57,800 nt of DNA from Clostridia bacterium (lineage in GTDB: Bacteria > Bacillota > Clostridia > Oscillospirales > Acutalibacteraceae): positions 1-57,800 of the forward strand of contig JAFODQ010000097.1 of assembly GCA_017380615.1 (NCBI GenBank), given 5' to 3'. Positions 1 through 57,800 of the stretch are shown here, one piece after another (positions within the stretch are counted from its first letter, which is position 1; every line of letters begins with the position of its first letter). The translations under genes and the position numbers were made by a program. The notes under the pieces are model-generated. The model had not been told where the DNA came from. It saw only the letters and a program-made list of their open reading frames with translations, and searched no databases.

Positions 1-1
1 A

Positions 2-217
2 TATCAGACAATTGATGCAGAAAACAATGTTCAGAGTATCAATGTTCCTTCAGTAAGCATTGACAACAAAGACGGCCAGTACAATAATCCGGGTACAGGT
101 CTTTACATTGAAGTAACAGATGACCAGGTTATTTGCTACGCAAGAGATTTCGCAGAGGGCAGATTCCTCACAACAGACGATTTCGAAGAAGCTGTCAAGG
201 TTTACGACATTCAGTAA
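2..217 (+). CDS. C-terminal fragment of a protein cut by the window edge; possibly a phosphoesterase
   Basis: The frame is open from base 2 to a TAA at 215-217 and gives 71 residues that run off the left edge. The final stretch has an IEV-x(4)-VICYARDF-x-EGR pattern, which resembles the last beta-strands of secreted calcineurin-like phosphoesterases, where 'Y-x-RDF' endings are common. This is a family impression, not a motif proof. A strong terminator follows 20 bases after the stop, so this is the last gene of its transcript. The catalytic part lies outside the window. Confidence 0.55.
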   Translation, partial: YQTIDAENNVQSINVPSVSIDNKDGQYNNPGTGLYIEVTDDQVICYARDFAEGRFLTTDDFEEAVKVYDIQ

Positions 218-237
218 TTCCAACCATAAAAATGTAA

Positions 238-269
238 AGAGACTCATCTTCTGATGAGTCTCTTTTTTT
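238..269 (+). terminator. Rho-independent terminator
   Basis: An 11-bp perfect stem (AGAGACTCATC at 238-248, its complement at 253-263) with a TTCT loop is followed by a run of T. It ends the transcript of the partial gene at the left edge. Confidence 0.9.
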
Positions 270-314
270 AACTAAAAATTCTCTCCTGCATATTATGTTG
301 CGGGAGGTATTTTT

Positions 315-611
315 ATGCTTAATAATATTTTTATTTTCGCTTTGGGGCTTTGGGGAATAATCGCCCTTCTCTTCACTTTCATTTTCAAAATGATTACTTT
401 CCGTTTGGGAAGCCTCACCTTCACTGTTGACCTTACGGATTCCACCGATGATGTTTTTGATGAGATTTATACTATCCGCACCTTCTGTGAATTCTGCGGT
501 ATTGAAAAAAACAGCACCGTGGAAATCATAAACCACGGTGCCAATGATGAATTGTGTAATAAAATACTTGAATTTTATGATAAATATGATTTTGTAAAAA
601 TCAGAGAGTAG
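315..611 (+). CDS. Small single-pass membrane protein of unknown function
   Basis: 98 residues. A good SD (GGGAGGT) lies 8 bases before the ATG. Residues about 4-27 form one hydrophobic segment ([20 protein letters not shown]), followed by a soluble part of about 70 residues with mixed acidic and basic character. I do not recognise the family. The 3' end overlaps the 3' end of argF on the other strand by 11 bases, a tail-to-tail arrangement. The SD and the terminator just upstream support an independent gene. Function unknown. Confidence 0.7.
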
Positions 612-1584
612 CATACATAACTGCCTTGATTGTGTGCATTCTGTTTTCTGCTTCCTGGAAAACAACAGACTGCTCACTCTCAAAAACATCGTCTGTAACT
701 TCCATTGCGTCGCGATTGAATTTTTCGCACATACGCTTACCGATTTCAGTTTTCTTATCGTGATAAGAAGGAAGGCAATGCATAAATATTGCATTCTCAC
801 CTGCATTATCCATAAGCTTTTTGTTCACCTGATACTGAGACAAGTCGTTGATTCTCTCTGCCCACACAAGCTCAGGCTCACCCATTGAAACCCAGATGTC
901 TGTGTAAATAACATCTGCATTCTTTGTTGCTTCCATTGGATCTTCAATAAATGAAAGTGTGGAGCCCGTTTCCTTTGCAATCTTTTTGCACTCATCCACA
1001 AGTGCAGAATCCGGGAAATATTTCTTTGGAGCACAAGCAGTGAAATTAAGGCCCATCTTTGCACAGCCAACCATAAGAGAGTTACCCATATTGTATCTTG
1101 CATCACCCATATAAACAAAGTTGATGCCTTTAAGCTTGCCGAAATGCTCCTTTATTGTGAGAAAATCTGCAAGAATCTGTGTGGGGTGGAATTCATTTGT
1201 TAAACCATTCCACACAGGCACCTTTGAATATTTTGCAAGCTCTTCAACAATCTCCTGACCGTGGCCACGATATTCAATACCATCATACATTGAACTCAAA
1301 ACACGGGCTGTATCAGCAATGCTCTCTTTTCTGCCAATCTGAGATGCTGTGGGGTCAAGATAAGTAACTCCCATACCCAGATCTCTTGCAGCAACCTCAA
1401 AGCTGCAGCGTGTTCTTGTGCTTGTTTTCTCAAAAATGAGGGCGATATTTTTGCCCTTAAGGGTATCATGAGGGATACCTGCTTTTTTCTTTTTCTTTAA
1501 ATCTGCTGCAAGATTTATAAGATACTCTATCTCTTCTGTTGTGAAATCCAACAGCTTTAAATAATCTCTACCTTTAAGATTCAT
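601..1584 (-). CDS. argF: Ornithine carbamoyltransferase
   Basis: Cytosolic enzyme joining carbamoyl phosphate and ornithine to give citrulline, the sixth step of arginine synthesis. The 327 residues match the usual length. Visible motifs: the carbamoyl-phosphate loop STRTR (55-59), HPTQ (133-136), the ornithine-site pattern D-x-W-x-SMG (229-235) and HCLP (269-272) with the catalytic Cys. The start is fixed by an SD (GAGGTG) inside the end of argD; the two genes overlap by 11 bases, suggesting translational coupling. It is the last gene of the seven-gene arg operon. The operon is biosynthetic, so the anabolic role is far likelier than a catabolic ArcB role. Confidence 0.97.
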
Positions 1585-2755
1585 TTGCTGACACCTCTAC
1601 ACAAGCATTTTTAATAATATTTATTGCTTTCTCAAGCTCCTCATCCGAAATGTTCAAGGGAGGAAGAAGACGGAGCTTATTTTTTGCCTTGATGGGAAGA
1701 ACGCCATTTTCCTGACAATATTTCAAAACCTCATTCACATCTTTTACTGTTTCAATACCAAGCATAAGACCGAGGCCGGTGATTCCCTTTACACCCTCAC
1801 ACTGTGAAAGCTCGTTTATGATGTAATCGTGTTTTCTCTCAACTGCTGAAAGAAAATCCTCTGTCAATCGGCTTATAATGCTGCAAGCACCTGCAGCGGC
1901 AACAGGGTTACCACCAAAGGTTGACCCGTGAGAGCCCGGAGTATAGGTATTTTCCACCTTTTCAAAGAGCATTGTTGCGCCTATGGGAAGTCCACCACCA
2001 AGCCCCTTTGCTGTTGTGACAATATCAGGTGTGATACCATATTTCATATAGCCATACAAAGCACCTGTTCTTCCGTTGCCCGTCTGCACCTCATCCACAA
2101 CAAGAAGCACATCATTATCTGCGCAAAGCTTTGAAACTGCTGAAAGAAACTCCTGTGTGAGTGGCACAACGCCACCTTCACCCTGGACCGTTTCAAGCAT
2201 TACTGCAGCTATCTTTTCTTCGGCAATATATTTGCTTATTGTCTCAACATCACCTGCATCTGCATAGAGAAAGCCTTCTGTCAATGGCAGAAAGTCCTTG
2301 TGAAAGGTATCCTGACCTGTGGCAGCAAGGGTTGTAATTGTTCTTCCATGGAATGAATTGTTCAGGGTGATAATTTTATAATACTCCTCACCCTTCTTCT
2401 CTGCAGCATATTTACGGGCAGCCTTGATTGCACACTCATTTGCCTCTGCACCTGAGTTGGAGAAGAAAACCTTTTTTGCCCCTGTTTTTTCACAAAGCAT
2501 CTGGGCAAGCGTTGCACAAGGCGATGTATAATAAAGGTTTGATGTGTGCTGAAGAGTTGTCAGCTGCTGTGTGGTAGCCTTCACCCACTCATCATCACCG
2601 ACACCGAAGATGCTCACTCCGATGCCCGTACCCATATCTATATATTCCTTACCCTCGCTGTCATAAAGCTTGCTACCCTTACCTGACACAAGCTCAATAG
2701 GAAATCTTGCATAAGTATTGGCAACATACTTTGCATCTAATTCTTTAATACTCAT
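1574..2755 (-). CDS. argD: Acetylornithine aminotransferase (PLP enzyme)
   Basis: Class III PLP aminotransferase that converts N-acetylglutamate semialdehyde to N-acetylornithine using glutamate as amino donor. 393 residues from the ATG at 2755, which has an SD (AAAGGTG) 7 bases before it in the last codons of argB; an in-frame TTG two codons upstream is less likely. The Schiff-base Lys is in T-A-K-G-L-G-G-G (about K250), with the cofactor-binding D-E-V-Q-T-G (about 221-226) and the SGAEANE phosphate-binding region near 101-107. It starts 3 bases after argB ends and overlaps argF. A succinyl-diaminopimelate side activity is possible, as in other ArgD enzymes. Confidence 0.96.
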
Positions 2756-2757
2756 TT

Positions 2758-3615
2758 TCAAACACCTTTAACCATTGTGCCTGCACCCTCATCTGTGAGA
2801 AGCTCAAGAAGAACTGCGTGAGGCACTCTGCCATCAAGAATTGTAACCTTATTAACACCCATTTCAATTGCATCTATACAGCACTGAACCTTGGGAATCA
2901 TACCACCCGAAATAACACCGTCCTCGAAAAGCTGACGTGCCTCCTGCGTATTCACCTTTTTGATGATTGAATTAGGATCATTAACATCACGGAGAATGCC
3001 CGGAATATCGGTCATTGTGATAAGTCTTTCAGCCTTAAGCGCACCTGCAATGAAGGATGCCGCTGTGTCTGCATTGATGTTATACGCATTACCCTCATTA
3101 TCACAGCCAACCGTTGAAACAACCGGAATATACTCCTTTTCAAGCAAATCAAGAATGGGCTGAACATTAACCTTGGTAACCTCACCCACGAAGCCAAGTC
3201 TTTCATCTTTGATTTCTGCTTCAATAAGATGAGCATCAATACCTGAAATACCAATTGCAGAGCCACCGAATTCACCAAGTATGTTTACAAGGTGCTTGTT
3301 GATTTTTCCTGCGAGAACCATCTGCACAATCTCTGCTGTCTCTTTATCGGTAACACGAAGACCGTCCACAAAAACACTTTCCTTGCCGACTCTTTTGAGC
3401 ATATCGGAAATTTCAGGACCACCACCGTGAACAAGCACGGGTCTTACCCCGATAAGTGAAAGGAGAACAATATCCTCCATAACCTGCATTTTAAGCTCTT
3501 CACTTATCATTGCATTGCCACCATATTTAATGACAATAATTTTATTGTGATATTTTTGAATATATGGGAGTGCCTGAGTTATGACCTCGGCACGCTGAAG
3601 ATTTGTAAGCTCCAT
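2758..3615 (-). CDS. argB: Acetylglutamate kinase
   Basis: Amino-acid kinase phosphorylating N-acetylglutamate, second step of the pathway and normally the control point. 285 residues. Motifs: K-Y-G-G-N-A-M (30-36), H-G-G-G-P (63-67), G-L-R-V-T-D (85-90) and N-A-D-T-A-A further on. The extra N-terminal helix before the first motif (about residues 5-22) is the feature linked to hexameric, arginine-inhibited NAGKs, so feedback inhibition is a fair inference, and it fits an ArgJ-type recycling pathway. SD GAGAGG precedes the ATG. Thirteen bases separate it from argJ. Confidence 0.96.
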   Translation of the reverse strand: MELTNLQRAEVITQALPYIQKYHNKIIVIKYGGNAMISEELKMQVMEDIVLLSLIGVRPVLVHGGGPEISDMLKRVGKESVFVDGLRVTDKETAEIVQMVLAGKINKHLVNILGEFGGSAIGISGIDAHLIEAEIKDERLGFVGEVTKVNVQPILDLLEKEYIPVVSTVGCDNEGNAYNINADTAASFIAGALKAERLITMTDIPGILRDVNDPNSIIKKVNTQEARQLFEDGVISGGMIPKVQCCIDAIEMGVNKVTILDGRVPHAVLLELLTDEGAGTMVKGV

Positions 3616-3628
3616 AGTAACCTCTCAA

Positions 3629-4840
3629 TTATGTTCTGTAATCTCCGTTAATTCTTACATATTCATATGTAAGGTCGCAGCCCCAGGCTGTGGCATCTGC
3701 TCCACCTGAATTTAGCTCAACATTGATTGTGATTTCTTTTTCAAGAAGAATCTCCTTTGCAATTTCCTCAGAGAAATCAATTCCTGCACCATTCACACAC
3801 ACGGAAATTGTGCCTTTGCAGGAGGTAAAGGAAACATCTACCTTATCAACATTAACACAAGCACCACTGTAGCCAATTGCACAAAGCACTCTGCCCCAGT
3901 TGGCATCAGCACCGAACATTGCTGCTTTTGTAAGTGATGAGCAAATAACGCTCTTTGCGACTGTCTTAGCTGTTATTTCATCAGCTGCACCTGTTACCCT
4001 GCACTCAAGGAGCTTTGTCGCACCCTCACCATCACCGGCAATCATTCTGCAAAGGTGAACAGTAACAGTGTTGAGGGCTTTCATAAAGCTATTGAAATCC
4101 TCACCCTCCATGGTGATTTCCTTGTTGCCTGCCATACCATTAGCAAGAACAGTTACCATATCATTTGTGGATGTGTCACCATCAACACTTACCATATTGA
4201 AGGTGTTTTTTATGTCACTTGAAAGTGCCTTCTGAAGCATTTCGGATGAAATTGCACAGTCAGTTGTGATAAACACAAGCATTGTTGCCATGTTGGGATG
4301 AATCATACCCGAGCCCTTAGCAATACCACCGATTCTGCACTCAACGCCACCAATCTCAAAGGAAACTGCAATCTCCTTCTTAACGGTATCAGTGGTCATA
4401 ATGCCTTCGGCTGCCTCAGCACTATTATTACCGAGAGCTGCCTTGATGCTTTCCATTGCATTTGCAATAGGCTCAATACTAAGAGGCTGTCCGATAACGC
4501 CCGTTGAAGCAACAACCACATCTTCAGCAGAAATGTTCATTGTGTCTGCTGTGAGCTGTGCCATTTTCTGAGCAATTTCAATACCATCTGCATTGCAGGT
4601 ATTTGCATTGCCACTGTTACAGATAACAGCCTGAGCCTTGCCATCTGCAAGATTCATTTTTGTGACAACAAGGGGAGCTCCTTTAACCAGATTGGTTGTA
4701 TAAACAGCAGCTGCATTTGCTTTAACCTCACTGAATATGAGAGACAAATCTCTCTTTGATTTGTTTTTTCTTATACCACAATGCACACCGCCTGCAGTAA
4801 AGCCCTTTGCGGCACAAATGCCACCATCAATTATTTTCAT
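3629..4840 (-). CDS. argJ: Glutamate N-acetyltransferase / ornithine acetyltransferase
   Basis: ArgJ moves the acetyl group from N-acetylornithine to glutamate, closing the acetyl cycle; some members also use acetyl-CoA. 403 residues, normal length. The self-cleavage site is clear: N-M-A-T-M-L, with Thr186 as the new N-terminal nucleophile of the beta chain, and the oxyanion-hole T-G (113-114) in STGVIG. SD GGAG sits 9 bases before the ATG. No argA or argE is in this cluster, so the pathway uses the recycling route; whether this ArgJ is mono- or bifunctional cannot be read from the sequence. Confidence 0.96.
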   Translation of the reverse strand: MKIIDGGICAAKGFTAGGVHCGIRKNKSKRDLSLIFSEVKANAAAVYTTNLVKGAPLVVTKMNLADGKAQAVICNSGNANTCNADGIEIAQKMAQLTADTMNISAEDVVVASTGVIGQPLSIEPIANAMESIKAALGNNSAEAAEGIMTTDTVKKEIAVSFEIGGVECRIGGIAKGSGMIHPNMATMLVFITTDCAISSEMLQKALSSDIKNTFNMVSVDGDTSTNDMVTVLANGMAGNKEITMEGEDFNSFMKALNTVTVHLCRMIAGDGEGATKLLECRVTGAADEITAKTVAKSVICSSLTKAAMFGADANWGRVLCAIGYSGACVNVDKVDVSFTSCKGTISVCVNGAGIDFSEEIAKEILLEKEITINVELNSGGADATAWGCDLTYEYVRINGDYRT

Positions 4841-4854
4841 AAATTAAACTCCAA

Positions 4855-5787
4855 TTATATTTCAAGTCCGTATGTATCTTCATTGCCCAGAACAATGTTA
4901 AGGCACTCAACTGCAGCACCCGATGCACCCTTACCAAGATTATCATATCTTGCAACAAGAAGGATTCTCTCTTCATTACCGTAAACGGAAACAATCATTG
5001 AATCCTTGCGGGAAAGAATTCCTGCAGAAATAAAGCCTTCTTCGGTTTCATCTGAATATGTAACAAGTGGACCTGTATATTTTTCTTTATATATCTCCTT
5101 GATTTTTTCAAGGGTAAAATCATTTTTAAGCTGTGAACGGAATATCGGCACGGTAACCTCCATGCCTGAATAGAAATCACCAACCACAGGACAGAATGCA
5201 GGAGCATTCTTAATGCCGGTTATCTTTACCATTTCTTTGAGATGCTTGTGACTCTGAGCGAGTGCGTATTGTCTTGGTGCTCCAAGAAGCTCATCCGGCT
5301 CCTCTTCATAGTCTGCAATCATCTTCTTACCGCCGCCGCTGTACCCGGTGAGTGAAAAACAGGAAAGCTCCTCATCCCCTGACAGAGCACCTGCCTCCAC
5401 AAGCGGATAAACAAGTGAAATAAACCCACTTGCGTGACAACCGGGAACTGCTATCCTCTTTGAAGTCCGGAGCTTCTGTCTGTGAGCCGATGACAGCTCA
5501 GGGAAACCATAAGCCCAATCGTCAAGAGTACGGTGAGCTGTGGAGGTGTCTATAACAACTGTGTTATCGTTTTCTATAAGTGAAACAGACTCTCTTGCTG
5601 CATCATCAGGGAGGCACAAAAAAGCAATATCTGCTGAATTGAGTGCTTCCTTACGGGCAGCAGGGTCCTTTCTTTTTTCATCACTGAGGGTGATAAGCTC
5701 AATACCATCAAAGGCTTCAAGTCTTTCATAAATCCTTAAGCCAGTGGTTCCTGCCTTACCGTCAATAAATACTTTCTTTTTTGCCAT
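4855..5787 (-). CDS. argC: N-acetyl-gamma-glutamyl-phosphate reductase, short type
   Basis: NADPH-dependent third step, reducing N-acetylglutamyl phosphate to the semialdehyde. From the ATG at 5787 (SD ACGGAG, 8 bases away) the protein has 310 residues; the frame extends 8 codons further up inside argH but without a better SD. The nucleotide-binding G-K-A-G-T-T-G (10-16) and catalytic Cys117 in P-G-C-H-A-S-G are present. Length and G-K-A-G-T-T-G place it in the shorter ArgC type (about 310 residues rather than 340-350). It overlaps the end of argH by 26 bases. Confidence 0.95.
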   Translation of the reverse strand: MAKKKVFIDGKAGTTGLRIYERLEAFDGIELITLSDEKRKDPAARKEALNSADIAFLCLPDDAARESVSLIENDNTVVIDTSTAHRTLDDWAYGFPELSSAHRQKLRTSKRIAVPGCHASGFISLVYPLVEAGALSGDEELSCFSLTGYSGGGKKMIADYEEEPDELLGAPRQYALAQSHKHLKEMVKITGIKNAPAFCPVVGDFYSGMEVTVPIFRSQLKNDFTLEKIKEIYKEKYTGPLVTYSDETEEGFISAGILSRKDSMIVSVYGNEERILLVARYDNLGKGASGAAVECLNIVLGNEDTYGLEI

Positions 5788-7156
5788 TGATAAACTCCGT
5801 AACAAATTCAATTTGCTTTTCTACTGATTTATAACCTGTTGAGCCTGCAGAAATTCTCTTGGAGATACAGGTCTCAAGGGAAATTTCATTGAATAAATCT
5901 TCACTGAACAAGTCACTATGTGCCTTATATTCATCAAGAGTGAGTGTTTCCAGAACCTTGTTCTTTTCAATGCACTCTGCAACTGTCTGGCCAACTATTT
6001 TATAAGCTGTTCTGAAGGGCATACCCTTCTTCACAAGGTAATCTGCAAGGTCTGTTGCGTTTATAAAGCCCTTCTGTGCTGCCGAGTACATATTCTCCTT
6101 AAGCACTGTCATTGTTGCAAGCATAGGAGCAAAAATGCTCAGACACTTCTGCACAGTTTCAATGCTGTCGAATATTGCTTCCTTGTCCTCCTGCATATCC
6201 TTATTGTATGCAAGTGGAAGGCCCTTAAGAGATGTGAGAAGTGCGAACAAATCGCCATAAACTCTGCCCGTTTTACCTCTTACAAGCTCTGCCATATCAG
6301 GATTCTTCTTCTGTGGCATAATGGATGATCCTGTTGTATAGGAATCATCAAGCTCCACAAATTTGAATTCCCATGAGCTCCAGAGAATAATCTCCTCAGA
6401 AAATCTTGAAAGGTGCATCATTATAATTGAAAATGCACTCATAAGCTCAACACAGAAATCTCTGTCTGAAACGCCGTCTATGCTATTCTGCATTATTCCG
6501 TAGAAGCCAAGCTTCTCCGCCTCATATTCACGGTCCGTATCATAGGTGGTGCCTGAAAGTGCACAAGAGCCCAGTGGAGAATAATTCATTCTCTTAACAG
6601 CATCCTGCAATCTGCTTGCATCACGCATAAACATCTGTGCATAAGCAAGAAGGTGGTGAGCAAATGTTATGGGCTGTGCTCTCTGAAGGTGTGTATAGCC
6701 GGGAAGAATAGCATCCTGATTTTCTGCTGCCTTGTCACGGATCACCTCAATAAGCGAATAAAGAAGGTCGTTCACCTTCTCAGCCTCATCGCGAAGGTAA
6801 AGTCTGATATCAACAGCCACCTGATCATTACGGCTTCTTGCTGTGTGAAGCCTCTTACCAACATCGCCCTTACGAGCAGTCAGCTCACTTTCGATGAACA
6901 TGTGAATATCCTCTGCATCGCTGTCAAAGGTAAGCCTTCCGTTTTCAATATCCTCGAGAATTCCTGTGAGACCATCAATAATCTCTTCGCAATCAGCTGT
7001 GGTGATAATTCCCTGCTTTGCAAGCATCTGCGCGTGTGCTATGGAGCCACAAATATCCTGACGGAACATTTTGCAATCGAAATGAAGAGATGAATTGAAA
7101 TCATCTGCCTCCTTATCAAGTGCCTTTGAGAATCTGCCTGCCCACATTTTATCCAT
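5762..7156 (-). CDS. argH: Argininosuccinate lyase
   Basis: Last enzyme of the pathway, splitting argininosuccinate to arginine and fumarate; works as a homotetramer. 464 residues from the ATG at 7156, which has an SD (AAAGGG); the frame could extend 11 codons upstream but that start has no SD. The superfamily signature G-S-S-I-M-P-Q-K-K-N-P is intact, with R-S-R-N-D-Q in the N-terminal third and the T-H-L-Q histidine region. It follows argG after 75 bases that hold an RNA hairpin, and overlaps argC. Confidence 0.97.
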   Translation of the reverse strand: MDKMWAGRFSKALDKEADDFNSSLHFDCKMFRQDICGSIAHAQMLAKQGIITTADCEEIIDGLTGILEDIENGRLTFDSDAEDIHMFIESELTARKGDVGKRLHTARSRNDQVAVDIRLYLRDEAEKVNDLLYSLIEVIRDKAAENQDAILPGYTHLQRAQPITFAHHLLAYAQMFMRDASRLQDAVKRMNYSPLGSCALSGTTYDTDREYEAEKLGFYGIMQNSIDGVSDRDFCVELMSAFSIIMMHLSRFSEEIILWSSWEFKFVELDDSYTTGSSIMPQKKNPDMAELVRGKTGRVYGDLFALLTSLKGLPLAYNKDMQEDKEAIFDSIETVQKCLSIFAPMLATMTVLKENMYSAAQKGFINATDLADYLVKKGMPFRTAYKIVGQTVAECIEKNKVLETLTLDEYKAHSDLFSEDLFNEISLETCISKRISAGSTGYKSVEKQIEFVTEFINGKKESIY

Positions 7157-7179
7157 AATAAATTGCCCTTTCAAATCAC

Positions 7180-7217
7180 TTTTGCACATCCGACCATATT
7201 TTATCGAATGTGCAAAA
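7180..7217 (-). promoter_or_regulatory. RNA hairpin between argG and argH
   Basis: Ten-base perfect arms (TTTTGCACAT and its complement, at 7180-7189 and 7208-7217) enclose an 18-base loop in the argG-argH spacer, just upstream of the argH SD. There is no U-run after it on the minus strand, so it is not a normal terminator. It could set mRNA stability or separate argG levels from the rest of the operon. Confidence 0.5.
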
Positions 7218-7231
7218 AGTTCAAATTATAA

Positions 7232-8464
7232 TTACTTATCCAAACCGTTTTTCTCTCTCATCTTTGCCATAACCTTGATTGGAAGACCATAAAGGTTAAT
7301 GAAGCCTGCTGAATCCTTCTGATCATAAACATCATCTTCATCAAATGTTGCCATATCAGCATCGTAAAGTGAGAATGGTGAACATACACCTGCGTTAATC
7401 ATATTACCCTTGTAGAGCTTAAGCTTAACATCACCTGTAACAGTTTCCTGTGTTTCCTTGACAAAAGCAAGAATTGCCTTAACAAGTGGTGTGTACCACT
7501 GAGCATTGTAAACAAGCTCTGCAAGCTTCTGTGCAACAAGTGCCTTGTAGTGTGCTGTTTCCTTATCAAGGCAGATTGTTTCAAGAACATTGTGTGCCTT
7601 ATAAAGAATTGCACCACCCGGGGTTTCGTAAACACCACGACATTTCATGCCAACAAGTCTGTTTTCAACAATATCAAGAAGACCGATACCGTTTGCACCA
7701 CCAAGCTCATTAAGCTTTGTCACAAGCTCAACTGCACCCATTTCAACGCCATCGATAGCTGTCGGGATACCTTTTTCGAAGTGGATTGTAACATAGGTTG
7801 GCTTATCGGGTGCCATTTCAGGAGAAACACCCATTTCAAGGAAGCCTTCCTTGTTGTAAAGAGGCTCATTCATTGGATCCTCAAGATCAAGACCCTCGTG
7901 TGAAAGGTGCCAGATGTTCTTGTCCTTTGAATAGTTTGTTTCTCTGTTTATCTTAAGAGGAACATTGTGTGCCTCTGCATAAGCGATTTCTTCCTCACGG
8001 GATTTGATATCCCACTCTCTCCAAGGAGCAATGATTGGCATATCAGGTGCATAAGCCTTGATTGCAAGCTCAAATCTTACCTGGTCATTACCCTTACCTG
8101 TGCAACCGTGGCAAATAGCGTCTGCACCCTCAGCAATTGCAATCTCTGCAATTCTCTTTGCAATTGGTGGACGAGCGAAAGCTGTGCCGAGAAGATATTC
8201 TTCATAAATTGCGCCTGCCTGAACGCAAGGGAAAACATAATCTTCAAGGAATTCCTTTGTAAGGTCTTCAATGTAAATCTTTGAAGCACCTGTCTTGATT
8301 GCCTTCTCTTCAAGACCCTCAAGCTCACTTGCCTGACCAACGTTACCTGAAACTGCGATAACCTCACAGTTATTGTAATTTTCCTTGAGCCAGGGAATAA
8401 TGATTGATGTGTCAAGTCCGCCTGAATATGCGAGAACTACTTTTTTGATGTTTTTCTTATCCAT
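7232..8464 (-). CDS. argG: Argininosuccinate synthase
   Basis: ATP-dependent ligase joining citrulline and aspartate. 410 residues, normal length. The N-terminal ATP-pyrophosphatase loop A-Y-S-G-G-L-D-T-S (about 12-20) is exact, and [12 protein letters not shown], the argininosuccinate synthase signature around residue 120, is present. SD GGAGGC is 8-9 bases before the ATG. It is the first gene of the operon argGHCJBDF and carries the operator-promoter region in its leader. Putting argG and argH first is common in Clostridia with one all-in-one arg operon. Confidence 0.98.
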
Positions 8465-8509
8465 GATTTATTGCCTCCAAAATTGTTTTGAAAAAATATT
8501 CAATCGATA

Positions 8510-8544
8510 TGCATAGTTATACACCTTTATGCATGAATTGTCAA
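8510..8544 (-). promoter_or_regulatory. argG operon promoter with overlapping ARG-box-like palindrome
   Basis: On the minus strand a -35 TTGACA (8539-8544), a 17-base spacer and a -10 TATAAC (8516-8521) form a near-consensus sigma-A promoter about 50 bases before argG. A 14-base palindrome TGTATAACTATGCA (8510-8523) covers the -10 box. It fits the half-site pattern of Bacillus-type ARG boxes (TGnATA-NN-TATnCA), and a second TGCATA half-site lies in the spacer. ArgR/AhrC repression by arginine is inferred; no argR gene is in the window. Confidence 0.7.
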
Positions 8545-8702
8545 TACTTTTACCAAAATATTTTCATTTGTGCATTTTTTCTGCAAAATGTTATAAATCC
8601 ACGGTGTATTACCATATTTTTTAGTTATTTTGTGACACATTTACAAAGATAATCCACTGAAGTATTCGTGCATTATAATTGTATATATGCAAAATTTATG
8701 CA

Positions 8703-8742
8703 TAAAAAATGCATATATGCAGGAAATTCTGCATATATGCAT
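8703..8742 (-). terminator. AT-rich palindromic terminator of the phosphoesterase gene, possibly also an operator
   Basis: Fourteen-base perfect arms (ATGCATATATGCAG, 8709-8722 and 8729-8742) around a GAAATT loop are followed on the minus strand by six T. It stands about 20 bases after the phosphoesterase stop and 240 bases before argG. The stem is only one third GC, weak for a terminator, and its TGCATA units recur near the argG promoter, so it may also bind a regulator. Confidence 0.6.
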
Positions 8743-8762
8743 GGTTTTTATAATCGCAGTGA

Positions 8763-9944
8763 TTACATTGCAATTCCACCGGAAAGCATATTTCTGAGAA
8801 TGTTAATGAAAACACCGAAAATCTTCTCGAAATAATAGAAGAAGTTGTAGCTGAACTCAGTTCTGTCTCCGCCGTGGTGACCAAGGTTTGATTCAGGATT
8901 CTGAGCAAGCTCGTTTGCTGTGAGGAGATGTGTTGAATATTCCCATGGATTTGATTCATCAAGCTCAATCACACGAGCACCCTGAATCATATTGTTGTAA
9001 TATGAGTCATAAGTACAGCCGGGAGCCATAATAAGATCAATACCGTCACAATTTGCAATAAAGCCGTTCACATGGTCGTGACCGCAAATCATACCGAGAA
9101 CATCGCCGCCTTCAACCATTGCATCCCACTGACCGTCGTTACCATAGCTTGGGCAGCATCTCTCAAAGAGATAGCCCTCGTACTGTGTCATATCAGGAAT
9201 GAATGTGTAGATTGTTCCGTCCTGGAAGTTAATTGTTGCTTCACCAAGCTTAATATCTGTGGGAAGGAAAATCTTTTCACAAGGCTCCTGTGGAATAATG
9301 TGCTGGAAAACAAGTGAAGGAACAAGCTCGCCACCATTTGCAGCTGTCATTTCATCACGAACTGATTTATACCATTCAATCTGATCTTCACGAACCCAGT
9401 CGTAACCGAGCCATTCGCCATTTGATGCACGAACATAGTCACCTGTGTCAAACATCCAGAGATTAAATGCTGTCTTTGAGCCATCACTAGAAAGAATCGG
9501 GAGATTATGTGTGCCTGCACCATGAATTGAAGGGTCAGCATCGTATCCGAGGAAGCCTTCGTACTTCTGATATTCAGCAACAATCTCTTCTCTTGTCATG
9601 CCACCTGAATTTTCCTGGTCATGGTTGCCAAGAACCATAGTGTAAGGAACACCTGCTTCAATACAAGGAGCAAGCATTTGTGCATAGGTTCTCTTGTCAT
9701 CATTATTAACATTATCACCTGTAAAAACAATAAGGTCAGGATCTGATGCACGGATTGCTTCTTCCATGAAGAAAATCATTTCATCCTGCATGGGGTAATC
9801 TGTCTGAACATCGGCAAAAACAAGAATCTTGAATTTTCCGTTTTCATCAAACTGAAGAGTTGTGTTGCTACCTGCCGCAAAGCCAACGCTCGCAAGAGAG
9901 AAAACAAGCACAACAGATAAAAGAACTGCTAAAAGCTTTTTCAT
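8763..9944 (-). CDS. Secreted calcineurin-like metallophosphoesterase
   Basis: 393 residues. Residues 1-24 are a clear signal peptide (KK, hydrophobic core, V-G-F-A-A). The dinuclear-metal motifs appear in order: D-V-Q (45-47, replacing D-x-H), G-D-N (76-78), G-N-H-D (106-109), Q-H-I in the middle and G-H-D-H near residue 290. This is the purple-acid-phosphatase-like/DCR2-Prp29 type, cutting phosphoesters outside the membrane; the substrate is unknown. Both flanks show own control: a strong promoter 40-70 bases upstream and a terminator-like palindrome downstream. The last 35 residues are hydrophobic and aromatic (YNFFYYFEKIFGVFINILRN), a possible membrane-associating tail. Confidence 0.88.
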   Translation of the reverse strand: MKKLLAVLLSVVLVFSLASVGFAAGSNTTLQFDENGKFKILVFADVQTDYPMQDEMIFFMEEAIRASDPDLIVFTGDNVNNDDKRTYAQMLAPCIEAGVPYTMVLGNHDQENSGGMTREEIVAEYQKYEGFLGYDADPSIHGAGTHNLPILSSDGSKTAFNLWMFDTGDYVRASNGEWLGYDWVREDQIEWYKSVRDEMTAANGGELVPSLVFQHIIPQEPCEKIFLPTDIKLGEATINFQDGTIYTFIPDMTQYEGYLFERCCPSYGNDGQWDAMVEGGDVLGMICGHDHVNGFIANCDGIDLIMAPGCTYDSYYNNMIQGARVIELDESNPWEYSTHLLTANELAQNPESNLGHHGGDRTEFSYNFFYYFEKIFGVFINILRNMLSGGIAM

Positions 9945-9985
9945 AAAAATCTCCTCTTTTTCATTCAGAAAAATTTGTAAATTAT

Positions 9986-10014
9986 ATTATATACCCATAT
10001 TTTTATTTTGTCAA
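9986..10014 (-). promoter_or_regulatory. Promoter of the phosphoesterase gene
   Basis: Minus strand: -35 TTGACA (10009-10014), 17-base spacer, -10 TATAAT (9986-9991), both perfect consensus. The -35 box lies within the last codons of murD, so the two genes are tightly packed but separately promoted. Confidence 0.85.
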
Positions 10015-11316
10015 TTGATTTACAAGCTCTTTGAAGTGCTTGCCCTTTTCTTCAAAGTTTTTGTAGAAATTGTAGCTTGCTGCGGCGGGAGAGAAGAGAC
10101 AAGCTCTGCCTTCTTCAGTGTGCTCACTGCAAAGTCTTACAGCATCTGCCATATCGCAAGCACAGAACATATTCTTTTTGCAGCCCTTCTTTTCAAGCTC
10201 AGCTATAATGTTGTGCCCTGTTTCAGGAAGTCCGACAAGATTTTTGATTTCCGACTCAAGAAGAAAAGTAATGAAATCCGTGTAATCAATACCTCTGTCA
10301 AGGCCACCGAAAAGAAGTGTGTCAACATTCCCCAGAGCCCTCACGGCACCAATAACCGCCGTGGGAATTGTCGCAATGCTGTCGTTATAATAGCTGACAC
10401 CATTGATAACACCGACATATTCCATTCTGTGCTCAATGCCGCCAAAATTCTTTATGGCAAGACGCACAGCATCATCACTGACGCCGAAAATTCTTGCAAC
10501 CGCCAGGGCATAGGCAATATCCTGCCTGTTATGCTCACCCTTCAGATGCTCTGTTGAATGCCACAGCTCGTTAACAAATTCATCCTCACGGGCATCTGTA
10601 AAGGTCACAGGGCATCCGTTGCCATTAACGATAACTTTATCCCAATCAACAATACCTTCGAGTTCCTGCTCGGGGTTATAAATAACCTTATCCCCCTGCT
10701 TCTGGAATCGGGCAATGTTAAGCTTTGAATTAACATAGCCCTCAAATCCCGTTTTGTAATGGTCAAGGTGCTCCTGATAAATGTTCACAAGCACTGCAAC
10801 CTCAGGACTTGCTGTGGTAAACTCAAGCTGATGAGAAGACATCTCAATAACAGCAACAAGGCTCTCATCCTCATCTGCCTTTTCAAACACAGGAACACCG
10901 ATATTTCCTATAAGGCATGTATTAACCCCACCCCACTTGAGCATTTCATAAATGAGCGTGGAGGTTGTGGTTTTCCCCTTTGAACCTGTTATTCCGACAA
11001 CTGTGGGCTTGCAAAAGCGAAGAAACATATCTGTCTGGCAGGTTATTTCCGTTGTTCCGGGATACATATCATCCTCAAGAAAGGCAATTCCGGGGCTTTT
11101 AAAAACAATATCAAAATCGCCAAGGCACTTAAGATAATCCTCGCCATAAATCAACGAAACATTCCCGTCATCAATATCAGGCTTGTTCATATCACCGATC
11201 GCGAGAGCCTTGTGAGGAAGGTGCTTTCTTATATAGTTATATGTTGATTTTCCTTCTCTGCCAAAGCCGAGAATGAGAATCTTTTTATCTTTAATGTATT
11301 CAATTATCTGAGACAA
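10003..11316 (-). CDS. murD: UDP-N-acetylmuramoyl-L-alanine--D-glutamate ligase
   Basis: Cytosolic Mur ligase adding D-Glu to UDP-MurNAc-L-Ala in peptidoglycan precursor synthesis. 437 residues. The ATP loop G-S-K-G-K-T-T (111-117), a Mur-ligase H-L-D-H-Y segment, E-H-R-M-E (FGGIEHRME, start of the C-terminal region) and the MurD-typical end L-F-S-P-A-A-A-S-Y-x(3)-K-N-F-E-E-K-G are present. The start is a TTG with an SD GGAGATG about 10 bases upstream. It follows the diguanylate cyclase gene after 21 bases and is probably cotranscribed with it, which is unusual because murD normally sits in the dcw cluster. Confidence 0.93.
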   Translation of the reverse strand: MSQIIEYIKDKKILILGFGREGKSTYNYIRKHLPHKALAIGDMNKPDIDDGNVSLIYGEDYLKCLGDFDIVFKSPGIAFLEDDMYPGTTEITCQTDMFLRFCKPTVVGITGSKGKTTTSTLIYEMLKWGGVNTCLIGNIGVPVFEKADEDESLVAVIEMSSHQLEFTTASPEVAVLVNIYQEHLDHYKTGFEGYVNSKLNIARFQKQGDKVIYNPEQELEGIVDWDKVIVNGNGCPVTFTDAREDEFVNELWHSTEHLKGEHNRQDIAYALAVARIFGVSDDAVRLAIKNFGGIEHRMEYVGVINGVSYYNDSIATIPTAVIGAVRALGNVDTLLFGGLDRGIDYTDFITFLLESEIKNLVGLPETGHNIIAELEKKGCKKNMFCACDMADAVRLCSEHTEEGRACLFSPAAASYNFYKNFEEKGKHFKELVNQLTK

Positions 11317-11337
11317 GGATCACATCTCCATTTTATT

Positions 11338-12657
11338 TTATTCAGCAAAAAGATACCCGTTTTTTCCCTTACCCTTTACAGCGTACATAGCCTTATCCGC
11401 ACTTTCATAAAGCTCACCGTAGGAGCTTCCGTGAACGCCGTAAAGTGCGATACCCACACTGCAGGAATATTTCTTATCAGGTATCTCGTCAAGTCTTACG
11501 CTGTGGCAGATTTTGATAATATCCTCAGCTGTTTTTTCTGCCTTTGTGCGAATAGACTGTTCGTCATCACCATCGCCACTGACAAAAAGAACAAACTCCT
11601 CACCACCAACTCTACCCAGTGTGTCATTTGCACCGAAGCGGATAGACAGCTTACCTGTAAACTGACGAAGGAAGCTATCACCCACGTTATGCCCATATGT
11701 ATCATTAAGCTTTTTAAAATCATCTATATCAATAAACAACAATGCACCCTGCTCATTTGGGGATGTGCTTAAGATTTCAGATATTTTAAGGCTGGTGGAA
11801 AGCTTATTGAGAAAGCCTGTGAGCTGATCTGTTTCTGCCTGAGAAATAAGACGTGTCTTTTCCTTCTTTTCTTTATCAACATCCGTAATAGTACCAACAA
11901 ATCTTGATGCATTTCCTTCAGCATTGAAAATGACAGCAAACTTTACTCTTTGCCACACGCCATCACCACGGGCATTTATGACACGCATATCAAAAACATT
12001 GATTTTTTTACCCGCAAGAGCATTGCTGAGCGCCTCAATAAATACCGGTACATCACGATGATCGATAATATCGCCATATGTAAAGGTTTCAATAGCATCT
12101 TCAATTCTTGTTCTGCCCTTGCCACCTCTTATTTTTGAAGAGCACTCAAAAACATCCTCTGCCACATCATAGTTAAAAAGAACATTATCTGAAATCTCCT
12201 CAACAATTTCATATCTCTCTTTTTCTTCTTCGATCTGCATCTGAAGGCGCTTCATATCTGTGATATCTGTTATGTTGCAGATAAACACAAGCTCCTCCTT
12301 TGAAACGTTTCGTGGCTTTCTTGTGGAGATGAGCGCCCATGCCTTCTCTCCACCCTTTTTGTTAATGCGTGTTTCAAACTGAATAATCTCACCGGGCTCA
12401 TACTGGGTGTTGATTTTTGAAACAATATCAATGAAATCATTTTGATTAAAAAGATTCATTCTCACATCAGCGCTGAGCTCCTCGTATTCCTCTCTTGTGT
12501 ATCCAAAAATATTGAAGAACGCATCGTTGGTATAATCAAGTTTTACACCATCGGGATGTGGGGAAACCATAGCGATACCTGTAACAGCATCCTTAAGCAT
12601 GGTTTCAAGTTCCTCTCTTGATAACTCCTCTTCATAAACTCCACCAAGTGGTCTCAT
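11338..12657 (-). CDS. PAS-PAS-GGDEF diguanylate cyclase
   Basis: 439 residues from the ATG at 12657 (SD GGAGG, 8 bases away); an in-frame TTG five codons upstream overlaps the SD and is rejected. Two PAS/PAC modules span about residues 20-140 and 155-265 (G-Y-T-R-E-E-Y and D-I-T-D patterns), followed by a GGDEF domain with an active-site G-G-E-E-F (351-355). This predicts synthesis of cyclic di-GMP from GTP. No R-x-x-D inhibitory site stands in the usual place before the active site, and no transmembrane segment is seen, so it is a cytosolic sensor, perhaps of redox state or a small ligand. No EAL or PilZ protein is nearby. Confidence 0.92.
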   Translation of the reverse strand: MRPLGGVYEEELSREELETMLKDAVTGIAMVSPHPDGVKLDYTNDAFFNIFGYTREEYEELSADVRMNLFNQNDFIDIVSKINTQYEPGEIIQFETRINKKGGEKAWALISTRKPRNVSKEELVFICNITDITDMKRLQMQIEEEKERYEIVEEISDNVLFNYDVAEDVFECSSKIRGGKGRTRIEDAIETFTYGDIIDHRDVPVFIEALSNALAGKKINVFDMRVINARGDGVWQRVKFAVIFNAEGNASRFVGTITDVDKEKKEKTRLISQAETDQLTGFLNKLSTSLKISEILSTSPNEQGALLFIDIDDFKKLNDTYGHNVGDSFLRQFTGKLSIRFGANDTLGRVGGEEFVLFVSGDGDDEQSIRTKAEKTAEDIIKICHSVRLDEIPDKKYSCSVGIALYGVHGSSYGELYESADKAMYAVKGKGKNGYLFAE

Positions 12658-12699
12658 GATAACAGCCTCCAAGCAATAAATTTACACATTACCATTTTT

Positions 12700-12728
12700 A
12701 ATATATCACATATTATTTTATATAACAA
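12700..12728 (-). promoter_or_regulatory. Promoter of the diguanylate cyclase-murD unit
   Basis: Minus strand: -35 TTGTTA (12723-12728), 17-base spacer, -10 TATATT (12700-12705), about 45 bases before the cyclase start. It diverges from the smsC promoter. Confidence 0.65.
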
Positions 12729-12746
12729 GGATTTTCTTATAAACAC

Positions 12747-12775
12747 TTGAATAAATACACTTTATTGTATATAAT
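12747..12775 (+). promoter_or_regulatory. Promoter of the smsCB-rhaB operon
   Basis: -35 TTGAAT (12747-12752), 17-base spacer, -10 TATAAT (12770-12775), about 60 bases before smsC. No IscR-like or other operator is recognisable in the spacer. Confidence 0.8.
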
Positions 12776-12833
12776 TTAATATGGTTAAATATGATACATG
12801 TTTATACCAAATTTCAAAGCAACGGAGACACTT

Positions 12834-13553
12834 ATGTTAGAATTAAAAAACATTTCATTCAATGTTGCCGATGAAAAAGGTGAAAAGGATATCATCAAGG
12901 ATATATCTCTCACCCTTGAAGACGGCAAATTTCTTGTTATAACAGGCCCCAACGGTGGTGGTAAATCCACCCTTGCGAAGCTCATTATGGGTATTGAACA
13001 GCCCACAGGCGGTCAGATTCTCTGGAATGGTCAGGACATTACAAACATGTCCATCACAGACAGAGCAAGGCTTGGAATAGGCTATGCCTTCCAGCACCCA
13101 CCAAGATTCAAGGGCTTATCTGTAAGAGACCTGCTCAGCCTTGCCCACGGAAGCGACCTTCCCGAGGACCAATGCTGTGCATACCTTACCCATGTTGGTC
13201 TTTGCTCAAAGGATTATCTCAATCGTCAGGTTGATTCATCTCTTTCAGGTGGTGAAATCAAGAGAATCGAGATTGCCACTCTTATGGCAAGGGATCTTCA
13301 GCTGGCAATATACGATGAGCCCGAAGCAGGCATTGACCTTTGGAGCTTCAATATGCTCGTAGAAAGCTTCAAGGGTATTTCAAAAACCCGTAAGGAAAGC
13401 ATGATAATCATTTCCCACCAGGAAAGAATTATGAAAATAGCAGATGAAATCGCAATTGTTGCAGATGGTGTTGTAAAGAAAATTGGTCCTCAGAGCGAAA
13501 TATTCCCTGAGCTTATGGCTGAATTCAACAGTAACACCTGCACATTCAGATAA
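12834..13553 (+). CDS. SufC-like ATPase of a minimal SUF-type (SMS) Fe-S cluster assembly pair
   Basis: 239 residues from the ATG at 12834 with SD CGGAG 7 bases upstream; an earlier in-frame ATG (12798) has no SD. It is a cytosolic ABC ATPase: Walker A G-P-N-G-G-G-K-S-T (about 40-48), signature L-S-G-G-E, Walker B L-A-I-Y-D-E-P-E-A-G-I-D, where E-A-G replaces the T-S-G seen in most SufC, and a switch His. There are no membrane partners; the next gene is a SufB/D scaffold. The SufC-SufB pair without sufD, sufS or sufU matches the SMS (SmsC/SmsB) class known from Clostridia and archaea. Confidence 0.85.
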   Translation: MLELKNISFNVADEKGEKDIIKDISLTLEDGKFLVITGPNGGGKSTLAKLIMGIEQPTGGQILWNGQDITNMSITDRARLGIGYAFQHPPRFKGLSVRDLLSLAHGSDLPEDQCCAYLTHVGLCSKDYLNRQVDSSLSGGEIKRIEIATLMARDLQLAIYDEPEAGIDLWSFNMLVESFKGISKTRKESMIIISHQERIMKIADEIAIVADGVVKKIGPQSEIFPELMAEFNSNTCTFR

Positions 13554-13564
13554 AGGAAAACATT

Positions 13565-14482
13565 ATGAATAATATAGATCGCACAATGCTCCAGGCTGTT
13601 GCAGACCTTCACGAAACACCTCAGGGAGCATATAATATCAGAAAAAATGGTGAAGGAATTGAAAGGCGCTCAAGTGCAAACATCACAATTGAGCCAAAGC
13701 AGGACAAGCCGGGCATAGACATCACTGTTAAGCCCGGAACAAAAAACGAAAGCGTGCACATTCCTGTTATCATTACAGAAACGGGTGTGGATGACCTTAC
13801 CTACAACGATTTTTATATCGGTGACGATTCAGATGTTGTTATTGTTGCAGGCTGTGGAATTCACAACTCAGGTGACAAAAAGAGTGAGCACGATGGCATT
13901 CACAGATTTTTCATCGGCAAAAACGCCCGTATCAAATATGTTGAAAAGCACTATGGTCAGGGCGAGGGCACAGGTGAAAGAGTGCTTAATCCCGTAACAG
14001 AAATTTATATGGATGAAAATTCATATTGTGAAATGGAATCCGTACAGATAAAGGGCGTTGACTCCACCAAAAGAGACACTGTGGCAAAGCTTGAAAAGGG
14101 AGCTTCCCTTGTTATTCTTGAAAAGCTTATGACTCATGGAGACCAGATTGCACATTCAGACATGGTTATTGAGCTTAATGGCGAGGACGCATCAGCACAA
14201 ATCATCTCCCGTTCTGTTGCTAAGGATACGTCACAGCAGGTGTTCTACCCCCGTGCAGTGGGCAATGCAAAATGCCGTGCCCATGTGCAGTGTGACTCAA
14301 TCATTATGGACGAAGCAAAAATCCGTTCCATTCCAGAAATTGCTGCAAACCACTTTGAAGCAAACATTGTTCATGAGGCAGCAATCGGCAGAATAAATAA
14401 CGACCAGCTTCTCAAGCTTCAGACAATGGGCAAGACTCCCGAAGAGGCTGAAGAAATAATAATAAACTGTTTCCTCAAATAA
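13565..14482 (+). CDS. SufB/SufD-family Fe-S scaffold (SmsB-like)
   Basis: 305 residues, much shorter than SufB (about 470) and lacking its N-terminal part, as expected for SMS scaffolds. It follows smsC by 11 bases with SD AAAGGA. The C-terminal half carries the SufBD beta-helix pattern S-R-S-V-A-K-D-T-S-Q-Q-V-F-Y and the end segment I-P-E-I-A-A-N-H-F-E-A-N-I-V-H-E-A-A-I-G-R-I, typical of the family. Candidate cluster ligands are the Cys in V-A-G-C-G-I-H, C-R-A-H-V-Q-C-D and the His/Glu residues of the end segment. Predicted to assemble Fe-S clusters on an SmsC2B2 complex. A source of sulfur is not encoded nearby. Confidence 0.85.
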   Translation: MNNIDRTMLQAVADLHETPQGAYNIRKNGEGIERRSSANITIEPKQDKPGIDITVKPGTKNESVHIPVIITETGVDDLTYNDFYIGDDSDVVIVAGCGIHNSGDKKSEHDGIHRFFIGKNARIKYVEKHYGQGEGTGERVLNPVTEIYMDENSYCEMESVQIKGVDSTKRDTVAKLEKGASLVILEKLMTHGDQIAHSDMVIELNGEDASAQIISRSVAKDTSQQVFYPRAVGNAKCRAHVQCDSIIMDEAKIRSIPEIAANHFEANIVHEAAIGRINNDQLLKLQTMGKTPEEAEEIIINCFLK

Positions 14483-14500
14483 TTTATTCAGGTGATAAAA

Positions 14501-15970
14501 ATGGCAAAAAGAGTTTTAGCATTCGATTTCGGTGCTTCAAGCGGCAGAGCAATTATCGGTGAATTCGATGGTGAAAAAATCACTCTTCGTGAGGTTCATC
14601 GTTTCTCAAACGACCCCGTAACAATAAACGGAACAACCTACTGGGATGTTCAAAGACTTTTCTTTGAAATCAAGCAGGGTATCCTTAAGGCAAAAGAGGA
14701 TGGCGGCTTTGATTCAATCGGAATTGACACATGGGGTGTTGACTTTGGGCTTCTCAGAAAAGACGGAACACTCATTGAAAACCCTGTCCACTACCGTGAC
14801 AAGAGAAATGATGGCATGGCTGAAAAAGCCAAGGAATATATGTCTCACGAGAGAATGTATGACATAACGGGAATTCAGTTTATGGATTTTAACACTGTTT
14901 TCCAGCTTCTCTCCCTCAAGGAAAACAGACCGTATATCCTTGAAGAGGCAGACACACTCCTGTTTATGCCTGACCTTCTTGCATACATGCTCACAGGCGT
15001 GAAATCAACAGAATATTCCATTGCAACAACATCGCAGATGGTTGACCTCAAAACAAGAGACTGGTCAGATGAAATTCTTGATGCTCTCGGAATTAAAAAA
15101 TCTATACTTACAAAAATTGTGCCCACAGGCACTGCAATCGGCAAGCTGAGTGCTGACATCTGCGAGGAGCTTGGCGTTCCTCCGGTGGATATCATCAGCG
15201 TTGCATCTCACGATACACAAAGTGCAATTTCTGCTGCACCTTGTGAATATGAGGACTTTGCTTTCATCAGCAGTGGCACTTGGTCTCTTTTCGGCACAGA
15301 GGTTAAAGAGCCTGTTCTCAACGAGGCATCAAAGAAGCTTAATGTAACAAATGAGGGTGGATACAATTATTCAATTGCGTTCCTCAAGAATATATGTGGC
15401 TTGTGGCTTATTCAGGAAAGCAGACGCCAATGGATAAGAGAAGGCACCGAATATTCTTATGCAGAGCTTGAAAAGCTTGCTCTCGAATGTGAGCCCCTTA
15501 AGTGTTTTATTGACCCTGATTCACCTGAATTCGGTGTAATGGGTAACATTCCTAAAAGAGTCAAGGAATATTGTGAAAGAACCAACCAGTACATACCACA
15601 GACAGTGGGCGAAATCATGCGTTGCATTTATGAAAGCCTTGCACTTAAATATCGCCTCACATTTGACGGAATTATGGAGTGCACCGGCAAAAAATATGAC
15701 CGTATTCATGTTATGGGTGGTGGCACAAAGGACAAGCTCCTTCTCGACATGACAGCACAGAGCTGTAATGTGGATGTTTACGGTGGCCCGATTGAAGCAA
15801 CTGCCCTCGGAAACATTGCAATCCAGCTTATCTCCTCAGGTGCTGTGAGTGATATCAAGCAAGCCCGCAAAATAATCGCTCAGGGCGAAAATCTCAAGCT
15901 TTATTCCCCTCACGACAGAGACGTCTGGGAGGATGCATATAAAAGATTTACAAGTATTATTGAAAAATAA
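14501..15970 (+). CDS. rhaB: Rhamnulokinase (FGGY family)
   Basis: Phosphorylates L-rhamnulose to rhamnulose-1-phosphate in the cytosol. 489 residues from the ATG at 14501; the GTG three codons earlier falls in the SD AGGTGAT. N-terminal ATPase motif D-F-G-A-S-S-G-R (9-16), substrate region D-T-W-G-V-D-F-G (76-83), catalytic Asp238 in A-S-H-D-T, and the C-terminal G-G-G-x-x-D-x-L-L adenosine motif are all visible and follow the RhaB pattern. No rhaA, rhaD or regulator is in the window, but a GH78 rhamnosidase lies 17 kb away. Its place inside an operon led by Fe-S genes is unusual. Confidence 0.92.
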   Translation: MAKRVLAFDFGASSGRAIIGEFDGEKITLREVHRFSNDPVTINGTTYWDVQRLFFEIKQGILKAKEDGGFDSIGIDTWGVDFGLLRKDGTLIENPVHYRDKRNDGMAEKAKEYMSHERMYDITGIQFMDFNTVFQLLSLKENRPYILEEADTLLFMPDLLAYMLTGVKSTEYSIATTSQMVDLKTRDWSDEILDALGIKKSILTKIVPTGTAIGKLSADICEELGVPPVDIISVASHDTQSAISAAPCEYEDFAFISSGTWSLFGTEVKEPVLNEASKKLNVTNEGGYNYSIAFLKNICGLWLIQESRRQWIREGTEYSYAELEKLALECEPLKCFIDPDSPEFGVMGNIPKRVKEYCERTNQYIPQTVGEIMRCIYESLALKYRLTFDGIMECTGKKYDRIHVMGGGTKDKLLLDMTAQSCNVDVYGGPIEATALGNIAIQLISSGAVSDIKQARKIIAQGENLKLYSPHDRDVWEDAYKRFTSIIEK

Positions 15971-15982
15971 GGATTGTGTGAT

Positions 15983-17197
15983 ATGACAACTTTACCACAC
16001 CTTGAGGATTCAAGCATAAGATATATCCTCGAAACAGTGGAAATAATCACCGAATCCACAGGAGAACGGCGCACAGGACAAAAGGGCGAAAAACAGGCAA
16101 GCCACATCCTTATGAATGAGCTCATGAAATATTGCGACGATACTCAGGAGCAGCACTTCCAGACTCATCCGGGTGCCGGCACATTGACACAGAAGATATT
16201 ATGTGCCTTGTTGATTGTGTGCCTTGTACTGTTCTCTGTCTCAGTTTCTAACGGATATGTTGGAACTGCAGTTATTTCCCTGCTTCTCAATCTTGCGATC
16301 TTCGGTGTATTTTCATATAAATTCCTATTTGATGGAACAAAGCTTGATATCATCAAGCCCAGGAAGAATTCATCAAATATTCTGGGCAGACGCTTCCCTC
16401 GGGGCACAGCCCAATCACGAGTGGTGCTTGTGGCTCACCCCGACGCTCCACTCACCTTTCGCACCTTCATCTTCGGAAATATGGCAGCATACATAATAAG
16501 CTTCTGCTCTGTTGTGGGAAACACACTTCTCTTCTGTGGACAGGCTCTCTTCCTCTTCTGTGGAGCACCCATAGGCGAAAAGCTTTTCAGCGTTTGGAGT
16601 GTTATCTGCTTTGTTTTTCTTCCATTTTACCTTGTTGGTATTTTTCTCATCAATCCCAGAAAAACAGCCTCGGGTATAAGCTCGAGCCTCATTCCATCTG
16701 CTGTGATTCTGAGCATTCTCAAGCAGTTTTCCGAAGACAGCTTCAGATATGAGAAAACTGAATTCTGCTGCCTTATAACAGGCTCAGAATATTCAGGAAG
16801 AGCAGGCTCTTACGCCTTTGCGAAGAAATATCGCAGATTGTTTTCCGATATTCCCACAGTGTTCATTCCCATTGAGGAATTGACCACCTCGGATAAGCTT
16901 TCTGTTTTCTTTAAAGACGGAAGCGGAAACACGGGCTCTGCTGAGATCGCCTCCGTTATCGGACAGGCTGCAGAAAACCTTCAGCTACCACTCACAAAGG
17001 AAAATGTGTTTTTAGGCTCAGCTGCATTTACGCCCTTTGCCCTGAACCATTTCCCCGCTTGTTCTTTGGGAACATCTAAAAAGCACACATCTAAAAGTGT
17101 CTCCCCCACCGCAGATAAAATTACTGCAATACGTCGTAAAACAATCAGCGATGTGGGTGCACTCATTATAGAAACATTAAATTATTTTGACAGTTGA
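15983..17197 (+). CDS. Membrane protein with a degenerate M28 peptidase-like fold
   Basis: 404 residues from the ATG at 15983 (SD AAGGA). The plan matches clostridial membrane M28 proteins: an N-terminal G-E-R-R-T-G-x(2)-G-E-K-x-A segment (about 28-39), H-P-G-A before a double transmembrane hairpin (about 72-112), a peptidase-like core starting V-V-L-V-A-H-P-D-A, and two more membrane segments within it (about 165-220). The metal ligands look eroded: H-x-D is kept (A-H-P-D), but E-E is E-Y (G-S-E-Y-S-G-R-A-G-S), and no clear Asp or last His ligand is visible. It may be inactive or act on a non-peptide. Packed 12 bases after rhaB. Confidence 0.65.
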   Translation: MTTLPHLEDSSIRYILETVEIITESTGERRTGQKGEKQASHILMNELMKYCDDTQEQHFQTHPGAGTLTQKILCALLIVCLVLFSVSVSNGYVGTAVISLLLNLAIFGVFSYKFLFDGTKLDIIKPRKNSSNILGRRFPRGTAQSRVVLVAHPDAPLTFRTFIFGNMAAYIISFCSVVGNTLLFCGQALFLFCGAPIGEKLFSVWSVICFVFLPFYLVGIFLINPRKTASGISSSLIPSAVILSILKQFSEDSFRYEKTEFCCLITGSEYSGRAGSYAFAKKYRRLFSDIPTVFIPIEELTTSDKLSVFFKDGSGNTGSAEIASVIGQAAENLQLPLTKENVFLGSAAFTPFALNHFPACSLGTSKKHTSKSVSPTADKITAIRRKTISDVGALIIETLNYFDS

Positions 17198-17207
17198 GGT
17201 ATTTACT

Positions 17208-18158
17208 ATGGCAAAAATTCTTAATTCATCAATCAAAAATATTCCATGGCAGGACAAGCCTGTAAATTGTAAGGACCCTGTCTGGAGATATACAGAAAAC
17301 CCGATTATTGACCGTTCATTTGTTAAGGATGCAAACAGCATCTTCAACTCTGCTGTTGTTCCCTACAAGGGCAAATTTGCAGGTGTTTTCAGAATGGATG
17401 ATGTTACAAGAGAGCAATATCTTGTAACAGGCTTCAGCGATGATGGTATTCACTGGAAGCTTAATGATGAAAAGATTTTCGGTGGTTACGATCCACGTCT
17501 TTGCGAAATGGATGGGGTTTATTACCTTTCATGGGTTTGTCACACTGAATGTGGTACATCCATCGGCATTGCCACAACAGAGGACTTTGAATCCTGGACA
17601 CGCTATGAGAATGCCGTTCTCCCTGTTTCAAGAAATGGTGTACTCTTCCCAAGAAAAGTCAATGGTGAATACATGCTCTTCTCACGCCCTTGTGACAAGG
17701 GTCACACTCCATACGGTGAGATTTTTCTCAGCCACTCAAAGGACCTTACATACTGGGGCAAGCACCGTTTTGTAATCCGTCCCGAAATGAACTGGGAAAT
17801 GACAAAGGTTGGTGCAGGTCCGACACCTATCGAAACAGATGAAGGCTGGCTTTGCTTCTATCACGGTGTTCTCACAAGCTGCAACGGCTTCACATACAGC
17901 ATGGGCGCTATGCTTGTTGACAAGGATGAGCCATGGAAGGTGCTTCACAGAGCCGACCGCTATCTCCTTTCACCAAGAGAAATTTACGAATTTGTCGGAG
18001 ATGTGCCCAATGTTTGCTTCCCTTGTGCAGCACTTGCTGACAGTGAGACAGGCAGAATTGCCATTTACTACGGTGGTGCAGACACAGTGGTTGGTCTTGC
18101 ATTCACAACTGTTGATGAAACAATAAGCTACATTAAAGAACACGATTTACTCAAATAA
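17208..18158 (+). CDS. GH130-family glycoside phosphorylase or hydrolase
   Basis: 316 residues from the ATG at 17208 (SD GAGGT, 8 bases away); it overlaps no essential part of the gene before it. Five-bladed propeller features of GH130: N-P-I-I at the start, S-x-D-G-I-H-W, the Y-D-P-R segment (catalytic Asp region of the family), V-G-A-G-P-T-P-I-E-T-x-E-G-W-L-x-F-Y-H-G-V and S-P-R-E-x-Y-E. Characterised relatives phosphorolyse beta-1,4-mannosyl-glucose or mannooligosaccharides; the exact sugar here is unknown. No signal peptide, so it works on imported sugars. The MATE gene starts 1 base after its stop. Confidence 0.88.
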   Translation: MAKILNSSIKNIPWQDKPVNCKDPVWRYTENPIIDRSFVKDANSIFNSAVVPYKGKFAGVFRMDDVTREQYLVTGFSDDGIHWKLNDEKIFGGYDPRLCEMDGVYYLSWVCHTECGTSIGIATTEDFESWTRYENAVLPVSRNGVLFPRKVNGEYMLFSRPCDKGHTPYGEIFLSHSKDLTYWGKHRFVIRPEMNWEMTKVGAGPTPIETDEGWLCFYHGVLTSCNGFTYSMGAMLVDKDEPWKVLHRADRYLLSPREIYEFVGDVPNVCFPCAALADSETGRIAIYYGGADTVVGLAFTTVDETISYIKEHDLLK

Positions 18159-18159
18159 A

Positions 18160-19542
18160 ATGGTTTTAAAAAAATTCTTCGGTGACAAAGCATTTTATAA
18201 AATGCTTTTGTCACTTACAGTACCAATAATGATTCAGAATATAATCACCAACTTCGTCAGCCTTCTTGACAATATTATGGTGGGCTCTCTGGGTACAGAG
18301 CAGATGTCAGGTGTTTCCATTGTGAATCAGCTGCTGTTTATATTTAATCTTGCAATTTTCGGCGCCCTGAGTGGTGCAGGAATTTTCACATCACAATTTT
18401 ATGGTAAAAAAGATCCTGACGGTATCAGATATACCGTCAGGTATAAAATTTATATAGGTCTTTTGATTCTGGTTGTTGGAATCGGCATTTTCACCTTTTT
18501 CAAGACACCTCTCATAAACCTTTTCCTTCACGAATCAGACGGCTCGGGCGACATCACCCTGACCTTAAGCTATGCAAAGGATTATCTCAATGTTATCCTT
18601 TGGGGGCTCTTCCCATTCTGTGTAACGCAAGTTATCTCAAGCTCTCTTCGTGAAACGGGCGAAACTGTTGTGCCTATGGTGGCAAGCTTTGTAGCTGTTG
18701 TTGTTAACTGTTCCTTTAACTGGGTACTCATCTTCGGCAAGCTTGGCTTCCCTGCGCTTGGTGTTGTTGGCGCAGCAACAGCGACAAACATTTCAAGATA
18801 CACAGAGTGTATCATTCTTGTTCTTTACACAATTAAGAAGCGCTCACGCTTTCCATACTTCAAAGGTCTTTTCAAATCCTTTTACATTCCCGGAAGAATC
18901 TGTCGCGACATCACAGTTAAGGGTATGCCCCTTCTCTTCAATGAGCTTTTCTGGTCTCTCGGAATGACTCTTTTAAGCGTTGTGTACAGCCTCTACGGTA
19001 TTGATGTTGTAGCAGGCTACAGCATTTCCTCCACAGTAATGAATCTTGCAAACATTGCATTTATTTCAATGGGCGCCAGCATTTCAATCATTGTGGGCAA
19101 GCTTCTCGGTGCAAACGAATTTGAGAAGGCTTACGACACAGACAGAAAGCTTATCACCTTCTCTGTGCTCATAAGCATAGGCGTATCTTTTGTGGTTTTC
19201 AACCTTGCAGATTACATTCCCCTGATTTATAACACAAGCCCACAGTCAAAGGAATATGCAGCATATTTCATAAAGGCAGCCTCCTGCTTTTCCTTTATTC
19301 ACGCTTTTGCAAATGCCGCATATTTCACCATAAGAAGTGGTGGAAGAACTGTAATCACCTTCCTAATGGACAGCGTGTATATGATGGTTGTGGCTGTGCC
19401 TTTCGCCTTCAGTCTTTACTATGTTTTCCACCTTGATATTCTTGTTTCCTTCCCCATTATACAGGCTGTGGATATAATAAAGGTTATTATAGGCCTCATT
19501 CTTATAAAAAAACGGGTATGGCTTAATAACATTGTTGATTAA
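18160..19542 (+). CDS. MATE-family multidrug/toxin exporter
   Basis: 460 residues, about 12 hydrophobic segments in two similar halves. The N-terminal L-T-V-P-I-M-I-Q-N-x(6)-L-L-D-N-I-M-V-G pattern and the later M-P-L-L-F-N-E-L-F-W-S-L-G of half two are typical of the MATE (NorM/DinF) superfamily, Na+- or H+-driven antiport of cationic compounds. It is translationally coupled to the GH130 gene (ATG 1 base after the stop) and is the last gene of the operon, followed by a strong terminator. The substrate cannot be inferred. Confidence 0.92.
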   Translation: MVLKKFFGDKAFYKMLLSLTVPIMIQNIITNFVSLLDNIMVGSLGTEQMSGVSIVNQLLFIFNLAIFGALSGAGIFTSQFYGKKDPDGIRYTVRYKIYIGLLILVVGIGIFTFFKTPLINLFLHESDGSGDITLTLSYAKDYLNVILWGLFPFCVTQVISSSLRETGETVVPMVASFVAVVVNCSFNWVLIFGKLGFPALGVVGAATATNISRYTECIILVLYTIKKRSRFPYFKGLFKSFYIPGRICRDITVKGMPLLFNELFWSLGMTLLSVVYSLYGIDVVAGYSISSTVMNLANIAFISMGASISIIVGKLLGANEFEKAYDTDRKLITFSVLISIGVSFVVFNLADYIPLIYNTSPQSKEYAAYFIKAASCFSFIHAFANAAYFTIRSGGRTVITFLMDSVYMMVVAVPFAFSLYYVFHLDILVSFPIIQAVDIIKVIIGLILIKKRVWLNNIVD

Positions 19543-19574
19543 CAATATTCTCGCCAGCTTAATACAAAAAAACA

Positions 19575-19608
19575 AACTCCGTAAGCAAAACTTACGGAGT
19601 TCATTTTT
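19575..19608. terminator. Bidirectional terminator between MATE and HU genes
   Basis: Eleven-base perfect arms (AACTCCGTAAG at 19575-19585, complement at 19591-19601) with T-runs on both strands (CATTTTTTG on plus; GTTTTTTTG on minus). It serves the convergent MATE gene and the HU gene. Confidence 0.9.
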
Positions 19609-19618
19609 TGGAATTCAA

Positions 19619-19888
19619 TTATTTTACAGCGTTCTTAAGAGCTGCGCCTGCCTTGAAAGCAGGAACCTTTGATGCAGCGATTTTAAGAGTTTCGCCTGTT
19701 CTTGGGTTGCGGCCTTCCTTAGCTGCTCTTTCACGTACTTCAAAAGTACCGAAGCCGATAAGCTGAACCTTGTCACCCTTAGCAAGAGCACCTTCGATTG
19801 CGCCGAAAACTGCTGCTACTGCCTTATCTGCATCCTTTTTTGAGAAACCTGCAGCTGCTACTGCATTTACAAGATCTGTCTTGTTCAT
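19619..19888 (-). CDS. hup: HU-family DNA-binding protein
   Basis: 89 residues from the ATG at 19888, SD GGAGG 8 bases upstream. A complete HU: M-N-K-T-D-L-V start, hydrophobic helix pair, [24 protein letters not shown]-binding arm (with the intercalating Pro in R-N-P), and K-A-G-x-x-L-K at the end. It bends and compacts DNA as a dimer. Last gene of the long recJ-to-hup cluster and likely to have its own promoter, because HU is abundant and a palindrome sits in its leader. Confidence 0.96.
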
Positions 19889-19919
19889 TTTGAAATCCTC
19901 CAAAAAAAATTTATTTTCC

Positions 19920-19937
19920 AAATCGTAAATACGATTT
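19920..19937 (-). promoter_or_regulatory. Perfect palindrome in the HU leader
   Basis: AAATCGTA-TT-TACGATTT, 18 bases with 8-base perfect arms, lies between the mazG stop and the HU SD. No U-run follows on the minus strand. It could be an operator or an mRNA hairpin; no known box is recognised. Confidence 0.45.
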
Positions 19938-19945
19938 ATTATGGA

Positions 19946-20743
19946 CTATTGTTTTTTTGCTTCGTTCCACAGGCTGTCAAGAACCTCTAATGAAGCCTTT
20001 TTCATATCAATGCCTTTTTCCGAAGCAAGTCTTTCTGTTATGGAAAAACGTTTCATAAACTTCTGTGTTGCCTTTTCAAGGGCTGTTTCTGCATCGCAAT
20101 TGCAGAATCTTGCCACATTCACAGCAGAAAAAAGCAAATCTCCCAACTCATCCTCAATATCTGCCTGAACGCCACTCTCAAGTGCCACCTTAAGCTCTGT
20201 GGCTTCTTCCTCCACCTTAAGAAACGCACCCTCGGCATCGTCCCAATCAAAGCCCGCCTTCTTTGCCTTTGACTGCACCTTCTGTGCCTTCATAAGTGCG
20301 GGGTATGTGGCAGGGATGGAAGCCATTGCGTCGGACTGAGTCTTCTGGCTTTTTGTTTGACGCTTGATATTGTCCCAGTTTATGAGAACATCGTCTGTGG
20401 AAGAAACATTCACATCACCGAAAACATGGGGATGGCGAATAATGAGCTTCTGACAAATGTCATTACAAACCTCATCAATCGTGAACCAGCTTTCTTCCTT
20501 TGCCATGTCTGCGTGAAGAACAATCTGAAGAAGAACATCGCCAAGCTCCTCCTGCATAAGCACAGGATCAAGCTTATCAATAGCTTCAAGCACCTCGTAG
20601 GTTTCCTCCAAAAAATTCTCTCTGATGGACTGATGGGTCTGCTCTCTGTCCCAAGGACAGCCACCCGGTGCTCTCAAGATGCGAATAATCTCAATCAGGT
20701 CTTCAAAGCTGTATTTTTCCTTGAATGTAAATTCAACTGCCAT
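19946..20743 (-). CDS. mazG: Nucleoside triphosphate pyrophosphohydrolase MazG
   Basis: Hydrolyses (d)NTPs to monophosphates plus pyrophosphate, cleaning the pool and influencing the alarmone response. 265 residues, two MazG domains as in E. coli MazG. The first holds G-G-C-P-W-D-R-E-Q-T-H (about 27-37) and the metal-binding E-E-T-Y-E...E-E-L-G-D pattern; the second has E-E-A-T-E-L...E-D-E-L-G-D-L-L-F. SD AGAGG before the ATG. It is 21 bases downstream of the flippase gene in the same operon as rel, a functional link through nucleotide pools. Confidence 0.95.
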   Translation of the reverse strand: MAVEFTFKEKYSFEDLIEIIRILRAPGGCPWDREQTHQSIRENFLEETYEVLEAIDKLDPVLMQEELGDVLLQIVLHADMAKEESWFTIDEVCNDICQKLIIRHPHVFGDVNVSSTDDVLINWDNIKRQTKSQKTQSDAMASIPATYPALMKAQKVQSKAKKAGFDWDDAEGAFLKVEEEATELKVALESGVQADIEDELGDLLFSAVNVARFCNCDAETALEKATQKFMKRFSITERLASEKGIDMKKASLEVLDSLWNEAKKQ

Positions 20744-20764
20744 AGTTCTGTGTACCTCTATATT

Positions 20765-22546
20765 TTATACGATAAGTTTATATTTTTCAAGTATTTCGGC
20801 AATTTTTTCTCCCTTTGGAAGCAATAAAATGTCATTTTTGACCAAAGTTTTCAACAATAATGCCGAAATAGCATAAACAAGCACTGCAACACCGATAGAA
20901 ATCAGGCAAGCCAGCGAATGTCCATTAAGTCTTGATGACATATCACCAAATGTGAGAACTGAGCAAAGAAGTGTGTATGAGCCCCATGCAGACACGCCGC
21001 AAAGCACTGCCGCAATAAATGGTTTCACAAGCACGGTCTTAATGTCAATCCTTACACCTGTCTCCTTACGAAGAACAAAATAGTTGATGAATATGCAAAG
21101 AAGATAGAAGAACGCTGTGCCGAAAACTGCACCCTTAATATTAACGGAAGGAATACCGATAAGGAAGAAATTAAGACCTATCTTGAATGCACAGCCGATA
21201 GCAAGTGCCTTTGCCGGTACATCTGCCCTGCCGATTGCCTGAAGGATATTTGTCAACGGTGATGACAATGTGAGTATTGGCATCATGAGACCATAGAGTG
21301 CGAGCACAGGTGCCGCAACAGCGATGCCACTCTGATTTTCTGTGCCTGTGTAAAGGAGTGAAAGAATAGGCTCACTCAGTGCAAAGAAGCCTGCACCTGC
21401 AGGAAGAGCAATAAGCATTGTTGTTCTGAAAACAGTGTTTACTGTTTCGTTGATTGTTTTACCATCATTTTTTGCTCTTGCACCTGAAATGATGGGAATT
21501 GCACTTACACCAAGTGTCATCATTATTGTGGGAATAAGGTTTCTGAAATCAAGAGTGGTGTCATAAGCACCATAAAGGAAGGTGTGAATAGCATCACTTG
21601 AAATGCTTGCCTGCTCAATTGAATCGCCGTAAATTCCCATAATCACACTGAAACTTTCAGCCACAACGCTTTTAAGACGATTCTGAATCATCCATGTGTC
21701 AATAAAGTTTGTAATGTTAAGCACAAGAGAGCTCACTGCTGTGGGAACTGCAATTTTAATAATCTCGCTTACTGTATCTTTGTTTCGTGTGGCAAGAGGC
21801 GAATTCACAAGCATATCCTTGCTGATTCCGTCCTTCTTGATTTTGTGGCGAAGCACGGTATAGATTGTTCCGAAAACCGTACCAAGAGTAACACCCAGGA
21901 TTGCAGCAGCTGCAGCCACTGCATAAACAATGGCAGGAAGGGCGTCTCCTTCAGCCATCTGACCGAAAACCTGACCATTTGCAGCAACCTCAGCTGTGGC
22001 GTAGTTAATAACGCCATAGGAAAGCACAAGTCCGAAAACAAGCTTACCGATTGACTCAATAACCTGTGAAATTGCCGTGGGGTACATATTATTGAGACCT
22101 TCGTAATAGCCTCTGTATGTACTCATCATACAGCAGAAAAGAATAGATGGAGCAATCGCATAAACGCTGAAAATGGCGTATGGTGAGCCAACAGAGTCAA
22201 CATAAGGCCTTGCAGCAAGGAGAAGTGCCCCCGTGCCCACAATACCCAATGCAAGGAAAAGCGGGAATGTTATTTTCATTACCTGCTTAACATCGCGGTA
22301 TTTACCTAATGCAACATTTTTTGAAACGATGGTGGAAACCGCAACGGGAAGACCTGCCATAGAAATTGCATAAATAGGTGTGTAGATATTATAAGCAGAT
22401 GCGAAATAGCCTCTGCCCAGAGAGCCGATAATTCCCGTAAGAGGAATTTTATACACGGCACCAATAATCTTAACAAGAGCAGTTGCAACAACAAGGACCA
22501 TTGCACCACCAAGAACATTTTGTTTTTTTGCTGATTTATCTGCCAT
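20765..22546 (-). CDS. SpoVB/MurJ-type polysaccharide flippase (MOP superfamily)
   Basis: 593 residues from the ATG at 22546 (SD AAGGAG); about 14 hydrophobic segments. The N-terminal part (G-A-M-V-L-V-V-A-T-A-L-V-K-I-I-G-A-V-Y-K-I-P-L) and Y-N-I-Y-T-P-I-Y-A-I-S-M-A-G-L-P-V-A are typical of the stage V sporulation protein B branch of PST-type lipid-linked sugar exporters, which overlap functionally with MurJ lipid II flippases. It is longer than SpoVB (about 520) because of a loop near residues 240-330. The SD lies inside the final codons of the kinase gene upstream, showing tight coupling. Confidence 0.88.
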   Translation of the reverse strand: MADKSAKKQNVLGGAMVLVVATALVKIIGAVYKIPLTGIIGSLGRGYFASAYNIYTPIYAISMAGLPVAVSTIVSKNVALGKYRDVKQVMKITFPLFLALGIVGTGALLLAARPYVDSVGSPYAIFSVYAIAPSILFCCMMSTYRGYYEGLNNMYPTAISQVIESIGKLVFGLVLSYGVINYATAEVAANGQVFGQMAEGDALPAIVYAVAAAAAILGVTLGTVFGTIYTVLRHKIKKDGISKDMLVNSPLATRNKDTVSEIIKIAVPTAVSSLVLNITNFIDTWMIQNRLKSVVAESFSVIMGIYGDSIEQASISSDAIHTFLYGAYDTTLDFRNLIPTIMMTLGVSAIPIISGARAKNDGKTINETVNTVFRTTMLIALPAGAGFFALSEPILSLLYTGTENQSGIAVAAPVLALYGLMMPILTLSSPLTNILQAIGRADVPAKALAIGCAFKIGLNFFLIGIPSVNIKGAVFGTAFFYLLCIFINYFVLRKETGVRIDIKTVLVKPFIAAVLCGVSAWGSYTLLCSVLTFGDMSSRLNGHSLACLISIGVAVLVYAISALLLKTLVKNDILLLPKGEKIAEILEKYKLIV

Positions 22547-22547
22547 C

Positions 22548-23480
22548 TTAAATCTCCTTTGGACCAATAAACTCTCTCATAAGAGAGTTGTCGGGGACTA
22601 ATGCTTTATCAATAACAGGGAATTGCTCCAGGGCTCTTATAAGCCTCTGAGATTCGCTGTAAAATTCAGAATCCTTTTTCACCATTGAAAGAAGCTCAAT
22701 TGCAGCCTCCTTGAGAATGCAGGTTTCATAAAGATGAATGGTGTTTATTTTTATATCCGCATTGTCTCTGAAGGGGAAAAGGAATGTATCCTCACCATAT
22801 CGCACCTTTATCCACATCCTGTATGTTTTTTCAACGGGACTGTTACGGAATTGAGAATCTCTCACGAGCCTTCTTATGAATCTCATATTTCGTTTATTGA
22901 GAACAATGCTTCCTTTATTATTATATATTCTTGAGGAAACATTTATATAAATTTTAAGAAGTCTGTCCTTTGGAAGCACATCTGTAATAACGGGATTAAG
23001 AGCATGAAGTCCCTCAACGATTATCACATCAGTTGGAGCGATTTTGAGCTTCTTATATTCAGGCTTTCTGGAGCCTGTAACGAAATCAAACTCGGGAAGC
23101 TCTGTCTCTGCGTTATAGAGAAGCTCCTTCATTTTCTCCTGAAAGCACTTGATATCAAGAGCCTCCACAGATTCGAAATCAGGTGTTCCGTCAGGGAAAA
23201 GAGGTGCATCCTTGTTATCAAGATAAAAATCATCAAGAGAAATGATATAGCTGTTTATCCCCTTTTCCAGAAGTGTTGACCTGAGCTTATTTGCCGTGGT
23301 GGTTTTACCTGCAGAGCTTGGACCTGCAATCATAACAATCTCGGAGATTTCTCTGTCTGCAATAAGCTGTGCAATATTTCCGATTTTGTTATTATATCGT
23401 GCTTCACAGCTTTCAATGAAGACTTGTGGCTCAAGTGCCTGCTCGCATATATATTCAAAATTATTGTTTATGTTTGACAT
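22548..23480 (-). CDS. Uridine kinase-like nucleoside kinase
   Basis: 310 residues. P-loop G-P-S-S-A-G-K-T (53-60), lid and substrate region D-D-F-Y (80-83) and V-E-G-L-H-A-L-N (about 155-162) follow the uridine kinase/phosphoribulokinase family. The N-terminal 45 residues are a short extension; longer relatives carry a threonyl-tRNA-synthetase-like domain there, which is missing or reduced here. Phosphorylates uridine or cytidine, or possibly another nucleoside. SD GGAGG, 20 bases after hemZ. Confidence 0.85.
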   Translation of the reverse strand: MSNINNNFEYICEQALEPQVFIESCEARYNNKIGNIAQLIADREISEIVMIAGPSSAGKTTTANKLRSTLLEKGINSYIISLDDFYLDNKDAPLFPDGTPDFESVEALDIKCFQEKMKELLYNAETELPEFDFVTGSRKPEYKKLKIAPTDVIIVEGLHALNPVITDVLPKDRLLKIYINVSSRIYNNKGSIVLNKRNMRFIRRLVRDSQFRNSPVEKTYRMWIKVRYGEDTFLFPFRDNADIKINTIHLYETCILKEAAIELLSMVKKDSEFYSESQRLIRALEQFPVIDKALVPDNSLMREFIGPKEI

Positions 23481-23500
23481 TTCGGATACCTCCCTTCGGA

Positions 23501-24970
23501 TTATTTATTATATTCTTTGAAAAACTCCGTTATTCTTTCTTTTTTGGAGAGGAGCTCCTCAAAACGTGATATGTACTCGAACGGGAATTTATAATTGAAT
23601 ATTCTTTCAATTTTCTCAATATTGGGTGAGAGAAGCTTTGTCACAGAGCCTGCCCCCACTGAAAGTATATGCTGATATTCCTCCATCATCAGAATGTTAT
23701 ACTCACATTCCTTGCCATTTTTGCACCAGCCCACATTTTCAAAATTCCCGAGCGCCTTGCTCTGACGGTACATATAATATGGGTGATATCCTGCATTTGT
23801 GAGAGCTTCAACAGAATAATCAAGCATCGCTTCAATATTCTTTGAGGTAACTGAATCTGTTTCATCCTCTGTCACAAGAGTGGAGGACCTTTTAAGTGCC
23901 AGTGTGTGCACCGTTATGTTATCTGCCCCCAGAGAGATTGCCTTGTTAACACTTTGCTCAAAGCTCTCCATGGTATCTGTAGGGAGACCTGCTATAAGGT
24001 CCATGTTGATAACCGAAAAGCCCATTTCACGGGCAAGAAGATATTTTTCAATCGTCAGCTCACTTGTGTGCTGACGTCCGATTTCACGAAGCACGCCATC
24101 ATTGAAGGTCTGCGGGTTAATGCTTATTCTGTTAACTCCGTGATTTTTCAGAGTCTGAAGCTTTTCCTTGGTTATTGTATCGGGTCTGCCTGCTTCAACA
24201 GTATATTCTCTGCAGGAGGACAAATCGAAGCTTTCTTCAATAACCGAAAGCACCCTGTCCAGCTGCTCATGTGTGAGGGTGGTCGGTGTGCCCCCACCCC
24301 AATAAACAGTGGTAAGCACAAGTCCATTTTCCATTGCCTTTCTTCCCGTGAAAGCTATTTCCTCACAGAGCTTGTCAACATAATCGGGAACAAGCCGCTT
24401 TGCAGAATCTGTGCCTATGGAATGTGACACAAAGGAGCAATAGCTGCACCTTGTAGGACAAAATGGTATGCTGATATAAAGGCTGAAGGAATTTTCGGGA
24501 GAATTTTTTATAATCTCCCTTTCTGCCTTTGCAACGCTTAAGGCAAGTGCCGTTTTCTTTTCATCCACAAAAAATCTGTTAAGAAAATAATCAACAGCAT
24601 ATTCCTCACCCTTCTCCTCCATTTTGTTGAGAAGAAGCTTTGAGGGTCTCACTCCCGTGAGCATTCCCCACTTTGGTGCATAACCACACATATTTTTGAG
24701 AAGTGGGTATGCAAGAGAGAGAAGGTCATACTCTTCATCAGTGCAATCAGCAATCGTTTTTTCTCTTTCAGAGCTTTGCTTTTCTCCTTTAAGAGAAAGC
24801 TCTGCTTTGAAATAGATTTTATCTTCGGTTTTAGTTATCTCTGTATAGAAATAGTCACCATTATCCTCTGCGAAGTCCTTGAGACAGGTGTTCTTCTCAA
24901 AGGGCATAAAAAGGAACAAAAGCTTTTCTGTTTCATAAAGATAGTTGTGATTTATGCAATATATATTCAT
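23501..24970 (-). CDS. hemZ: HemZ-type radical SAM protein (coproporphyrinogen dehydrogenase-like)
   Basis: 489 residues. After an N-terminal domain of about 160 residues specific to HemZ comes the radical SAM core with C171-x3-C175-x2-C178 in P-F-C-P-T-R-C-S-Y-C-S-F, then the G-G-G-T-P-T SAM-binding motif and the E-x-G-R-P-D-T segment. This is the HemN/HemW group; members of this branch are annotated as oxygen-independent coproporphyrinogen III dehydrogenases, but heme synthesis genes are absent here, so a heme-chaperone or unknown role is equally possible. It overlaps the MBL gene by 4 bases (ATGA). Confidence 0.88.
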   Translation of the reverse strand: MNIYCINHNYLYETEKLLFLFMPFEKNTCLKDFAEDNGDYFYTEITKTEDKIYFKAELSLKGEKQSSEREKTIADCTDEEYDLLSLAYPLLKNMCGYAPKWGMLTGVRPSKLLLNKMEEKGEEYAVDYFLNRFFVDEKKTALALSVAKAEREIIKNSPENSFSLYISIPFCPTRCSYCSFVSHSIGTDSAKRLVPDYVDKLCEEIAFTGRKAMENGLVLTTVYWGGGTPTTLTHEQLDRVLSVIEESFDLSSCREYTVEAGRPDTITKEKLQTLKNHGVNRISINPQTFNDGVLREIGRQHTSELTIEKYLLAREMGFSVINMDLIAGLPTDTMESFEQSVNKAISLGADNITVHTLALKRSSTLVTEDETDSVTSKNIEAMLDYSVEALTNAGYHPYYMYRQSKALGNFENVGWCKNGKECEYNILMMEEYQHILSVGAGSVTKLLSPNIEKIERIFNYKFPFEYISRFEELLSKKERITEFFKEYNK

Positions 24971-25593
24971 ACCAAATAACTGTTATACATTAGCTCTCTT
25001 TCCATTGTGGTGCTTTCTCCGTGTCCGCAGATAAGCACTGTTTCCGGTGGGAGCTTCTTTAATTTTTTCAGGGAATTCATAAGCTGTGGGTAGCTTCCGC
25101 CGTAAAGGTCTGTTCTGCCTACGCTGTTTTTAAAAAGAGTGTCTCCTGTAAATGCAAGATTTTCACTTTCAATATAGAAAACTGCACTGCCAAGAGTGTG
25201 TCCCGGTGTGGCAATAACAGAAATTTCTGATTTTCCAAAAGAAAGAGTATCACCATCATTAACACATTTATCCGCCTTGCAGGGGTAGAGCTCAAGTCCG
25301 AAAACTGCAGCACCTGAAAGGAAGCTATCATAAAGTGCAGGCGCATCAGGCTCACAAACTACAACTATTGCTTCAGGATATTTCTCCTTGAGCCTTCCCA
25401 CACCTGATGTGTGGTCAAAGTGACCATGAGTGCAGATTATATATTTAAGCCTCTCAATTCCGCTTTCTCTTATTGCCTTTTCAAGAACTGCGTTATAGCT
25501 CCCCGGGTCAATGACGGCACCCTGCTTATCCTCTGTGCAAAGCACACAGCAATTGGCATCAACAACGCCGAGAGGAAAAAACTTAACATTCAT
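24967..25593 (-). CDS. MBL-fold metallo-hydrolase (glyoxalase II-like)
   Basis: 208 residues from the ATG at 25593, SD GGAG 8 bases upstream. Metallo-beta-lactamase fold with H-x-H-x-D-H (T-H-G-H-F-D-H, 55-61), T-P-G-H-T for the third His, F-T-G-D-T-L-F for the bridging Asp and C-G-H-G for the last His. The pattern is that of hydroxyacylglutathione hydrolase-like proteins. In Clostridia this gene usually lies between dtd and hemZ, as here (1 base after dtd). Substrate unknown; the organism probably lacks glutathione, so a different thioester is likely. Confidence 0.9.
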   Translation of the reverse strand: MNVKFFPLGVVDANCCVLCTEDKQGAVIDPGSYNAVLEKAIRESGIERLKYIICTHGHFDHTSGVGRLKEKYPEAIVVVCEPDAPALYDSFLSGAAVFGLELYPCKADKCVNDGDTLSFGKSEISVIATPGHTLGSAVFYIESENLAFTGDTLFKNSVGRTDLYGGSYPQLMNSLKKLKKLPPETVLICGHGESTTMERELMYNSYLV

Positions 25594-25594
25594 T

Positions 25595-26050
25595 TCAAAC
25601 ACTCCAGATATCTGTATCAAAGAAGATTGTTACAGGACCATCGTTGACAAGAGAAACCTTCATATCTGCACCGAAAATGCCCTTTTCCACCCTTGAAACT
25701 CCATATTCCTTCAATTTGCTGCAAAAAAGCTCATAAAGCTCATTTGCCCTTTCGGGCGCTTCGGAGGGTGTGAAGGATGGTCTGTTCCCTTTTTTGCAAT
25801 CAGCACAAAGAGTAAACTGTGATATAGCAAGAATTTCACCTGCTACATCAAGTATGGAAAGATTCATTTTTCCGTTTTCATCTTCAAAAACTCTCAGGGA
25901 TGAAACCTTTCTTGCAAGTAAATCTGCGTGTTTTTCCTCGTCACCCTTCATTACTCCAAGAAGAATCATATAGCCCTTACCTGAAGCTCCAACAACCTTA
26001 CCGTCCACGCTTACAGAGCTTTCAAGCACTCTCTGAATAACAGCCTTCAT
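25595..26050 (-). CDS. dtd: D-aminoacyl-tRNA deacylase
   Basis: Frees tRNA from D-amino acids (and Gly-tRNA-Ala) in the cytosol. 151 residues, full length. Dtd motifs: V-I-Q-R-V near the start, S-Q-F-T-L (about 77-81) with the catalytic Thr, and N-x-G-P-V-T (about 135-140). The ATG shares its A with the rel stop codon (TGATG), so it is translated by re-initiation after rel. Confidence 0.97.
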
Positions 26051-28251
26051 CAGTTACTGCTCCTTGTTACATCTATAATTCCACTGATTGTCTTGAGCTT
26101 CGAGATAACCACATTAAGGAAATCTGTGCTCTTGACGGTAATTGTGATGTAGATATAATATCTGCCATCCTTCATTTCACGGGTATTGATTGAGTTAATC
26201 ATAACCCTCATGTCTGCAAGAAGTGTTGCAACATCTGCCATAAGGGCAACACGACTTTCACAATAAATCGCAAGACTTGCCTTGAATTCCTGATTCATAT
26301 TACTTGCAAGCCATCTTGCACTTACCCATCTTTCAGGCTCCTCGCAGGTTGAGAAATCCTTTGGCACATTGGGACAATCCCTCTTATGGACAGATACACC
26401 ATGACCTCTTGTTATAAAGCCGATAATTTCGTCTCCCGGAATTGGTGCACAGCAACGGGATAGCTTGATAAGACAATTATCAATGCCCTCAATTGATACA
26501 CCCTCACCGACTGCTCTTTTAGTGGATTTGCTTTCCTGAACCTTGATTTTTTCAGGCTGACGGGCTGTTGAGAGCCTGTGATATTCATCTCTCAAGAACG
26601 GAAGCACTCTTGAAATAAAAATACCGCCATAGCCAATGGAAGCATAGAAATCATCCACCGAGCCACAATGATAACGCTCTGCGAGTGTTTCAATAAGTGC
26701 CGTATATTCTTCATCGGTAAAGCGCATCTTATTGCGTTTGATTTCTCTTTCAAGCTCTGCTTTACCTTCAACAATATTTTCATCCCTGCGTTCTTTTTTG
26801 AACCAGGCACGGATTTTCGTTCTTGCACTGCTGGTCTTAACAATTGTGAGCCAATCTCGGCTAGGTCCCTTACCCGGCTGTGATGAGGTCAGAACCTCAA
26901 CAATTTCGCCTGTCTGCACCTTATAGTCAAGAGGCACAATTCTGCCACCAACCTTGGCGCCAACCATTTTCGTGCCCACAGCAGAGTGGATGGCGTATGC
27001 AAAGTCAATAACAGTTGACCCTGCAGGAAGATTTATAACGTCACCCTTCGGAGTGAAAACGAAAACCTCTTCAGAAACAAGGTCACTTTTGATTGTTCTG
27101 ACAATATCCTTAACATCGTCTGCATCCTTCTGTGTTTCGAGAAGCTGACGAATCCACTGAAGTCTCTCTTCAAATTTCTGTGTACCGTTAAGGCCCAGCT
27201 TATATTTCCAATGGGCAGCAATACCGAATTCTGCCGTGTGGTGCATTTCCCATGTACGAATCTGCACCTCAAATGGAATACCTGCCTTGCCGATAACGGT
27301 GGTGTGAAGTGACTGATACATATTCGGCTTGGGTGTTGAGATATAGTCCTTGAATCTTCCCGGAATGGGAGTGAACATATCGTGAATTATACCAAGACAG
27401 TCGTAGCACTCAATTGTGGAATTAACAATAATTCTCACGGCATAGATATCATAAATCTCATCGAAATTTCTGTTCTGCATATACATTTTTCTGTATATAC
27501 CGTGAACACTCTTGATTCGTGCTTCAAGAGCAGAATCCGGCACAACCTTCTTTACCCTGTCGCCTATCTGCTTTTTGATAGATTCAAGGAATTCCTTGTG
27601 GGATTTGCCCTGCTTTGAAAGCTCATCTTCAATTTCCTTGTAGCCTATCGGGTCAAGGTAGCTGATTGCTCTGTCCTCAAGCTCCTCTTTAATGGCTCTG
27701 ATACCGAGACGGTGAGCAATGGGAGCATAGATTTCAAGTGTTTCAAGAGCTTTGTCGCGACGCTTCTGTGGTGCCACAAAATTGAGGGTACGCACATTGT
27801 GAAGTCTGTCTGCAAGCTTAATAATGATAACTCTTATGTCTTCGGACATGGCAAGAAGCATTTTACGGACATTTTCAGCCTGCTGCTCTTCCTTATCCTT
27901 GATATCAAGAGGTACCTTGCCCAGCTTTGTGAGTCCATCCACCAACGCAGCAATATCCTTGCCAAAATCTTTTCTTACATCCTCAAGAGTTAACTCTGTA
28001 TCCTCAACAGTATCGTGAAGCATTGCTGCCACCACGGATTGATAGTCCATTCCGTAGTCAAGAACAATTTTTGCAACAGCAATAGGATGGATGATATACG
28101 GCTCACCCGACGAACGCATCTGCCCGTTATGCCAGTGCTTTGCTGTTCTGAAGGCTTTATCAATTATTTCGGCTTCTTCAACACCGAAAACCTCTGCTGC
28201 CTGATGACGCAGCTCATTATACATCAATTCAACACTTGTGTTTTCATCCAC
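26050..28251 (-). CDS. rel: Bifunctional (p)ppGpp synthetase/hydrolase Rel
   Basis: Long RelA/SpoT homologue setting the alarmone level in the stringent response. 733 residues from a GTG at 28251, which has an SD AGGTGAT 4-6 bases before it; a GTG three codons upstream and an ATG nine codons downstream are alternatives. Domains in order: HD hydrolase with H-D-T-V-E-D-T (about 79-85), synthetase with [13 protein letters not shown]-x-Y-Q-S-L-H-T-T, TGS (about 390-455), helical and Cys-rich part ([10 protein letters not shown]), ACT at the end. Both catalytic halves look intact. Overlaps dtd by one base and follows recJ. Confidence 0.95.
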
Positions 28252-28266
28252 ACCTATCACCTCTTC

Positions 28267-30294
28267 TCAATTATATTTTTGTGCTTTAATAAAAATCCTT
28301 GAATTTTCAATCGGGTTTTTCACCGGTTCTGCAGGGAGACGGTAGCCACCCTCGGAGTGCTTGATAATGCCAAGCTCTGTAAGCACATCGAGAGCAATGC
28401 TGCAATTAACTGTGTTTTCAAGAGGGAGCCCCAATCTGAAGCACATAACCTCTGCTGAGTGATTCCAGACCTGCTTGAGCTTTACAAATTTATAAACCTC
28501 ACCACAAAGCTCTCTTGTAACAGCCAGCTTTGTGTTAAACTCCTCTCCTGCACAGAAATCCTCATAGGTCTGCAGAGCAGAAATAACCTTATCATCATCA
28601 GTATTGCTGAATCTTATATCCTTTATCTGGATGTTTACTCTTTCCTTGCCCATATACTCACCCTTGGAAAGACGCACTGCCACATCGACCTTATCCTCTT
28701 TTCTGAATGGGAAATCATAAATTGTGGTAGAAAACATCACAGCATTAACAGCACAACCGTTTCTTTCAAGAGTCAGGCGCATGTGCTTGCCACCACCAAC
28801 CGGCTGTATGCCCGTGATTGTCATATTATAAAGACCGAAAACGGGCTGCGAATTTTCTGCACCAAAGGGAGCAAGGATATCAATCGAGGAAACCATGTCA
28901 GTGTTGATTGAGATGGGATTCAATTTGCAATCTATCACAAGCTCGCTTACTGCTCTTTCAACAGAATTTGCATATTCATTGATTTTATTACGAAATTCGT
29001 CAATTCTTTCCTTTTCAATGCTCAGACCGGCAGCCAGCACATGACCACCATACTGCACAAGACAATCCTTGCAATAGGAAAGTGCATCATACAAAGAAAA
29101 GCCATCCACGCTTCTGCCACTGCCCTTTGCAACATCACCATTTTCGGATATAACAATACACGGCTTACCGTATCTTTCAACAAGGCGTGACGCAACAATA
29201 CCAATAACACCCTGGTGGTAGCCCTCGCCACTGACAACAATCACCCTTCTGTGCTTGATGTGTGGATTAGCTTCAATTATTTCAACAGCAGCTTCTGTTA
29301 TTTTGCTTTCTGTTTCCTGACGCTGTGCATTTGCCTGAGAAATTTCCTCAGCAAGAGCTTGAGCCTGCGCACTGTCCTGTGAAAGAAGCAGACGAAGCGC
29401 CCTTTCAGCAGAGCCCATTCTGCCTGCTGCATTGATTCGTGGTGCAAGCCTGAAGGCAAGTGAGGCTGCATCAAGTGTGCCGGTGGTTGCACTCTGCTCA
29501 AGAAGCGCACGCAAGCCCTTGCGGAGAGTACCCTCCTGCAAAGCAAGGTTTATTATTGCCATTGCGCTTCTGACAATGATTCTGTTTTCACCCTTGAGAG
29601 GCACAATATCTGCTATTGTGCCAAGAGCAACAAGGTCTGCATATTTTTCAAGCACATCGTAACCATCACTGTTTTCAAGAGCACTCACAAGCTTGAAGGC
29701 AACACCGACACCTGCCCACTCTGAAAATTCACAGCAGGAATCCTCACGGTGAGGGTCAACAACTGCCACAGCACAAGGAAGCCGGTCACCGACCTGATGA
29801 TGGTCTGTAACCACAGTTTCAATACCAAGAGCCTTGGCAAACTCTATCTCTTCAATAGCGCTGATGCCATTATCAACAGTAACAATAAGGCGTGTGCCTC
29901 GCTGCGACAATTCACTGATGGCATCGCAATTCATACCATAGCCTTCCTCTGCTCTGTCGGGTATGTAGTAATCCACATTAGCGCCTCGTGAAAGCAAATA
30001 AGAATACAGCAATGCTGTTGACGTAACACCATCAGCATCGTAATCGCCGAAAATTGTGATTTTCTCACCATTTTCAAGAGCAAGATTTATTCTTTCACAA
30101 GCCTTATCCATATCAGGCAAAGAGAAGGGATCTGATAAATCGGTATCAAAAAGAAAGCTTTCAACTTCAAATTCATCTGTCATTCCTCTTGCGCACATAA
30201 GATATGCTGCAAATGGCTCTATACCACAGTTTTCTGCTATGTCTGCAGCACGGTCTTTATCGCAGGAAGCAATGACCCATCTTTTTCGATTCAA
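28267..30294 (-). CDS. recJ: Single-stranded-DNA-specific exonuclease RecJ
   Basis: 5'-3' ssDNA exonuclease of recombination and mismatch repair. 675 residues from a TTG at 30294 preceded by SD GGTGAT; another TTG four codons upstream overlaps that SD. The DHH domain has D-Y-D-A-D-G (84-89) and D-H-H (164-166); the DHHA1 domain has the G-G-H motif (Y-G-G-H-V-L-A-A-G), and an OB-fold part precedes a C-terminal extension of about 110 residues. First gene of the nine-gene cluster recJ-rel-dtd-MBL-hemZ-kinase-flippase-mazG-hup. Confidence 0.95.
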   Translation of the reverse strand: MNRKRWVIASCDKDRAADIAENCGIEPFAAYLMCARGMTDEFEVESFLFDTDLSDPFSLPDMDKACERINLALENGEKITIFGDYDADGVTSTALLYSYLLSRGANVDYYIPDRAEEGYGMNCDAISELSQRGTRLIVTVDNGISAIEEIEFAKALGIETVVTDHHQVGDRLPCAVAVVDPHREDSCCEFSEWAGVGVAFKLVSALENSDGYDVLEKYADLVALGTIADIVPLKGENRIIVRSAMAIINLALQEGTLRKGLRALLEQSATTGTLDAASLAFRLAPRINAAGRMGSAERALRLLLSQDSAQAQALAEEISQANAQRQETESKITEAAVEIIEANPHIKHRRVIVVSGEGYHQGVIGIVASRLVERYGKPCIVISENGDVAKGSGRSVDGFSLYDALSYCKDCLVQYGGHVLAAGLSIEKERIDEFRNKINEYANSVERAVSELVIDCKLNPISINTDMVSSIDILAPFGAENSQPVFGLYNMTITGIQPVGGGKHMRLTLERNGCAVNAVMFSTTIYDFPFRKEDKVDVAVRLSKGEYMGKERVNIQIKDIRFSNTDDDKVISALQTYEDFCAGEEFNTKLAVTRELCGEVYKFVKLKQVWNHSAEVMCFRLGLPLENTVNCSIALDVLTELGIIKHSEGGYRLPAEPVKNPIENSRIFIKAQKYN

Positions 30295-30323
30295 AATATC
30301 ACCCAATTATAATTTTACAGTTT

Positions 30324-30352
30324 ATTATATCACAGTAAATAATACATTTCAA
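30324..30352 (-). promoter_or_regulatory. Promoter of the recJ-rel operon
   Basis: Minus strand: -35 TTGAAA (30347-30352), 17-base spacer, -10 TATAAT (30324-30329), about 30 bases before the recJ start. Confidence 0.85.
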
Positions 30353-30391
30353 TAAAAAATAATGTTGTCGGACCCTATATCCGACAACATT
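30353..30391 (-). terminator. Terminator of the rhamnosidase-hydrolase operon
   Basis: Twelve-base perfect arms (AATGTTGTCGGA at 30361-30372, complement at 30380-30391) followed on the minus strand by ATTTTTTATT. It ends the transcript of the alpha/beta hydrolase gene just upstream of the recJ promoter. Confidence 0.88.
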
Positions 30392-30416
30392 TTAAGCGTT
30401 TTTGTGATATTTTAAA

Positions 30417-31166
30417 TCATTCAACCCCAAGAAACTTTTTTACAACGGGCAAAAGAAGAAAATCCGTTTTTTTGAAAGCAGTGCTGTGGCCTGCGTTGAG
30501 CACCATAACCTCCTCTGCTCCCTTCACTGCTTTTGTCATTTTCCGCGAATGACTTCTTTTAATCATATCGAACTCACCGAAGCAATTGAGAAACGGCACC
30601 TTCAGTGCCGAAAGCTTCTTGTAGTTAAGCTTGGGCTGCCCCACCATAAGACCTTCAATTTCTCTTTTCCTTATCATCTCGGGATCTTTGGTGATTGCTG
30701 CCTTGATGGCATAAACTCTGTGGTCCTTTATTATGCCAAGCTGGTCACCTGTTTTTGTTCCTCTTGTGTTAAGGTTTGAGCCGAAAACAGCAAGACGCTC
30801 TACATAATCAGGATAAGCAAGAGAGAAGACCATTCCCAGATTACCTCCATCGGAAAAACCACAGATTTTAACAGTCTTCTCACCCAGATGGTCAAGAAGC
30901 GCCTTCAGGTCGGATGCAAACAATTCAAAGGTCAGGTGCTTATTTCCCAGTGGAGTTTTCCCTGTGCCTCGGGTGGAAAACCTGATTATCTTGAAATTCT
31001 TTGAAAGAGGGACATATAAATCCCCCTCAAAGCAACGGTAATCTCCACCATTTCCGTTAAGCATAACAAGAGCTTCTCCCTCTTCATTGCCACTTACATG
31101 ATATTCAAAGCTGATACCATCATGCTCAAAAAAGCTGTGCTCAATCACTTTTACCTGAGATTCCAT
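30417..31166 (-). CDS. Alpha/beta hydrolase
   Basis: 249 residues, no signal peptide. The nucleophile elbow is G-F-S-D-G (Ser about 104), the acid is in G-E-F-D (about 214) and the base in A-G-H-S (about 228); M-L-N-G-N-G-G-D forms the oxyanion-hole strand turn. The family includes esterases and acyl hydrolases, and the substrate cannot be told. It starts 1 base after the GH78 rhamnosidase gene ends, so it may remove acyl groups from rhamnose-containing oligosaccharides (inference). Residues 150-190 form a lysine-rich cap. Confidence 0.85.
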   Translation of the reverse strand: MESQVKVIEHSFFEHDGISFEYHVSGNEEGEALVMLNGNGGDYRCFEGDLYVPLSKNFKIIRFSTRGTGKTPLGNKHLTFELFASDLKALLDHLGEKTVKICGFSDGGNLGMVFSLAYPDYVERLAVFGSNLNTRGTKTGDQLGIIKDHRVYAIKAAITKDPEMIRKREIEGLMVGQPKLNYKKLSALKVPFLNCFGEFDMIKRSHSRKMTKAVKGAEEVMVLNAGHSTAFKKTDFLLLPVVKKFLGVE

Positions 31167-31167
31167 T

Positions 31168-33495
31168 TCACACCTCTATAATATCTTCACTTACATGATT
31201 TTCATCTATTATCTTAAACTCACCTTCAGAAAGCTTTCTGAAGGTAGTGCCACTGTCCTCAAAAGCAAATCCCTTGGGAAGTCTGATTTCACCACGCAAG
31301 CCCTCACAAACCTCTGTTTTAAGAGTGATTATTCCACCCTCTCTTTCCCAGGAAACACTGACTCTTCCACACACTGTGTCATGGAACGCCTTTGCATTGG
31401 AAAGCTGTGGCACAAAGCATGGCTCAATATTTATTTCCTTACAGCAGTCACCATAGGGATTAACCCTGATACCTGCAAAGTATTCAATGAAAATCGCAGA
31501 AATCTCACCAAAGCAATGATGATTAAGCGAATCCGGAAACTCTCCATCAGGATGGAAATTCTCAGCCAGAGCTGTGTATCCCCTCTTGACCCAACAGCCA
31601 AACGAGGGATAATCCTCGCGGGCAATCATTTTAAACGCAAGGTCTGCTCTTCCGAATTCACAAAGCACACGGAAGATACTCATAACACCTACAAAGCCGA
31701 AATCAATATAATCTCCGTTTTCTTCAATTATCTCTTCAAGAACCTTGAAGGCACCTGCCTTCTCACCTTCATCAAACACACCGTAATAAATCGCCATGGA
31801 TTGTGCCGTCTGACATCTGCCCTTGGCTGTAAGTGTGCTGAGATCGACAAGATATTTTCTCGAAGCCTCACGCAGCTCCTTATAAAGTGTCTCACAGAAA
31901 AGCTCCTGCTTCTTCTTTCCAAGAATTTTAAATATAACAGAGGCTTTTCTCATACTGTCCATTGCAACAACAGTGCTTGTAAACTCAACAGGTGTTTTTA
32001 TCACTGTCACAGGGCACCAATCACCTAAGCCATAATCAACTGTGCCCCTCTGTGTTCTTTTACTGTCAACAAAATTTGCATAACGGAAAATGGCATCTGC
32101 ATTTTCCTCCAGAATCTCTGTATCTCCACGATATATGTATGTGTAATAAGGAAGATTGACAAGCACGGCATCCCACGCAGGACCCATGCCATAGCCCCAG
32201 TTTCCCGTGGGCACAACACCGGGAATTTCACCATTTTCACGCTGTGCCTTACGCACATTGTGAAGCCACTCGCGATAGCTGTTTTCAGGTGAAAGATTGA
32301 GAAGTGTCTGGCGACAAGACATATTTGCATCTCCTGTCCATCCATTCTTTTCTCGTTGAGGACAATCCGTGGGGAAATAGAAGAAATTTGAAACAGTTGC
32401 ATTTCTTGTCATTGCCTGCAATCTGTTCACAGTATCGCTTGAGCATCTGAAATTTCCTCTTTCCTCAAGCGCTGAGCTGCAGACGATGTATGTAAGCAAA
32501 TCCTGCTTTGCCTGCTCCTCAGTTATGCCAAGCACAACCACATACCTGAAGCCGTGATACGTAAACTGCGGTTCAAAAATCTCTTCCCCCTCACCCTTAC
32601 AGATATAGATATCTCTTTGGGCAAAGCCTTCGGGATAAAACTGGCAATTGCTTATATCAGGCCTGCCATTTTCATCAAGATACTCACCAAACTGAAGGTC
32701 TATTTTCTGACCCTCTTCGCCCTTGACCTTAAGCCTTATGATACCTGCAGTGTCAATGCCGAAATCATAAAGATATCCCTCCTTTTCCTTTGAGGGGAAG
32801 GAGGAAACCTCCTTACTGACTCTGTCTGCAGGCCTGAAATCAATCATTCTGCACTTTTTAATGCTCACAGCCTTAAGGTGCCTTATGGCTACAACAGGCT
32901 CTGCTGTGCAGATACGTTTCTCACCACGAGGCGTCTCTGCCACAAGAGCAGACTTCCAACCATCGTCATTGAAGGTAGGCTCAGACCAACGAGGAATTTC
33001 ACGGCGGGCATCATAGAAGCAGCCATTGCGCAAATCATCAAAAATAACGGGAGACGGTGCTGTTTTAACCCTTGTGTCAGCCTCAATAACATCCTCTGTG
33101 CCGTTTGCAGACTTCATTTCAATGCTGAAGGCAATCCTTGGTGCACCACGGAAGGACTCTTTTTCAAAATCCCAGATTTCACCACCGGGAGCATTCTGCA
33201 TTCCATTACCCAGCTGAAGGCCCAAAACATTTTTCCCCTCGTGAACATATTCGGTAATATCATATTCATCATAATAGACCATATGGTCGGGATTTGATAT
33301 ATAGGGTGCGAGAATGCCCTTTGTGATTTTATTTCCGTTAATAAAGATATCATAAAATCCGGCACAGCCCACGGTTACCTTACAGCTTCGGGGTTCTTCA
33401 TAGGCAATGAAGGTTTTTCTGAAATATGGTGATGCAACAAAATCCTTGTATGTGGAATATTTATAGTCTGCACAAATGAACTTTTTAGAAAGCAA
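31168..33495 (-). CDS. GH78-type alpha-L-rhamnosidase
   Basis: 775 residues, cytosolic (no signal peptide). The start is a TTG with SD GGGAGTG; no ATG is closer. N-terminal beta-sandwich (about 1-210) with a G-x-Y-D-I-F-I-N-G-x-K pattern, then the (alpha/alpha)6 barrel containing the GH78 signature P-T-D-C-P-Q-R-E-K-N-G-W-T-G-D-A (375-390), where the Asp/Glu region acts as general acid, and a C-terminal beta domain (P-Y-G-D-x-x-x-E-I-N-I-E-P). It frees terminal L-rhamnose from plant glycosides or pectin side chains taken into the cell. Rhamnulokinase at 14501 could use the product after isomerisation. Confidence 0.92.
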   Translation of the reverse strand: MLSKKFICADYKYSTYKDFVASPYFRKTFIAYEEPRSCKVTVGCAGFYDIFINGNKITKGILAPYISNPDHMVYYDEYDITEYVHEGKNVLGLQLGNGMQNAPGGEIWDFEKESFRGAPRIAFSIEMKSANGTEDVIEADTRVKTAPSPVIFDDLRNGCFYDARREIPRWSEPTFNDDGWKSALVAETPRGEKRICTAEPVVAIRHLKAVSIKKCRMIDFRPADRVSKEVSSFPSKEKEGYLYDFGIDTAGIIRLKVKGEEGQKIDLQFGEYLDENGRPDISNCQFYPEGFAQRDIYICKGEGEEIFEPQFTYHGFRYVVVLGITEEQAKQDLLTYIVCSSALEERGNFRCSSDTVNRLQAMTRNATVSNFFYFPTDCPQREKNGWTGDANMSCRQTLLNLSPENSYREWLHNVRKAQRENGEIPGVVPTGNWGYGMGPAWDAVLVNLPYYTYIYRGDTEILEENADAIFRYANFVDSKRTQRGTVDYGLGDWCPVTVIKTPVEFTSTVVAMDSMRKASVIFKILGKKKQELFCETLYKELREASRKYLVDLSTLTAKGRCQTAQSMAIYYGVFDEGEKAGAFKVLEEIIEENGDYIDFGFVGVMSIFRVLCEFGRADLAFKMIAREDYPSFGCWVKRGYTALAENFHPDGEFPDSLNHHCFGEISAIFIEYFAGIRVNPYGDCCKEINIEPCFVPQLSNAKAFHDTVCGRVSVSWEREGGIITLKTEVCEGLRGEIRLPKGFAFEDSGTTFRKLSEGEFKIIDENHVSEDIIEV

Positions 33496-33527
33496 AATAA
33501 CACTCCCTTTGTTGTTTTTGTAATAAT

Positions 33528-33556
33528 ATAATAATCCATAAAAATCATTTCTTCAA
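33528..33556 (-). promoter_or_regulatory. Promoter of the GH78 operon
   Basis: Minus strand: -35 TTGAAG (33551-33556), 17-base spacer, -10 TATTAT (33528-33533), about 30 bases before the TTG start. No catabolite-repression (cre) site is obvious. Confidence 0.6.
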
Positions 33557-33597
33557 TAGTCAAAGTGATAATAAAACCTCTCGGAATTTCTTTAATA

Positions 33598-33626
33598 TTG
33601 ACTAAATTTTGATTATTTAGTAATAT
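33598..33626 (+). promoter_or_regulatory. Promoter of the 465-residue membrane protein gene
   Basis: -35 TTGACT (33598-33603), 17-base spacer, -10 TAATAT (33621-33626), about 30 bases before the ATG; divergent from the GH78 promoter. Confidence 0.7.
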
Positions 33627-33659
33627 ACTTATCAAAGCATTTCTGAAAAGGATTTTTAT

Positions 33660-35057
33660 ATGGATTTATTTGAATATTTCACGCACCTTTGCCGTGAATT
33701 GGGTGCGCACCTTAACGGAGAAGGCTTCAGCGAAAAAAAGCTTCTTCACCCTCGCAAAGCCACACAGCAAAACGGAATTTGTGCACGAATTGATTTCGAA
33801 GGCTTTAAAATAATGCTGTCATACATAGAGCAGGGTCGTGCAGCCTATGTGCCTCAGACAATATGGGTAAGCGTGTCAATTGACGCTTGCCCGGGCATTC
33901 CCTTCTCCCTTTATGACATTCTTGCTTTTATTCAGCCACAGAATTTCAATTGCTACACATACACCTATGTGGATTCCCTCGAGCTCATGAAAAGCTGCAT
34001 TGATGACCTTAGTGGCATCCTTCAGGAGACCACAACCTCACTCAAGGAGCTTCTCAAGGATGGTATTTCAAAAAACAAGCTTATCGCCTCACAGAAGGAC
34101 AATATCAACCACTATTTTGGTGACAACATTCTTGAAAGCGGCGAAATGCTTGGCGGCTCTGCAGATAAAATCATTGCTATGATGCTTGAAAATTTCTACG
34201 AAGCAGAAATTGAGGCAGCTGTGGTTGGTACTCAATCTTATTTCTACAACGGAGATACAAAAAAGGCTCTTAAAAAGCTGCAGAAAGCAAAGCACCGCAC
34301 CCTTTATCAGGACAATCTGCTGAAGCACATTTCAAATGGTGGTCAACCACAGAAAAAAACAACTGCTGTTAAGCAGGCATCCTCGAAGGAGGGCTATGCC
34401 CGTCACGGTGGATCACTTAAGGATTGCCTGAAGCTTGTGCTCCTTTCCATCCTTCTCGAGATTCCTCTCACTGCTGTTTTTACATTATTTTATGCTTTTG
34501 CTTCACACATGCTTTATAAAGACAGCATTTTCACCTTCGGCTTTGAAGAAAGTTGGTGGCCCATACCCTTCTTCTGCTTTATGCTTGCCTTGGCTATTGC
34601 CTCACTCATCACCAGAAAAAAAGAGAGAAAAAAGAAAACAGACGGAAAAACAGTACACGCACCCAGGGAATCCGAGATAACAAAGGGCTTCTTCAAATAT
34701 TTCACAATCATTGCAGAAACACTTGCAATTATCGGATGTCTCTCAAGTGCATTTTCAATTGTGCCATTTTATGAGGATCACTTCTGCTACCCCGAAGGCG
34801 ATTTTCCTCTAAGCCAACACGAATGTCGCTACGAGGCAATTGAATATGCTGCAATTGTTGAGGGCTACTATGCAGATAAAACCTTCATTGAGGAAGAATA
34901 TATTGTTCTGCACACAATAAGTGGCAAGACAATTGATTTATATAACTCAACCTGGAATTCCTGCGATGAGCTTCGCAAAAATGAAAACTTCTTCAAAGAA
35001 AAGGATATTGAAATAAAGCATTTCAAAACCTTTGATGAATATGAGAAAAACAAATGA
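33660..35057 (+). CDS. Unknown protein: soluble N-terminal domain and three membrane segments
   Basis: 465 residues, SD AAAAGGA, own promoter. I do not recognise the family. Residues 1-245 are soluble and mixed alpha/beta, beginning with a 130-residue module rich in aromatic strands; 198-215 is a short helix pair (N-G-D-T-K-K-A-L-K-K-L-Q-K-A) that looks like one TPR unit. Hydrophobic segments lie at about 257-282, 300-318 and 346-370, with a Lys-rich loop between the second and third; the 95-residue tail is acidic and aromatic. It is monocistronic and converges with the GPH transporter gene. Confidence 0.75.
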   Translation: MDLFEYFTHLCRELGAHLNGEGFSEKKLLHPRKATQQNGICARIDFEGFKIMLSYIEQGRAAYVPQTIWVSVSIDACPGIPFSLYDILAFIQPQNFNCYTYTYVDSLELMKSCIDDLSGILQETTTSLKELLKDGISKNKLIASQKDNINHYFGDNILESGEMLGGSADKIIAMMLENFYEAEIEAAVVGTQSYFYNGDTKKALKKLQKAKHRTLYQDNLLKHISNGGQPQKKTTAVKQASSKEGYARHGGSLKDCLKLVLLSILLEIPLTAVFTLFYAFASHMLYKDSIFTFGFEESWWPIPFFCFMLALAIASLITRKKERKKKTDGKTVHAPRESEITKGFFKYFTIIAETLAIIGCLSSAFSIVPFYEDHFCYPEGDFPLSQHECRYEAIEYAAIVEGYYADKTFIEEEYIVLHTISGKTIDLYNSTWNSCDELRKNENFFKEKDIEIKHFKTFDEYEKNK

Positions 35058-35362
35058 TTCAAAAGTAAAGGGGATGTAAAAAAAGCGCAGACCGCATAAA
35101 ACAATACAAATCAAGGGGGTTCCTGCAGGATGATACCTGTAAGAACCCCTTAAACAATAGAAAGACCGCAAGTTATTAAGAATTTTAAGTTTTATGCTAC
35201 GAACAAATCTCGCCACTCGACGTACATTTGTACGCCTTCGGGTAAACAAAAACAAGTCTGAAGCCTTGTTTTTGCTCGGTTTGTCCGTTCTGCATCTTTT
35301 TTTCCTATCCCCTAAAAAGAGGCTGAAAAAAACTTATCGTTTTTTTACAGCCCCTTTTAATT
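35058..35362. other. Gene-free 305-base spacer with several inverted repeats
   Basis: No convincing reading frame. It holds: an imperfect hairpin at about 35113-35152 (AAGGGGGTTC paired with GAACCCCTT, one G bulged), GTACATTTGTAC near 35221, a 10-base inverted repeat CAAAAACAAG/CTTGTTTTTG at about 35249-35276, and a terminator at 35315-35358. The middle part is more GC-rich and structured than other spacers here and may be a small RNA or a decayed repeat element. Confidence 0.5.
35315..35358. terminator. Bidirectional terminator between convergent genes
   Basis: AAAAGAGGCTG (35315-35325) pairs with CAGCCCCTTTT (35348-35358), with an inner A7/T7 stem extension. T-rich ends occur on both strands. 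Serves the 465-residue gene (plus) and the GPH transporter gene (minus). Confidence 0.8.
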
Positions 35363-36865
35363 TCAGTTTTCTTTGTTTTCTTCAAAGCTCATAACAGCCT
35401 GCTGACGCTTCTCTGAAAGCTCTGCATACATCCACTCACGCTTTTGTCGTGATATGGGCCAGAGGAATTTCGGAACAATTCGCAGAATGCCTGTTAGGGT
35501 CGGCACAATTGTGCAAAGAGCGAATTCCCAGAATTTTGTTTTGTCATTTTGCGTGCCGATCTCAAGCCCCTGCACATAGCCGATTTTCTTCATAATGAGG
35601 CTTGTTACCGAACCCAGCAAAGCACTCTGAACCTTGAGAATCAAGCCCTTTGCAACGCCCGTGGTGGCTTCCATTCTGTAGCCGTTTTTCCATTCGCAAT
35701 AATCCATCGCTTCATTCCAGAGGTCTGTATTTATAACCTTTGAAATGCCCCACGACCACTTAACAAACCATTCCTTGAGACCAAAGGCTATACACATCGG
35801 GACGGTTTTCATAAACATTGTTTTCTTCTTTGTCATACCAAAAAGAAAAACTGCAATGGAAATCACACTGTTATAAACATCATTGAATATCCAAAGAGAT
35901 TTTGAAGAAAACCTCTTTCTCAGAGGTGCTACAAAGGCATAGCTTATGCTTCCGTTCATTGATGACGGAATATTAAGAAGTGTTATGAGAGAATAGCTTC
36001 CCAGAACATCTATAAAGTAGTTTGTCTCACTCTTGCTTATAGAGAAATTCCCTAGAAATTCTGAGGTGCACATAAGAAGCACGGGATAGTTTGAGAAAAT
36101 CGCCTTCATACCTGCTCTTACATCGGGCTTTTCAATAGATTGAGGAACCCTCTCCTTTGATTCCATGAAGAACCAGAAGGTGCAAAGAGAGGATATGAGG
36201 GCTGTGGTACCTCCCATAACCATAAACACGGAGCTTAATTTCCACTTTACAACCTTATTATTTACAAGATCTATAAGCACTCCCATTATGTATCTGGGCA
36301 GGTCCTCGCCCATATATCCTGTAAGAAGCTCAGCAAGGGTTATAAGCCTTATTCGTTCATTGGGATTGGGTGTGATTGTGGACATATATCCGCTTTTTGC
36401 AACATTTGTGAAGGTACCCGCTGTCTCGTTTATGATTGCAAAGAAATAGTAATAAATAAGCTTTGGCAGATGCGTGCCGTCTGTTGACCCGAAGAATAAG
36501 GGCAAAAGCCAGGTAAACACACTCATTACCGTGAGAGGAAGCTGAACACCGATAAGATACGGCCTGAATTTACCCAGCCTTGTTCTTGTTCCATCAACAA
36601 TAACAGAAATAAATGTGTCATTGATAATATCCCACGCCGCAGTTACAAGATTCATAACTGCACTGACAGTGAAATCAATGTTAACAACATCCCAGATATA
36701 ACGCTCCTGAAAGCTGTTTATGTTGAAGGTGTTTGACCAGTCATTGAAAAGATATGCAACAGTTTCCCTGACACCCACATAATTGTGCCCTTCATAATAT
36801 CTCACGCCCTCGCCTGAGGCAGAAGGTGTCTGAGAAGAGGTGTTTTTTAATTTTTCATCACTCAC
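35363..36865 (-). CDS. MFS transporter of the GPH (glycoside-pentoside-hexuronide) cation symporter type
   Basis: 500 residues, about 12 hydrophobic segments after a polar N-terminus of 30 residues. Two GPH marks are visible: the loop D-G-T-R-T-R-L-G-K-F-R-P-Y (near residue 90) and, late, D-Y-C-E-W-K-N-G-Y-R-M-E-A, which corresponds to D-Y-x-E-W-K-T-G of sugar symporters. Likely carries a sugar or glycoside with Na+ or H+. Starts with GTG after SD GGGGGG, 12 bases after the lipoprotein-like gene; third gene of a three-gene operon whose first two genes are not metabolic. Confidence 0.85.
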   Translation of the reverse strand: MSDEKLKNTSSQTPSASGEGVRYYEGHNYVGVRETVAYLFNDWSNTFNINSFQERYIWDVVNIDFTVSAVMNLVTAAWDIINDTFISVIVDGTRTRLGKFRPYLIGVQLPLTVMSVFTWLLPLFFGSTDGTHLPKLIYYYFFAIINETAGTFTNVAKSGYMSTITPNPNERIRLITLAELLTGYMGEDLPRYIMGVLIDLVNNKVVKWKLSSVFMVMGGTTALISSLCTFWFFMESKERVPQSIEKPDVRAGMKAIFSNYPVLLMCTSEFLGNFSISKSETNYFIDVLGSYSLITLLNIPSSMNGSISYAFVAPLRKRFSSKSLWIFNDVYNSVISIAVFLFGMTKKKTMFMKTVPMCIAFGLKEWFVKWSWGISKVINTDLWNEAMDYCEWKNGYRMEATTGVAKGLILKVQSALLGSVTSLIMKKIGYVQGLEIGTQNDKTKFWEFALCTIVPTLTGILRIVPKFLWPISRQKREWMYAELSEKRQQAVMSFEENKEN

Positions 36866-36877
36866 AAAAGCCCCCCC

Positions 36878-37972
36878 TTATTGCTCAGATACTGTGCTGT
36901 TTATATAGCACTCATCTGTGAAAGCCTCGCCAAGATACATAAGCTTTACGGTTATTACAACAGGCTCATCCTTAAGAATCTGCACATAGCCCATTTCGTC
37001 AACTGTGGCTATTGTTTCATCAGAGGAAATGAACTGAACCTCATACTCGCTGTCATTTTCAATAACAGCATTAACAGAAAGACTTATTTCGTCACCCACC
37101 TCAGCCCTGAAGCTATTCTCAAGAAAGCTGATCCCTGCATAATAGTAATCATAAACCTGAGTAACAGTGTAAATGAATTCAACATCACTTGCTCCGAAAA
37201 CAGACATAGTGTTAAAGAATTCAACACCTGCATTCACACGATAATTACGCTGAATTTCTATATTTGAAAGCTCGTCTGTGAAACGGTTAATTTTTGCCCT
37301 GATAACAAACCTCTGTGGTTCAACATTTTTGAAGGTGATGTTACAATCAGGCGAGAGCATAAGCCACGCTTCCTCCTGAACAGCTGCCATATCAGCAACC
37401 CTGAAGGATTCCTTGCTCTTGCCGTCCTTAAGCTCCTTCCCGTCAACAGTAAAGGTAAGGAAATAGAAATCCTCATCCACCACATTTCCTTCATCATCAA
37501 GAATTGGCACACCCTCTTCGTTCACCTGACCCTGAGAATATTTAGCCTCAAGACCACCAATTCCCTTCAGGTCAACACAAAGCATTTTATCGCTGACAGT
37601 ACCGAAGGCTCCTTTAAAATCATCGGGGTAAAGTGAATCCATCATAGGACTCACCTTGTTTTTAAAATAAATAAAGAGCTTGTTGTTTTCCTCGGACGAA
37701 ACCTTTATTGAGCTGTCATCCACAGACACCTCAGTGCGCACATCTGCTTTTACAAAGGCATTATTCCCGGCATATTCTGTAAGTCTTAAGATATATTCGC
37801 AAAGAGCTTTAGTATCATTCTGAAGCTGTGTCCTGCTTTCCTTTGGAAGCTCTTGGGAAACAGGTCTCCCCTCATCAACATTTCTCACAGTGACCACAAG
37901 TGTTGCAAAGCAGATTGCCAACGCAAGAAGACTGCAGAGTCCGAATATAATAAATTGCTTTTTCTTACTCAA
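36878..37972 (-). CDS. Membrane-anchored extracytoplasmic protein with a C-terminal Ig-like (Big_2) domain
   Basis: About 364 residues from a TTG at 37972; GTG codons at 37981/37984 are alternatives, and the start is not certain because no ATG is near the SD-like GGTGAG. Residues 4-27 form one transmembrane anchor preceded by S-K-K-K, so the rest is outside. The middle (about 35-270) is acidic and unknown. The last 75 residues read as a bacterial Ig-like group 2 domain (V-G-D-E-I-S-L...S-S-D-E-T-I-A-T-V-D-E-M-G-Y-V), common in surface proteins. It overlaps the zinc-ribbon gene by 8 bases. Confidence 0.75.
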   Translation of the reverse strand: MSKKKQFIIFGLCSLLALAICFATLVVTVRNVDEGRPVSQELPKESRTQLQNDTKALCEYILRLTEYAGNNAFVKADVRTEVSVDDSSIKVSSEENNKLFIYFKNKVSPMMDSLYPDDFKGAFGTVSDKMLCVDLKGIGGLEAKYSQGQVNEEGVPILDDEGNVVDEDFYFLTFTVDGKELKDGKSKESFRVADMAAVQEEAWLMLSPDCNITFKNVEPQRFVIRAKINRFTDELSNIEIQRNYRVNAGVEFFNTMSVFGASDVEFIYTVTQVYDYYYAGISFLENSFRAEVGDEISLSVNAVIENDSEYEVQFISSDETIATVDEMGYVQILKDEPVVITVKLMYLGEAFTDECYINSTVSEQ

Positions 37973-38837
37973 GGGACTCACCACCCTTCGCCTTTTCCAC
38001 AAGAGCCTGGCTTTCTGCCTCCCGGGCAAGTCTCTTTTCTTTTTCCTCTGGTGTTTCAAAAACAGGCAGAGGCAAATCATCAAGAGAAATCTCTCCTGAT
38101 TTGACTTTTTTGTTAAGCACTGTTCTTTTCACATCAACATCTTTAATCTGTGGCTGAATGTTTTTCTTTATAACCAGGTGGTTAAGAACGGCAATAAAAG
38201 CCAGCACGCAAAAGCACACAAAGCCACCTACACCTGTGGAGGCGACAAGAAAGCTACCTTTGCCGAAGAGCATGGGCATTGCAATACTCACGCCTGAAGC
38301 AGCAACACAAAGCATAGCACCAACCACCGAAAGCACCTTCATGGCTTTTGCAGATTTCTGAATATTGATAAAGGAAAGAAGCAACGCAATAAATATTCCA
38401 AGACCTGAAAGGAAAATTAAAACAATCAAACCGAGAAGCGCAAGTGAAAGCCCGCTTTCCAGTGCAAGAGTATCACGAAGAAGCCACACAGCTTCTAATG
38501 TGCCATCTGAAAATGCACTGTAAATTCCCCATGCGCCAAAGCTGAAGGTAGCAGTGAAAAGCTCCGTGTCTGCCCACACAGTTGCAAAGGGCACAAAAAT
38601 GGCTCCGATTGCCATAACCATAGCAACAATACGAAAAATCTGTATCTTACCTTTAACAAAGCTTGTTTTGATTTTTTCTGCAAGAATGCGGAAGGCTGCA
38701 TATTCAAGCTCACTCTTCTTTGCATCTCTCGTAAGCAAATCCTTCTGCTGTGCATAGAAAATATTCACACCACAATTTTTACAATTGGGTGAAATATCAA
38801 GAGGTTTTATTGTTGCACCACATTTTGGACACTTCAT
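37965..38837 (-). CDS. Zinc-ribbon protein with four membrane segments
   Basis: 290 residues. A double-knuckle zinc ribbon opens the protein (C3-P-K-C6-G and C19-K-N-C22-G), on the cytosolic side. Hydrophobic segments lie at about 66-88, 130-157, 167-190 and 198-221, followed by a charged tail (P-E-E-K-E-K-R-L-A-R-E-A-E-S). SD GGTGA before the ATG and a perfect promoter upstream. First gene of the operon zinc ribbon-Ig-like-GPH transporter. Related in plan to the zinc-ribbon membrane proteins at 55648-57165. Function unknown. Confidence 0.8.
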   Translation of the reverse strand: MKCPKCGATIKPLDISPNCKNCGVNIFYAQQKDLLTRDAKKSELEYAAFRILAEKIKTSFVKGKIQIFRIVAMVMAIGAIFVPFATVWADTELFTATFSFGAWGIYSAFSDGTLEAVWLLRDTLALESGLSLALLGLIVLIFLSGLGIFIALLLSFINIQKSAKAMKVLSVVGAMLCVAASGVSIAMPMLFGKGSFLVASTGVGGFVCFCVLAFIAVLNHLVIKKNIQPQIKDVDVKRTVLNKKVKSGEISLDDLPLPVFETPEEKEKRLAREAESQALVEKAKGGESLE

Positions 38838-38877
38838 TTTTTCACCAACCCTCGGTTCTTAAAATAGCCTTACAAAA

Positions 38878-38906
38878 ATTATATGTTACTGTCTGGTTTT
38901 TGTCAA
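38878..38906 (-). promoter_or_regulatory. Promoter of the zinc-ribbon/Ig-like/GPH operon
   Basis: Minus strand: -35 TTGACA (38901-38906), 17-base spacer, -10 TATAAT (38878-38883); perfect consensus, about 40 bases before the ATG. Confidence 0.88.
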
Positions 38907-38959
38907 ATTCATATTAAAAAATATTTATTCACTATTGTTATTTTATTACACCTTCTCAC

Positions 38960-38988
38960 TTGTATTTAATTTGTTTTAGTTATATAAT
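38960..38988 (+). promoter_or_regulatory. Promoter of the hydrolase-murF-ddl operon
   Basis: -35 TTGTAT (38960-38965), 17-base spacer, -10 TATAAT (38983-38988), about 33 bases before the TTG start. Confidence 0.75.
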
Positions 38989-39021
38989 AATATTACTAAT
39001 GCTTTGAAGGAGGAAATCCTC

Positions 39022-39792
39022 TTGAACATCACTGTTAAAGGAATATCTGCAAATTACATTGCAGAGGGTAACGGCGAGCCCTTGCTCATTCTCCCTGGCT
39101 GGGGAGCAACCTCTGCTGTATATAATCTGATTGTCAAGCAGCTTTCTGAAAAATTCAAGGTCTTTGTTCTTGATTTGCCCGGTTTTGGCATCACCCCCGA
39201 GCCATCAGAACCATGGACAATTGATGACTATGCTGACTTTGTTACTGAATTTATTACCAAAATGGATCTTACAAGCCTTGCTATTGCAGGTCACTCCTAC
39301 GGCGGAAGGATTATAATAAATCTTTGCAGCAGAGAGCTTTCCTTTGAAATCAACCGTGTTATTCTCATTGACAGTGCCGGAATCAAAAACCCTCTTTCAA
39401 AAGAGAAGCAGAAGAAGCAGGCACAATACAAAAAGCTCAAAAAGCTTTTCGGCAAAAAGCCATTCACCACACTTTTCCCCCAAGCAGTGGAAAAGCTTCA
39501 GAAGAAATATGGTTCTTCTGATTATGCAAATGCATCTCCGATAATGAGGCAAACTCTTGTGAATTCCGTTTCTCAGGATTATACCGATAAAATCCCGTGC
39601 ATCACACAAGAAACCCTCCTTATATGGGGCGACCTTGACACAGCAACACCCATAAGTGATGCTTTAACTATGAACAAACTTATTAAAAACTCAAAGCTTG
39701 AGGTTATTAAGGGGACAGGTCACTTCCCATTTATTGACTCTCCCTTTGAATTCAGAAAGATTCTAAAAAATTATTTTGGTCTCACACAATAA
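39022..39792 (+). CDS. Alpha/beta hydrolase in a cell-wall precursor operon
   Basis: 256 residues from a TTG at 39022, chosen for the perfect SD AAGGAGG 8 bases upstream; a TTG six codons earlier overlaps that SD. No signal peptide. Oxyanion turn P-G-W-G-A-T, nucleophile in G-H-S-Y-G-G (Ser about 92), acid in W-G-D-L-D and base in G-T-G-H-F. A Lys-rich cap lies at about 125-160. It is followed at 13 bases by a MurF-like and then a Ddl-like gene, so a role on a D-amino-acid dipeptide, its ester, or a cell-wall intermediate is possible (inference). Confidence 0.85.
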   Translation: MNITVKGISANYIAEGNGEPLLILPGWGATSAVYNLIVKQLSEKFKVFVLDLPGFGITPEPSEPWTIDDYADFVTEFITKMDLTSLAIAGHSYGGRIIINLCSRELSFEINRVILIDSAGIKNPLSKEKQKKQAQYKKLKKLFGKKPFTTLFPQAVEKLQKKYGSSDYANASPIMRQTLVNSVSQDYTDKIPCITQETLLIWGDLDTATPISDALTMNKLIKNSKLEVIKGTGHFPFIDSPFEFRKILKNYFGLTQ

Positions 39793-39805
39793 GAGGTGAT
39801 CTGAG

Positions 39806-41368
39806 GTGTTATTGAATATGTTATTTTTCATTCTTGCAGCAGTGGTGTATGCATTAAGAATAAACCACTACACACATATGTTTCAGCTTAACTCCTATAA
39901 GCCTAAGGTGCAGATTAAATGGCTGATAAATAATCTCGGAGCATTCATTAAAAGCTCAAGCCTTTTAATTATCGCTCTTATTGTTGGTGTAATCGGAGCA
40001 TTGCCCTTTGCGAAAGCGCAGCCTCTTATAACCGAAATCCCCGTAATTCTCCTTTTATCACTCAGCATATTTCTCAATCTTCCCAAAAAGGCAAAGAAGC
40101 CTCTTGTTTACACAAACCGAGTAAAAAGACTTTTAATCACTTGCGCGATTGTGGCTATTCTTGTGGGAATACTCGCAGCACAATTCAACTCAAGCATAAG
40201 AGCAATAATTCTTACATTGCCACTTATTCTTGCTCCATTTATACTTCTTCTCTGCAATCTCATAAATAAACCAATTGAGCTTTCAATCAACAGATATTAC
40301 ATCAACGATGCAAAGAGAATGTTGAAAGAGCACTCCACTCTCACCACAATCGGTGTTACAGGAAGCTATGGTAAAACAAGTGTTAAATATATTCTCGGCA
40401 CACTCCTTGAAGCAAAATTCAATGTACTTATCACACCCGAAAGCTTTAACACACCACTTGGCGTCACAAAAACAGTACGCTCCTCTTTAAGAGCAACACA
40501 CGACATCTTTGTGTGTGAAATGGGTGCAAAAAATGTGGGTGATATCAAGGAAATCTGCGATATCGTAAACCCTCAGCACGGTATCATCACCTCTGTTGGT
40601 CCACAGCATCTTGAATCCTTCAAGTCTCTTGACAATGTCAAGAAAACAAAATTCGAGCTTGCAGATGCTCTACCCGTTTACGGAAAGCTTTTTCTTAACG
40701 GTGAGGATGAAAACATCAAAACAGTAAACCATCCTCACGATGCCATCACCTACGGTCTTAATCCGGACTGTGATTACTATGCAGATGAAATCAAGGTTAC
40801 CTCTGCAGGCACAAGCTTTATGATGAGACATGGCGATGAGGCTGTGCCGTTCACAGTTGCACTCATTGGTGCACACAATGTAATAAACATTGTCGGTGCT
40901 GTTGCAATCTGCTGTGAAATGGGCATTGAGCTTAAGAAACTTCCACCCTTTGCGAAGAAAATCAAAGCTGTTGAGCATAGACTTCAGCTCACCAGGAGAG
41001 GAAAAACAACAGTTGTTGACGATGCATACAATTCAAACCCGTCAGGCTCAAAGGCAGCACTTGATGCTATCAGCCTTTTCCAGGGCAGAAAGATTATTGT
41101 TACCCCCGGTATGATTGAGCTTGGCAGTGTTCAGTTTGAGGAAAACCGTAAATTCGGCGAAAACATTGCAAGGGTTTGTGATTTTGCTGTACTTGTGGGC
41201 AAGAAGCAGGCAGAGCCCATATACCAGGGTCTTAAGGATGCCGGATTCCCCGAAGAGTGCATCTACATTGCAGACCAGCTCACAGACGGCGCAAACAAGG
41301 CCTTCAGCCTTTACCCCGACGAAGAAAAGGTTGTTCTCTTTGAAAATGACCTTCCAGATAATTATTGA
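39806..41368 (+). CDS. Membrane-anchored MurF-like Mur ligase
   Basis: 520 residues; starts with GTG at 39806 after SD AGAGGTGAT. About five hydrophobic segments fill residues 1-152 (about 1-18, 50-68, 77-91, 108-125, 132-152), absent from ordinary MurF. The Mur ligase part follows: ATP loop G-S-Y-G-K-T-S (186-192), E-M-G-A, N-x(2)-H segment, E-H-R-L-Q and D-D-A-Y-N-S-N-P, which is the MurF-specific motif. Predicted to add D-Ala-D-Ala or a related dipeptide made by the ddl product downstream to UDP-MurNAc-tripeptide, here at the membrane. The usual 450-residue MurF has no such anchor. Confidence 0.87.
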   Translation: MLLNMLFFILAAVVYALRINHYTHMFQLNSYKPKVQIKWLINNLGAFIKSSSLLIIALIVGVIGALPFAKAQPLITEIPVILLLSLSIFLNLPKKAKKPLVYTNRVKRLLITCAIVAILVGILAAQFNSSIRAIILTLPLILAPFILLLCNLINKPIELSINRYYINDAKRMLKEHSTLTTIGVTGSYGKTSVKYILGTLLEAKFNVLITPESFNTPLGVTKTVRSSLRATHDIFVCEMGAKNVGDIKEICDIVNPQHGIITSVGPQHLESFKSLDNVKKTKFELADALPVYGKLFLNGEDENIKTVNHPHDAITYGLNPDCDYYADEIKVTSAGTSFMMRHGDEAVPFTVALIGAHNVINIVGAVAICCEMGIELKKLPPFAKKIKAVEHRLQLTRRGKTTVVDDAYNSNPSGSKAALDAISLFQGRKIIVTPGMIELGSVQFEENRKFGENIARVCDFAVLVGKKQAEPIYQGLKDAGFPEECIYIADQLTDGANKAFSLYPDEEKVVLFENDLPDNY

Positions 41369-41387
41369 TTAGGAGATTAGCTACACA

Positions 41388-42596
41388 ATGAAAATTCAGT
41401 TAATGGTTATTTTTGGCGGCAAGAGTGTTGAGCACGAAATCTCAATTATTTCCGCACTTCAGGCAATCAGACACATCAACAAGGATATGTATGATGTTAT
41501 CCCCGTGTACATCACCAAAGACAGAGATATGTACACAGGCAAGGATATAACCTCCATTGAGGAATATCAGAACCTGCCTGCTCTCCTCAAAAAATCCTCG
41601 AAGGTTGTTTTTGCAAAGGATGGAGACAGAGTATATCTCACAGACCACCCATCCGTACGCAAATTCAAAAAGATGAAATTACCTGTTGATCTTGCATTCC
41701 CCATCGTTCACGGAAGCAATGTTGAGGACGGTACACTTCAGGGCTTCCTGAAAACATACGGCATCCCCTTCATTGGCTGTGATGTTGTTTCATCTGCCGT
41801 GGGTATGGATAAGCACGTGATGAAAACAGTGCTCAAGGATTATAATATTCCTGTGCTTGATTGTGCAATCTTCTCAAAATATGACTATGAGGCTGACAGC
41901 GATGCTGTTGCAAGGGCTGTGGAAGAAAAATATGCATTCCCTGTTATCGTTAAACCTGCAACACTCGGCTCAAGCATCGGCATTTCCAAGGCAAGTGATC
42001 ACGAAGAGCTTGAAGAGGCTTTAAGCACAGCCTTCTCCTTTGCAACAAAGGTACTTATCGAGCCCGCAGTCACTGCACTTCGCGAAATCAACTGCTCAGT
42101 TGTTGGTGATATAGAAGAGGCAGAAGCCTCCGAGTGCGAAGAACCATTGAATGCTACCACAATTCTCAGCTATGAGGATAAATATATCGGCAACTCCTCA
42201 AAGAATGCAGATTCACAGGGCATGGCAAGTCTTGCCCGTCAGATTCCTGCAAACATCACTCCGGAAATGCGCAAGGAGGTAAGAGAGCTTGCTGTTAAGA
42301 CATTCAAGGCTCTTGGCTGCAATGGTGTTGTAAGAATTGACTTTCTTTATGACACAGCAGCAGATAAAATCTATGTAAACGAAATCAACACTATCCCCGG
42401 CTCACTTTCCTTCTACCTTTGGGAGCCACTCGGAATTCCATATGAGAAGCTCATTGACAGACTCGTGGAGCTTTGTCTCAAGAGAGAGCGTGAAGAAAAG
42501 AATCTTCTCAGCTCCTTTGACACAAATGTGCTTTCACTTTGCTCCAACAATGCTCTTGGTGGTGCAAAGGGCTCAAAGGGTAAGCTTAAGGTATAA
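41388..42596 (+). CDS. D-alanine--D-alanine ligase-like ATP-grasp enzyme
   Basis: 402 residues, somewhat longer than Ddl (about 310-360). N-terminal G-G-K-S-V-E-H-E-I-S (10-19), H-G-x(3)-E-D-G-T-L-Q-G, ATP-grasp V-K-P-A-T-L-G-S-S-I-G-I and the metal site N-E-I-N-T-I-P-G are kept. After P-G the sequence is S-L-S-F-Y-L-W-E-P instead of the usual F-T-x-x-S-x-x-P, so this is a distinct Ddl branch; the second substrate may be D-Ala, D-Ser or another. The last 30 residues are a Ser/Gly/Lys-rich tail. Coupled with the MurF-like ligase 19 bases upstream. Confidence 0.87.
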   Translation: MKIQLMVIFGGKSVEHEISIISALQAIRHINKDMYDVIPVYITKDRDMYTGKDITSIEEYQNLPALLKKSSKVVFAKDGDRVYLTDHPSVRKFKKMKLPVDLAFPIVHGSNVEDGTLQGFLKTYGIPFIGCDVVSSAVGMDKHVMKTVLKDYNIPVLDCAIFSKYDYEADSDAVARAVEEKYAFPVIVKPATLGSSIGISKASDHEELEEALSTAFSFATKVLIEPAVTALREINCSVVGDIEEAEASECEEPLNATTILSYEDKYIGNSSKNADSQGMASLARQIPANITPEMRKEVRELAVKTFKALGCNGVVRIDFLYDTAADKIYVNEINTIPGSLSFYLWEPLGIPYEKLIDRLVELCLKREREEKNLLSSFDTNVLSLCSNNALGGAKGSKGKLKV

Positions 42597-42613
42597 AAAA
42601 CAGAATAAACGAA

Positions 42614-42657
42614 AATCACCCCGGAGAGGATAAAACCTCTCCGGGGTGATTGTTTTT
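42614..42657. terminator. Strong terminator after the ddl-like gene
   Basis: Sixteen-base perfect arms (42614-42629 and 42636-42651, core CACCCCGGAGAGG) with loop ATAAAA, then GTTTTTAAT on plus. The minus strand reads into TTTTCG, so it may also stop the YbjN-end transcript. Confidence 0.92.
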
Positions 42658-42665
42658 AATGTTAA

Positions 42666-43139
42666 TTAATCCTGGTGTTCTGATTTGATAAAATCATCTA
42701 CGGAAAGCATTCCTTTTGCAATCATAAAGAATTTATCATTATATTTATCAACTGTTATAGATGACACAAAAATCATATACGCAAGAAGCTCTTCGCTGAG
42801 CACAGTGTCCTTGAAGCTTGATGTCATTCGGAAAAAAAGACTACCGTTGACAATGTTGTAATCAAATGATCCATCAACGATACCATAGTTAGCTGCACAC
42901 ACAGCAAGCGCCATATCCACACGCTTATCCTCAGGAATCTCAAATGGCATAAAGGATATAACCGAAACAACCTCATTTTCAGCAATAATTCTTATTATAA
43001 GATCAATATTAAAATCATCGCCTTTGACACTGCAAGTCACAACAAGCTCATCTTCATGCTTATTATACTTCCAGTTCCGGTTGTCAAGCATTTTGCACAA
43101 GGACTGAAATATATCCTTGGCTGCTGCAACATCTGCCAT
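42666..43139 (-). CDS. YbjN-like protein
   Basis: 157 residues, SD GGAGG 7 bases before the ATG. The alpha/beta pattern with F-R-M-T-S-S-F-K-D-T-V-L-S-E-E-L-L-A-Y and a long C-terminal helix (S-I-T-V-D-K-Y-x(2)-K-F) fits the YbjN / type III secretion chaperone-like fold, whose members act as chaperones or transcription modulators by protein binding. No catalytic residues. It is the last gene of the unit sigma-like, ZAS, YbjN, 38 bases after the ZAS gene, so it may be a chaperone or second binding partner there (inference). Confidence 0.7.
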   Translation of the reverse strand: MADVAAAKDIFQSLCKMLDNRNWKYNKHEDELVVTCSVKGDDFNIDLIIRIIAENEVVSVISFMPFEIPEDKRVDMALAVCAANYGIVDGSFDYNIVNGSLFFRMTSSFKDTVLSEELLAYMIFVSSITVDKYNDKFFMIAKGMLSVDDFIKSEHQD

Positions 43140-43177
43140 ACAAAAACCTCCATTAAATTTTTCTTGAAAGAAATTTC

Positions 43178-43396
43178 TTAAATTTCAATTTCTTCAACAT
43201 TCTCATTCACAAGCACACTTTCAATATTGATGCCGCGAAGCTTTCCGTTGATTATCTCAAAAGCCTCAACCTTCTCTGCACATTCACGGCAATCACGAAT
43301 GTGTAAATTCACCCTTGAAATCACTTCAAGATCCTCTTCACTGAGCTTGCCTACTGTTATATATCTGATAATATCCTCTGTTGATAAATGCTGCAT
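43178..43396 (-). CDS. Small ZAS-type (zinc) anti-sigma-like protein
   Basis: 72 residues from the ATG at 43396 with SD GAGGGTGAG; an ATG 12 codons earlier directly follows the stop of the sigma-like gene and is also possible. The motif H-x3-C-x2-C (H-I-R-D-C-R-E-C) is the zinc motif of ZAS anti-sigma domains, preceded by a helix with L-S-T-E-D-I-I-R-Y-I, as in the start of ECF anti-sigma factors. No membrane segment, so it is a soluble anti-sigma. Direct linkage to a sigma-region-2 protein supports the assignment. A Val/Glu-rich tail (N-V-E-E-I-E-I) ends the protein. Confidence 0.72.
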   Translation of the reverse strand: MQHLSTEDIIRYITVGKLSEEDLEVISRVNLHIRDCRECAEKVEAFEIINGKLRGINIESVLVNENVEEIEI

Positions 43397-43432
43397 TATC
43401 TCACCCTCAATATGCTTAGTTTTACAATTCAT

Positions 43433-44278
43433 TTATGCATCTTCCTGCCATCTGGAAACAATTTGTGAATCGATTCTGTTTACCCAGTCACTCATAGAAT
43501 ACAAGGCGCCCTTGTTCATATAGAAATCTGAGTATCTGGATTCTCCGATCAGGAAACCGTTTTCTTCATTTATTACTTCGAGTCTGGATTTTTGTTTTTC
43601 AAGCAAACGAGCATCAACCTTCAACCATCCAAGCTCTTCTATACTCCGTTCAATAAAACAGAACATGTCATAAAGTGTTGCATCATCAAATTTTTGGTGA
43701 GCTAATTTTATTGCTTCGTGTCTTTCAAGATCCTCTGTCACCAAAAGCAATGAAACAGCCAGCCATGTAAGAATAATATGAGGACTGTTTTTCAAATCAA
43801 AAACAAGCTCAAAGCTTTTGCTGATAAGATATTCAGACTCCAAACGTTTTTCAATCCTATCACTTGCAGAAGCCTTTGGATCAATCAATGTTTTCTCCTG
43901 TGTTTTATCGGGAGAATCATCGTCGTAATTATCAATAGGCTTGTTGATTCCTTTATCATATTTATCCTTATAACTAAGGAAATAGTTTTTAGAGACACGA
44001 GAAAGCCATGCTTTGAAATCATCACAGCTTTTTTCTTTGTAGGAGGTACCTTTTGCAAAGAAAAAATATTTTTCACTCTTCTTCACAACAATTATTAATA
44101 TCTCCTGAAGAATATCCTCTTCATGTCTTCCGCCCTTAAAAGCTACAACGGTTGAGCACCAGCTTTTAAGATATGGTTTGGCATGTTTCTCCACGAAGCG
44201 TATCAGGGAATCATACTTAGGAACATCGCTTTCAAAAATCTCAGACACAGCCTGTAAATACAATTGTTCGTAATCCAT
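43433..44278 (-). CDS. Divergent sigma-70-region-2 (ECF-like) protein
   Basis: 281 residues from the ATG at 44278 (SD GGGTGA, 7 bases away). Residues about 51-105 resemble sigma region 2: H-E-E-D-I-L-Q-E-I for the core-binding helix and F-K-A-W-L-S-R-V-S-K-N-Y-F-L-S-Y-K for the -10-recognition part. Region 4 is not clear; residues 145-215 could hold a degenerate one. The C-terminal 65 residues are an extra domain. It could be a real alternative sigma or a sigma-mimic bound by the ZAS protein next door. A sigma-A-type promoter lies just upstream. Confidence 0.68.
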   Translation of the reverse strand: MDYEQLYLQAVSEIFESDVPKYDSLIRFVEKHAKPYLKSWCSTVVAFKGGRHEEDILQEILIIVVKKSEKYFFFAKGTSYKEKSCDDFKAWLSRVSKNYFLSYKDKYDKGINKPIDNYDDDSPDKTQEKTLIDPKASASDRIEKRLESEYLISKSFELVFDLKNSPHIILTWLAVSLLLVTEDLERHEAIKLAHQKFDDATLYDMFCFIERSIEELGWLKVDARLLEKQKSRLEVINEENGFLIGESRYSDFYMNKGALYSMSDWVNRIDSQIVSRWQEDA

Positions 44279-44311
44279 TTTATTCACCCACATTTTTCTG
44301 AATATATTGCC

Positions 44312-44340
44312 ATTTTATCACATAATTATGATTTGTTCAA
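44312..44340 (-). promoter_or_regulatory. Promoter of the sigma-like/ZAS/YbjN unit
   Basis: Minus strand: -35 TTGAAC (44335-44340), 17-base spacer, -10 TAAAAT (44312-44317), in the 72 bases after the CARF gene. It suggests that sigma-like, ZAS and YbjN can be transcribed apart from the nuclease and protease genes. Confidence 0.7.
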
Positions 44341-44350
44341 CAATATTTTC

Positions 44351-45604
44351 CTACAGCCTGAGACTACGCAGTTTAGTTAAAAACTCCTCACGAGTCAGCT
44401 TGTGAGCTTTTTGAATAAGCTGGATATCCATATCCTTCGCTCTTTGAACAAAGTGTTCATGGTCATCATTATTCTCTTTGCCGTAGTAGGTAGAAATCAA
44501 AACCTTCTTTGCATATGGTCCGCCGAATCTGCCCGCAACCGTTTCCAGCTTATAAAGCGCTTCATCATCATACTGACCATTTTTGCAGGAAACAAACACA
44601 GGAACAAGTCCATGCATAAGGATAACATCTATTTCATTCTCTGTGTCCTTTATGACATCATTTTCTGCGTGAAACTCTGCATCCCAATCGATCATAACGC
44701 CCGTTGCAACGTCGTCAAACAACCGACCATCCTTATTCTCAACCTCGGAGCAATAGATGCTGGTTATCAGCTCAAGCACTGTTCCCGCTATAGTAAGGCA
44801 CCTCTTGATTTGCGCGTCCCTGAATGAAAAGGAAACATTTCCATCCTTATCTTCCCGGTATTTACGGATAAAGCCGTGCTTAAGGAACTCTCTTATATAC
44901 TCCTGCACCCAGACAATCTCATTATCCGCCTTATTTTTACTGTTGCCTTTATCCGATGGCTTTTTTGCTGCAAATTCCAGCTGATATGATTTCGGACAGT
45001 AATCCTTGGCAACACATCCGAGACTTGTTGTGAAGGTGTTCCATAACCAGGGCTTTTCTCTGCAGATATCCCAAAGAACCTTAACATCTTTAACAAAGTC
45101 ATCATTGAAATCCCAGACATATGTGCCACCATCCTCACTGAATGGTGCAATATCTCCGCCATAAATCATTATGTTATCTTCAACACTCATCTTCGGCATT
45201 CGGGTCACTACAAGTATTCCATCCCTGTCGCAATCTGCCACAGATCCTGTTGTAATATTTATTCTGTGCATAAGAATTTTTTTGGAGTCTTTATATTTTT
45301 CGTAAACAACACCCATTGCCACCAGAACAAGATCGTCACCACCGGTCAGGTCAAAAATATATTCATCCTGCGTCTGCACAATGTCTGTGAGCACATCTAT
45401 TATATTGTCAATTTTGTTTCTGTCCACCGGTCTGAAGGAGAATTCAATGTTAAGATTATGTCTTTGAACAAATCTTTCATATACCGGCTTATGGTCCTTT
45501 ATTGCTTTTTTGTCTCCAACAAAAACAACCCTTTCAGGCTTGATTGCCAGACAGCTTATCATGTTGCTTATAGCAACACCGTCATAAAACTCTACTACTG
45601 TCAA
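44351..45604 (-). CDS. CARF-domain nuclease of the Card1/Can2 (DUF1887) type
   Basis: 417 residues from a TTG at 45604; the frame is closed 7 codons upstream, so no earlier start exists. Residues 1-140 form a CARF domain (V-V-E-F-Y-D-G-V-A-I-S-N start; ligand loop D-L-T-G-G-D-D-L-V, 85-93). A linker with a winged-helix look (about 225-265) leads to a PD-(D/E)xK-type nuclease: Glu278 in V-L-E-L, N-E-I-D-V (Asp326) and V-S-C-K (Lys341), then A-L-Y-K-L. Card1 and Can2 are activated by cyclic tetra-adenylate and cut DNA and/or RNA. The usual Glu two before the Lys is Ser339 here. No cas gene is near. Confidence 0.86.
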   Translation of the reverse strand: MTVVEFYDGVAISNMISCLAIKPERVVFVGDKKAIKDHKPVYERFVQRHNLNIEFSFRPVDRNKIDNIIDVLTDIVQTQDEYIFDLTGGDDLVLVAMGVVYEKYKDSKKILMHRINITTGSVADCDRDGILVVTRMPKMSVEDNIMIYGGDIAPFSEDGGTYVWDFNDDFVKDVKVLWDICREKPWLWNTFTTSLGCVAKDYCPKSYQLEFAAKKPSDKGNSKNKADNEIVWVQEYIREFLKHGFIRKYREDKDGNVSFSFRDAQIKRCLTIAGTVLELITSIYCSEVENKDGRLFDDVATGVMIDWDAEFHAENDVIKDTENEIDVILMHGLVPVFVSCKNGQYDDEALYKLETVAGRFGGPYAKKVLISTYYGKENNDDHEHFVQRAKDMDIQLIQKAHKLTREEFLTKLRSLRL

Positions 45605-45744
45605 TGCACAACACTCTTTTCAATTCTTTTATAGCTTCATATCAATAACCTCCGCTTTTGTTCTTACAAACTCATTAACGAAACATGTAAAAACTTTTCG
45701 CAAAGGCTATCAGGGCAATTTGAAAATTGCCCTGATTTCTTTTG
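45605..45744 (-). other. 140-base leader of the CARF gene with hairpin and a 3-codon frame
   Basis: Between the protease-fusion gene and the CARF gene. A perfect inverted repeat ATCAGGGCAATTT (45709-45721 and 45724-45736) with a 2-base centre stands 8 bases after the stop; a U-run is absent on the minus strand, so it is not a standard terminator there. Further down, SD GGAGG is followed at 8 bases by ATG-AAG-CTA-TAA (45633-45644), a minimal frame, and 28 bases later comes the TTG of the CARF gene, whose own SD is weak. Confidence 0.55.
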
Positions 45745-48700
45745 TTATTTTCTTTTTGAATACAGAGAGAAAATCTTATCAATTTCATCTCCACTAAGAC
45801 TGGTCTTGTCCATAAGAGCTTCAACAATCTTGTCAACAGCAACTCGGTTTTCCTTAAGAAGTCGCTTGGCTTCTTCCAGCTGCTCATTAAGAATATTGTT
45901 TACTGCTTTTCTCACTTCAGCACCCAATTCTCCACCACACGCATTTGAATAATCAAGCACAGCAATACCCATGGAATCATCCATGCCAAAATCACAAACA
46001 ATGCTTCGCGCAACTGCTGTTGCTTTCTTAAGATCATCGCTCGGCCCTGTTGTAAGTCCGGCCTCATCACCGAAAAACACAAGCTCACAAGCACGACCAC
46101 CCAAGGCAGCACGCACAAAATCAAGAAGCTGCTTTTTGGTGCGTGTTCCTCTGTTTTCGGTATCTCCAAAGCCCATATATCCACCATGACCACCTCTTGC
46201 AACTATGGTAAGATATGATGGCTTCTCTCCTGAATGCCAGTAAAGGAACGCATGTCCGGCTTCGTGATATGCAGTTTTTCTGAGCTCCTGCGGATTCCAG
46301 CTTTTTTTATCACCGAAATTGTATGTCTCGAACGCTTCCTCAAGAACCTCGTTATCCACCTTATCCTTGCCCTGACGGAAAGCAATCCTCTTGGAAAGAG
46401 ACAGCACCATTTCAAGGTTTGCAAGGCTCATTCCGTTTGAACGGATTGCAAGGTTTTCAATTCCGGAATCGGTAATATCATATACATCTGACTGCTCAAG
46501 CTTCATATTAATAAACCTGATACGTGCCTTTTTGTCGGGCAGGTCCACATATATGCTTCTGTCAAACCGGCGAACAAAGGCAGGGTCAATGCTCCTGTCT
46601 CCACCCGGTTCAATCTCAAAGTTTGTTGCAGCAAGAACAAACACGGGCTTCTTGGGATTGGTGTTGAAGCCATCCATCTCTGCGAGGAAGGTTGTCAGAA
46701 CTCTCTCAGGCTGGTTATTACCATCGCCACCCCTGCGTTCCTTTGCAAAGGCATCCACTTCATCAATAAATATGATTGTGGGAGCATATTTTCTTGCAGT
46801 GAGGAAAAGCTGGCGAACAGCCGCTTCGCCCTCGCCACTATATTTTTTCATGAACTGATTTCCTTGTGCAGAAATAAAGGTTACACCTGATTCTCCTGCA
46901 ACAGCCTTTGCAAGAAGGGTTTTACCTGTACCGGGAGGGCCATAGAACAGCACACCCTTAGGCACATCCAGCCCCTTGCTCTTATATGCCTGAGGATTCT
47001 TAAGAAAATCCACAAAAAACTTAAGCTCGTCCTTTGCACCATCGGCACCGATAACCTCATCAAATTTAACATCAGGTCTTGAAAGTGCGCTCATAACACT
47101 TTCCTTGTCAGCTGAATCCACAGCTGTTTCAAGCTTCAGATCATAAAGAGAAATATTGGCAATGCCATTTTCCTCATCTATGGTCTGTGAGGTTTTATAG
47201 TAAACAATTTTGTTTGCACTCGCAAGCATATTCATGCTTGACTGCTGATGCACTCTTGTGAAAATCTCTTTGATGCTCTCTTCAAAATCAACCTTTTTGC
47301 TTACATTAACTGTTCCTCTTGCACCAATTTTTTTCAGGGACAACATTTCCTCTTCGGTGTAGGTTATATTTCTATTGTATGCTATGTAAACAGGAAGGTC
47401 TGTTCTGCTACAGATGTAATAAAGGAAATCGCTTCCCTCAGAATCCACATCCTCAACATTAAGATTTTCTTCATCATCCTTGTTTCCTGCGTAAAGATCG
47501 CACAAAACGAGATCAACCGGCTGATCATCAAGCTTTTCAACTGCATCCTCATAGCTTTTAGCAAAAACAATGTTGTAGCCTGACAGATTACGTTTGATCG
47601 CTCTGGAAATTGAATCGGTGGCAAAGACAAGTATATTTGCTGTACTTTCCTTTGTAAACAACACCTTTATATCTGCGTTGTCTTCTTCAATTTCCACATC
47701 AATATTGATTTCCTTTATATCCTTGGGAGATGCATTGGTCTTGGGTGTGGAAAGCAGCCTGAACAGCTCATAAAGCTCTGTGTTGAAAAATGCCTTGGCT
47801 CTGCTTTTTATTGTTCGGGCATCTGCCATGCCACCCTCAGCAAAAAGAATGGCAGAATAAACATTTTCTGAAATATTGATCCTGATGTCTGTTACATCTT
47901 CCAACGCCTTTACACTTCTGCTAATCTCCTTCTCGGCAATACCACGGAGAACATGCGCCTCCATATGATTGAACATTACAACATTGCCTGTTGCAAATCT
48001 TGAGCAGATTGCTGCCGGGAAAACGCCCTTACCTGTTTTGGGATCAACATCGTTTTCCAGTGCCTTAAGTATTGTTTTTCTGGGGATATGGGAAAGATTG
48101 GGCGTCTCCGAGCCTTCATAAATTTTTCTGCCGGCGTTTGTTGTGAAAATAACTATCGCCTTTGAGAAATCCACATCCTTACCTGTGTTTGCGTCACGCA
48201 GACGGCCTGCATCAAGAACCTGAAGAAACAGGTGAATAGCAACAATATGTGCCTTCTCAATCTCATCGAAAAGCAGCACACATTCCGGATGTCTTGCCAC
48301 AAAGCCTGTAAGCTCACCTTCTTTAGCACTCTTGTAAGATGTGTGTGTACCACAGAGCTTTATAACGGCATCATCATCTCTTGAGAACTCACTCATATCA
48401 AAGCGCTTATATGGCAAGTCAAGAAGCTCTGCAGACTTTTCTGCAAGGAAGGTTTTACCAACACCGGGAGGCCCTGCAAAGAGGAAGGTTGCCTTGGGTC
48501 TTGAATCACCTTTATCAATAAACTCCTTCATTTCCGCCTGAAAATATCCTGAAGCAAAAACACCTATCGCATTGTCCTGACCAAAAATCTCCAGACTGAG
48601 TTTGTTCTGGATATACTTCGCCTCTCGAGTTATATCTTCAATATCATCAATAGGTGGCACAGAAGCGAGCTCTGCACTAAAATCATAGAAATCATTATCT

Positions 48701-49215
48701 TCATAATTGCACTCAAATAAATTGTCCTGTTTAGATGGATCTGAATTATTTTCAGTGGCAGAGGAATCAGCTTTAGCCCCTTCATTGCCCGTGGAAGCAC
48801 TTCTGTTTAATATTGACCTTATCTCCTTGGTAGGAGTTGCAAAAATGCACCCAAGCAGAATATCCATACGAAGCACATTGAAGTCATTCTTAATAGATTC
48901 TTCTTCTGCAGCAAAAATAATTCTCTTGAAAAAAACATCATCAAGAAAGCTGGTTTTATCAACCTTGAGCTGCTCAATATATCCGGCAAAATCCACTACC
49001 TCGATATTATCCGCAATCACCTTTGCAGTGTTTTTCAATTCAAGCTCATCCATACCTTCATCTATGCGAGGATCTGCATTATCCATGTAATAACTCAAAA
49101 CAGCCATCATTAAATGATTTATGGATACAACTGTACAATTTTCTTTTTTTGCAACATCTGTCGCCTGATTCAAAAGAAAGCTTACAAATTTACTGTATGG
49201 AAGCTTAATTCCCAT
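45745..49215 (-). CDS. Clp-type AAA+ / receiver-like / FtsH-type AAA+ M41 protease fusion
   Basis: 1156 residues in one uninterrupted frame. Order: Clp N-domain-like helices (about 5-135); acidic linker; ClpA/B-type AAA+ with Walker A G-P-P-G-V-G-K-T (248-255) and Walker B V-L-L-F-D-E-I-E-K-A-H (313-323); receiver-like domain (about 527-655) with Asp573 in L-V-L-C-D-L at the phospho-site; FtsH-type AAA+ with G-P-P-G-T-G-K-T (759-766), F-I-D-E-V-D (816-821) and the second-region A-T-N...R-R-F-D-R; M41 zinc peptidase with H-E-A-G-H (984-988) and Asp1061 in T-T-G-P-S-D-D. No membrane segment, unlike FtsH. Predicted soluble two-ring ATP-dependent protease. I know no described protein with this order. 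Confidence 0.9.
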   Translation of the reverse strand: MGIKLPYSKFVSFLLNQATDVAKKENCTVVSINHLMMAVLSYYMDNADPRIDEGMDELELKNTAKVIADNIEVVDFAGYIEQLKVDKTSFLDDVFFKRIIFAAEEESIKNDFNVLRMDILLGCIFATPTKEIRSILNRSASTGNEGAKADSSATENNSDPSKQDNLFECNYEDNDFYDFSAELASVPPIDDIEDITREAKYIQNKLSLEIFGQDNAIGVFASGYFQAEMKEFIDKGDSRPKATFLFAGPPGVGKTFLAEKSAELLDLPYKRFDMSEFSRDDDAVIKLCGTHTSYKSAKEGELTGFVARHPECVLLFDEIEKAHIVAIHLFLQVLDAGRLRDANTGKDVDFSKAIVIFTTNAGRKIYEGSETPNLSHIPRKTILKALENDVDPKTGKGVFPAAICSRFATGNVVMFNHMEAHVLRGIAEKEISRSVKALEDVTDIRINISENVYSAILFAEGGMADARTIKSRAKAFFNTELYELFRLLSTPKTNASPKDIKEINIDVEIEEDNADIKVLFTKESTANILVFATDSISRAIKRNLSGYNIVFAKSYEDAVEKLDDQPVDLVLCDLYAGNKDDEENLNVEDVDSEGSDFLYYICSRTDLPVYIAYNRNITYTEEEMLSLKKIGARGTVNVSKKVDFEESIKEIFTRVHQQSSMNMLASANKIVYYKTSQTIDEENGIANISLYDLKLETAVDSADKESVMSALSRPDVKFDEVIGADGAKDELKFFVDFLKNPQAYKSKGLDVPKGVLFYGPPGTGKTLLAKAVAGESGVTFISAQGNQFMKKYSGEGEAAVRQLFLTARKYAPTIIFIDEVDAFAKERRGGDGNNQPERVLTTFLAEMDGFNTNPKKPVFVLAATNFEIEPGGDRSIDPAFVRRFDRSIYVDLPDKKARIRFINMKLEQSDVYDITDSGIENLAIRSNGMSLANLEMVLSLSKRIAFRQGKDKVDNEVLEEAFETYNFGDKKSWNPQELRKTAYHEAGHAFLYWHSGEKPSYLTIVARGGHGGYMGFGDTENRGTRTKKQLLDFVRAALGGRACELVFFGDEAGLTTGPSDDLKKATAVARSIVCDFGMDDSMGIAVLDYSNACGGELGAEVRKAVNNILNEQLEEAKRLLKENRVAVDKIVEALMDKTSLSGDEIDKIFSLYSKRK

Positions 49216-49232
49216 CTTTACACCCCTAATTC

Positions 49233-49514
49233 TTACTTCTTTTCTATGCTATATCCTAAAGCAATAATTGTTTTCAACGTCTGCTCTGCCGTTATACGAT
49301 CATAAGCCTTTTCTTCATCAGAAAGCTCATCGTACGCCACCATACATGGTGTGGTCTTTGCTGAATCATCTCTTTTTTCGCCATAGGTCCAGCCCTCCTT
49401 GGCTCTCTGATATGCCCAATTCTCGTGAACATTTTCAGCAATCTTTTCCATGAGCTCATTCAAGCCCTCGGGAAGCTGAACACCTGACAAATCTAATGGT
49501 TCTGGTTTATACAT
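49233..49514 (-). CDS. Stand-alone RyR-domain protein
   Basis: 93 residues, SD AAAGGA 9 bases before the ATG. The whole chain matches one RyR (ryanodine receptor) repeat: Y-K-P-E-P-L-D-L-S-G-V-x-L, E-N-V-H-E-N-W-A-x-x-R-x-x-E-G-W-T-Y-G-x-x-R-D-D, T-P-C-M-V-A-Y-D-E-L, D-R-x-T-A-E-Q-T-L-K-T-I-I-A-L-G-Y. Prokaryotic RyR domains occur with CARF and other nucleotide-signal conflict genes and have been proposed to sense nucleotide-derived ligands. The gene ends 17 bases before the protease fusion, so the two are probably translated together. It may be a sensor, adaptor or inhibitor of the protease (inference). Confidence 0.88.
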   Translation of the reverse strand: MYKPEPLDLSGVQLPEGLNELMEKIAENVHENWAYQRAKEGWTYGEKRDDSAKTTPCMVAYDELSDEEKAYDRITAEQTLKTIIALGYSIEKK

Positions 49515-49656
49515 AAGCTATTATCCTTTCCCCTTTCGGGATGTAATATAATGCAATTAAGTTATCTTCTCTTTTTTTTGCAGCTGAGTGAACAAGGGAA
49601 ACAATTATTGCCCTTGACACCCTTGCAAGTAAAAGCAACAGCAGGAATTCAAACAT
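49507..49656 (-). CDS. Possible 49-residue membrane peptide leading into the RyR gene
   Basis: An ATG at 49656 opens 49 codons ending at TAA 49507-49509. The start codon of the RyR gene lies inside its last codons (8-base overlap), a pattern typical of coupled genes. The peptide begins with F-E-F and six Leu, continues with a hydrophobic stretch to about residue 23, then a basic patch (K-K-R) and a Y-Y-I-P-K-G-E-R end. The SD is weak (CTGGTG close to the ATG), so it could be chance. No family recognised. Confidence 0.35.
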   Translation of the reverse strand: MFEFLLLLLLARVSRAIIVSLVHSAAKKREDNLIALYYIPKGERIIAYV

Positions 49657-49767
49657 CGCACCAGGTTTGCCCTGAACACCCTTAAATTACGAAACAATGA
49701 CCTGCCCCCGTTCCGAAAAGCTTAATCACTAAATAGTAAACTCAAGAAAAGCTTGAATTTCGTAATA
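49657..49767 (-). promoter_or_regulatory. Leader of the RyR-protease island with inverted and direct repeats
   Basis: A 9-base inverted repeat ATTACGAAA/TTTCGTAAT (49686-49694, 49758-49766) and a direct repeat GAAAAGCTT (49715-49723, 49746-49754) lie here. On the minus strand CGGAAC (49710-49715) stands 18 bases before CGTAA (49687-49691), a layout like ECF promoters but 1-2 bases too long. No consensus sigma-A promoter is seen, in contrast to most other spacers of this window, so an alternative sigma could drive the island. Confidence 0.4.
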
Positions 49768-50259
49768 TCACTTTTTTTCAGGCACAGGTCTGTTTTTAGC
49801 ACTATATTCAGAAACATCTATTTTTATTATGCTCACCACAGACACCAGCTTATCATTGAACTCAAAATCTTTACCTGTCTGTGTTTTCATAAGGTGTGTG
49901 AGTGCCCTCTTTTTCAGCTCAACATCTTCAATTATTTCGGCAACACCACTGCCCATGAGAGATTTGTATCCCATTCCGTATCTGCAGGCAACATCACCCT
50001 CAAATGGCTGCAAATCGCATTCAATGGAGAAAAACACCTTTGGGTTTGCTCTCATCACATCAAGCTTTCTGCCCTTCGTGGCACCGTGAAGCCACAAGAT
50101 AAGCTCACCATTCTCCATTGTGTAGCCATAGTTCATTGGGACAACATAAGGCATGTCACCATCAGCAAGCCCCAAATGAAGAACTCTCGCTTTATCGAGA
50201 ATTTCCGTTATTTCGTTTATATCAGTAATTTGTTTTTCGCGTCTTGTATAACCGTTCAT
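49768..50259 (-). CDS. PNPOx/Nim-like flavin-binding protein
   Basis: 163 residues. Split-barrel flavin-binding fold of the pyridoxamine 5'-phosphate oxidase-like group: R-R-E-K-Q-I-T-D at the start, P-Y-V-V-P-M-N-Y-G-Y (about 38-47), L-H-G-A-x-K-G-R-K-L-D (about 57-67) and a late Y-S-A-K-N-R. This arrangement is that of the Nim-related family, some members of which reduce nitroimidazoles; most have unknown roles in FMN- or heme-linked redox chemistry. It starts 11 bases after the MFS gene and shares its direction. Confidence 0.85.
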   Translation of the reverse strand: MNGYTRREKQITDINEITEILDKARVLHLGLADGDMPYVVPMNYGYTMENGELILWLHGATKGRKLDVMRANPKVFFSIECDLQPFEGDVACRYGMGYKSLMGSGVAEIIEDVELKKRALTHLMKTQTGKDFEFNDKLVSVVSIIKIDVSEYSAKNRPVPEKK

Positions 50260-50270
50260 AATATAACCTC

Positions 50271-51665
50271 TTATTGAATTTCATCAAGCTTAACACCTTT
50301 TGTTTCCTTAACCTTAAGTGCAAACATAATTGCTGCAATGCTTACTGCAGGCACAGAAACTGCAAGGCAAGCCCACCATATAGGCATTGCAATCATTCCC
50401 AGAATTGTTACACCATAGCCCACAGCAAGACCAATTATAACAAGCAGACCCTCTGCCCCCACAACCGATGCACGGATATCAGTAGGTACCTTTTCGGTCA
50501 TCATAACATTCATATAGTCTCTGCCAATCCAATATGAGCCTTGATAGAGACCTGCAAGAGCCCCCACAAGATATGGATTCCAGCCTCTGAGAATGCCCAC
50601 AACAAAAAGTATATATCCCGCAACACATGTTACCGAAAATGCAGTAACAGTAACCTTTCTACCCAGCTTATCTGCAATAAAGCCTGACAAGAAGGTTATT
50701 GTGGCATAAATTACAGGCACCATAAAAAGAGCCCTTGTAATATCCGATGTGCTCATACCGGCACGGTGCATTGATGATTCAAAATACAAAGCAATGGCAG
50801 GCATTGCAGAATCAAAGATAATGTGTGAAATTATAAGCAGCTTTGTATCCTTGTTTGAGAAAATATATTTCACACCGTTAAACACGCCGGACTGATTTCT
50901 CTGTGCCTGACGTTGCTGCTTTTGAAGCTCCCTTTCTCTCTCCCTTTCTTCTAATGGTCGGGATAAGTATTCAAGCCTTTCTCTTATGAAAACCTTTGTG
51001 TCCTTAGCAAGGATAAGCACAAGCGCAACAGCCACAAATCCTATGAGCGCAGGAACAAGAAAGATTTCACGCCACTTTGAAGCATCATCACCCATGAGAG
51101 CGTCTCTCAATGCGGGTATGAGAATAACACCGAGAATACCGAAGCTCTTGAGGAAGCTGTATATTTTTGCTCTGTGCTTTTCAGGTGCTTCCTCGAGAAT
51201 ATAGATAATCTGTACATCATGCCCCATAAAGAAGCTGATAACAGCAAAGCCCACAAGGAACATTATGTAGCTTGAGGAAAGGTAGATAATAAGAAGTCCC
51301 GAAGCCATACCTAATGTGGAAATAGCAAACAAGGGCTTTCTGCCCCATTTATCTGCAAGAGCCTTATAGAAGGGTGTGAAAATACCCAGAACATAGGTAA
51401 AAACACCTATACCCGAGTGAAAGGCAAGTCCATCTTCGTAGGTATAATATTTACCCATAAAGGGATTATTTACAAAAAACTCTGTGACAAAGGATGATTG
51501 AACAGTAACAGTGAGGTTACTTGTTACCTCATCGAGGATATTGACAATTGCAATAAGAATGAGAAGAACAAAAAAATACCTTCCTGAATTTCCTCTGCCT
51601 CGCATTCGCTCAAGCCTTGAAATCTGTTTTGATTCTTTGTTCAAGGTTTTCGCTGTGTTAATCAT
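50271..51665 (-). CDS. MFS transporter
   Basis: 464 residues with 12 hydrophobic segments and a charged middle loop (about 225-260, E-R-E-R-E-R-E-L-Q-K-Q-Q-R-Q-A-Q). The MFS signature A-D-K-W-G-R-K-P appears after segment 2 and is repeated as A-D-K-L-G-R-K in half two. The N-terminus has a 25-residue basic stretch before the first segment. Substrate unknown. It overlaps the PnuC-like gene by 4 bases (ATGA), so both are coupled, and a nicotinamide- or vitamin-related substrate is possible. Confidence 0.88.
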   Translation of the reverse strand: MINTAKTLNKESKQISRLERMRGRGNSGRYFFVLLILIAIVNILDEVTSNLTVTVQSSFVTEFFVNNPFMGKYYTYEDGLAFHSGIGVFTYVLGIFTPFYKALADKWGRKPLFAISTLGMASGLLIIYLSSSYIMFLVGFAVISFFMGHDVQIIYILEEAPEKHRAKIYSFLKSFGILGVILIPALRDALMGDDASKWREIFLVPALIGFVAVALVLILAKDTKVFIRERLEYLSRPLEERERERELQKQQRQAQRNQSGVFNGVKYIFSNKDTKLLIISHIIFDSAMPAIALYFESSMHRAGMSTSDITRALFMVPVIYATITFLSGFIADKLGRKVTVTAFSVTCVAGYILFVVGILRGWNPYLVGALAGLYQGSYWIGRDYMNVMMTEKVPTDIRASVVGAEGLLVIIGLAVGYGVTILGMIAMPIWWACLAVSVPAVSIAAIMFALKVKETKGVKLDEIQ

Positions 51666-52360
51666 TCCATCACCTCTGAATTTTCTTTCTGCCGTTTATA
51701 AAGCTTTTTTGCCTTGAAGAAAGCAAAGCATATGCAAACAAACGAGTAAACAGCAAAAATAAGATATGTGGTCATTTCGGGAGATTCTGCAAGCATTGAA
51801 ACATAAAGTACAATGCCTATTATTCCATTAACTACCATAAATGCAGTATATTCCACAAAGGCAAACATGGTAAGGAACAGAATCAGCACACCGAGAAGTG
51901 TTGTGGCGCTGTCAAGAAGAACATACTCTGCACCCATAAGCGGCAGCAATACCCACATTGCAGCGAGTACAACCCCATAACCTATAAGAACCAGAATTCT
52001 TTGCTTCCAATTCATTTTACGAAGCACCGTGGAGTGCTCCCACTTGTTTTTATTCCAGCGAATGAATGTGATAAGCTGCATCGGAAAAGAAAAGAGAAAT
52101 GCCGATAATGCCGATGCATAGAGGTTATAATACACATACACAAATCCATAGAGAAGTGAATTCATACTTCCCAGAAGATTACTGTATCTGTTCACCTTTG
52201 ACTGAAGTGTTGCGATTATCAGTGAATTATACAGTGGCAGAATCATCAGAAATTTCTGATTATAATACGCACCCGCAGCTGTAATCAATATGGCTGTCAA
52301 CGCCATAAGGAAATATATGAAAATATCTTTTTTCTCAATTTTTTTGTGTTTATCCTTCAT
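51662..52360 (-). CDS. PnuC-like nicotinamide riboside/vitamin transporter
   Basis: 232 residues, about seven hydrophobic segments. The segment N-R-Y-S-N-L-L-G-S-M-N-S-L-L-Y-G followed by F-P-M-Q-L-I-T-F-I-R-W matches the substrate-site pattern of the PnuC family (facilitated uptake of nicotinamide riboside, with relatives for thiamine and riboflavin). The ATG has no clear SD, and a 15-base palindrome lies 11-25 bases upstream. First gene of the operon pnuC-like, MFS and Nim-like. Assignment of the vitamin is not possible. Confidence 0.75.
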   Translation of the reverse strand: MKDKHKKIEKKDIFIYFLMALTAILITAAGAYYNQKFLMILPLYNSLIIATLQSKVNRYSNLLGSMNSLLYGFVYVYYNLYASALSAFLFSFPMQLITFIRWNKNKWEHSTVLRKMNWKQRILVLIGYGVVLAAMWVLLPLMGAEYVLLDSATTLLGVLILFLTMFAFVEYTAFMVVNGIIGIVLYVSMLAESPEMTTYLIFAVYSFVCICFAFFKAKKLYKRQKENSEVME

Positions 52361-52370
52361 ATTTTATGAG

Positions 52371-52385
52371 CAGTGACAATCACTG
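52371..52385 (-). promoter_or_regulatory. Palindrome before the PnuC-like gene
   Basis: CAGTGA-CAA-TCACTG, 6-base perfect arms, 11 bases before the ATG, in the place of an SD. It could be an operator of a vitamin-responsive repressor or a hairpin controlling translation. No match to a known box is claimed. Confidence 0.4.
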
Positions 52386-52403
52386 TTTCCTTACTATTTT
52401 GAT

Positions 52404-52438
52404 TTTTAAAAAACATCGGCACCCGTGAGGATGCCGAC
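52404..52438 (-). terminator. Terminator of the DUF4234 gene
   Basis: Nine-base arms TCGGCACCC/GGATGCCGA (one mismatch) with loop GTGA at 52416-52437, followed on the minus strand by GTTTTTTA. It ends the DUF4234 gene just before the PnuC-like operon. Confidence 0.85.
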
Positions 52439-52453
52439 ACTATAAGCTTAAGA

Positions 52454-52915
52454 TTAGCCCTTCACATTATAATCGCCATTAACGAGATTCATAGCTGTGA
52501 GCATTTTGTGCAGATAGATAAACGGTCCAACAATAATAAATGAACCTAACACGCCCCAAAGCCAGAAATCTGTTGCGCTGAAGCTATAAGAAATGCCACG
52601 CCTTTTAAGCTCATTGCCGATACGGTTTGAAATGTTATGTAACCAAACAATACCTGCGATACCACAAGTTATAGGTGCTACGATAAATGAAAGAAGGCAG
52701 TAATGCATTGTCTTTTTGCCATCATATCTTGAAGCAACTGTGTTGATATCTGTTGACACACCCGAAAAAACAACAATCGCATAAATACCAAAGGTAATGA
52801 GTGACAGCAGGATTGTCTTAACAAGACTTCTGTTTGTCTTAAGCTGAGCTACCGGTGGGGGATTAAAGTTTGGGTTATAATTCGGGTTGTAATTTGGATT
52901 GTAATTGTTATCCAT
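52454..52915 (-). CDS. DUF4234-type small membrane protein with an Asn-Tyr-Pro repeat start
   Basis: 153 residues, SD GAGGAG. The first 20 residues repeat N-Y-N-P (four units). The remainder has three to four hydrophobic segments with I-L-L-S-L-I-T-F-G-I-Y, T-C-G-I-A-G-I-V-W-L-H-N-I-S-N-R-I-G-N-E-L and a Trp-rich third segment, the DUF4234 pattern. Function unknown; members are often found next to zinc-ribbon membrane proteins, as here. It has its own promoter and terminator. Confidence 0.82.
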   Translation of the reverse strand: MDNNYNPNYNPNYNPNFNPPPVAQLKTNRSLVKTILLSLITFGIYAIVVFSGVSTDINTVASRYDGKKTMHYCLLSFIVAPITCGIAGIVWLHNISNRIGNELKRRGISYSFSATDFWLWGVLGSFIIVGPFIYLHKMLTAMNLVNGDYNVKG

Positions 52916-52962
52916 GGTTATCTCCTCTCGATTAATTAAAATCTGTGTATTTTATTATTCTG

Positions 52963-52991
52963 AATATATCATATTTTTTGTTTAATGTCAA
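52963..52991 (-). promoter_or_regulatory. Promoter of the DUF4234 gene
   Basis: Minus strand: -35 TTGACA (52986-52991), 17-base spacer, -10 TATATT (52963-52968). Confidence 0.82.
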
Positions 52992-53028
52992 CAAATCTTC
53001 GACAATAATGAACACAAAAACTATTTGT

Positions 53029-53057
53029 TTGACACATTCGGAGTTTTGTGATATATA
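53029..53057 (+). promoter_or_regulatory. Promoter of the 186-residue zinc-ribbon gene
   Basis: -35 TTGACA (53029-53034), 17-base spacer, -10 TATATA (53052-53057), about 33 bases before the ATG; divergent from the DUF4234 promoter. Confidence 0.8.
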
Positions 53058-53089
53058 TGGTAATATAAATCAAAAAAGGAGCGCTTTAT

Positions 53090-53650
53090 ATGGGACGCAC
53101 AATAAAAGAATTTGCTCTTCCGCAGCCGGTGCCTGAGCTTATGAACTACGCTCAGAGCTACCTTACTTCAGAAGGCTACACATACAAGGAACGAAAAGGC
53201 GAACAGGTTTTCCAGAAGGGCTCCGGCCTTGTGACAGGACCAACCTTTATCAAAATCACACTCATTAACAACATCGTAAGGCTTGAGGGCTGGATGAAAA
53301 TGGCTCTGCTTCCGGGTGTTTATGTAGGTGAAACAGATCTTGATGATTTTTTGGGCTGTGCAGCTAAGGGGCCACTCAAAAGACGCTATGCATACCTTGA
53401 AAATATGATAAGAAGCTATGGTGGTGTGCAGGTAGCACCGGGCTTTGCCCAGGCACCCTTCCAACAGCCACAATATCAGCAGCCGGTTCAGTACCAGCAG
53501 CCACCACAATACCAACCGTCACAGTATCAGCAGTCTGCACAGCCCCCTCAGATGCCTCAGCAGCAAGCTGCTCCTGTATGTAATGCTTGCGCAAAACCAG
53601 CACAACCGGGCGCACACTTCTGTGCCAACTGCGGAAATAAGCTCCAATAA
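53090..53650 (+). CDS. Protein with unknown N-domain, Gln/Pro/Tyr-rich linker and C-terminal zinc ribbon
   Basis: 186 residues, SD AAAGGAG. Residues 1-110 form a compact alpha/beta domain of unknown type, about 115-160 is a low-complexity linker (repeats of Q-Y-Q-Q-P), and the end is a zinc ribbon C-N-A-C...C-A-N-C-G-N-K-L. No membrane segment, unlike its neighbours, and the ribbon is at the C-terminus. The linker resembles the one in the protein at 56668-57165. Monocistronic with promoter and terminator. Confidence 0.8.
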   Translation: MGRTIKEFALPQPVPELMNYAQSYLTSEGYTYKERKGEQVFQKGSGLVTGPTFIKITLINNIVRLEGWMKMALLPGVYVGETDLDDFLGCAAKGPLKRRYAYLENMIRSYGGVQVAPGFAQAPFQQPQYQQPVQYQQPPQYQPSQYQQSAQPPQMPQQQAAPVCNACAKPAQPGAHFCANCGNKLQ

Positions 53651-53655
53651 AAACC

Positions 53656-53690
53656 AATCCCACTGTGTAATAAACACAGTGGGATTTTTT
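53656..53690. terminator. Terminator between convergent zinc-ribbon and sulfatase genes
   Basis: Thirteen-base perfect arms AATCCCACTGTGT (53656-53668) and complement (53674-53686), followed by TTTTTT on plus. It touches the end of the sulfatase gene and may work for both. Confidence 0.9.
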
Positions 53691-55104
53691 AGAATCTCTT
53701 CCAGAAATTCACACCCCAGGGGTGAGCCTGCTCATCCCACTCATCACGGTGCTCCATTATCTTTTCACGAAGCTCTTTAATTTTATTTTTATATTCTTCT
53801 GAAGCTGCAAGGTTATTGGTTTCCCACGGATCATTCTTTATATCATAAAGGAATGTCCATTTATCATCTTCATTATCGCCATTGCGATATTCAATCAGCT
53901 TGTAATTGTTGTCCTTCACACCACGGACAAACTCATCAAATATCAGATAAAGCTCATCGCGTTGACTTTCTCCGTGCTCACCATCAAGAAGCTGTGCAAA
54001 GCTTTGACCATCCACTGATTCAGGAATTTCAATACCCAATTTCTCACAAAGAGTGGGGAAAATATCATAAAGATACACATAAGCCTCATTGCGCTTATTT
54101 TCAGCAATGCCGGGACCTGCCATTACAAGAGGCACACGAACGCCATGCTCATATATATCCTCTTTTCCCAACCATCCATGCTGACCAACAGCAAGACCAT
54201 TATCTCCCGTGAAAACGACGATTGTATTTTCCTCCTCCCCTGATTCACGCAGGGCATCAAGCAATCTGCCGATTTCCGAATCAAGATGTGTTATCATTGC
54301 AAAATATTCCGCAATATGTTTTTTTATTTCGCTCTCCTTACGAGGATATGCTGCAAGGTGTTCATCCCTGTGCACCATAAGAGGATAATTTGTATCAATA
54401 ACCTCCTGAAAATTAGGTGGCAGCTTAATCTTTTCAGGGTCATACATTTCCCGAAAGCTGTCCGGCATTGTACGAGGATCGTGTGGTGCAAGATAAGCAA
54501 GATACATAAAGAAGGGTTTATCTTTACCTGCATTTTCTTTAAGCAAATCAATAGCTGCGTCTGTGAGAAGTGTGCTCGAATGCTTACCGGGTGAGAATTC
54601 ATCGCAATGCTGAGCAAGAGGCTCATTATCCTTAAAGAAATCCACCACAAAATTTATTACATTATCATATTCTCCCGTGGGGTCATATCTGCATGTGGGT
54701 ACATTCCAATGGTCCCACATCCCGCCAAAGAATATTTTTGCGCCCTGAGTAAAGCTTCGTGCATAGGCAGGGCAGCCATTGTGCCACTTTCCTAGTCCGA
54801 TGGTTTCATAGCCATTCGCCTTGAAAACCTCACCAATCGTTTTATGCTGTGACGGAATATTCCCACCAAGCTCTTCAAGATGGAATGGGTTGCGTCCCGA
54901 CAAAACCATTGCTCTGCTTGGCATGCAAACAGCACCACAGGTGCCTCCTGCAATATGTGCACGGGTAAAGGCTGTTCCACGCTCAACCAGCCTATCAAGA
55001 TTCGGTGTTATAATTTCGTCATTTCCCAGGGCGTGGATTGTATCGAACCTTTGGTCATCTGTGATAATGAATAAGACATTAGTTTTTTTCATAGCATTAA
55101 TCAA
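53689..55104 (-). CDS. Type I sulfatase (Cys-type, alkaline phosphatase superfamily)
   Basis: About 471 residues from a TTG at 55104 with SD AAAGGA 5 bases upstream; an ATG four codons later (55092) is the alternative. No signal peptide, so cytosolic. The metal-site D-D-Q is at 16-18 and the formylglycine signature C-M-P-S-R-x(4)-S-G has Cys60, which in anaerobes is oxidised by an anSME radical SAM enzyme, not present in the window. Later G-K-W-H, H-D-P-R and G-D-N-G are the other active-site parts. Likely removes sulfate from sugars such as host or algal glycans. Preceded by a leader of nearly 300 bases. Confidence 0.9.
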   Translation of the reverse strand: MINAMKKTNVLFIITDDQRFDTIHALGNDEIITPNLDRLVERGTAFTRAHIAGGTCGAVCMPSRAMVLSGRNPFHLEELGGNIPSQHKTIGEVFKANGYETIGLGKWHNGCPAYARSFTQGAKIFFGGMWDHWNVPTCRYDPTGEYDNVINFVVDFFKDNEPLAQHCDEFSPGKHSSTLLTDAAIDLLKENAGKDKPFFMYLAYLAPHDPRTMPDSFREMYDPEKIKLPPNFQEVIDTNYPLMVHRDEHLAAYPRKESEIKKHIAEYFAMITHLDSEIGRLLDALRESGEEENTIVVFTGDNGLAVGQHGWLGKEDIYEHGVRVPLVMAGPGIAENKRNEAYVYLYDIFPTLCEKLGIEIPESVDGQSFAQLLDGEHGESQRDELYLIFDEFVRGVKDNNYKLIEYRNGDNEDDKWTFLYDIKNDPWETNNLAASEEYKNKIKELREKIMEHRDEWDEQAHPWGVNFWKRF

Positions 55105-55406
55105 ATATATCCTTTGTTTTGTAAATAATTGTATCCTCAATGACTTGAGGTCGGTAGCGGTTGATTCAGTATCTCTGCCGTGAACCCTGAAGCATTGCAA
55201 CAGGATTTTTAAAATCTGCAATTATTTTACCGACAATTAATTTCAGTATTGCTGTTTTTATCTCCACTGCCGATAGAATCAATGTAATAATAAATCCCCC
55301 ACCTCAACAAGCGAAACAACATTCATATTGCCGGGCAAAGCAGACATGACAATAAGCGCACATAAAAACTTATTGAAATTTTCTCAAGCAGCATTTCATT
55401 TTTTAT

Positions 55407-55435
55407 ATTATACATCACCTTTTTTTCAATGGCAA
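55407..55435 (-). promoter_or_regulatory. Likely promoter of the sulfatase gene
   Basis: Minus strand: -35 TTGCCA (55430-55435), 17-base spacer, -10 TATAAT (55407-55412). The predicted leader to the start codon is nearly 300 bases, long enough for regulation. Confidence 0.6.
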
Positions 55436-55470
55436 CAATTATATTAAATCAGACTCCCTATATAAAATCA

Positions 55471-55499
55471 TTGAAAAAAGCTGAAGACTTTGATAAAAT
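55471..55499 (+). promoter_or_regulatory. Promoter of the 26-codon peptide
   Basis: -35 TTGAAA (55471-55476), 17-base spacer, -10 TAAAAT (55494-55499). The start codon lies about 10 bases after the predicted transcription start. Confidence 0.55.
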
Positions 55500-55515
55500 C
55501 AGATAGGGTGAGATT

Positions 55516-55596
55516 ATGAAAAAGACGATTGCACTGCTACTGGCAGTTTTATTACTGCTTTCAACAGCTTCCCGATTACATGATGCTTTACAATGA
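55516..55596 (+). CDS. 26-residue signal-peptide-like peptide or gene remnant
   Basis: ATG at 55516 with SD AGGGTGAG. The peptide starts M-K-K-T, has a 13-residue Leu/Ala/Val core and A-S, then seven more residues and TGA. It is what is left of a secreted protein gene, or a real small secreted/membrane peptide: promoter, SD and terminator are all present around it. Too short for family assignment. Confidence 0.4.
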   Translation: MKKTIALLLAVLLLLSTASRLHDALQ

Positions 55597-55609
55597 AATA
55601 AACAACAAA

Positions 55610-55640
55610 AAAACTGCTTCCAACGGAAGCAGTTTTCTTG
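55610..55640. terminator. Bidirectional terminator
   Basis: Twelve-base perfect arms AAAACTGCTTCC (55610-55621) and complement (55625-55636), loop AAC, with T-runs on both strands. Serves the zinc-ribbon gene at 55648 (minus) and the 26-codon frame (plus). Confidence 0.9.
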
Positions 55641-55647
55641 TTTTGAT

Positions 55648-56235
55648 TTATCTGTTGTTTTCAAGGCTGAGGAATGCATCCTTATTATTCATAACAAAGC
55701 CTCTTATAGCAACAAAATAATAGATTGAGCCGATAACACCAACCACACCACCTACCAGGATGTTGTAAACAAGTGTAATGATAGCTGAGGTTGTTGGCTC
55801 ATGCTTGCTTACAATGCCAACAGGGTTAACAAGGATAGCCTTGCTGTATTTCATATCATTAACACCGCTGATGATGTTAAGCACACCAACAATAGCAGGG
55901 AAAATGGCAATAAAGCCGAAAAGAATCTGCAGCACACCAATCACTATCCAGATGATACCGTTTGTGTTGATTTTCTGTGACAGCTGCTGAACTAGCTGCT
56001 GAGGATTACCGGCATATGGTGCATAACCCTGGTTATAGCCCGGATTATAAGACTGATTATAATTAGGGTTATATCCCTGATTATAATTTGGTGCCTGACT
56101 ATAGTTTGGCGCCTGATTATAATTTGGTGCCTGACTCTGAGCTGCCTGAGCAGATGGTGCAGTTGAGGCACCACAGGCCGCACAGAATGCTGCGTTATCT
56201 TCTAATTCTTTTCCACACATAGAACAAAATTTCAT
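55648..56235 (-). CDS. Zinc-ribbon membrane protein with Asn-Tyr-rich linker
   Basis: 195 residues from the ATG at 56235, SD GGGGGT 6 bases away; the frame runs 20 codons further up without an SD. Zinc ribbon F-C-S-M-C-G-K-E-L...F-C-A-A-C-G at the N-terminus, then a linker (about 30-75) of N-Y-N-Q and N-Y-S-Q repeats, then about three hydrophobic segments with N-I-I-S-G in between. Near-copies of the first 20 residues open the next two genes. Function unknown; possibly membrane organisation or a sensor. Own promoter upstream. Confidence 0.82.
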   Translation of the reverse strand: MKFCSMCGKELEDNAAFCAACGASTAPSAQAAQSQAPNYNQAPNYSQAPNYNQGYNPNYNQSYNPGYNQGYAPYAGNPQQLVQQLSQKINTNGIIWIVIGVLQILFGFIAIFPAIVGVLNIISGVNDMKYSKAILVNPVGIVSKHEPTTSAIITLVYNILVGGVVGVIGSIYYFVAIRGFVMNNKDAFLSLENNR

Positions 56236-56267
56236 AAAATTACCCCCGAATTTTAAAATCCACTTTA

Positions 56268-56295
56268 ATATTATCACAATCAACACATAAGTCAA
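56268..56295 (-). promoter_or_regulatory. Promoter of the Asn-Tyr-rich zinc-ribbon gene
   Basis: Minus strand: -35 TTGACT (56290-56295), 16-base spacer, -10 TAATAT (56268-56273). Confidence 0.65.
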
Positions 56296-56298
56296 TTG

Positions 56299-56655
56299 TC
56301 ATATTCCCGAAACCTCCCACGCCTCTATATGACCACTAAAGCGATTCCACGCAAGCCTGAAGAACGTATCCTTATTAAGATTCACAGAACAAGTTTCTGA
56401 ACGGATGCTTGCAGAAAAATTTAATATATACTGCCCTTCGGGCAGCTTGATAGGCACAATTTCGCCATTATTGATTGCATATTGCTGATTAACACCCATT
56501 CCTGTAATATTCAGTTTAATGGGTGGATTAACAAGAAAAAACTGATTTTCTCTTTTAATTGTAAGGGTGAATTCCGTACATATTCTTGCACCGCATCCCG
56601 TACAAAAAGCTGCATCATCAGCAAGCTTTGTTCCGCAATATTTACAATAGCTCAC
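56299..56655 (-). CDS. Zinc-ribbon protein with a small beta domain
   Basis: 118 residues. Zinc ribbon Y-C-K-Y-C-G-T-K-L...F-C-T-G-C-G (4-22), then about 90 residues predicted as beta-strands (F-T-L-T-I-K-R, I-V-P-I-K-L-P-E-G-Q-Y-I-L-N-F-S-A-S). No membrane segment and no linker repeat. It starts 12 bases after the next zinc-ribbon gene ends, so it is likely cotranscribed with it. Not a known enzyme. Confidence 0.78.
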   Translation of the reverse strand: MSYCKYCGTKLADDAAFCTGCGARICTEFTLTIKRENQFFLVNPPIKLNITGMGVNQQYAINNGEIVPIKLPEGQYILNFSASIRSETCSVNLNKDTFFRLAWNRFSGHIEAWEVSGI

Positions 56656-56667
56656 AACCTACACTCC

Positions 56668-57165
56668 TCACCACATTGAATATAGAGCAATCATAGAAAC
56701 CAAGCCGATAATCCATATAACAACTGATACAACAATAGCTGCTATGCATCTGTTACGAAATGTTGGTGTTTTGTATTTACTAAGACCCACAATACCCATA
56801 ATGAAGCCCACAAGTGGCACAAGGAACGCAAAGAGAAGGGCACAGTTTGCTGTGCTTGAGGATTCCCTGTCAAGCCCATTGTTATATGGCTGGTAAGGCT
56901 GCTGATAGCCTTGCTGATATGGCTGCTGATAGCCCTGCTGATATGGCTGCTGGTAGCCCTGCTGATACGGCTGCTGGTATCCCTGCTGATATGGCTGCTG
57001 GTAGCCCTGCTGATATGGCTGCTGGTAGCCCTGCTGATATGGCTGCTGATAGCCCTGCTGATTTGGCTGGTGTGCCGCCGACTGAACATCCACAGCATTG
57101 CCGCAATTCATGCAGAATACTGCATTATCATCTAATTCTTTTCCACATTTAGAACAAAATCGCAT
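56668..57165 (-). CDS. Zinc-ribbon membrane protein with seven 8-residue repeats
   Basis: 165 residues. Zinc ribbon F-C-S-K-C-G-K-E-L...F-C-M-N-C-G (4-22), then residues about 36-92 are seven units of G-Y-Q-Q-P-Y-Q-Q, then two hydrophobic segments (about 107-130, 140-162) of the DUF4190 kind with G-I-V-G-L-S-K-Y. SD GGGTGAT before the ATG. The repeat is encoded by 24-bp tandem copies, so the linker length probably varies between strains. Same plan as the gene at 55648. Confidence 0.82.
   Translation of the reverse strand: MRFCSKCGKELDDNAVFCMNCGNAVDVQSAAHQPNQQGYQQPYQQGYQQPYQQGYQQPYQQGYQQPYQQGYQQPYQQGYQQPYQQGYQQPYQPYNNGLDRESSSTANCALLFAFLVPLVGFIMGIVGLSKYKTPTFRNRCIAAIVVSVVIWIIGLVSMIALYSMW
56895..57062 (-). 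repeat. 24-bp tandem repeat, about seven copies, within a coding region
   Basis: On the plus strand units of the form CTGCTGATATGG-CTGCTGGTAGCC repeat with only a few base changes, encoding Gly-Tyr-Gln-Gln-Pro-Tyr-Gln-Gln. Most changes are silent (GGT/GAT in Tyr or Gln neighbours), showing selection on protein sequence as well as copy-number change by slippage. Confidence 0.85.
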
Positions 57166-57504
57166 ATTATCACCCTACTATAATTAAAACTTAAATAAAT
57201 ACCAATTCAATGGTAAAATAAATAGCAACCGTTGTCAATTGGAATTTATCAACAAAAAACAGACGCTTTCATTTAGCACTATTTAACATTAACTGGTTCT
57301 ATTTTAAAAATTTTGCCAACTCCTGCGAAACCCGAAAAAATCTTGCATTTATACACTTGACAAGTGCGTCAGCAAGTGATAACATAGGCGCAAAGAAAAT
57401 TCGACTTATTTTGCATTTGGTATGATTTCCTCAGGGAAATTCTGTCCATTTGCAGGATAGGTTTTTTTGTTGCCTTCCTGACATTATTACAAGGGGGACC
57501 TCAA
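57166..57504. other. 339-base spacer: promoters only
   Basis: Divergent spacer between the repeat zinc-ribbon gene and the 75-residue gene. Contains a clear plus promoter (57357-57385) and a weaker minus candidate (TTGACA at about 57233-57238 with a poor -10). The plus leader of about 110 bases has a short hairpin ATTTCC/GGAAAT (about 57426-57441) and a T-run near 57463. No reading frame of note. Confidence 0.5.
57357..57385 (+). promoter_or_regulatory. Promoter of the 75-residue gene
   Basis: -35 TTGACA (57357-57362), 17-base spacer, -10 TAACAT (57380-57385), about 110 bases before the ATG. Confidence 0.7.
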
Positions 57505-57732
57505 ATGGGTTACTATTCAGATCCCACAGCCAACATGGCAGTGGGAAGCGTTAACCGCGAATTTTCCGAATATGAGAAGAAGGCCAGGGAGCTTTGGAGG
57601 CTTTACGAAGAAGGTAAGCTTTCTGATGCTCAAATGGAAAAGGCACGCGTCCAATTCAAGGGCGTTTTCAAATACGTGTTTTACAGTGCCCTTCCCAAAG
57701 AAACGCCAAAGAATCCCAACAAACCCAGATAA
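57505..57732 (+). CDS. Small cytosolic protein of unknown function
   Basis: 75 residues, SD AAGGGGG. It starts M-G-Y-Y-S-D-P-T-A-N-x-A-x-G-x-V-x-R-E, a pattern I associate with short conserved clostridial proteins, followed by one long helical part with L-W-R-L-Y-E-E-G-K-L-S-D-A-Q-M-E-K-A and a basic, Pro-rich tail. No membrane segment. Promoter and terminator make it a monocistronic gene. Function unknown. Confidence 0.75.
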   Translation: MGYYSDPTANMAVGSVNREFSEYEKKARELWRLYEEGKLSDAQMEKARVQFKGVFKYVFYSALPKETPKNPNKPR

Positions 57733-57735
57733 CAG

Positions 57736-57775
57736 CACAAGCTCCACCGGTAAAACGGTGGAGCTTGTGTGTTTT
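57736..57775 (+). terminator. Terminator of the 75-residue gene
   Basis: Fourteen-base perfect arms CACAAGCTCCACCG (57736-57749) and complement (57756-57769), loop GTAAAA, then TGTTTTATG. Confidence 0.88.
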
Positions 57776-57800
57776 ATGTGCTTATAGGTGCAATCCACTG

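Follow-up and report, generated by a model that had tools for sequence, protein, structure and literature searches.

A fused Clp/receiver/FtsH protease encoded with RyR, CARF and sigma/anti-sigma-like proteins in a modular operon of a Clostridia bacterium: a possible link between nucleotide signals and proteolysis

Here we describe a six-gene operon from a Clostridia bacterium, found in a DNA stretch of 57,800 nucleotides (the window), in which a fused Clp/receiver/FtsH protease is encoded together with RyR, CARF nuclease, sigma-like, anti-sigma-like and YbjN-family proteins. We read it, with a probability of about 0.5, as a modular, nucleotide-signal-linked proteolysis operon that carries a sigma switch of its own. 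What is established is which genes are present, how their products are built from domains, that the catalytic motifs of the protease are intact, how the genes are arranged, and that the parts recur and co-occur; from there on every functional step is what we infer. The RyR and CARF proteins probably read nucleotide alarm signals: the former would bind, and perhaps hydrolyze, a messenger of the ADP-ribose type produced by TIR enzymes whose genes lie at other places in the genome, while the CARF nuclease would serve as a second nucleotide-gated effector. The main effector would be the soluble protease, whose two AAA+ engines, acting in series, may unfold substrates and feed them into the M41 chamber, with the YbjN-type chaperone presenting or protecting these substrates. 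The sigma/zinc-finger pair could be the operon's own transcription switch, amplifying its expression on a trigger. If confirmed, such an arrangement would tie TIR/NAD signaling to regulated proteolysis and transcription. The operon is a second example from nature in which nucleotide-signal proteins are paired with a protease and with a sigma/anti-sigma switch. It also suggests that RyR domains standing alone have a role in bacteria; work on phage proteins (2026 preprint) has tied this family to immune signals based on cyclic ADP-ribose.

The gene order on one strand proposed in the first-pass annotation of this DNA was borne out (Table 1): reading 5' to 3', the RyR, fused protease, CARF nuclease, sigma-like, anti-sigma-like and YbjN genes follow each other with gaps of 17, 140, 57, 0 and 38 bp. 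The hairpin between the protease and CARF genes may set two halves of the operon apart or act as an attenuator between them. The candidate operator pattern was derived from the same two copies in which it is listed, and no other exact match occurs elsewhere in the window or, outside the window copies, among 319 loci. Foreign origin judged by base composition was rejected, the G+C content of the operon segments (0.385-0.423) being similar to that of the flanks. When promoter hexamers common to co-occurring genes were sought, only 1 of 13 region pairs had a best match above the top value of 20 shuffles (12 vs 11), therefore no shared promoter is claimed.

Table 1. Positions of the operon, its genes and neighboring sequence elements in the window
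Feature	Position	Strand	Remarks
Six-ORF operon	42666-49514	minus	all six ORFs present
Terminator-like hairpin at operon end	42614-42651	listed for both strands	16-bp stem, 10 G-C pairs; consensus match only
YbjN-family protein, 157 aa	42666..43139	-	Pfam YbjN E 3.9e-7
Anti-sigma-like zinc-finger protein (H-x3-C-x2-C), 84 aa, or 72 aa from inner ATG at 43396	43178..43432	-	leave-one-out profile E 5.8e-15
Sigma-like protein, putative region 2 and conserved C-terminal region	43433..44293	-	leave-one-out profile E 2.8e-34
CARF4 / Card1-Can2-type PD-(D/E)xK nuclease, 417 aa, TTG start	44351..45604	-	Pfam and PADLOC
Hairpin, 12-bp stem	45709..45736	.	between protease gene and CARF gene
Fused protease, 1156 aa	45745..49215	-	N-terminal region, Clp-type AAA+, receiver, FtsH-type AAA+, M41 zinc protease
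Receiver-like (REC) domain within protease	47218..47637	-	residues about 527-666; bounds approximate
Free-standing RyR-domain protein, 93 aa	49233..49514	-	Pfam RyR E 1.1e-35; aligned to solved RyR domains
Candidate operator, two copies of AGGGTGTNNAGGGCAA	49608..49682	-	59 bp apart, upstream of RyR start

Pfam assigned AAA (E 1.1e-48), Peptidase_M41 (3.4e-33) and AAA_2 (5.4e-33) to the fused protease, in agreement with its earlier description as an AAA+/AAA+/M41 enzyme, which had overlooked the receiver domain. Walker A and B motifs of both AAA domains, the HExxH motif and the distal Asp are conserved in the 19 sequences compared, the sole exception being the start of one contig-truncated copy. 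A hydropathy scan found no transmembrane-like segment (top 19-residue value 1.34 vs 2.68 for the host's own FtsH), and the enzyme is apparently soluble, devoid of a membrane anchor. With FtsH it shares the AAA plus M41 half, which has 39% identity with the FtsH encoded by the host; it differs in the missing anchor and in the Clp-type AAA+ and receiver domains preceding that half, and its FtsH_fam score of 354.9 falls below the curated cut-off of 600. For the receiver region, the AF2 model built with four sequences as input had a mean pLDDT of 76.4, its best Foldseek match was a response-regulator receiver domain (E 1.4e-6), and 49 of the 50 PDB matches listed were titled response regulator, receiver domain or CheY-like protein. 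The remaining title referred to a coiled-coil fusion and did not state the domain type. Asp573 of this domain is invariant across the aligned proteases, and in our own reading of the alignment no conserved Lys was seen at the end of receiver strand 5. Conserved protease motifs, the receiver fold and the lack of an anchor all speak for an operon built around proteolysis.

Among the titles and abstract openings listed in literature searches, none describes a Clp/receiver/FtsH-M41 architecture. The FtsH-containing MoxR-vWA ternary conflict systems, as presented in the accessible part of PMC7159879, likewise place FtsH-type AAA in a conflict system, but they combine two FtsH-type AAA domains, the first of them inactive, with MoxR and vWA, whereas here the first AAA is of Clp type with intact Walker motifs and the operon contains no MoxR-vWA pair. 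PADLOC matches of the protease to IetA and DolB were rejected as presumably due to shared AAA domains.

Among 394 genomes of the order, a profile found the fused protease in 13, counting the host; 13 other genomes of the host's family had none. From 80 genome-contig loci listed, L040-L042 were taken as fused proteases and 76 were set aside as short matches; L043, consisting of two adjacent ORFs, was excluded from the counts. No phage or plasmid record in the collections searched matched as much as 80% of the protease query at a single place, and pattern scans with the FtsH-free region were abandoned, as the patterns matched generic Clp ATPases. The clusters at 16 close protease loci contain YbjN relatives in 9 cases, the sigma/anti-sigma pair in 4, CARF in 3 and free RyR in 3. 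Among 196 other genomes, protease and RyR co-occur in 4 (0.21 expected), protease and CARF in 4 (0.31 expected) and CARF and RyR in 5 (0.36 expected), these counts being small, with hit thresholds set after the hits were seen and profiles built in part from the genomes under test. Within-family shuffles gave p = 0.013, 0.0014 and 0.00027 for these pairs, respectively, and were not significant for protease-YbjN (0.34), sigma-YbjN (0.25) and sigma-RyR (0.051). Leave-one-out searches recovered all four divergent-clade YbjN proteins, 4/4 anti-sigmas and 4/4 sigmas. The linkage of parts noticed in the window thus extends, in small counts, beyond chance to other families of the order; on the question whether the genes stay together in related genomes, many pairings recur, but there is no fixed set, and the parts are a kit used in changing combinations, not a fixed operon.

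Such varying combinations, as well as the frequent solitude of CARF genes (10 of 12 extra CARF places show no other listed part nearby), would also be expected of a defense-island mosaic, that is, of independent systems lying side by side and not acting together. We regard this as very unlikely, given that these few families turn up in new combinations with each other in clusters on one strand, next to proteases sharing 33-48% identity with that of the window, and that 11 bp separate the CARF and RyR genes of G120.

The commonest neighbor of the protease, YbjN, accompanies enzymes of deeply separated clades. Relatives at L041 and L040 score above the Pfam YbjN cut-off, those at L219, L217 and L234 below it, and the first copy of L215 has no match to this family; the calls for L219, L217 and L215 are based on similarity to the window YbjN and that for L234 on a profile. 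According to the accessible text of PMC9503650, chaperone families of ADPr-linked immune systems are related to the YbjN superfamily of peptide-binding 'TY-chaperones', and this relation, together with the recurrence beside separate protease clades, argues for the proteolysis operon proposed here.

The prevalence of YbjN, the many protease loci lacking both RyR and CARF, and the adjacent but separate Clp-ATPase and FtsH genes carried by plasmids of other bacteria could as well point to a general stress or proteostasis unit, where the protease would work with YbjN to remove damaged proteins, the zinc finger would respond to thiol or zinc stress and the neighbors with nucleotide domains would be passengers. 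Those plasmid genes resemble heat-tolerance loci, and redox sensing, common among ZAS anti-sigmas, would suit such a unit. It appears quite unlikely to us, since co-occurrence within families links RyR and CARF to the protease and to one another, and the patchy distribution, with no protease in the 13 other genomes of the host's family, is unlike that of housekeeping genes.

The sigma-like protein had been described as carrying sigma region 2. Taken alone, the window protein stays below the Sigma70_r2 cut-off (E 0.038), but its homologue L234 lies above it (E 1.1e-5) and the best solved match of the family profile is the ECF sigma SigW (E 0.0037), so that a sigma-70-type region 2 is predicted at the level of the family. 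At E up to 1, Sigma70_r2 was matched by 4 of 10 family members and a region-4 family by none of the 10; hhalign against two ECF sigmas gave P 0.0018 at a probability of only 14.7% (YbjN control, P 0.3). A single-sequence AF2 model (pLDDT 39) was discarded, and a G174 match (E 1.5e-4) was dropped on reading its sequence. The putative anti-sigma, which in the window exceeds no family's cut-off in the Pfam search, is better placed by context: a gene for a relative directly follows the sigma gene in 10/10 sigma loci and the H-x3-C-x2-C motif is kept in 8/10, in line with the initial assignment.

Sigma/anti-sigma and protease share one cluster in four families (the window, G002, G512 and G570), and the accessible part of PMC12751052 offers a precedent, in which CalpL cuts CalpT and CalpS is released. 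By analogy, a nucleotide signal could activate the fused protease, which would degrade the zinc-finger anti-sigma and free the sigma-like protein. The two systems have in common a protease gene, an anti-sigma/sigma pair and nucleotide-sensing domains. However, CalpL is a SAVED-Lon protease of type III CRISPR, whereas among the best 25 family matches of our Clp/REC/FtsH-M41 enzyme there is no CARF, SAVED, RyR or Lon domain; here separate proteins are the likely sensors, the sigma pair is not always present, and nothing in the 91%-complete host matched PF22335, the Cas10 palm family and the one Cas10 family searched. Moreover, 6 of 10 sigma loci have the pair but no fused protease in the neighborhood and, in the 197-genome sample, a full-length protease was not seen in 5 of 7 other sigma-positive genomes, nor a sigma of the window's family in 4 of 6 other protease-positive ones. 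Because of these numbers, a protease freeing sigma is not the rule, and a Calp-like cascade seems to us possible but rather doubtful. From the signal-protease-sigma cascade originally suggested, the linkage of parts and the affiliation of CARF and RyR to nucleotide-signal families hold, and the release step does not hold in general: in the proteolysis operon we favor, removal of the anti-sigma by the fused protease might be one way of release, but it cannot be the general one. Unlikely, too, is the full chain in which a TIR-made ADP-ribose signal would act through RyR on the soluble double-ring protease with YbjN as adaptor, and the destroyed anti-sigma would free a region-4-less sigma, making a CRISPR-independent, NAD-signal counterpart of the Calp cascade.

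As to the signal itself, a TIR/ADP-ribose messenger is a better lead for RyR than cyclic oligoadenylate, because binding or cleavage of cyclic ADP-ribose signals has been shown for RyR proteins of phages: in the available part of a 2026 preprint (PMC13232231), 2'/3'cADPR were bound by 6 of the 8 homologues examined and are cleaved by RyDEP. It is also the better fit because TIR genes are present in 15/15 part-bearing genomes tested vs 28/92 others, which may reflect general defense load, while, of 11 genomes with this CARF family, a single one (G144) has the PF22335 Cas10 domain and the host has none. A TIR gene shares the cluster with RyR at L036 and L304, and at L312 both are fused (RyR E 4.2e-18, TIR_2 E 8.8e-12); no TIR match was found in G091, a sigma-bearing genome outside the 15 tested. 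Mapped by spacing, H30, W33 and D72 of the window RyR match H75, W78 and D117 of RyDEP, as these residues are given in the available part of PMC13232231, so the likeness to RyDEP and other phage PF02026 proteins lies in the RyR domain with His-x2-Trp and Asp; the window protein differs in being bacterial and operon-borne and in having T55 in place of the phosphate-binding H100. The co-occurrence of protease, RyR and CARF, the TIR enrichment, the TIR genes clustered with or fused to RyR and the cADPR-binding phage proteins all count for the nucleotide-signal-linked operon, and against it count this Thr, the lack of a TIR gene among the window genes examined, the missing TIR match in G091 and the mostly solitary CARF.

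The CARF nuclease comprises both an N-terminal CARF and a C-terminal Card1-type nuclease domain (Pfam Card1_endonuc E 2e-6; PADLOC CARF4-PDDEXK E 1.7e-34), and its family profile matches Can2 (7bdv, E 4.1e-5) and VC1899 (1xmx, E 1.9e-4). Like Can2/Card1, it joins CARF to a Card1-like PD-(D/E)xK domain, but the family differs from them in the rarity of Cas10 in its genomes and in the active site, where the Glu of the Can2/VC1899 E-x-K is replaced by Ser (S-C-K) in 16/16 aligned sequences, the window's included. The active-site D and K are retained, and a conserved Glu upstream of S-C-K (E278) could, judging from the alignment, stand in for the missing one.

The six genes of the operon occupy the minus strand of the window from 49514 to 42666, the window being one entire contig of 57,800 bases in a host assembly of 1.97 Mb (119 contigs, 91% complete). 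The first-pass annotation described their content correctly, apart from one omission, a receiver domain within the protease. Successive genes are separated by 17, 140, 57, 0 and 38 bp; the intergenic region upstream of the RyR gene measures 253 bp, and a terminator-like hairpin stands between the operon end and a convergent D-Ala-D-Ala ligase gene. Two copies of AGGGTGTNNAGGGCAA, 59 bp apart, are located upstream of the RyR gene and constitute a candidate operator, the pattern having been derived from those same copies; a search for promoter elements common to the co-occurring genes yielded nothing that could be claimed. Also upstream of the operon is a PnuC-like (nicotinamide riboside transporter) gene (E 2.3e-8, below the cut-off), and PnuC-like genes were noticed by eye near the proteases of genomes G152 and G616. 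Another segment of the window encodes zinc-ribbon-like or low-complexity proteins (by eye) and a sulfatase-like gene, with no operon link seen.

Operon genes and other located features (L, retrieved loci)
Feature	Place	Coordinates	Strand
RyR, 93 aa	first operon gene		minus
Fused protease, 1156 aa	second operon gene		minus
CARF putative nuclease, 417 aa	third operon gene		minus
Sigma-like protein, 286 aa	fourth operon gene		minus
Zinc-finger anti-sigma-like protein, 84 or 72 aa	fifth operon gene		minus
YbjN, 157 aa	sixth operon gene		minus
Terminator-like hairpin	window	42614-42651	
PnuC-like gene	window	51662-52360	
Zinc-ribbon-like/low-complexity and sulfatase-like genes	window	52454-57165	
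AAA_lid_6 ATPase	L232	8583-10562	
AAA_lid_6 ATPase	L234	7852-9849	
AAA_lid_6 ATPase	L309	8069-10135	
TIR protein and nucleoside hydrolase	L234 (G127)	11017-13210	
Divergent sigma pair	L236	9790-12697	
Divergent sigma pair	L237	262-3145	
Fused protease and neighbours	L042 (Christensenella)	4847-17309	
TIR-RyR fusion	L312 (G029)	6796-8805	
TrkA-like membrane protein	L310 (host contig C4)	7303-9399	

The receiver domain is situated between the two AAA+ parts of the protease, which gives the order N-region, Clp-type AAA+, receiver, FtsH-type AAA+ and M41. It was modelled as a (beta-alpha)5 fold (AF2 with four sequences, pLDDT 76), and among 50 listed Foldseek titles, 49 referred to a response regulator, a receiver domain or a CheY-like protein (best E 1.4e-6). 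Its Asp573 is invariant among eight aligned sequences; no conserved Lys was seen in the alignment at the end of strand 5, and for this reason the domain may be a pseudo-receiver. In the 19 proteases compared, the Walker A and B motifs of both AAA+ domains, HExxH and the distal Asp are conserved, except at the start of one truncated copy, and no membrane-like segment is present in the window protease (peak hydropathy 1.34 vs 2.68 for the host's own FtsH). Plasmid matches (Agrobacterium, Paracoccus, Roseomonas and others) carry adjacent, separate Clp-ATPase and FtsH genes, possibly an unfused counterpart of this architecture.

Of 197 genomes sampled from the order, seven carry the fused protease; it is absent from all 13 further members of the host's family in that sample. 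By profile (E up to 1e-60) it was found in 13/394 genomes of the order and 3/391 of the class, counts which each include the host; among the profile matches are one copy truncated where its contig stops (G616) and two divergent ones (G637, G538). Named relatives among the matches listed are Clostridia, Acetatifactor and Christensenella assemblies. The 19 proteases are that of the window, 15 from sampled genomes (two from G002) and L040-L042; 16 close loci are left once L221 (the truncated copy) and L216 and L222 (the divergent pair) are set aside. YbjN is the commonest listed neighbour (9/16: window, L038, L039, L040, L041, L215, L217, L219, L220), is duplicated or triplicated at some of these nine, and accompanies proteases from several deep clades of the protease tree. 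The sigma/anti-sigma pair is in the cluster at four loci (window, L037, L215, L218), and three each have CARF (window, L033, L037), free RyR (window, L034, L036) or TrkA-like membrane proteins (L034, L036, L218), some members of the last family carrying a C-terminal sub-threshold RyR match (L235, L314). TIR genes occur at L036, in the same gene cluster as RyR, and at L220, 4.7 kb off on the opposite strand. L035 has none of these parts (YbjN, sigma pair, CARF, RyR, TrkA-like, TIR), and at L042 the sole such feature is a RyR-like match below threshold, in a 1050-aa membrane protein; vWA-like, PP2C-like and kinase-like proteins were noticed there by eye. The divergent L216 and L222 showed no YbjN match; their neighbours are DUF1292-like (L216: E 4e-4, below the cut-off) or are related proteins without a family assignment.

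Co-occurrence of five sets was compared in the 196 other sample genomes, with cut-offs chosen after viewing the matches (CARF E < 1e-90, RyR < 1e-20, YbjN < 1e-30, sigma < 1e-15). Observed against expected genomes were 4 vs 0.31 for protease and CARF (within-family label shuffle, p 0.0014), 4 vs 0.21 for protease and RyR (p 0.013), 5 vs 0.36 for CARF and RyR (p 0.00027) and 4 vs 0.36 for sigma and CARF (p 0.0027). The same shuffles gave p 0.0043 for RyR-YbjN, 0.0092 for CARF-YbjN, 0.038 for protease-sigma, 0.051 for sigma-RyR, 0.25 for sigma-YbjN and 0.34 for protease-YbjN; these ten tests rest on small counts and on profiles drawn in part from the same genomes. The picture was unchanged with a CARF cut-off of E < 1e-50. 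CARF genes (23/197 genomes at E up to 1e-10) are often alone: among 12 further places two are near RyR (L259, 11 bp; L260) and the other ten showed none of the listed parts in their vicinity; at one of these (L267) there is only an ordinary FtsH gene, at a distance of 4.5 kb.

A profile built from four sigma-like proteins found the family in 9/197 genomes. The G174 match was dropped once its sequence was read; the remaining finds with G512 and G570 make up ten loci, some limited by short contigs (L237, 3,963 bp; L232, ending near the sigma gene). An anti-sigma-like gene follows immediately downstream at all ten, and eight of the partners keep H-x3-C-x2-C. Sigma region 2 is weakly but repeatedly supported in the family; region 4 was undetected. 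The fused protease is in the cluster at only 4/10 loci. Elsewhere the pair stands with CARF and an AAA ATPase (L232), with an AAA ATPase and YbjN (L234), with a TrkA/RyR-like membrane protein about 18 kb from the same genome's CARF-protease pair (L235), or with no other listed part shown (L233). L236 and L237, both divergent pairs whose small partner lacks the His/Cys motif, adjoin a long protein, which at L236 matches HD (E 1.4e-9). Five of the seven other sigma-positive sample genomes (E < 1e-15) showed no full-length fused protease (G091, G127, G144, G171, G192), and four of the six other protease-positive ones showed no such sigma (G016, G021, G080, G152). Release of the sigma factor by the protease, as proposed initially, therefore cannot be a general rule. 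Where the fused protease is missing, an AAA_lid_6 ATPase family of about 660-690 aa has sigma/anti-sigma with CARF, sigma/anti-sigma with YbjN, or YbjN as partners. At L234 the sigma/anti-sigma/AAA/YbjN set adjoins genes for a TIR protein of the CAP12 type (E 1.4e-10) and for a nucleoside hydrolase (E 8.1e-27).

The operon resembles in outline the CalpL-CalpT-CalpS cascade of type III CRISPR (PMC12751052, PMC11229360) but is not a member of it, since its protease has no Lon or SAVED match (best 25 families shown), Cas10 was not found in the host by a PF22335 search, and its sigma pair is facultative. Nor does it match the ternary conflict systems of FtsH type outlined in PMC7159879. A literature search, judged mostly by titles and abstract starts, found no description of this protease or gene set. 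The analysis shows which genes and domains are present, that the protease motifs are intact, and how the parts are arranged and linked; for their roles we infer that RyR would read (or erase) the signal, the CARF protein would act as a second effector, degradation of chosen proteins would fall to the protease together with YbjN, and the sigma pair would control expression. One published analysis (PMC9503650) links chaperone families of ADPr-linked immune systems with the YbjN superfamily, whose chaperones bind peptides. The Glu of the Can2-type E-x-K motif is Ser in 16/16 aligned CARF sequences, hence this protein is termed a putative nuclease.

For RyR, an ADP-ribose-type signal is the better lead, because of the RyDEP data, TIR distribution, TIR-RyR linkage and rarity of Cas10. 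According to a 2026 preprint (PMC13232231), the phage RyR protein RyDEP cleaves 2'cADPR and 3'cADPR, the TIR-made signals of Thoeris, and six of eight homologues tested bind these signals. The window RyR keeps equivalents of RyDEP His75, Trp78 and Asp117 (mapped by spacing), with Thr at the His100 position, as in the RyRs beside the L034 and L036 proteases and 4/5 other free RyRs; the L306 RyR has His. TIR_2 matches were present in all 15 part-bearing genomes tested (14 over the cut-off; five in the host), against 34 genomes of a 98-genome sample, or 28/92 after removal of six common to both sets, the 92 being not wholly free of genomes that bear parts (TIR is present in G090 and G020, absent from G091). 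Protease genomes G616, G637 and G538 and sigma genomes G171 and G192 were left out of this test. Cas10 family PF22335, the one family searched, was found in 1/11 CARF-bearing genomes. TIR adjoins RyR in L036, lies in the TrkA/RyR cluster of L304 and is fused to RyR in L312. The L312 protein has two hydrophobic N-terminal segments, TIR (E 8.8e-12) and RyR (E 4.2e-18); a single polypeptide may here both make the signal and read or erase it. A further RyR-related protein of the host, encoded at L310, is a TrkA-like membrane protein of 698 aa that matches the RyR profile weakly (E 7.5e-6) and has no Pfam match; small genes near it look STAS-like by eye.
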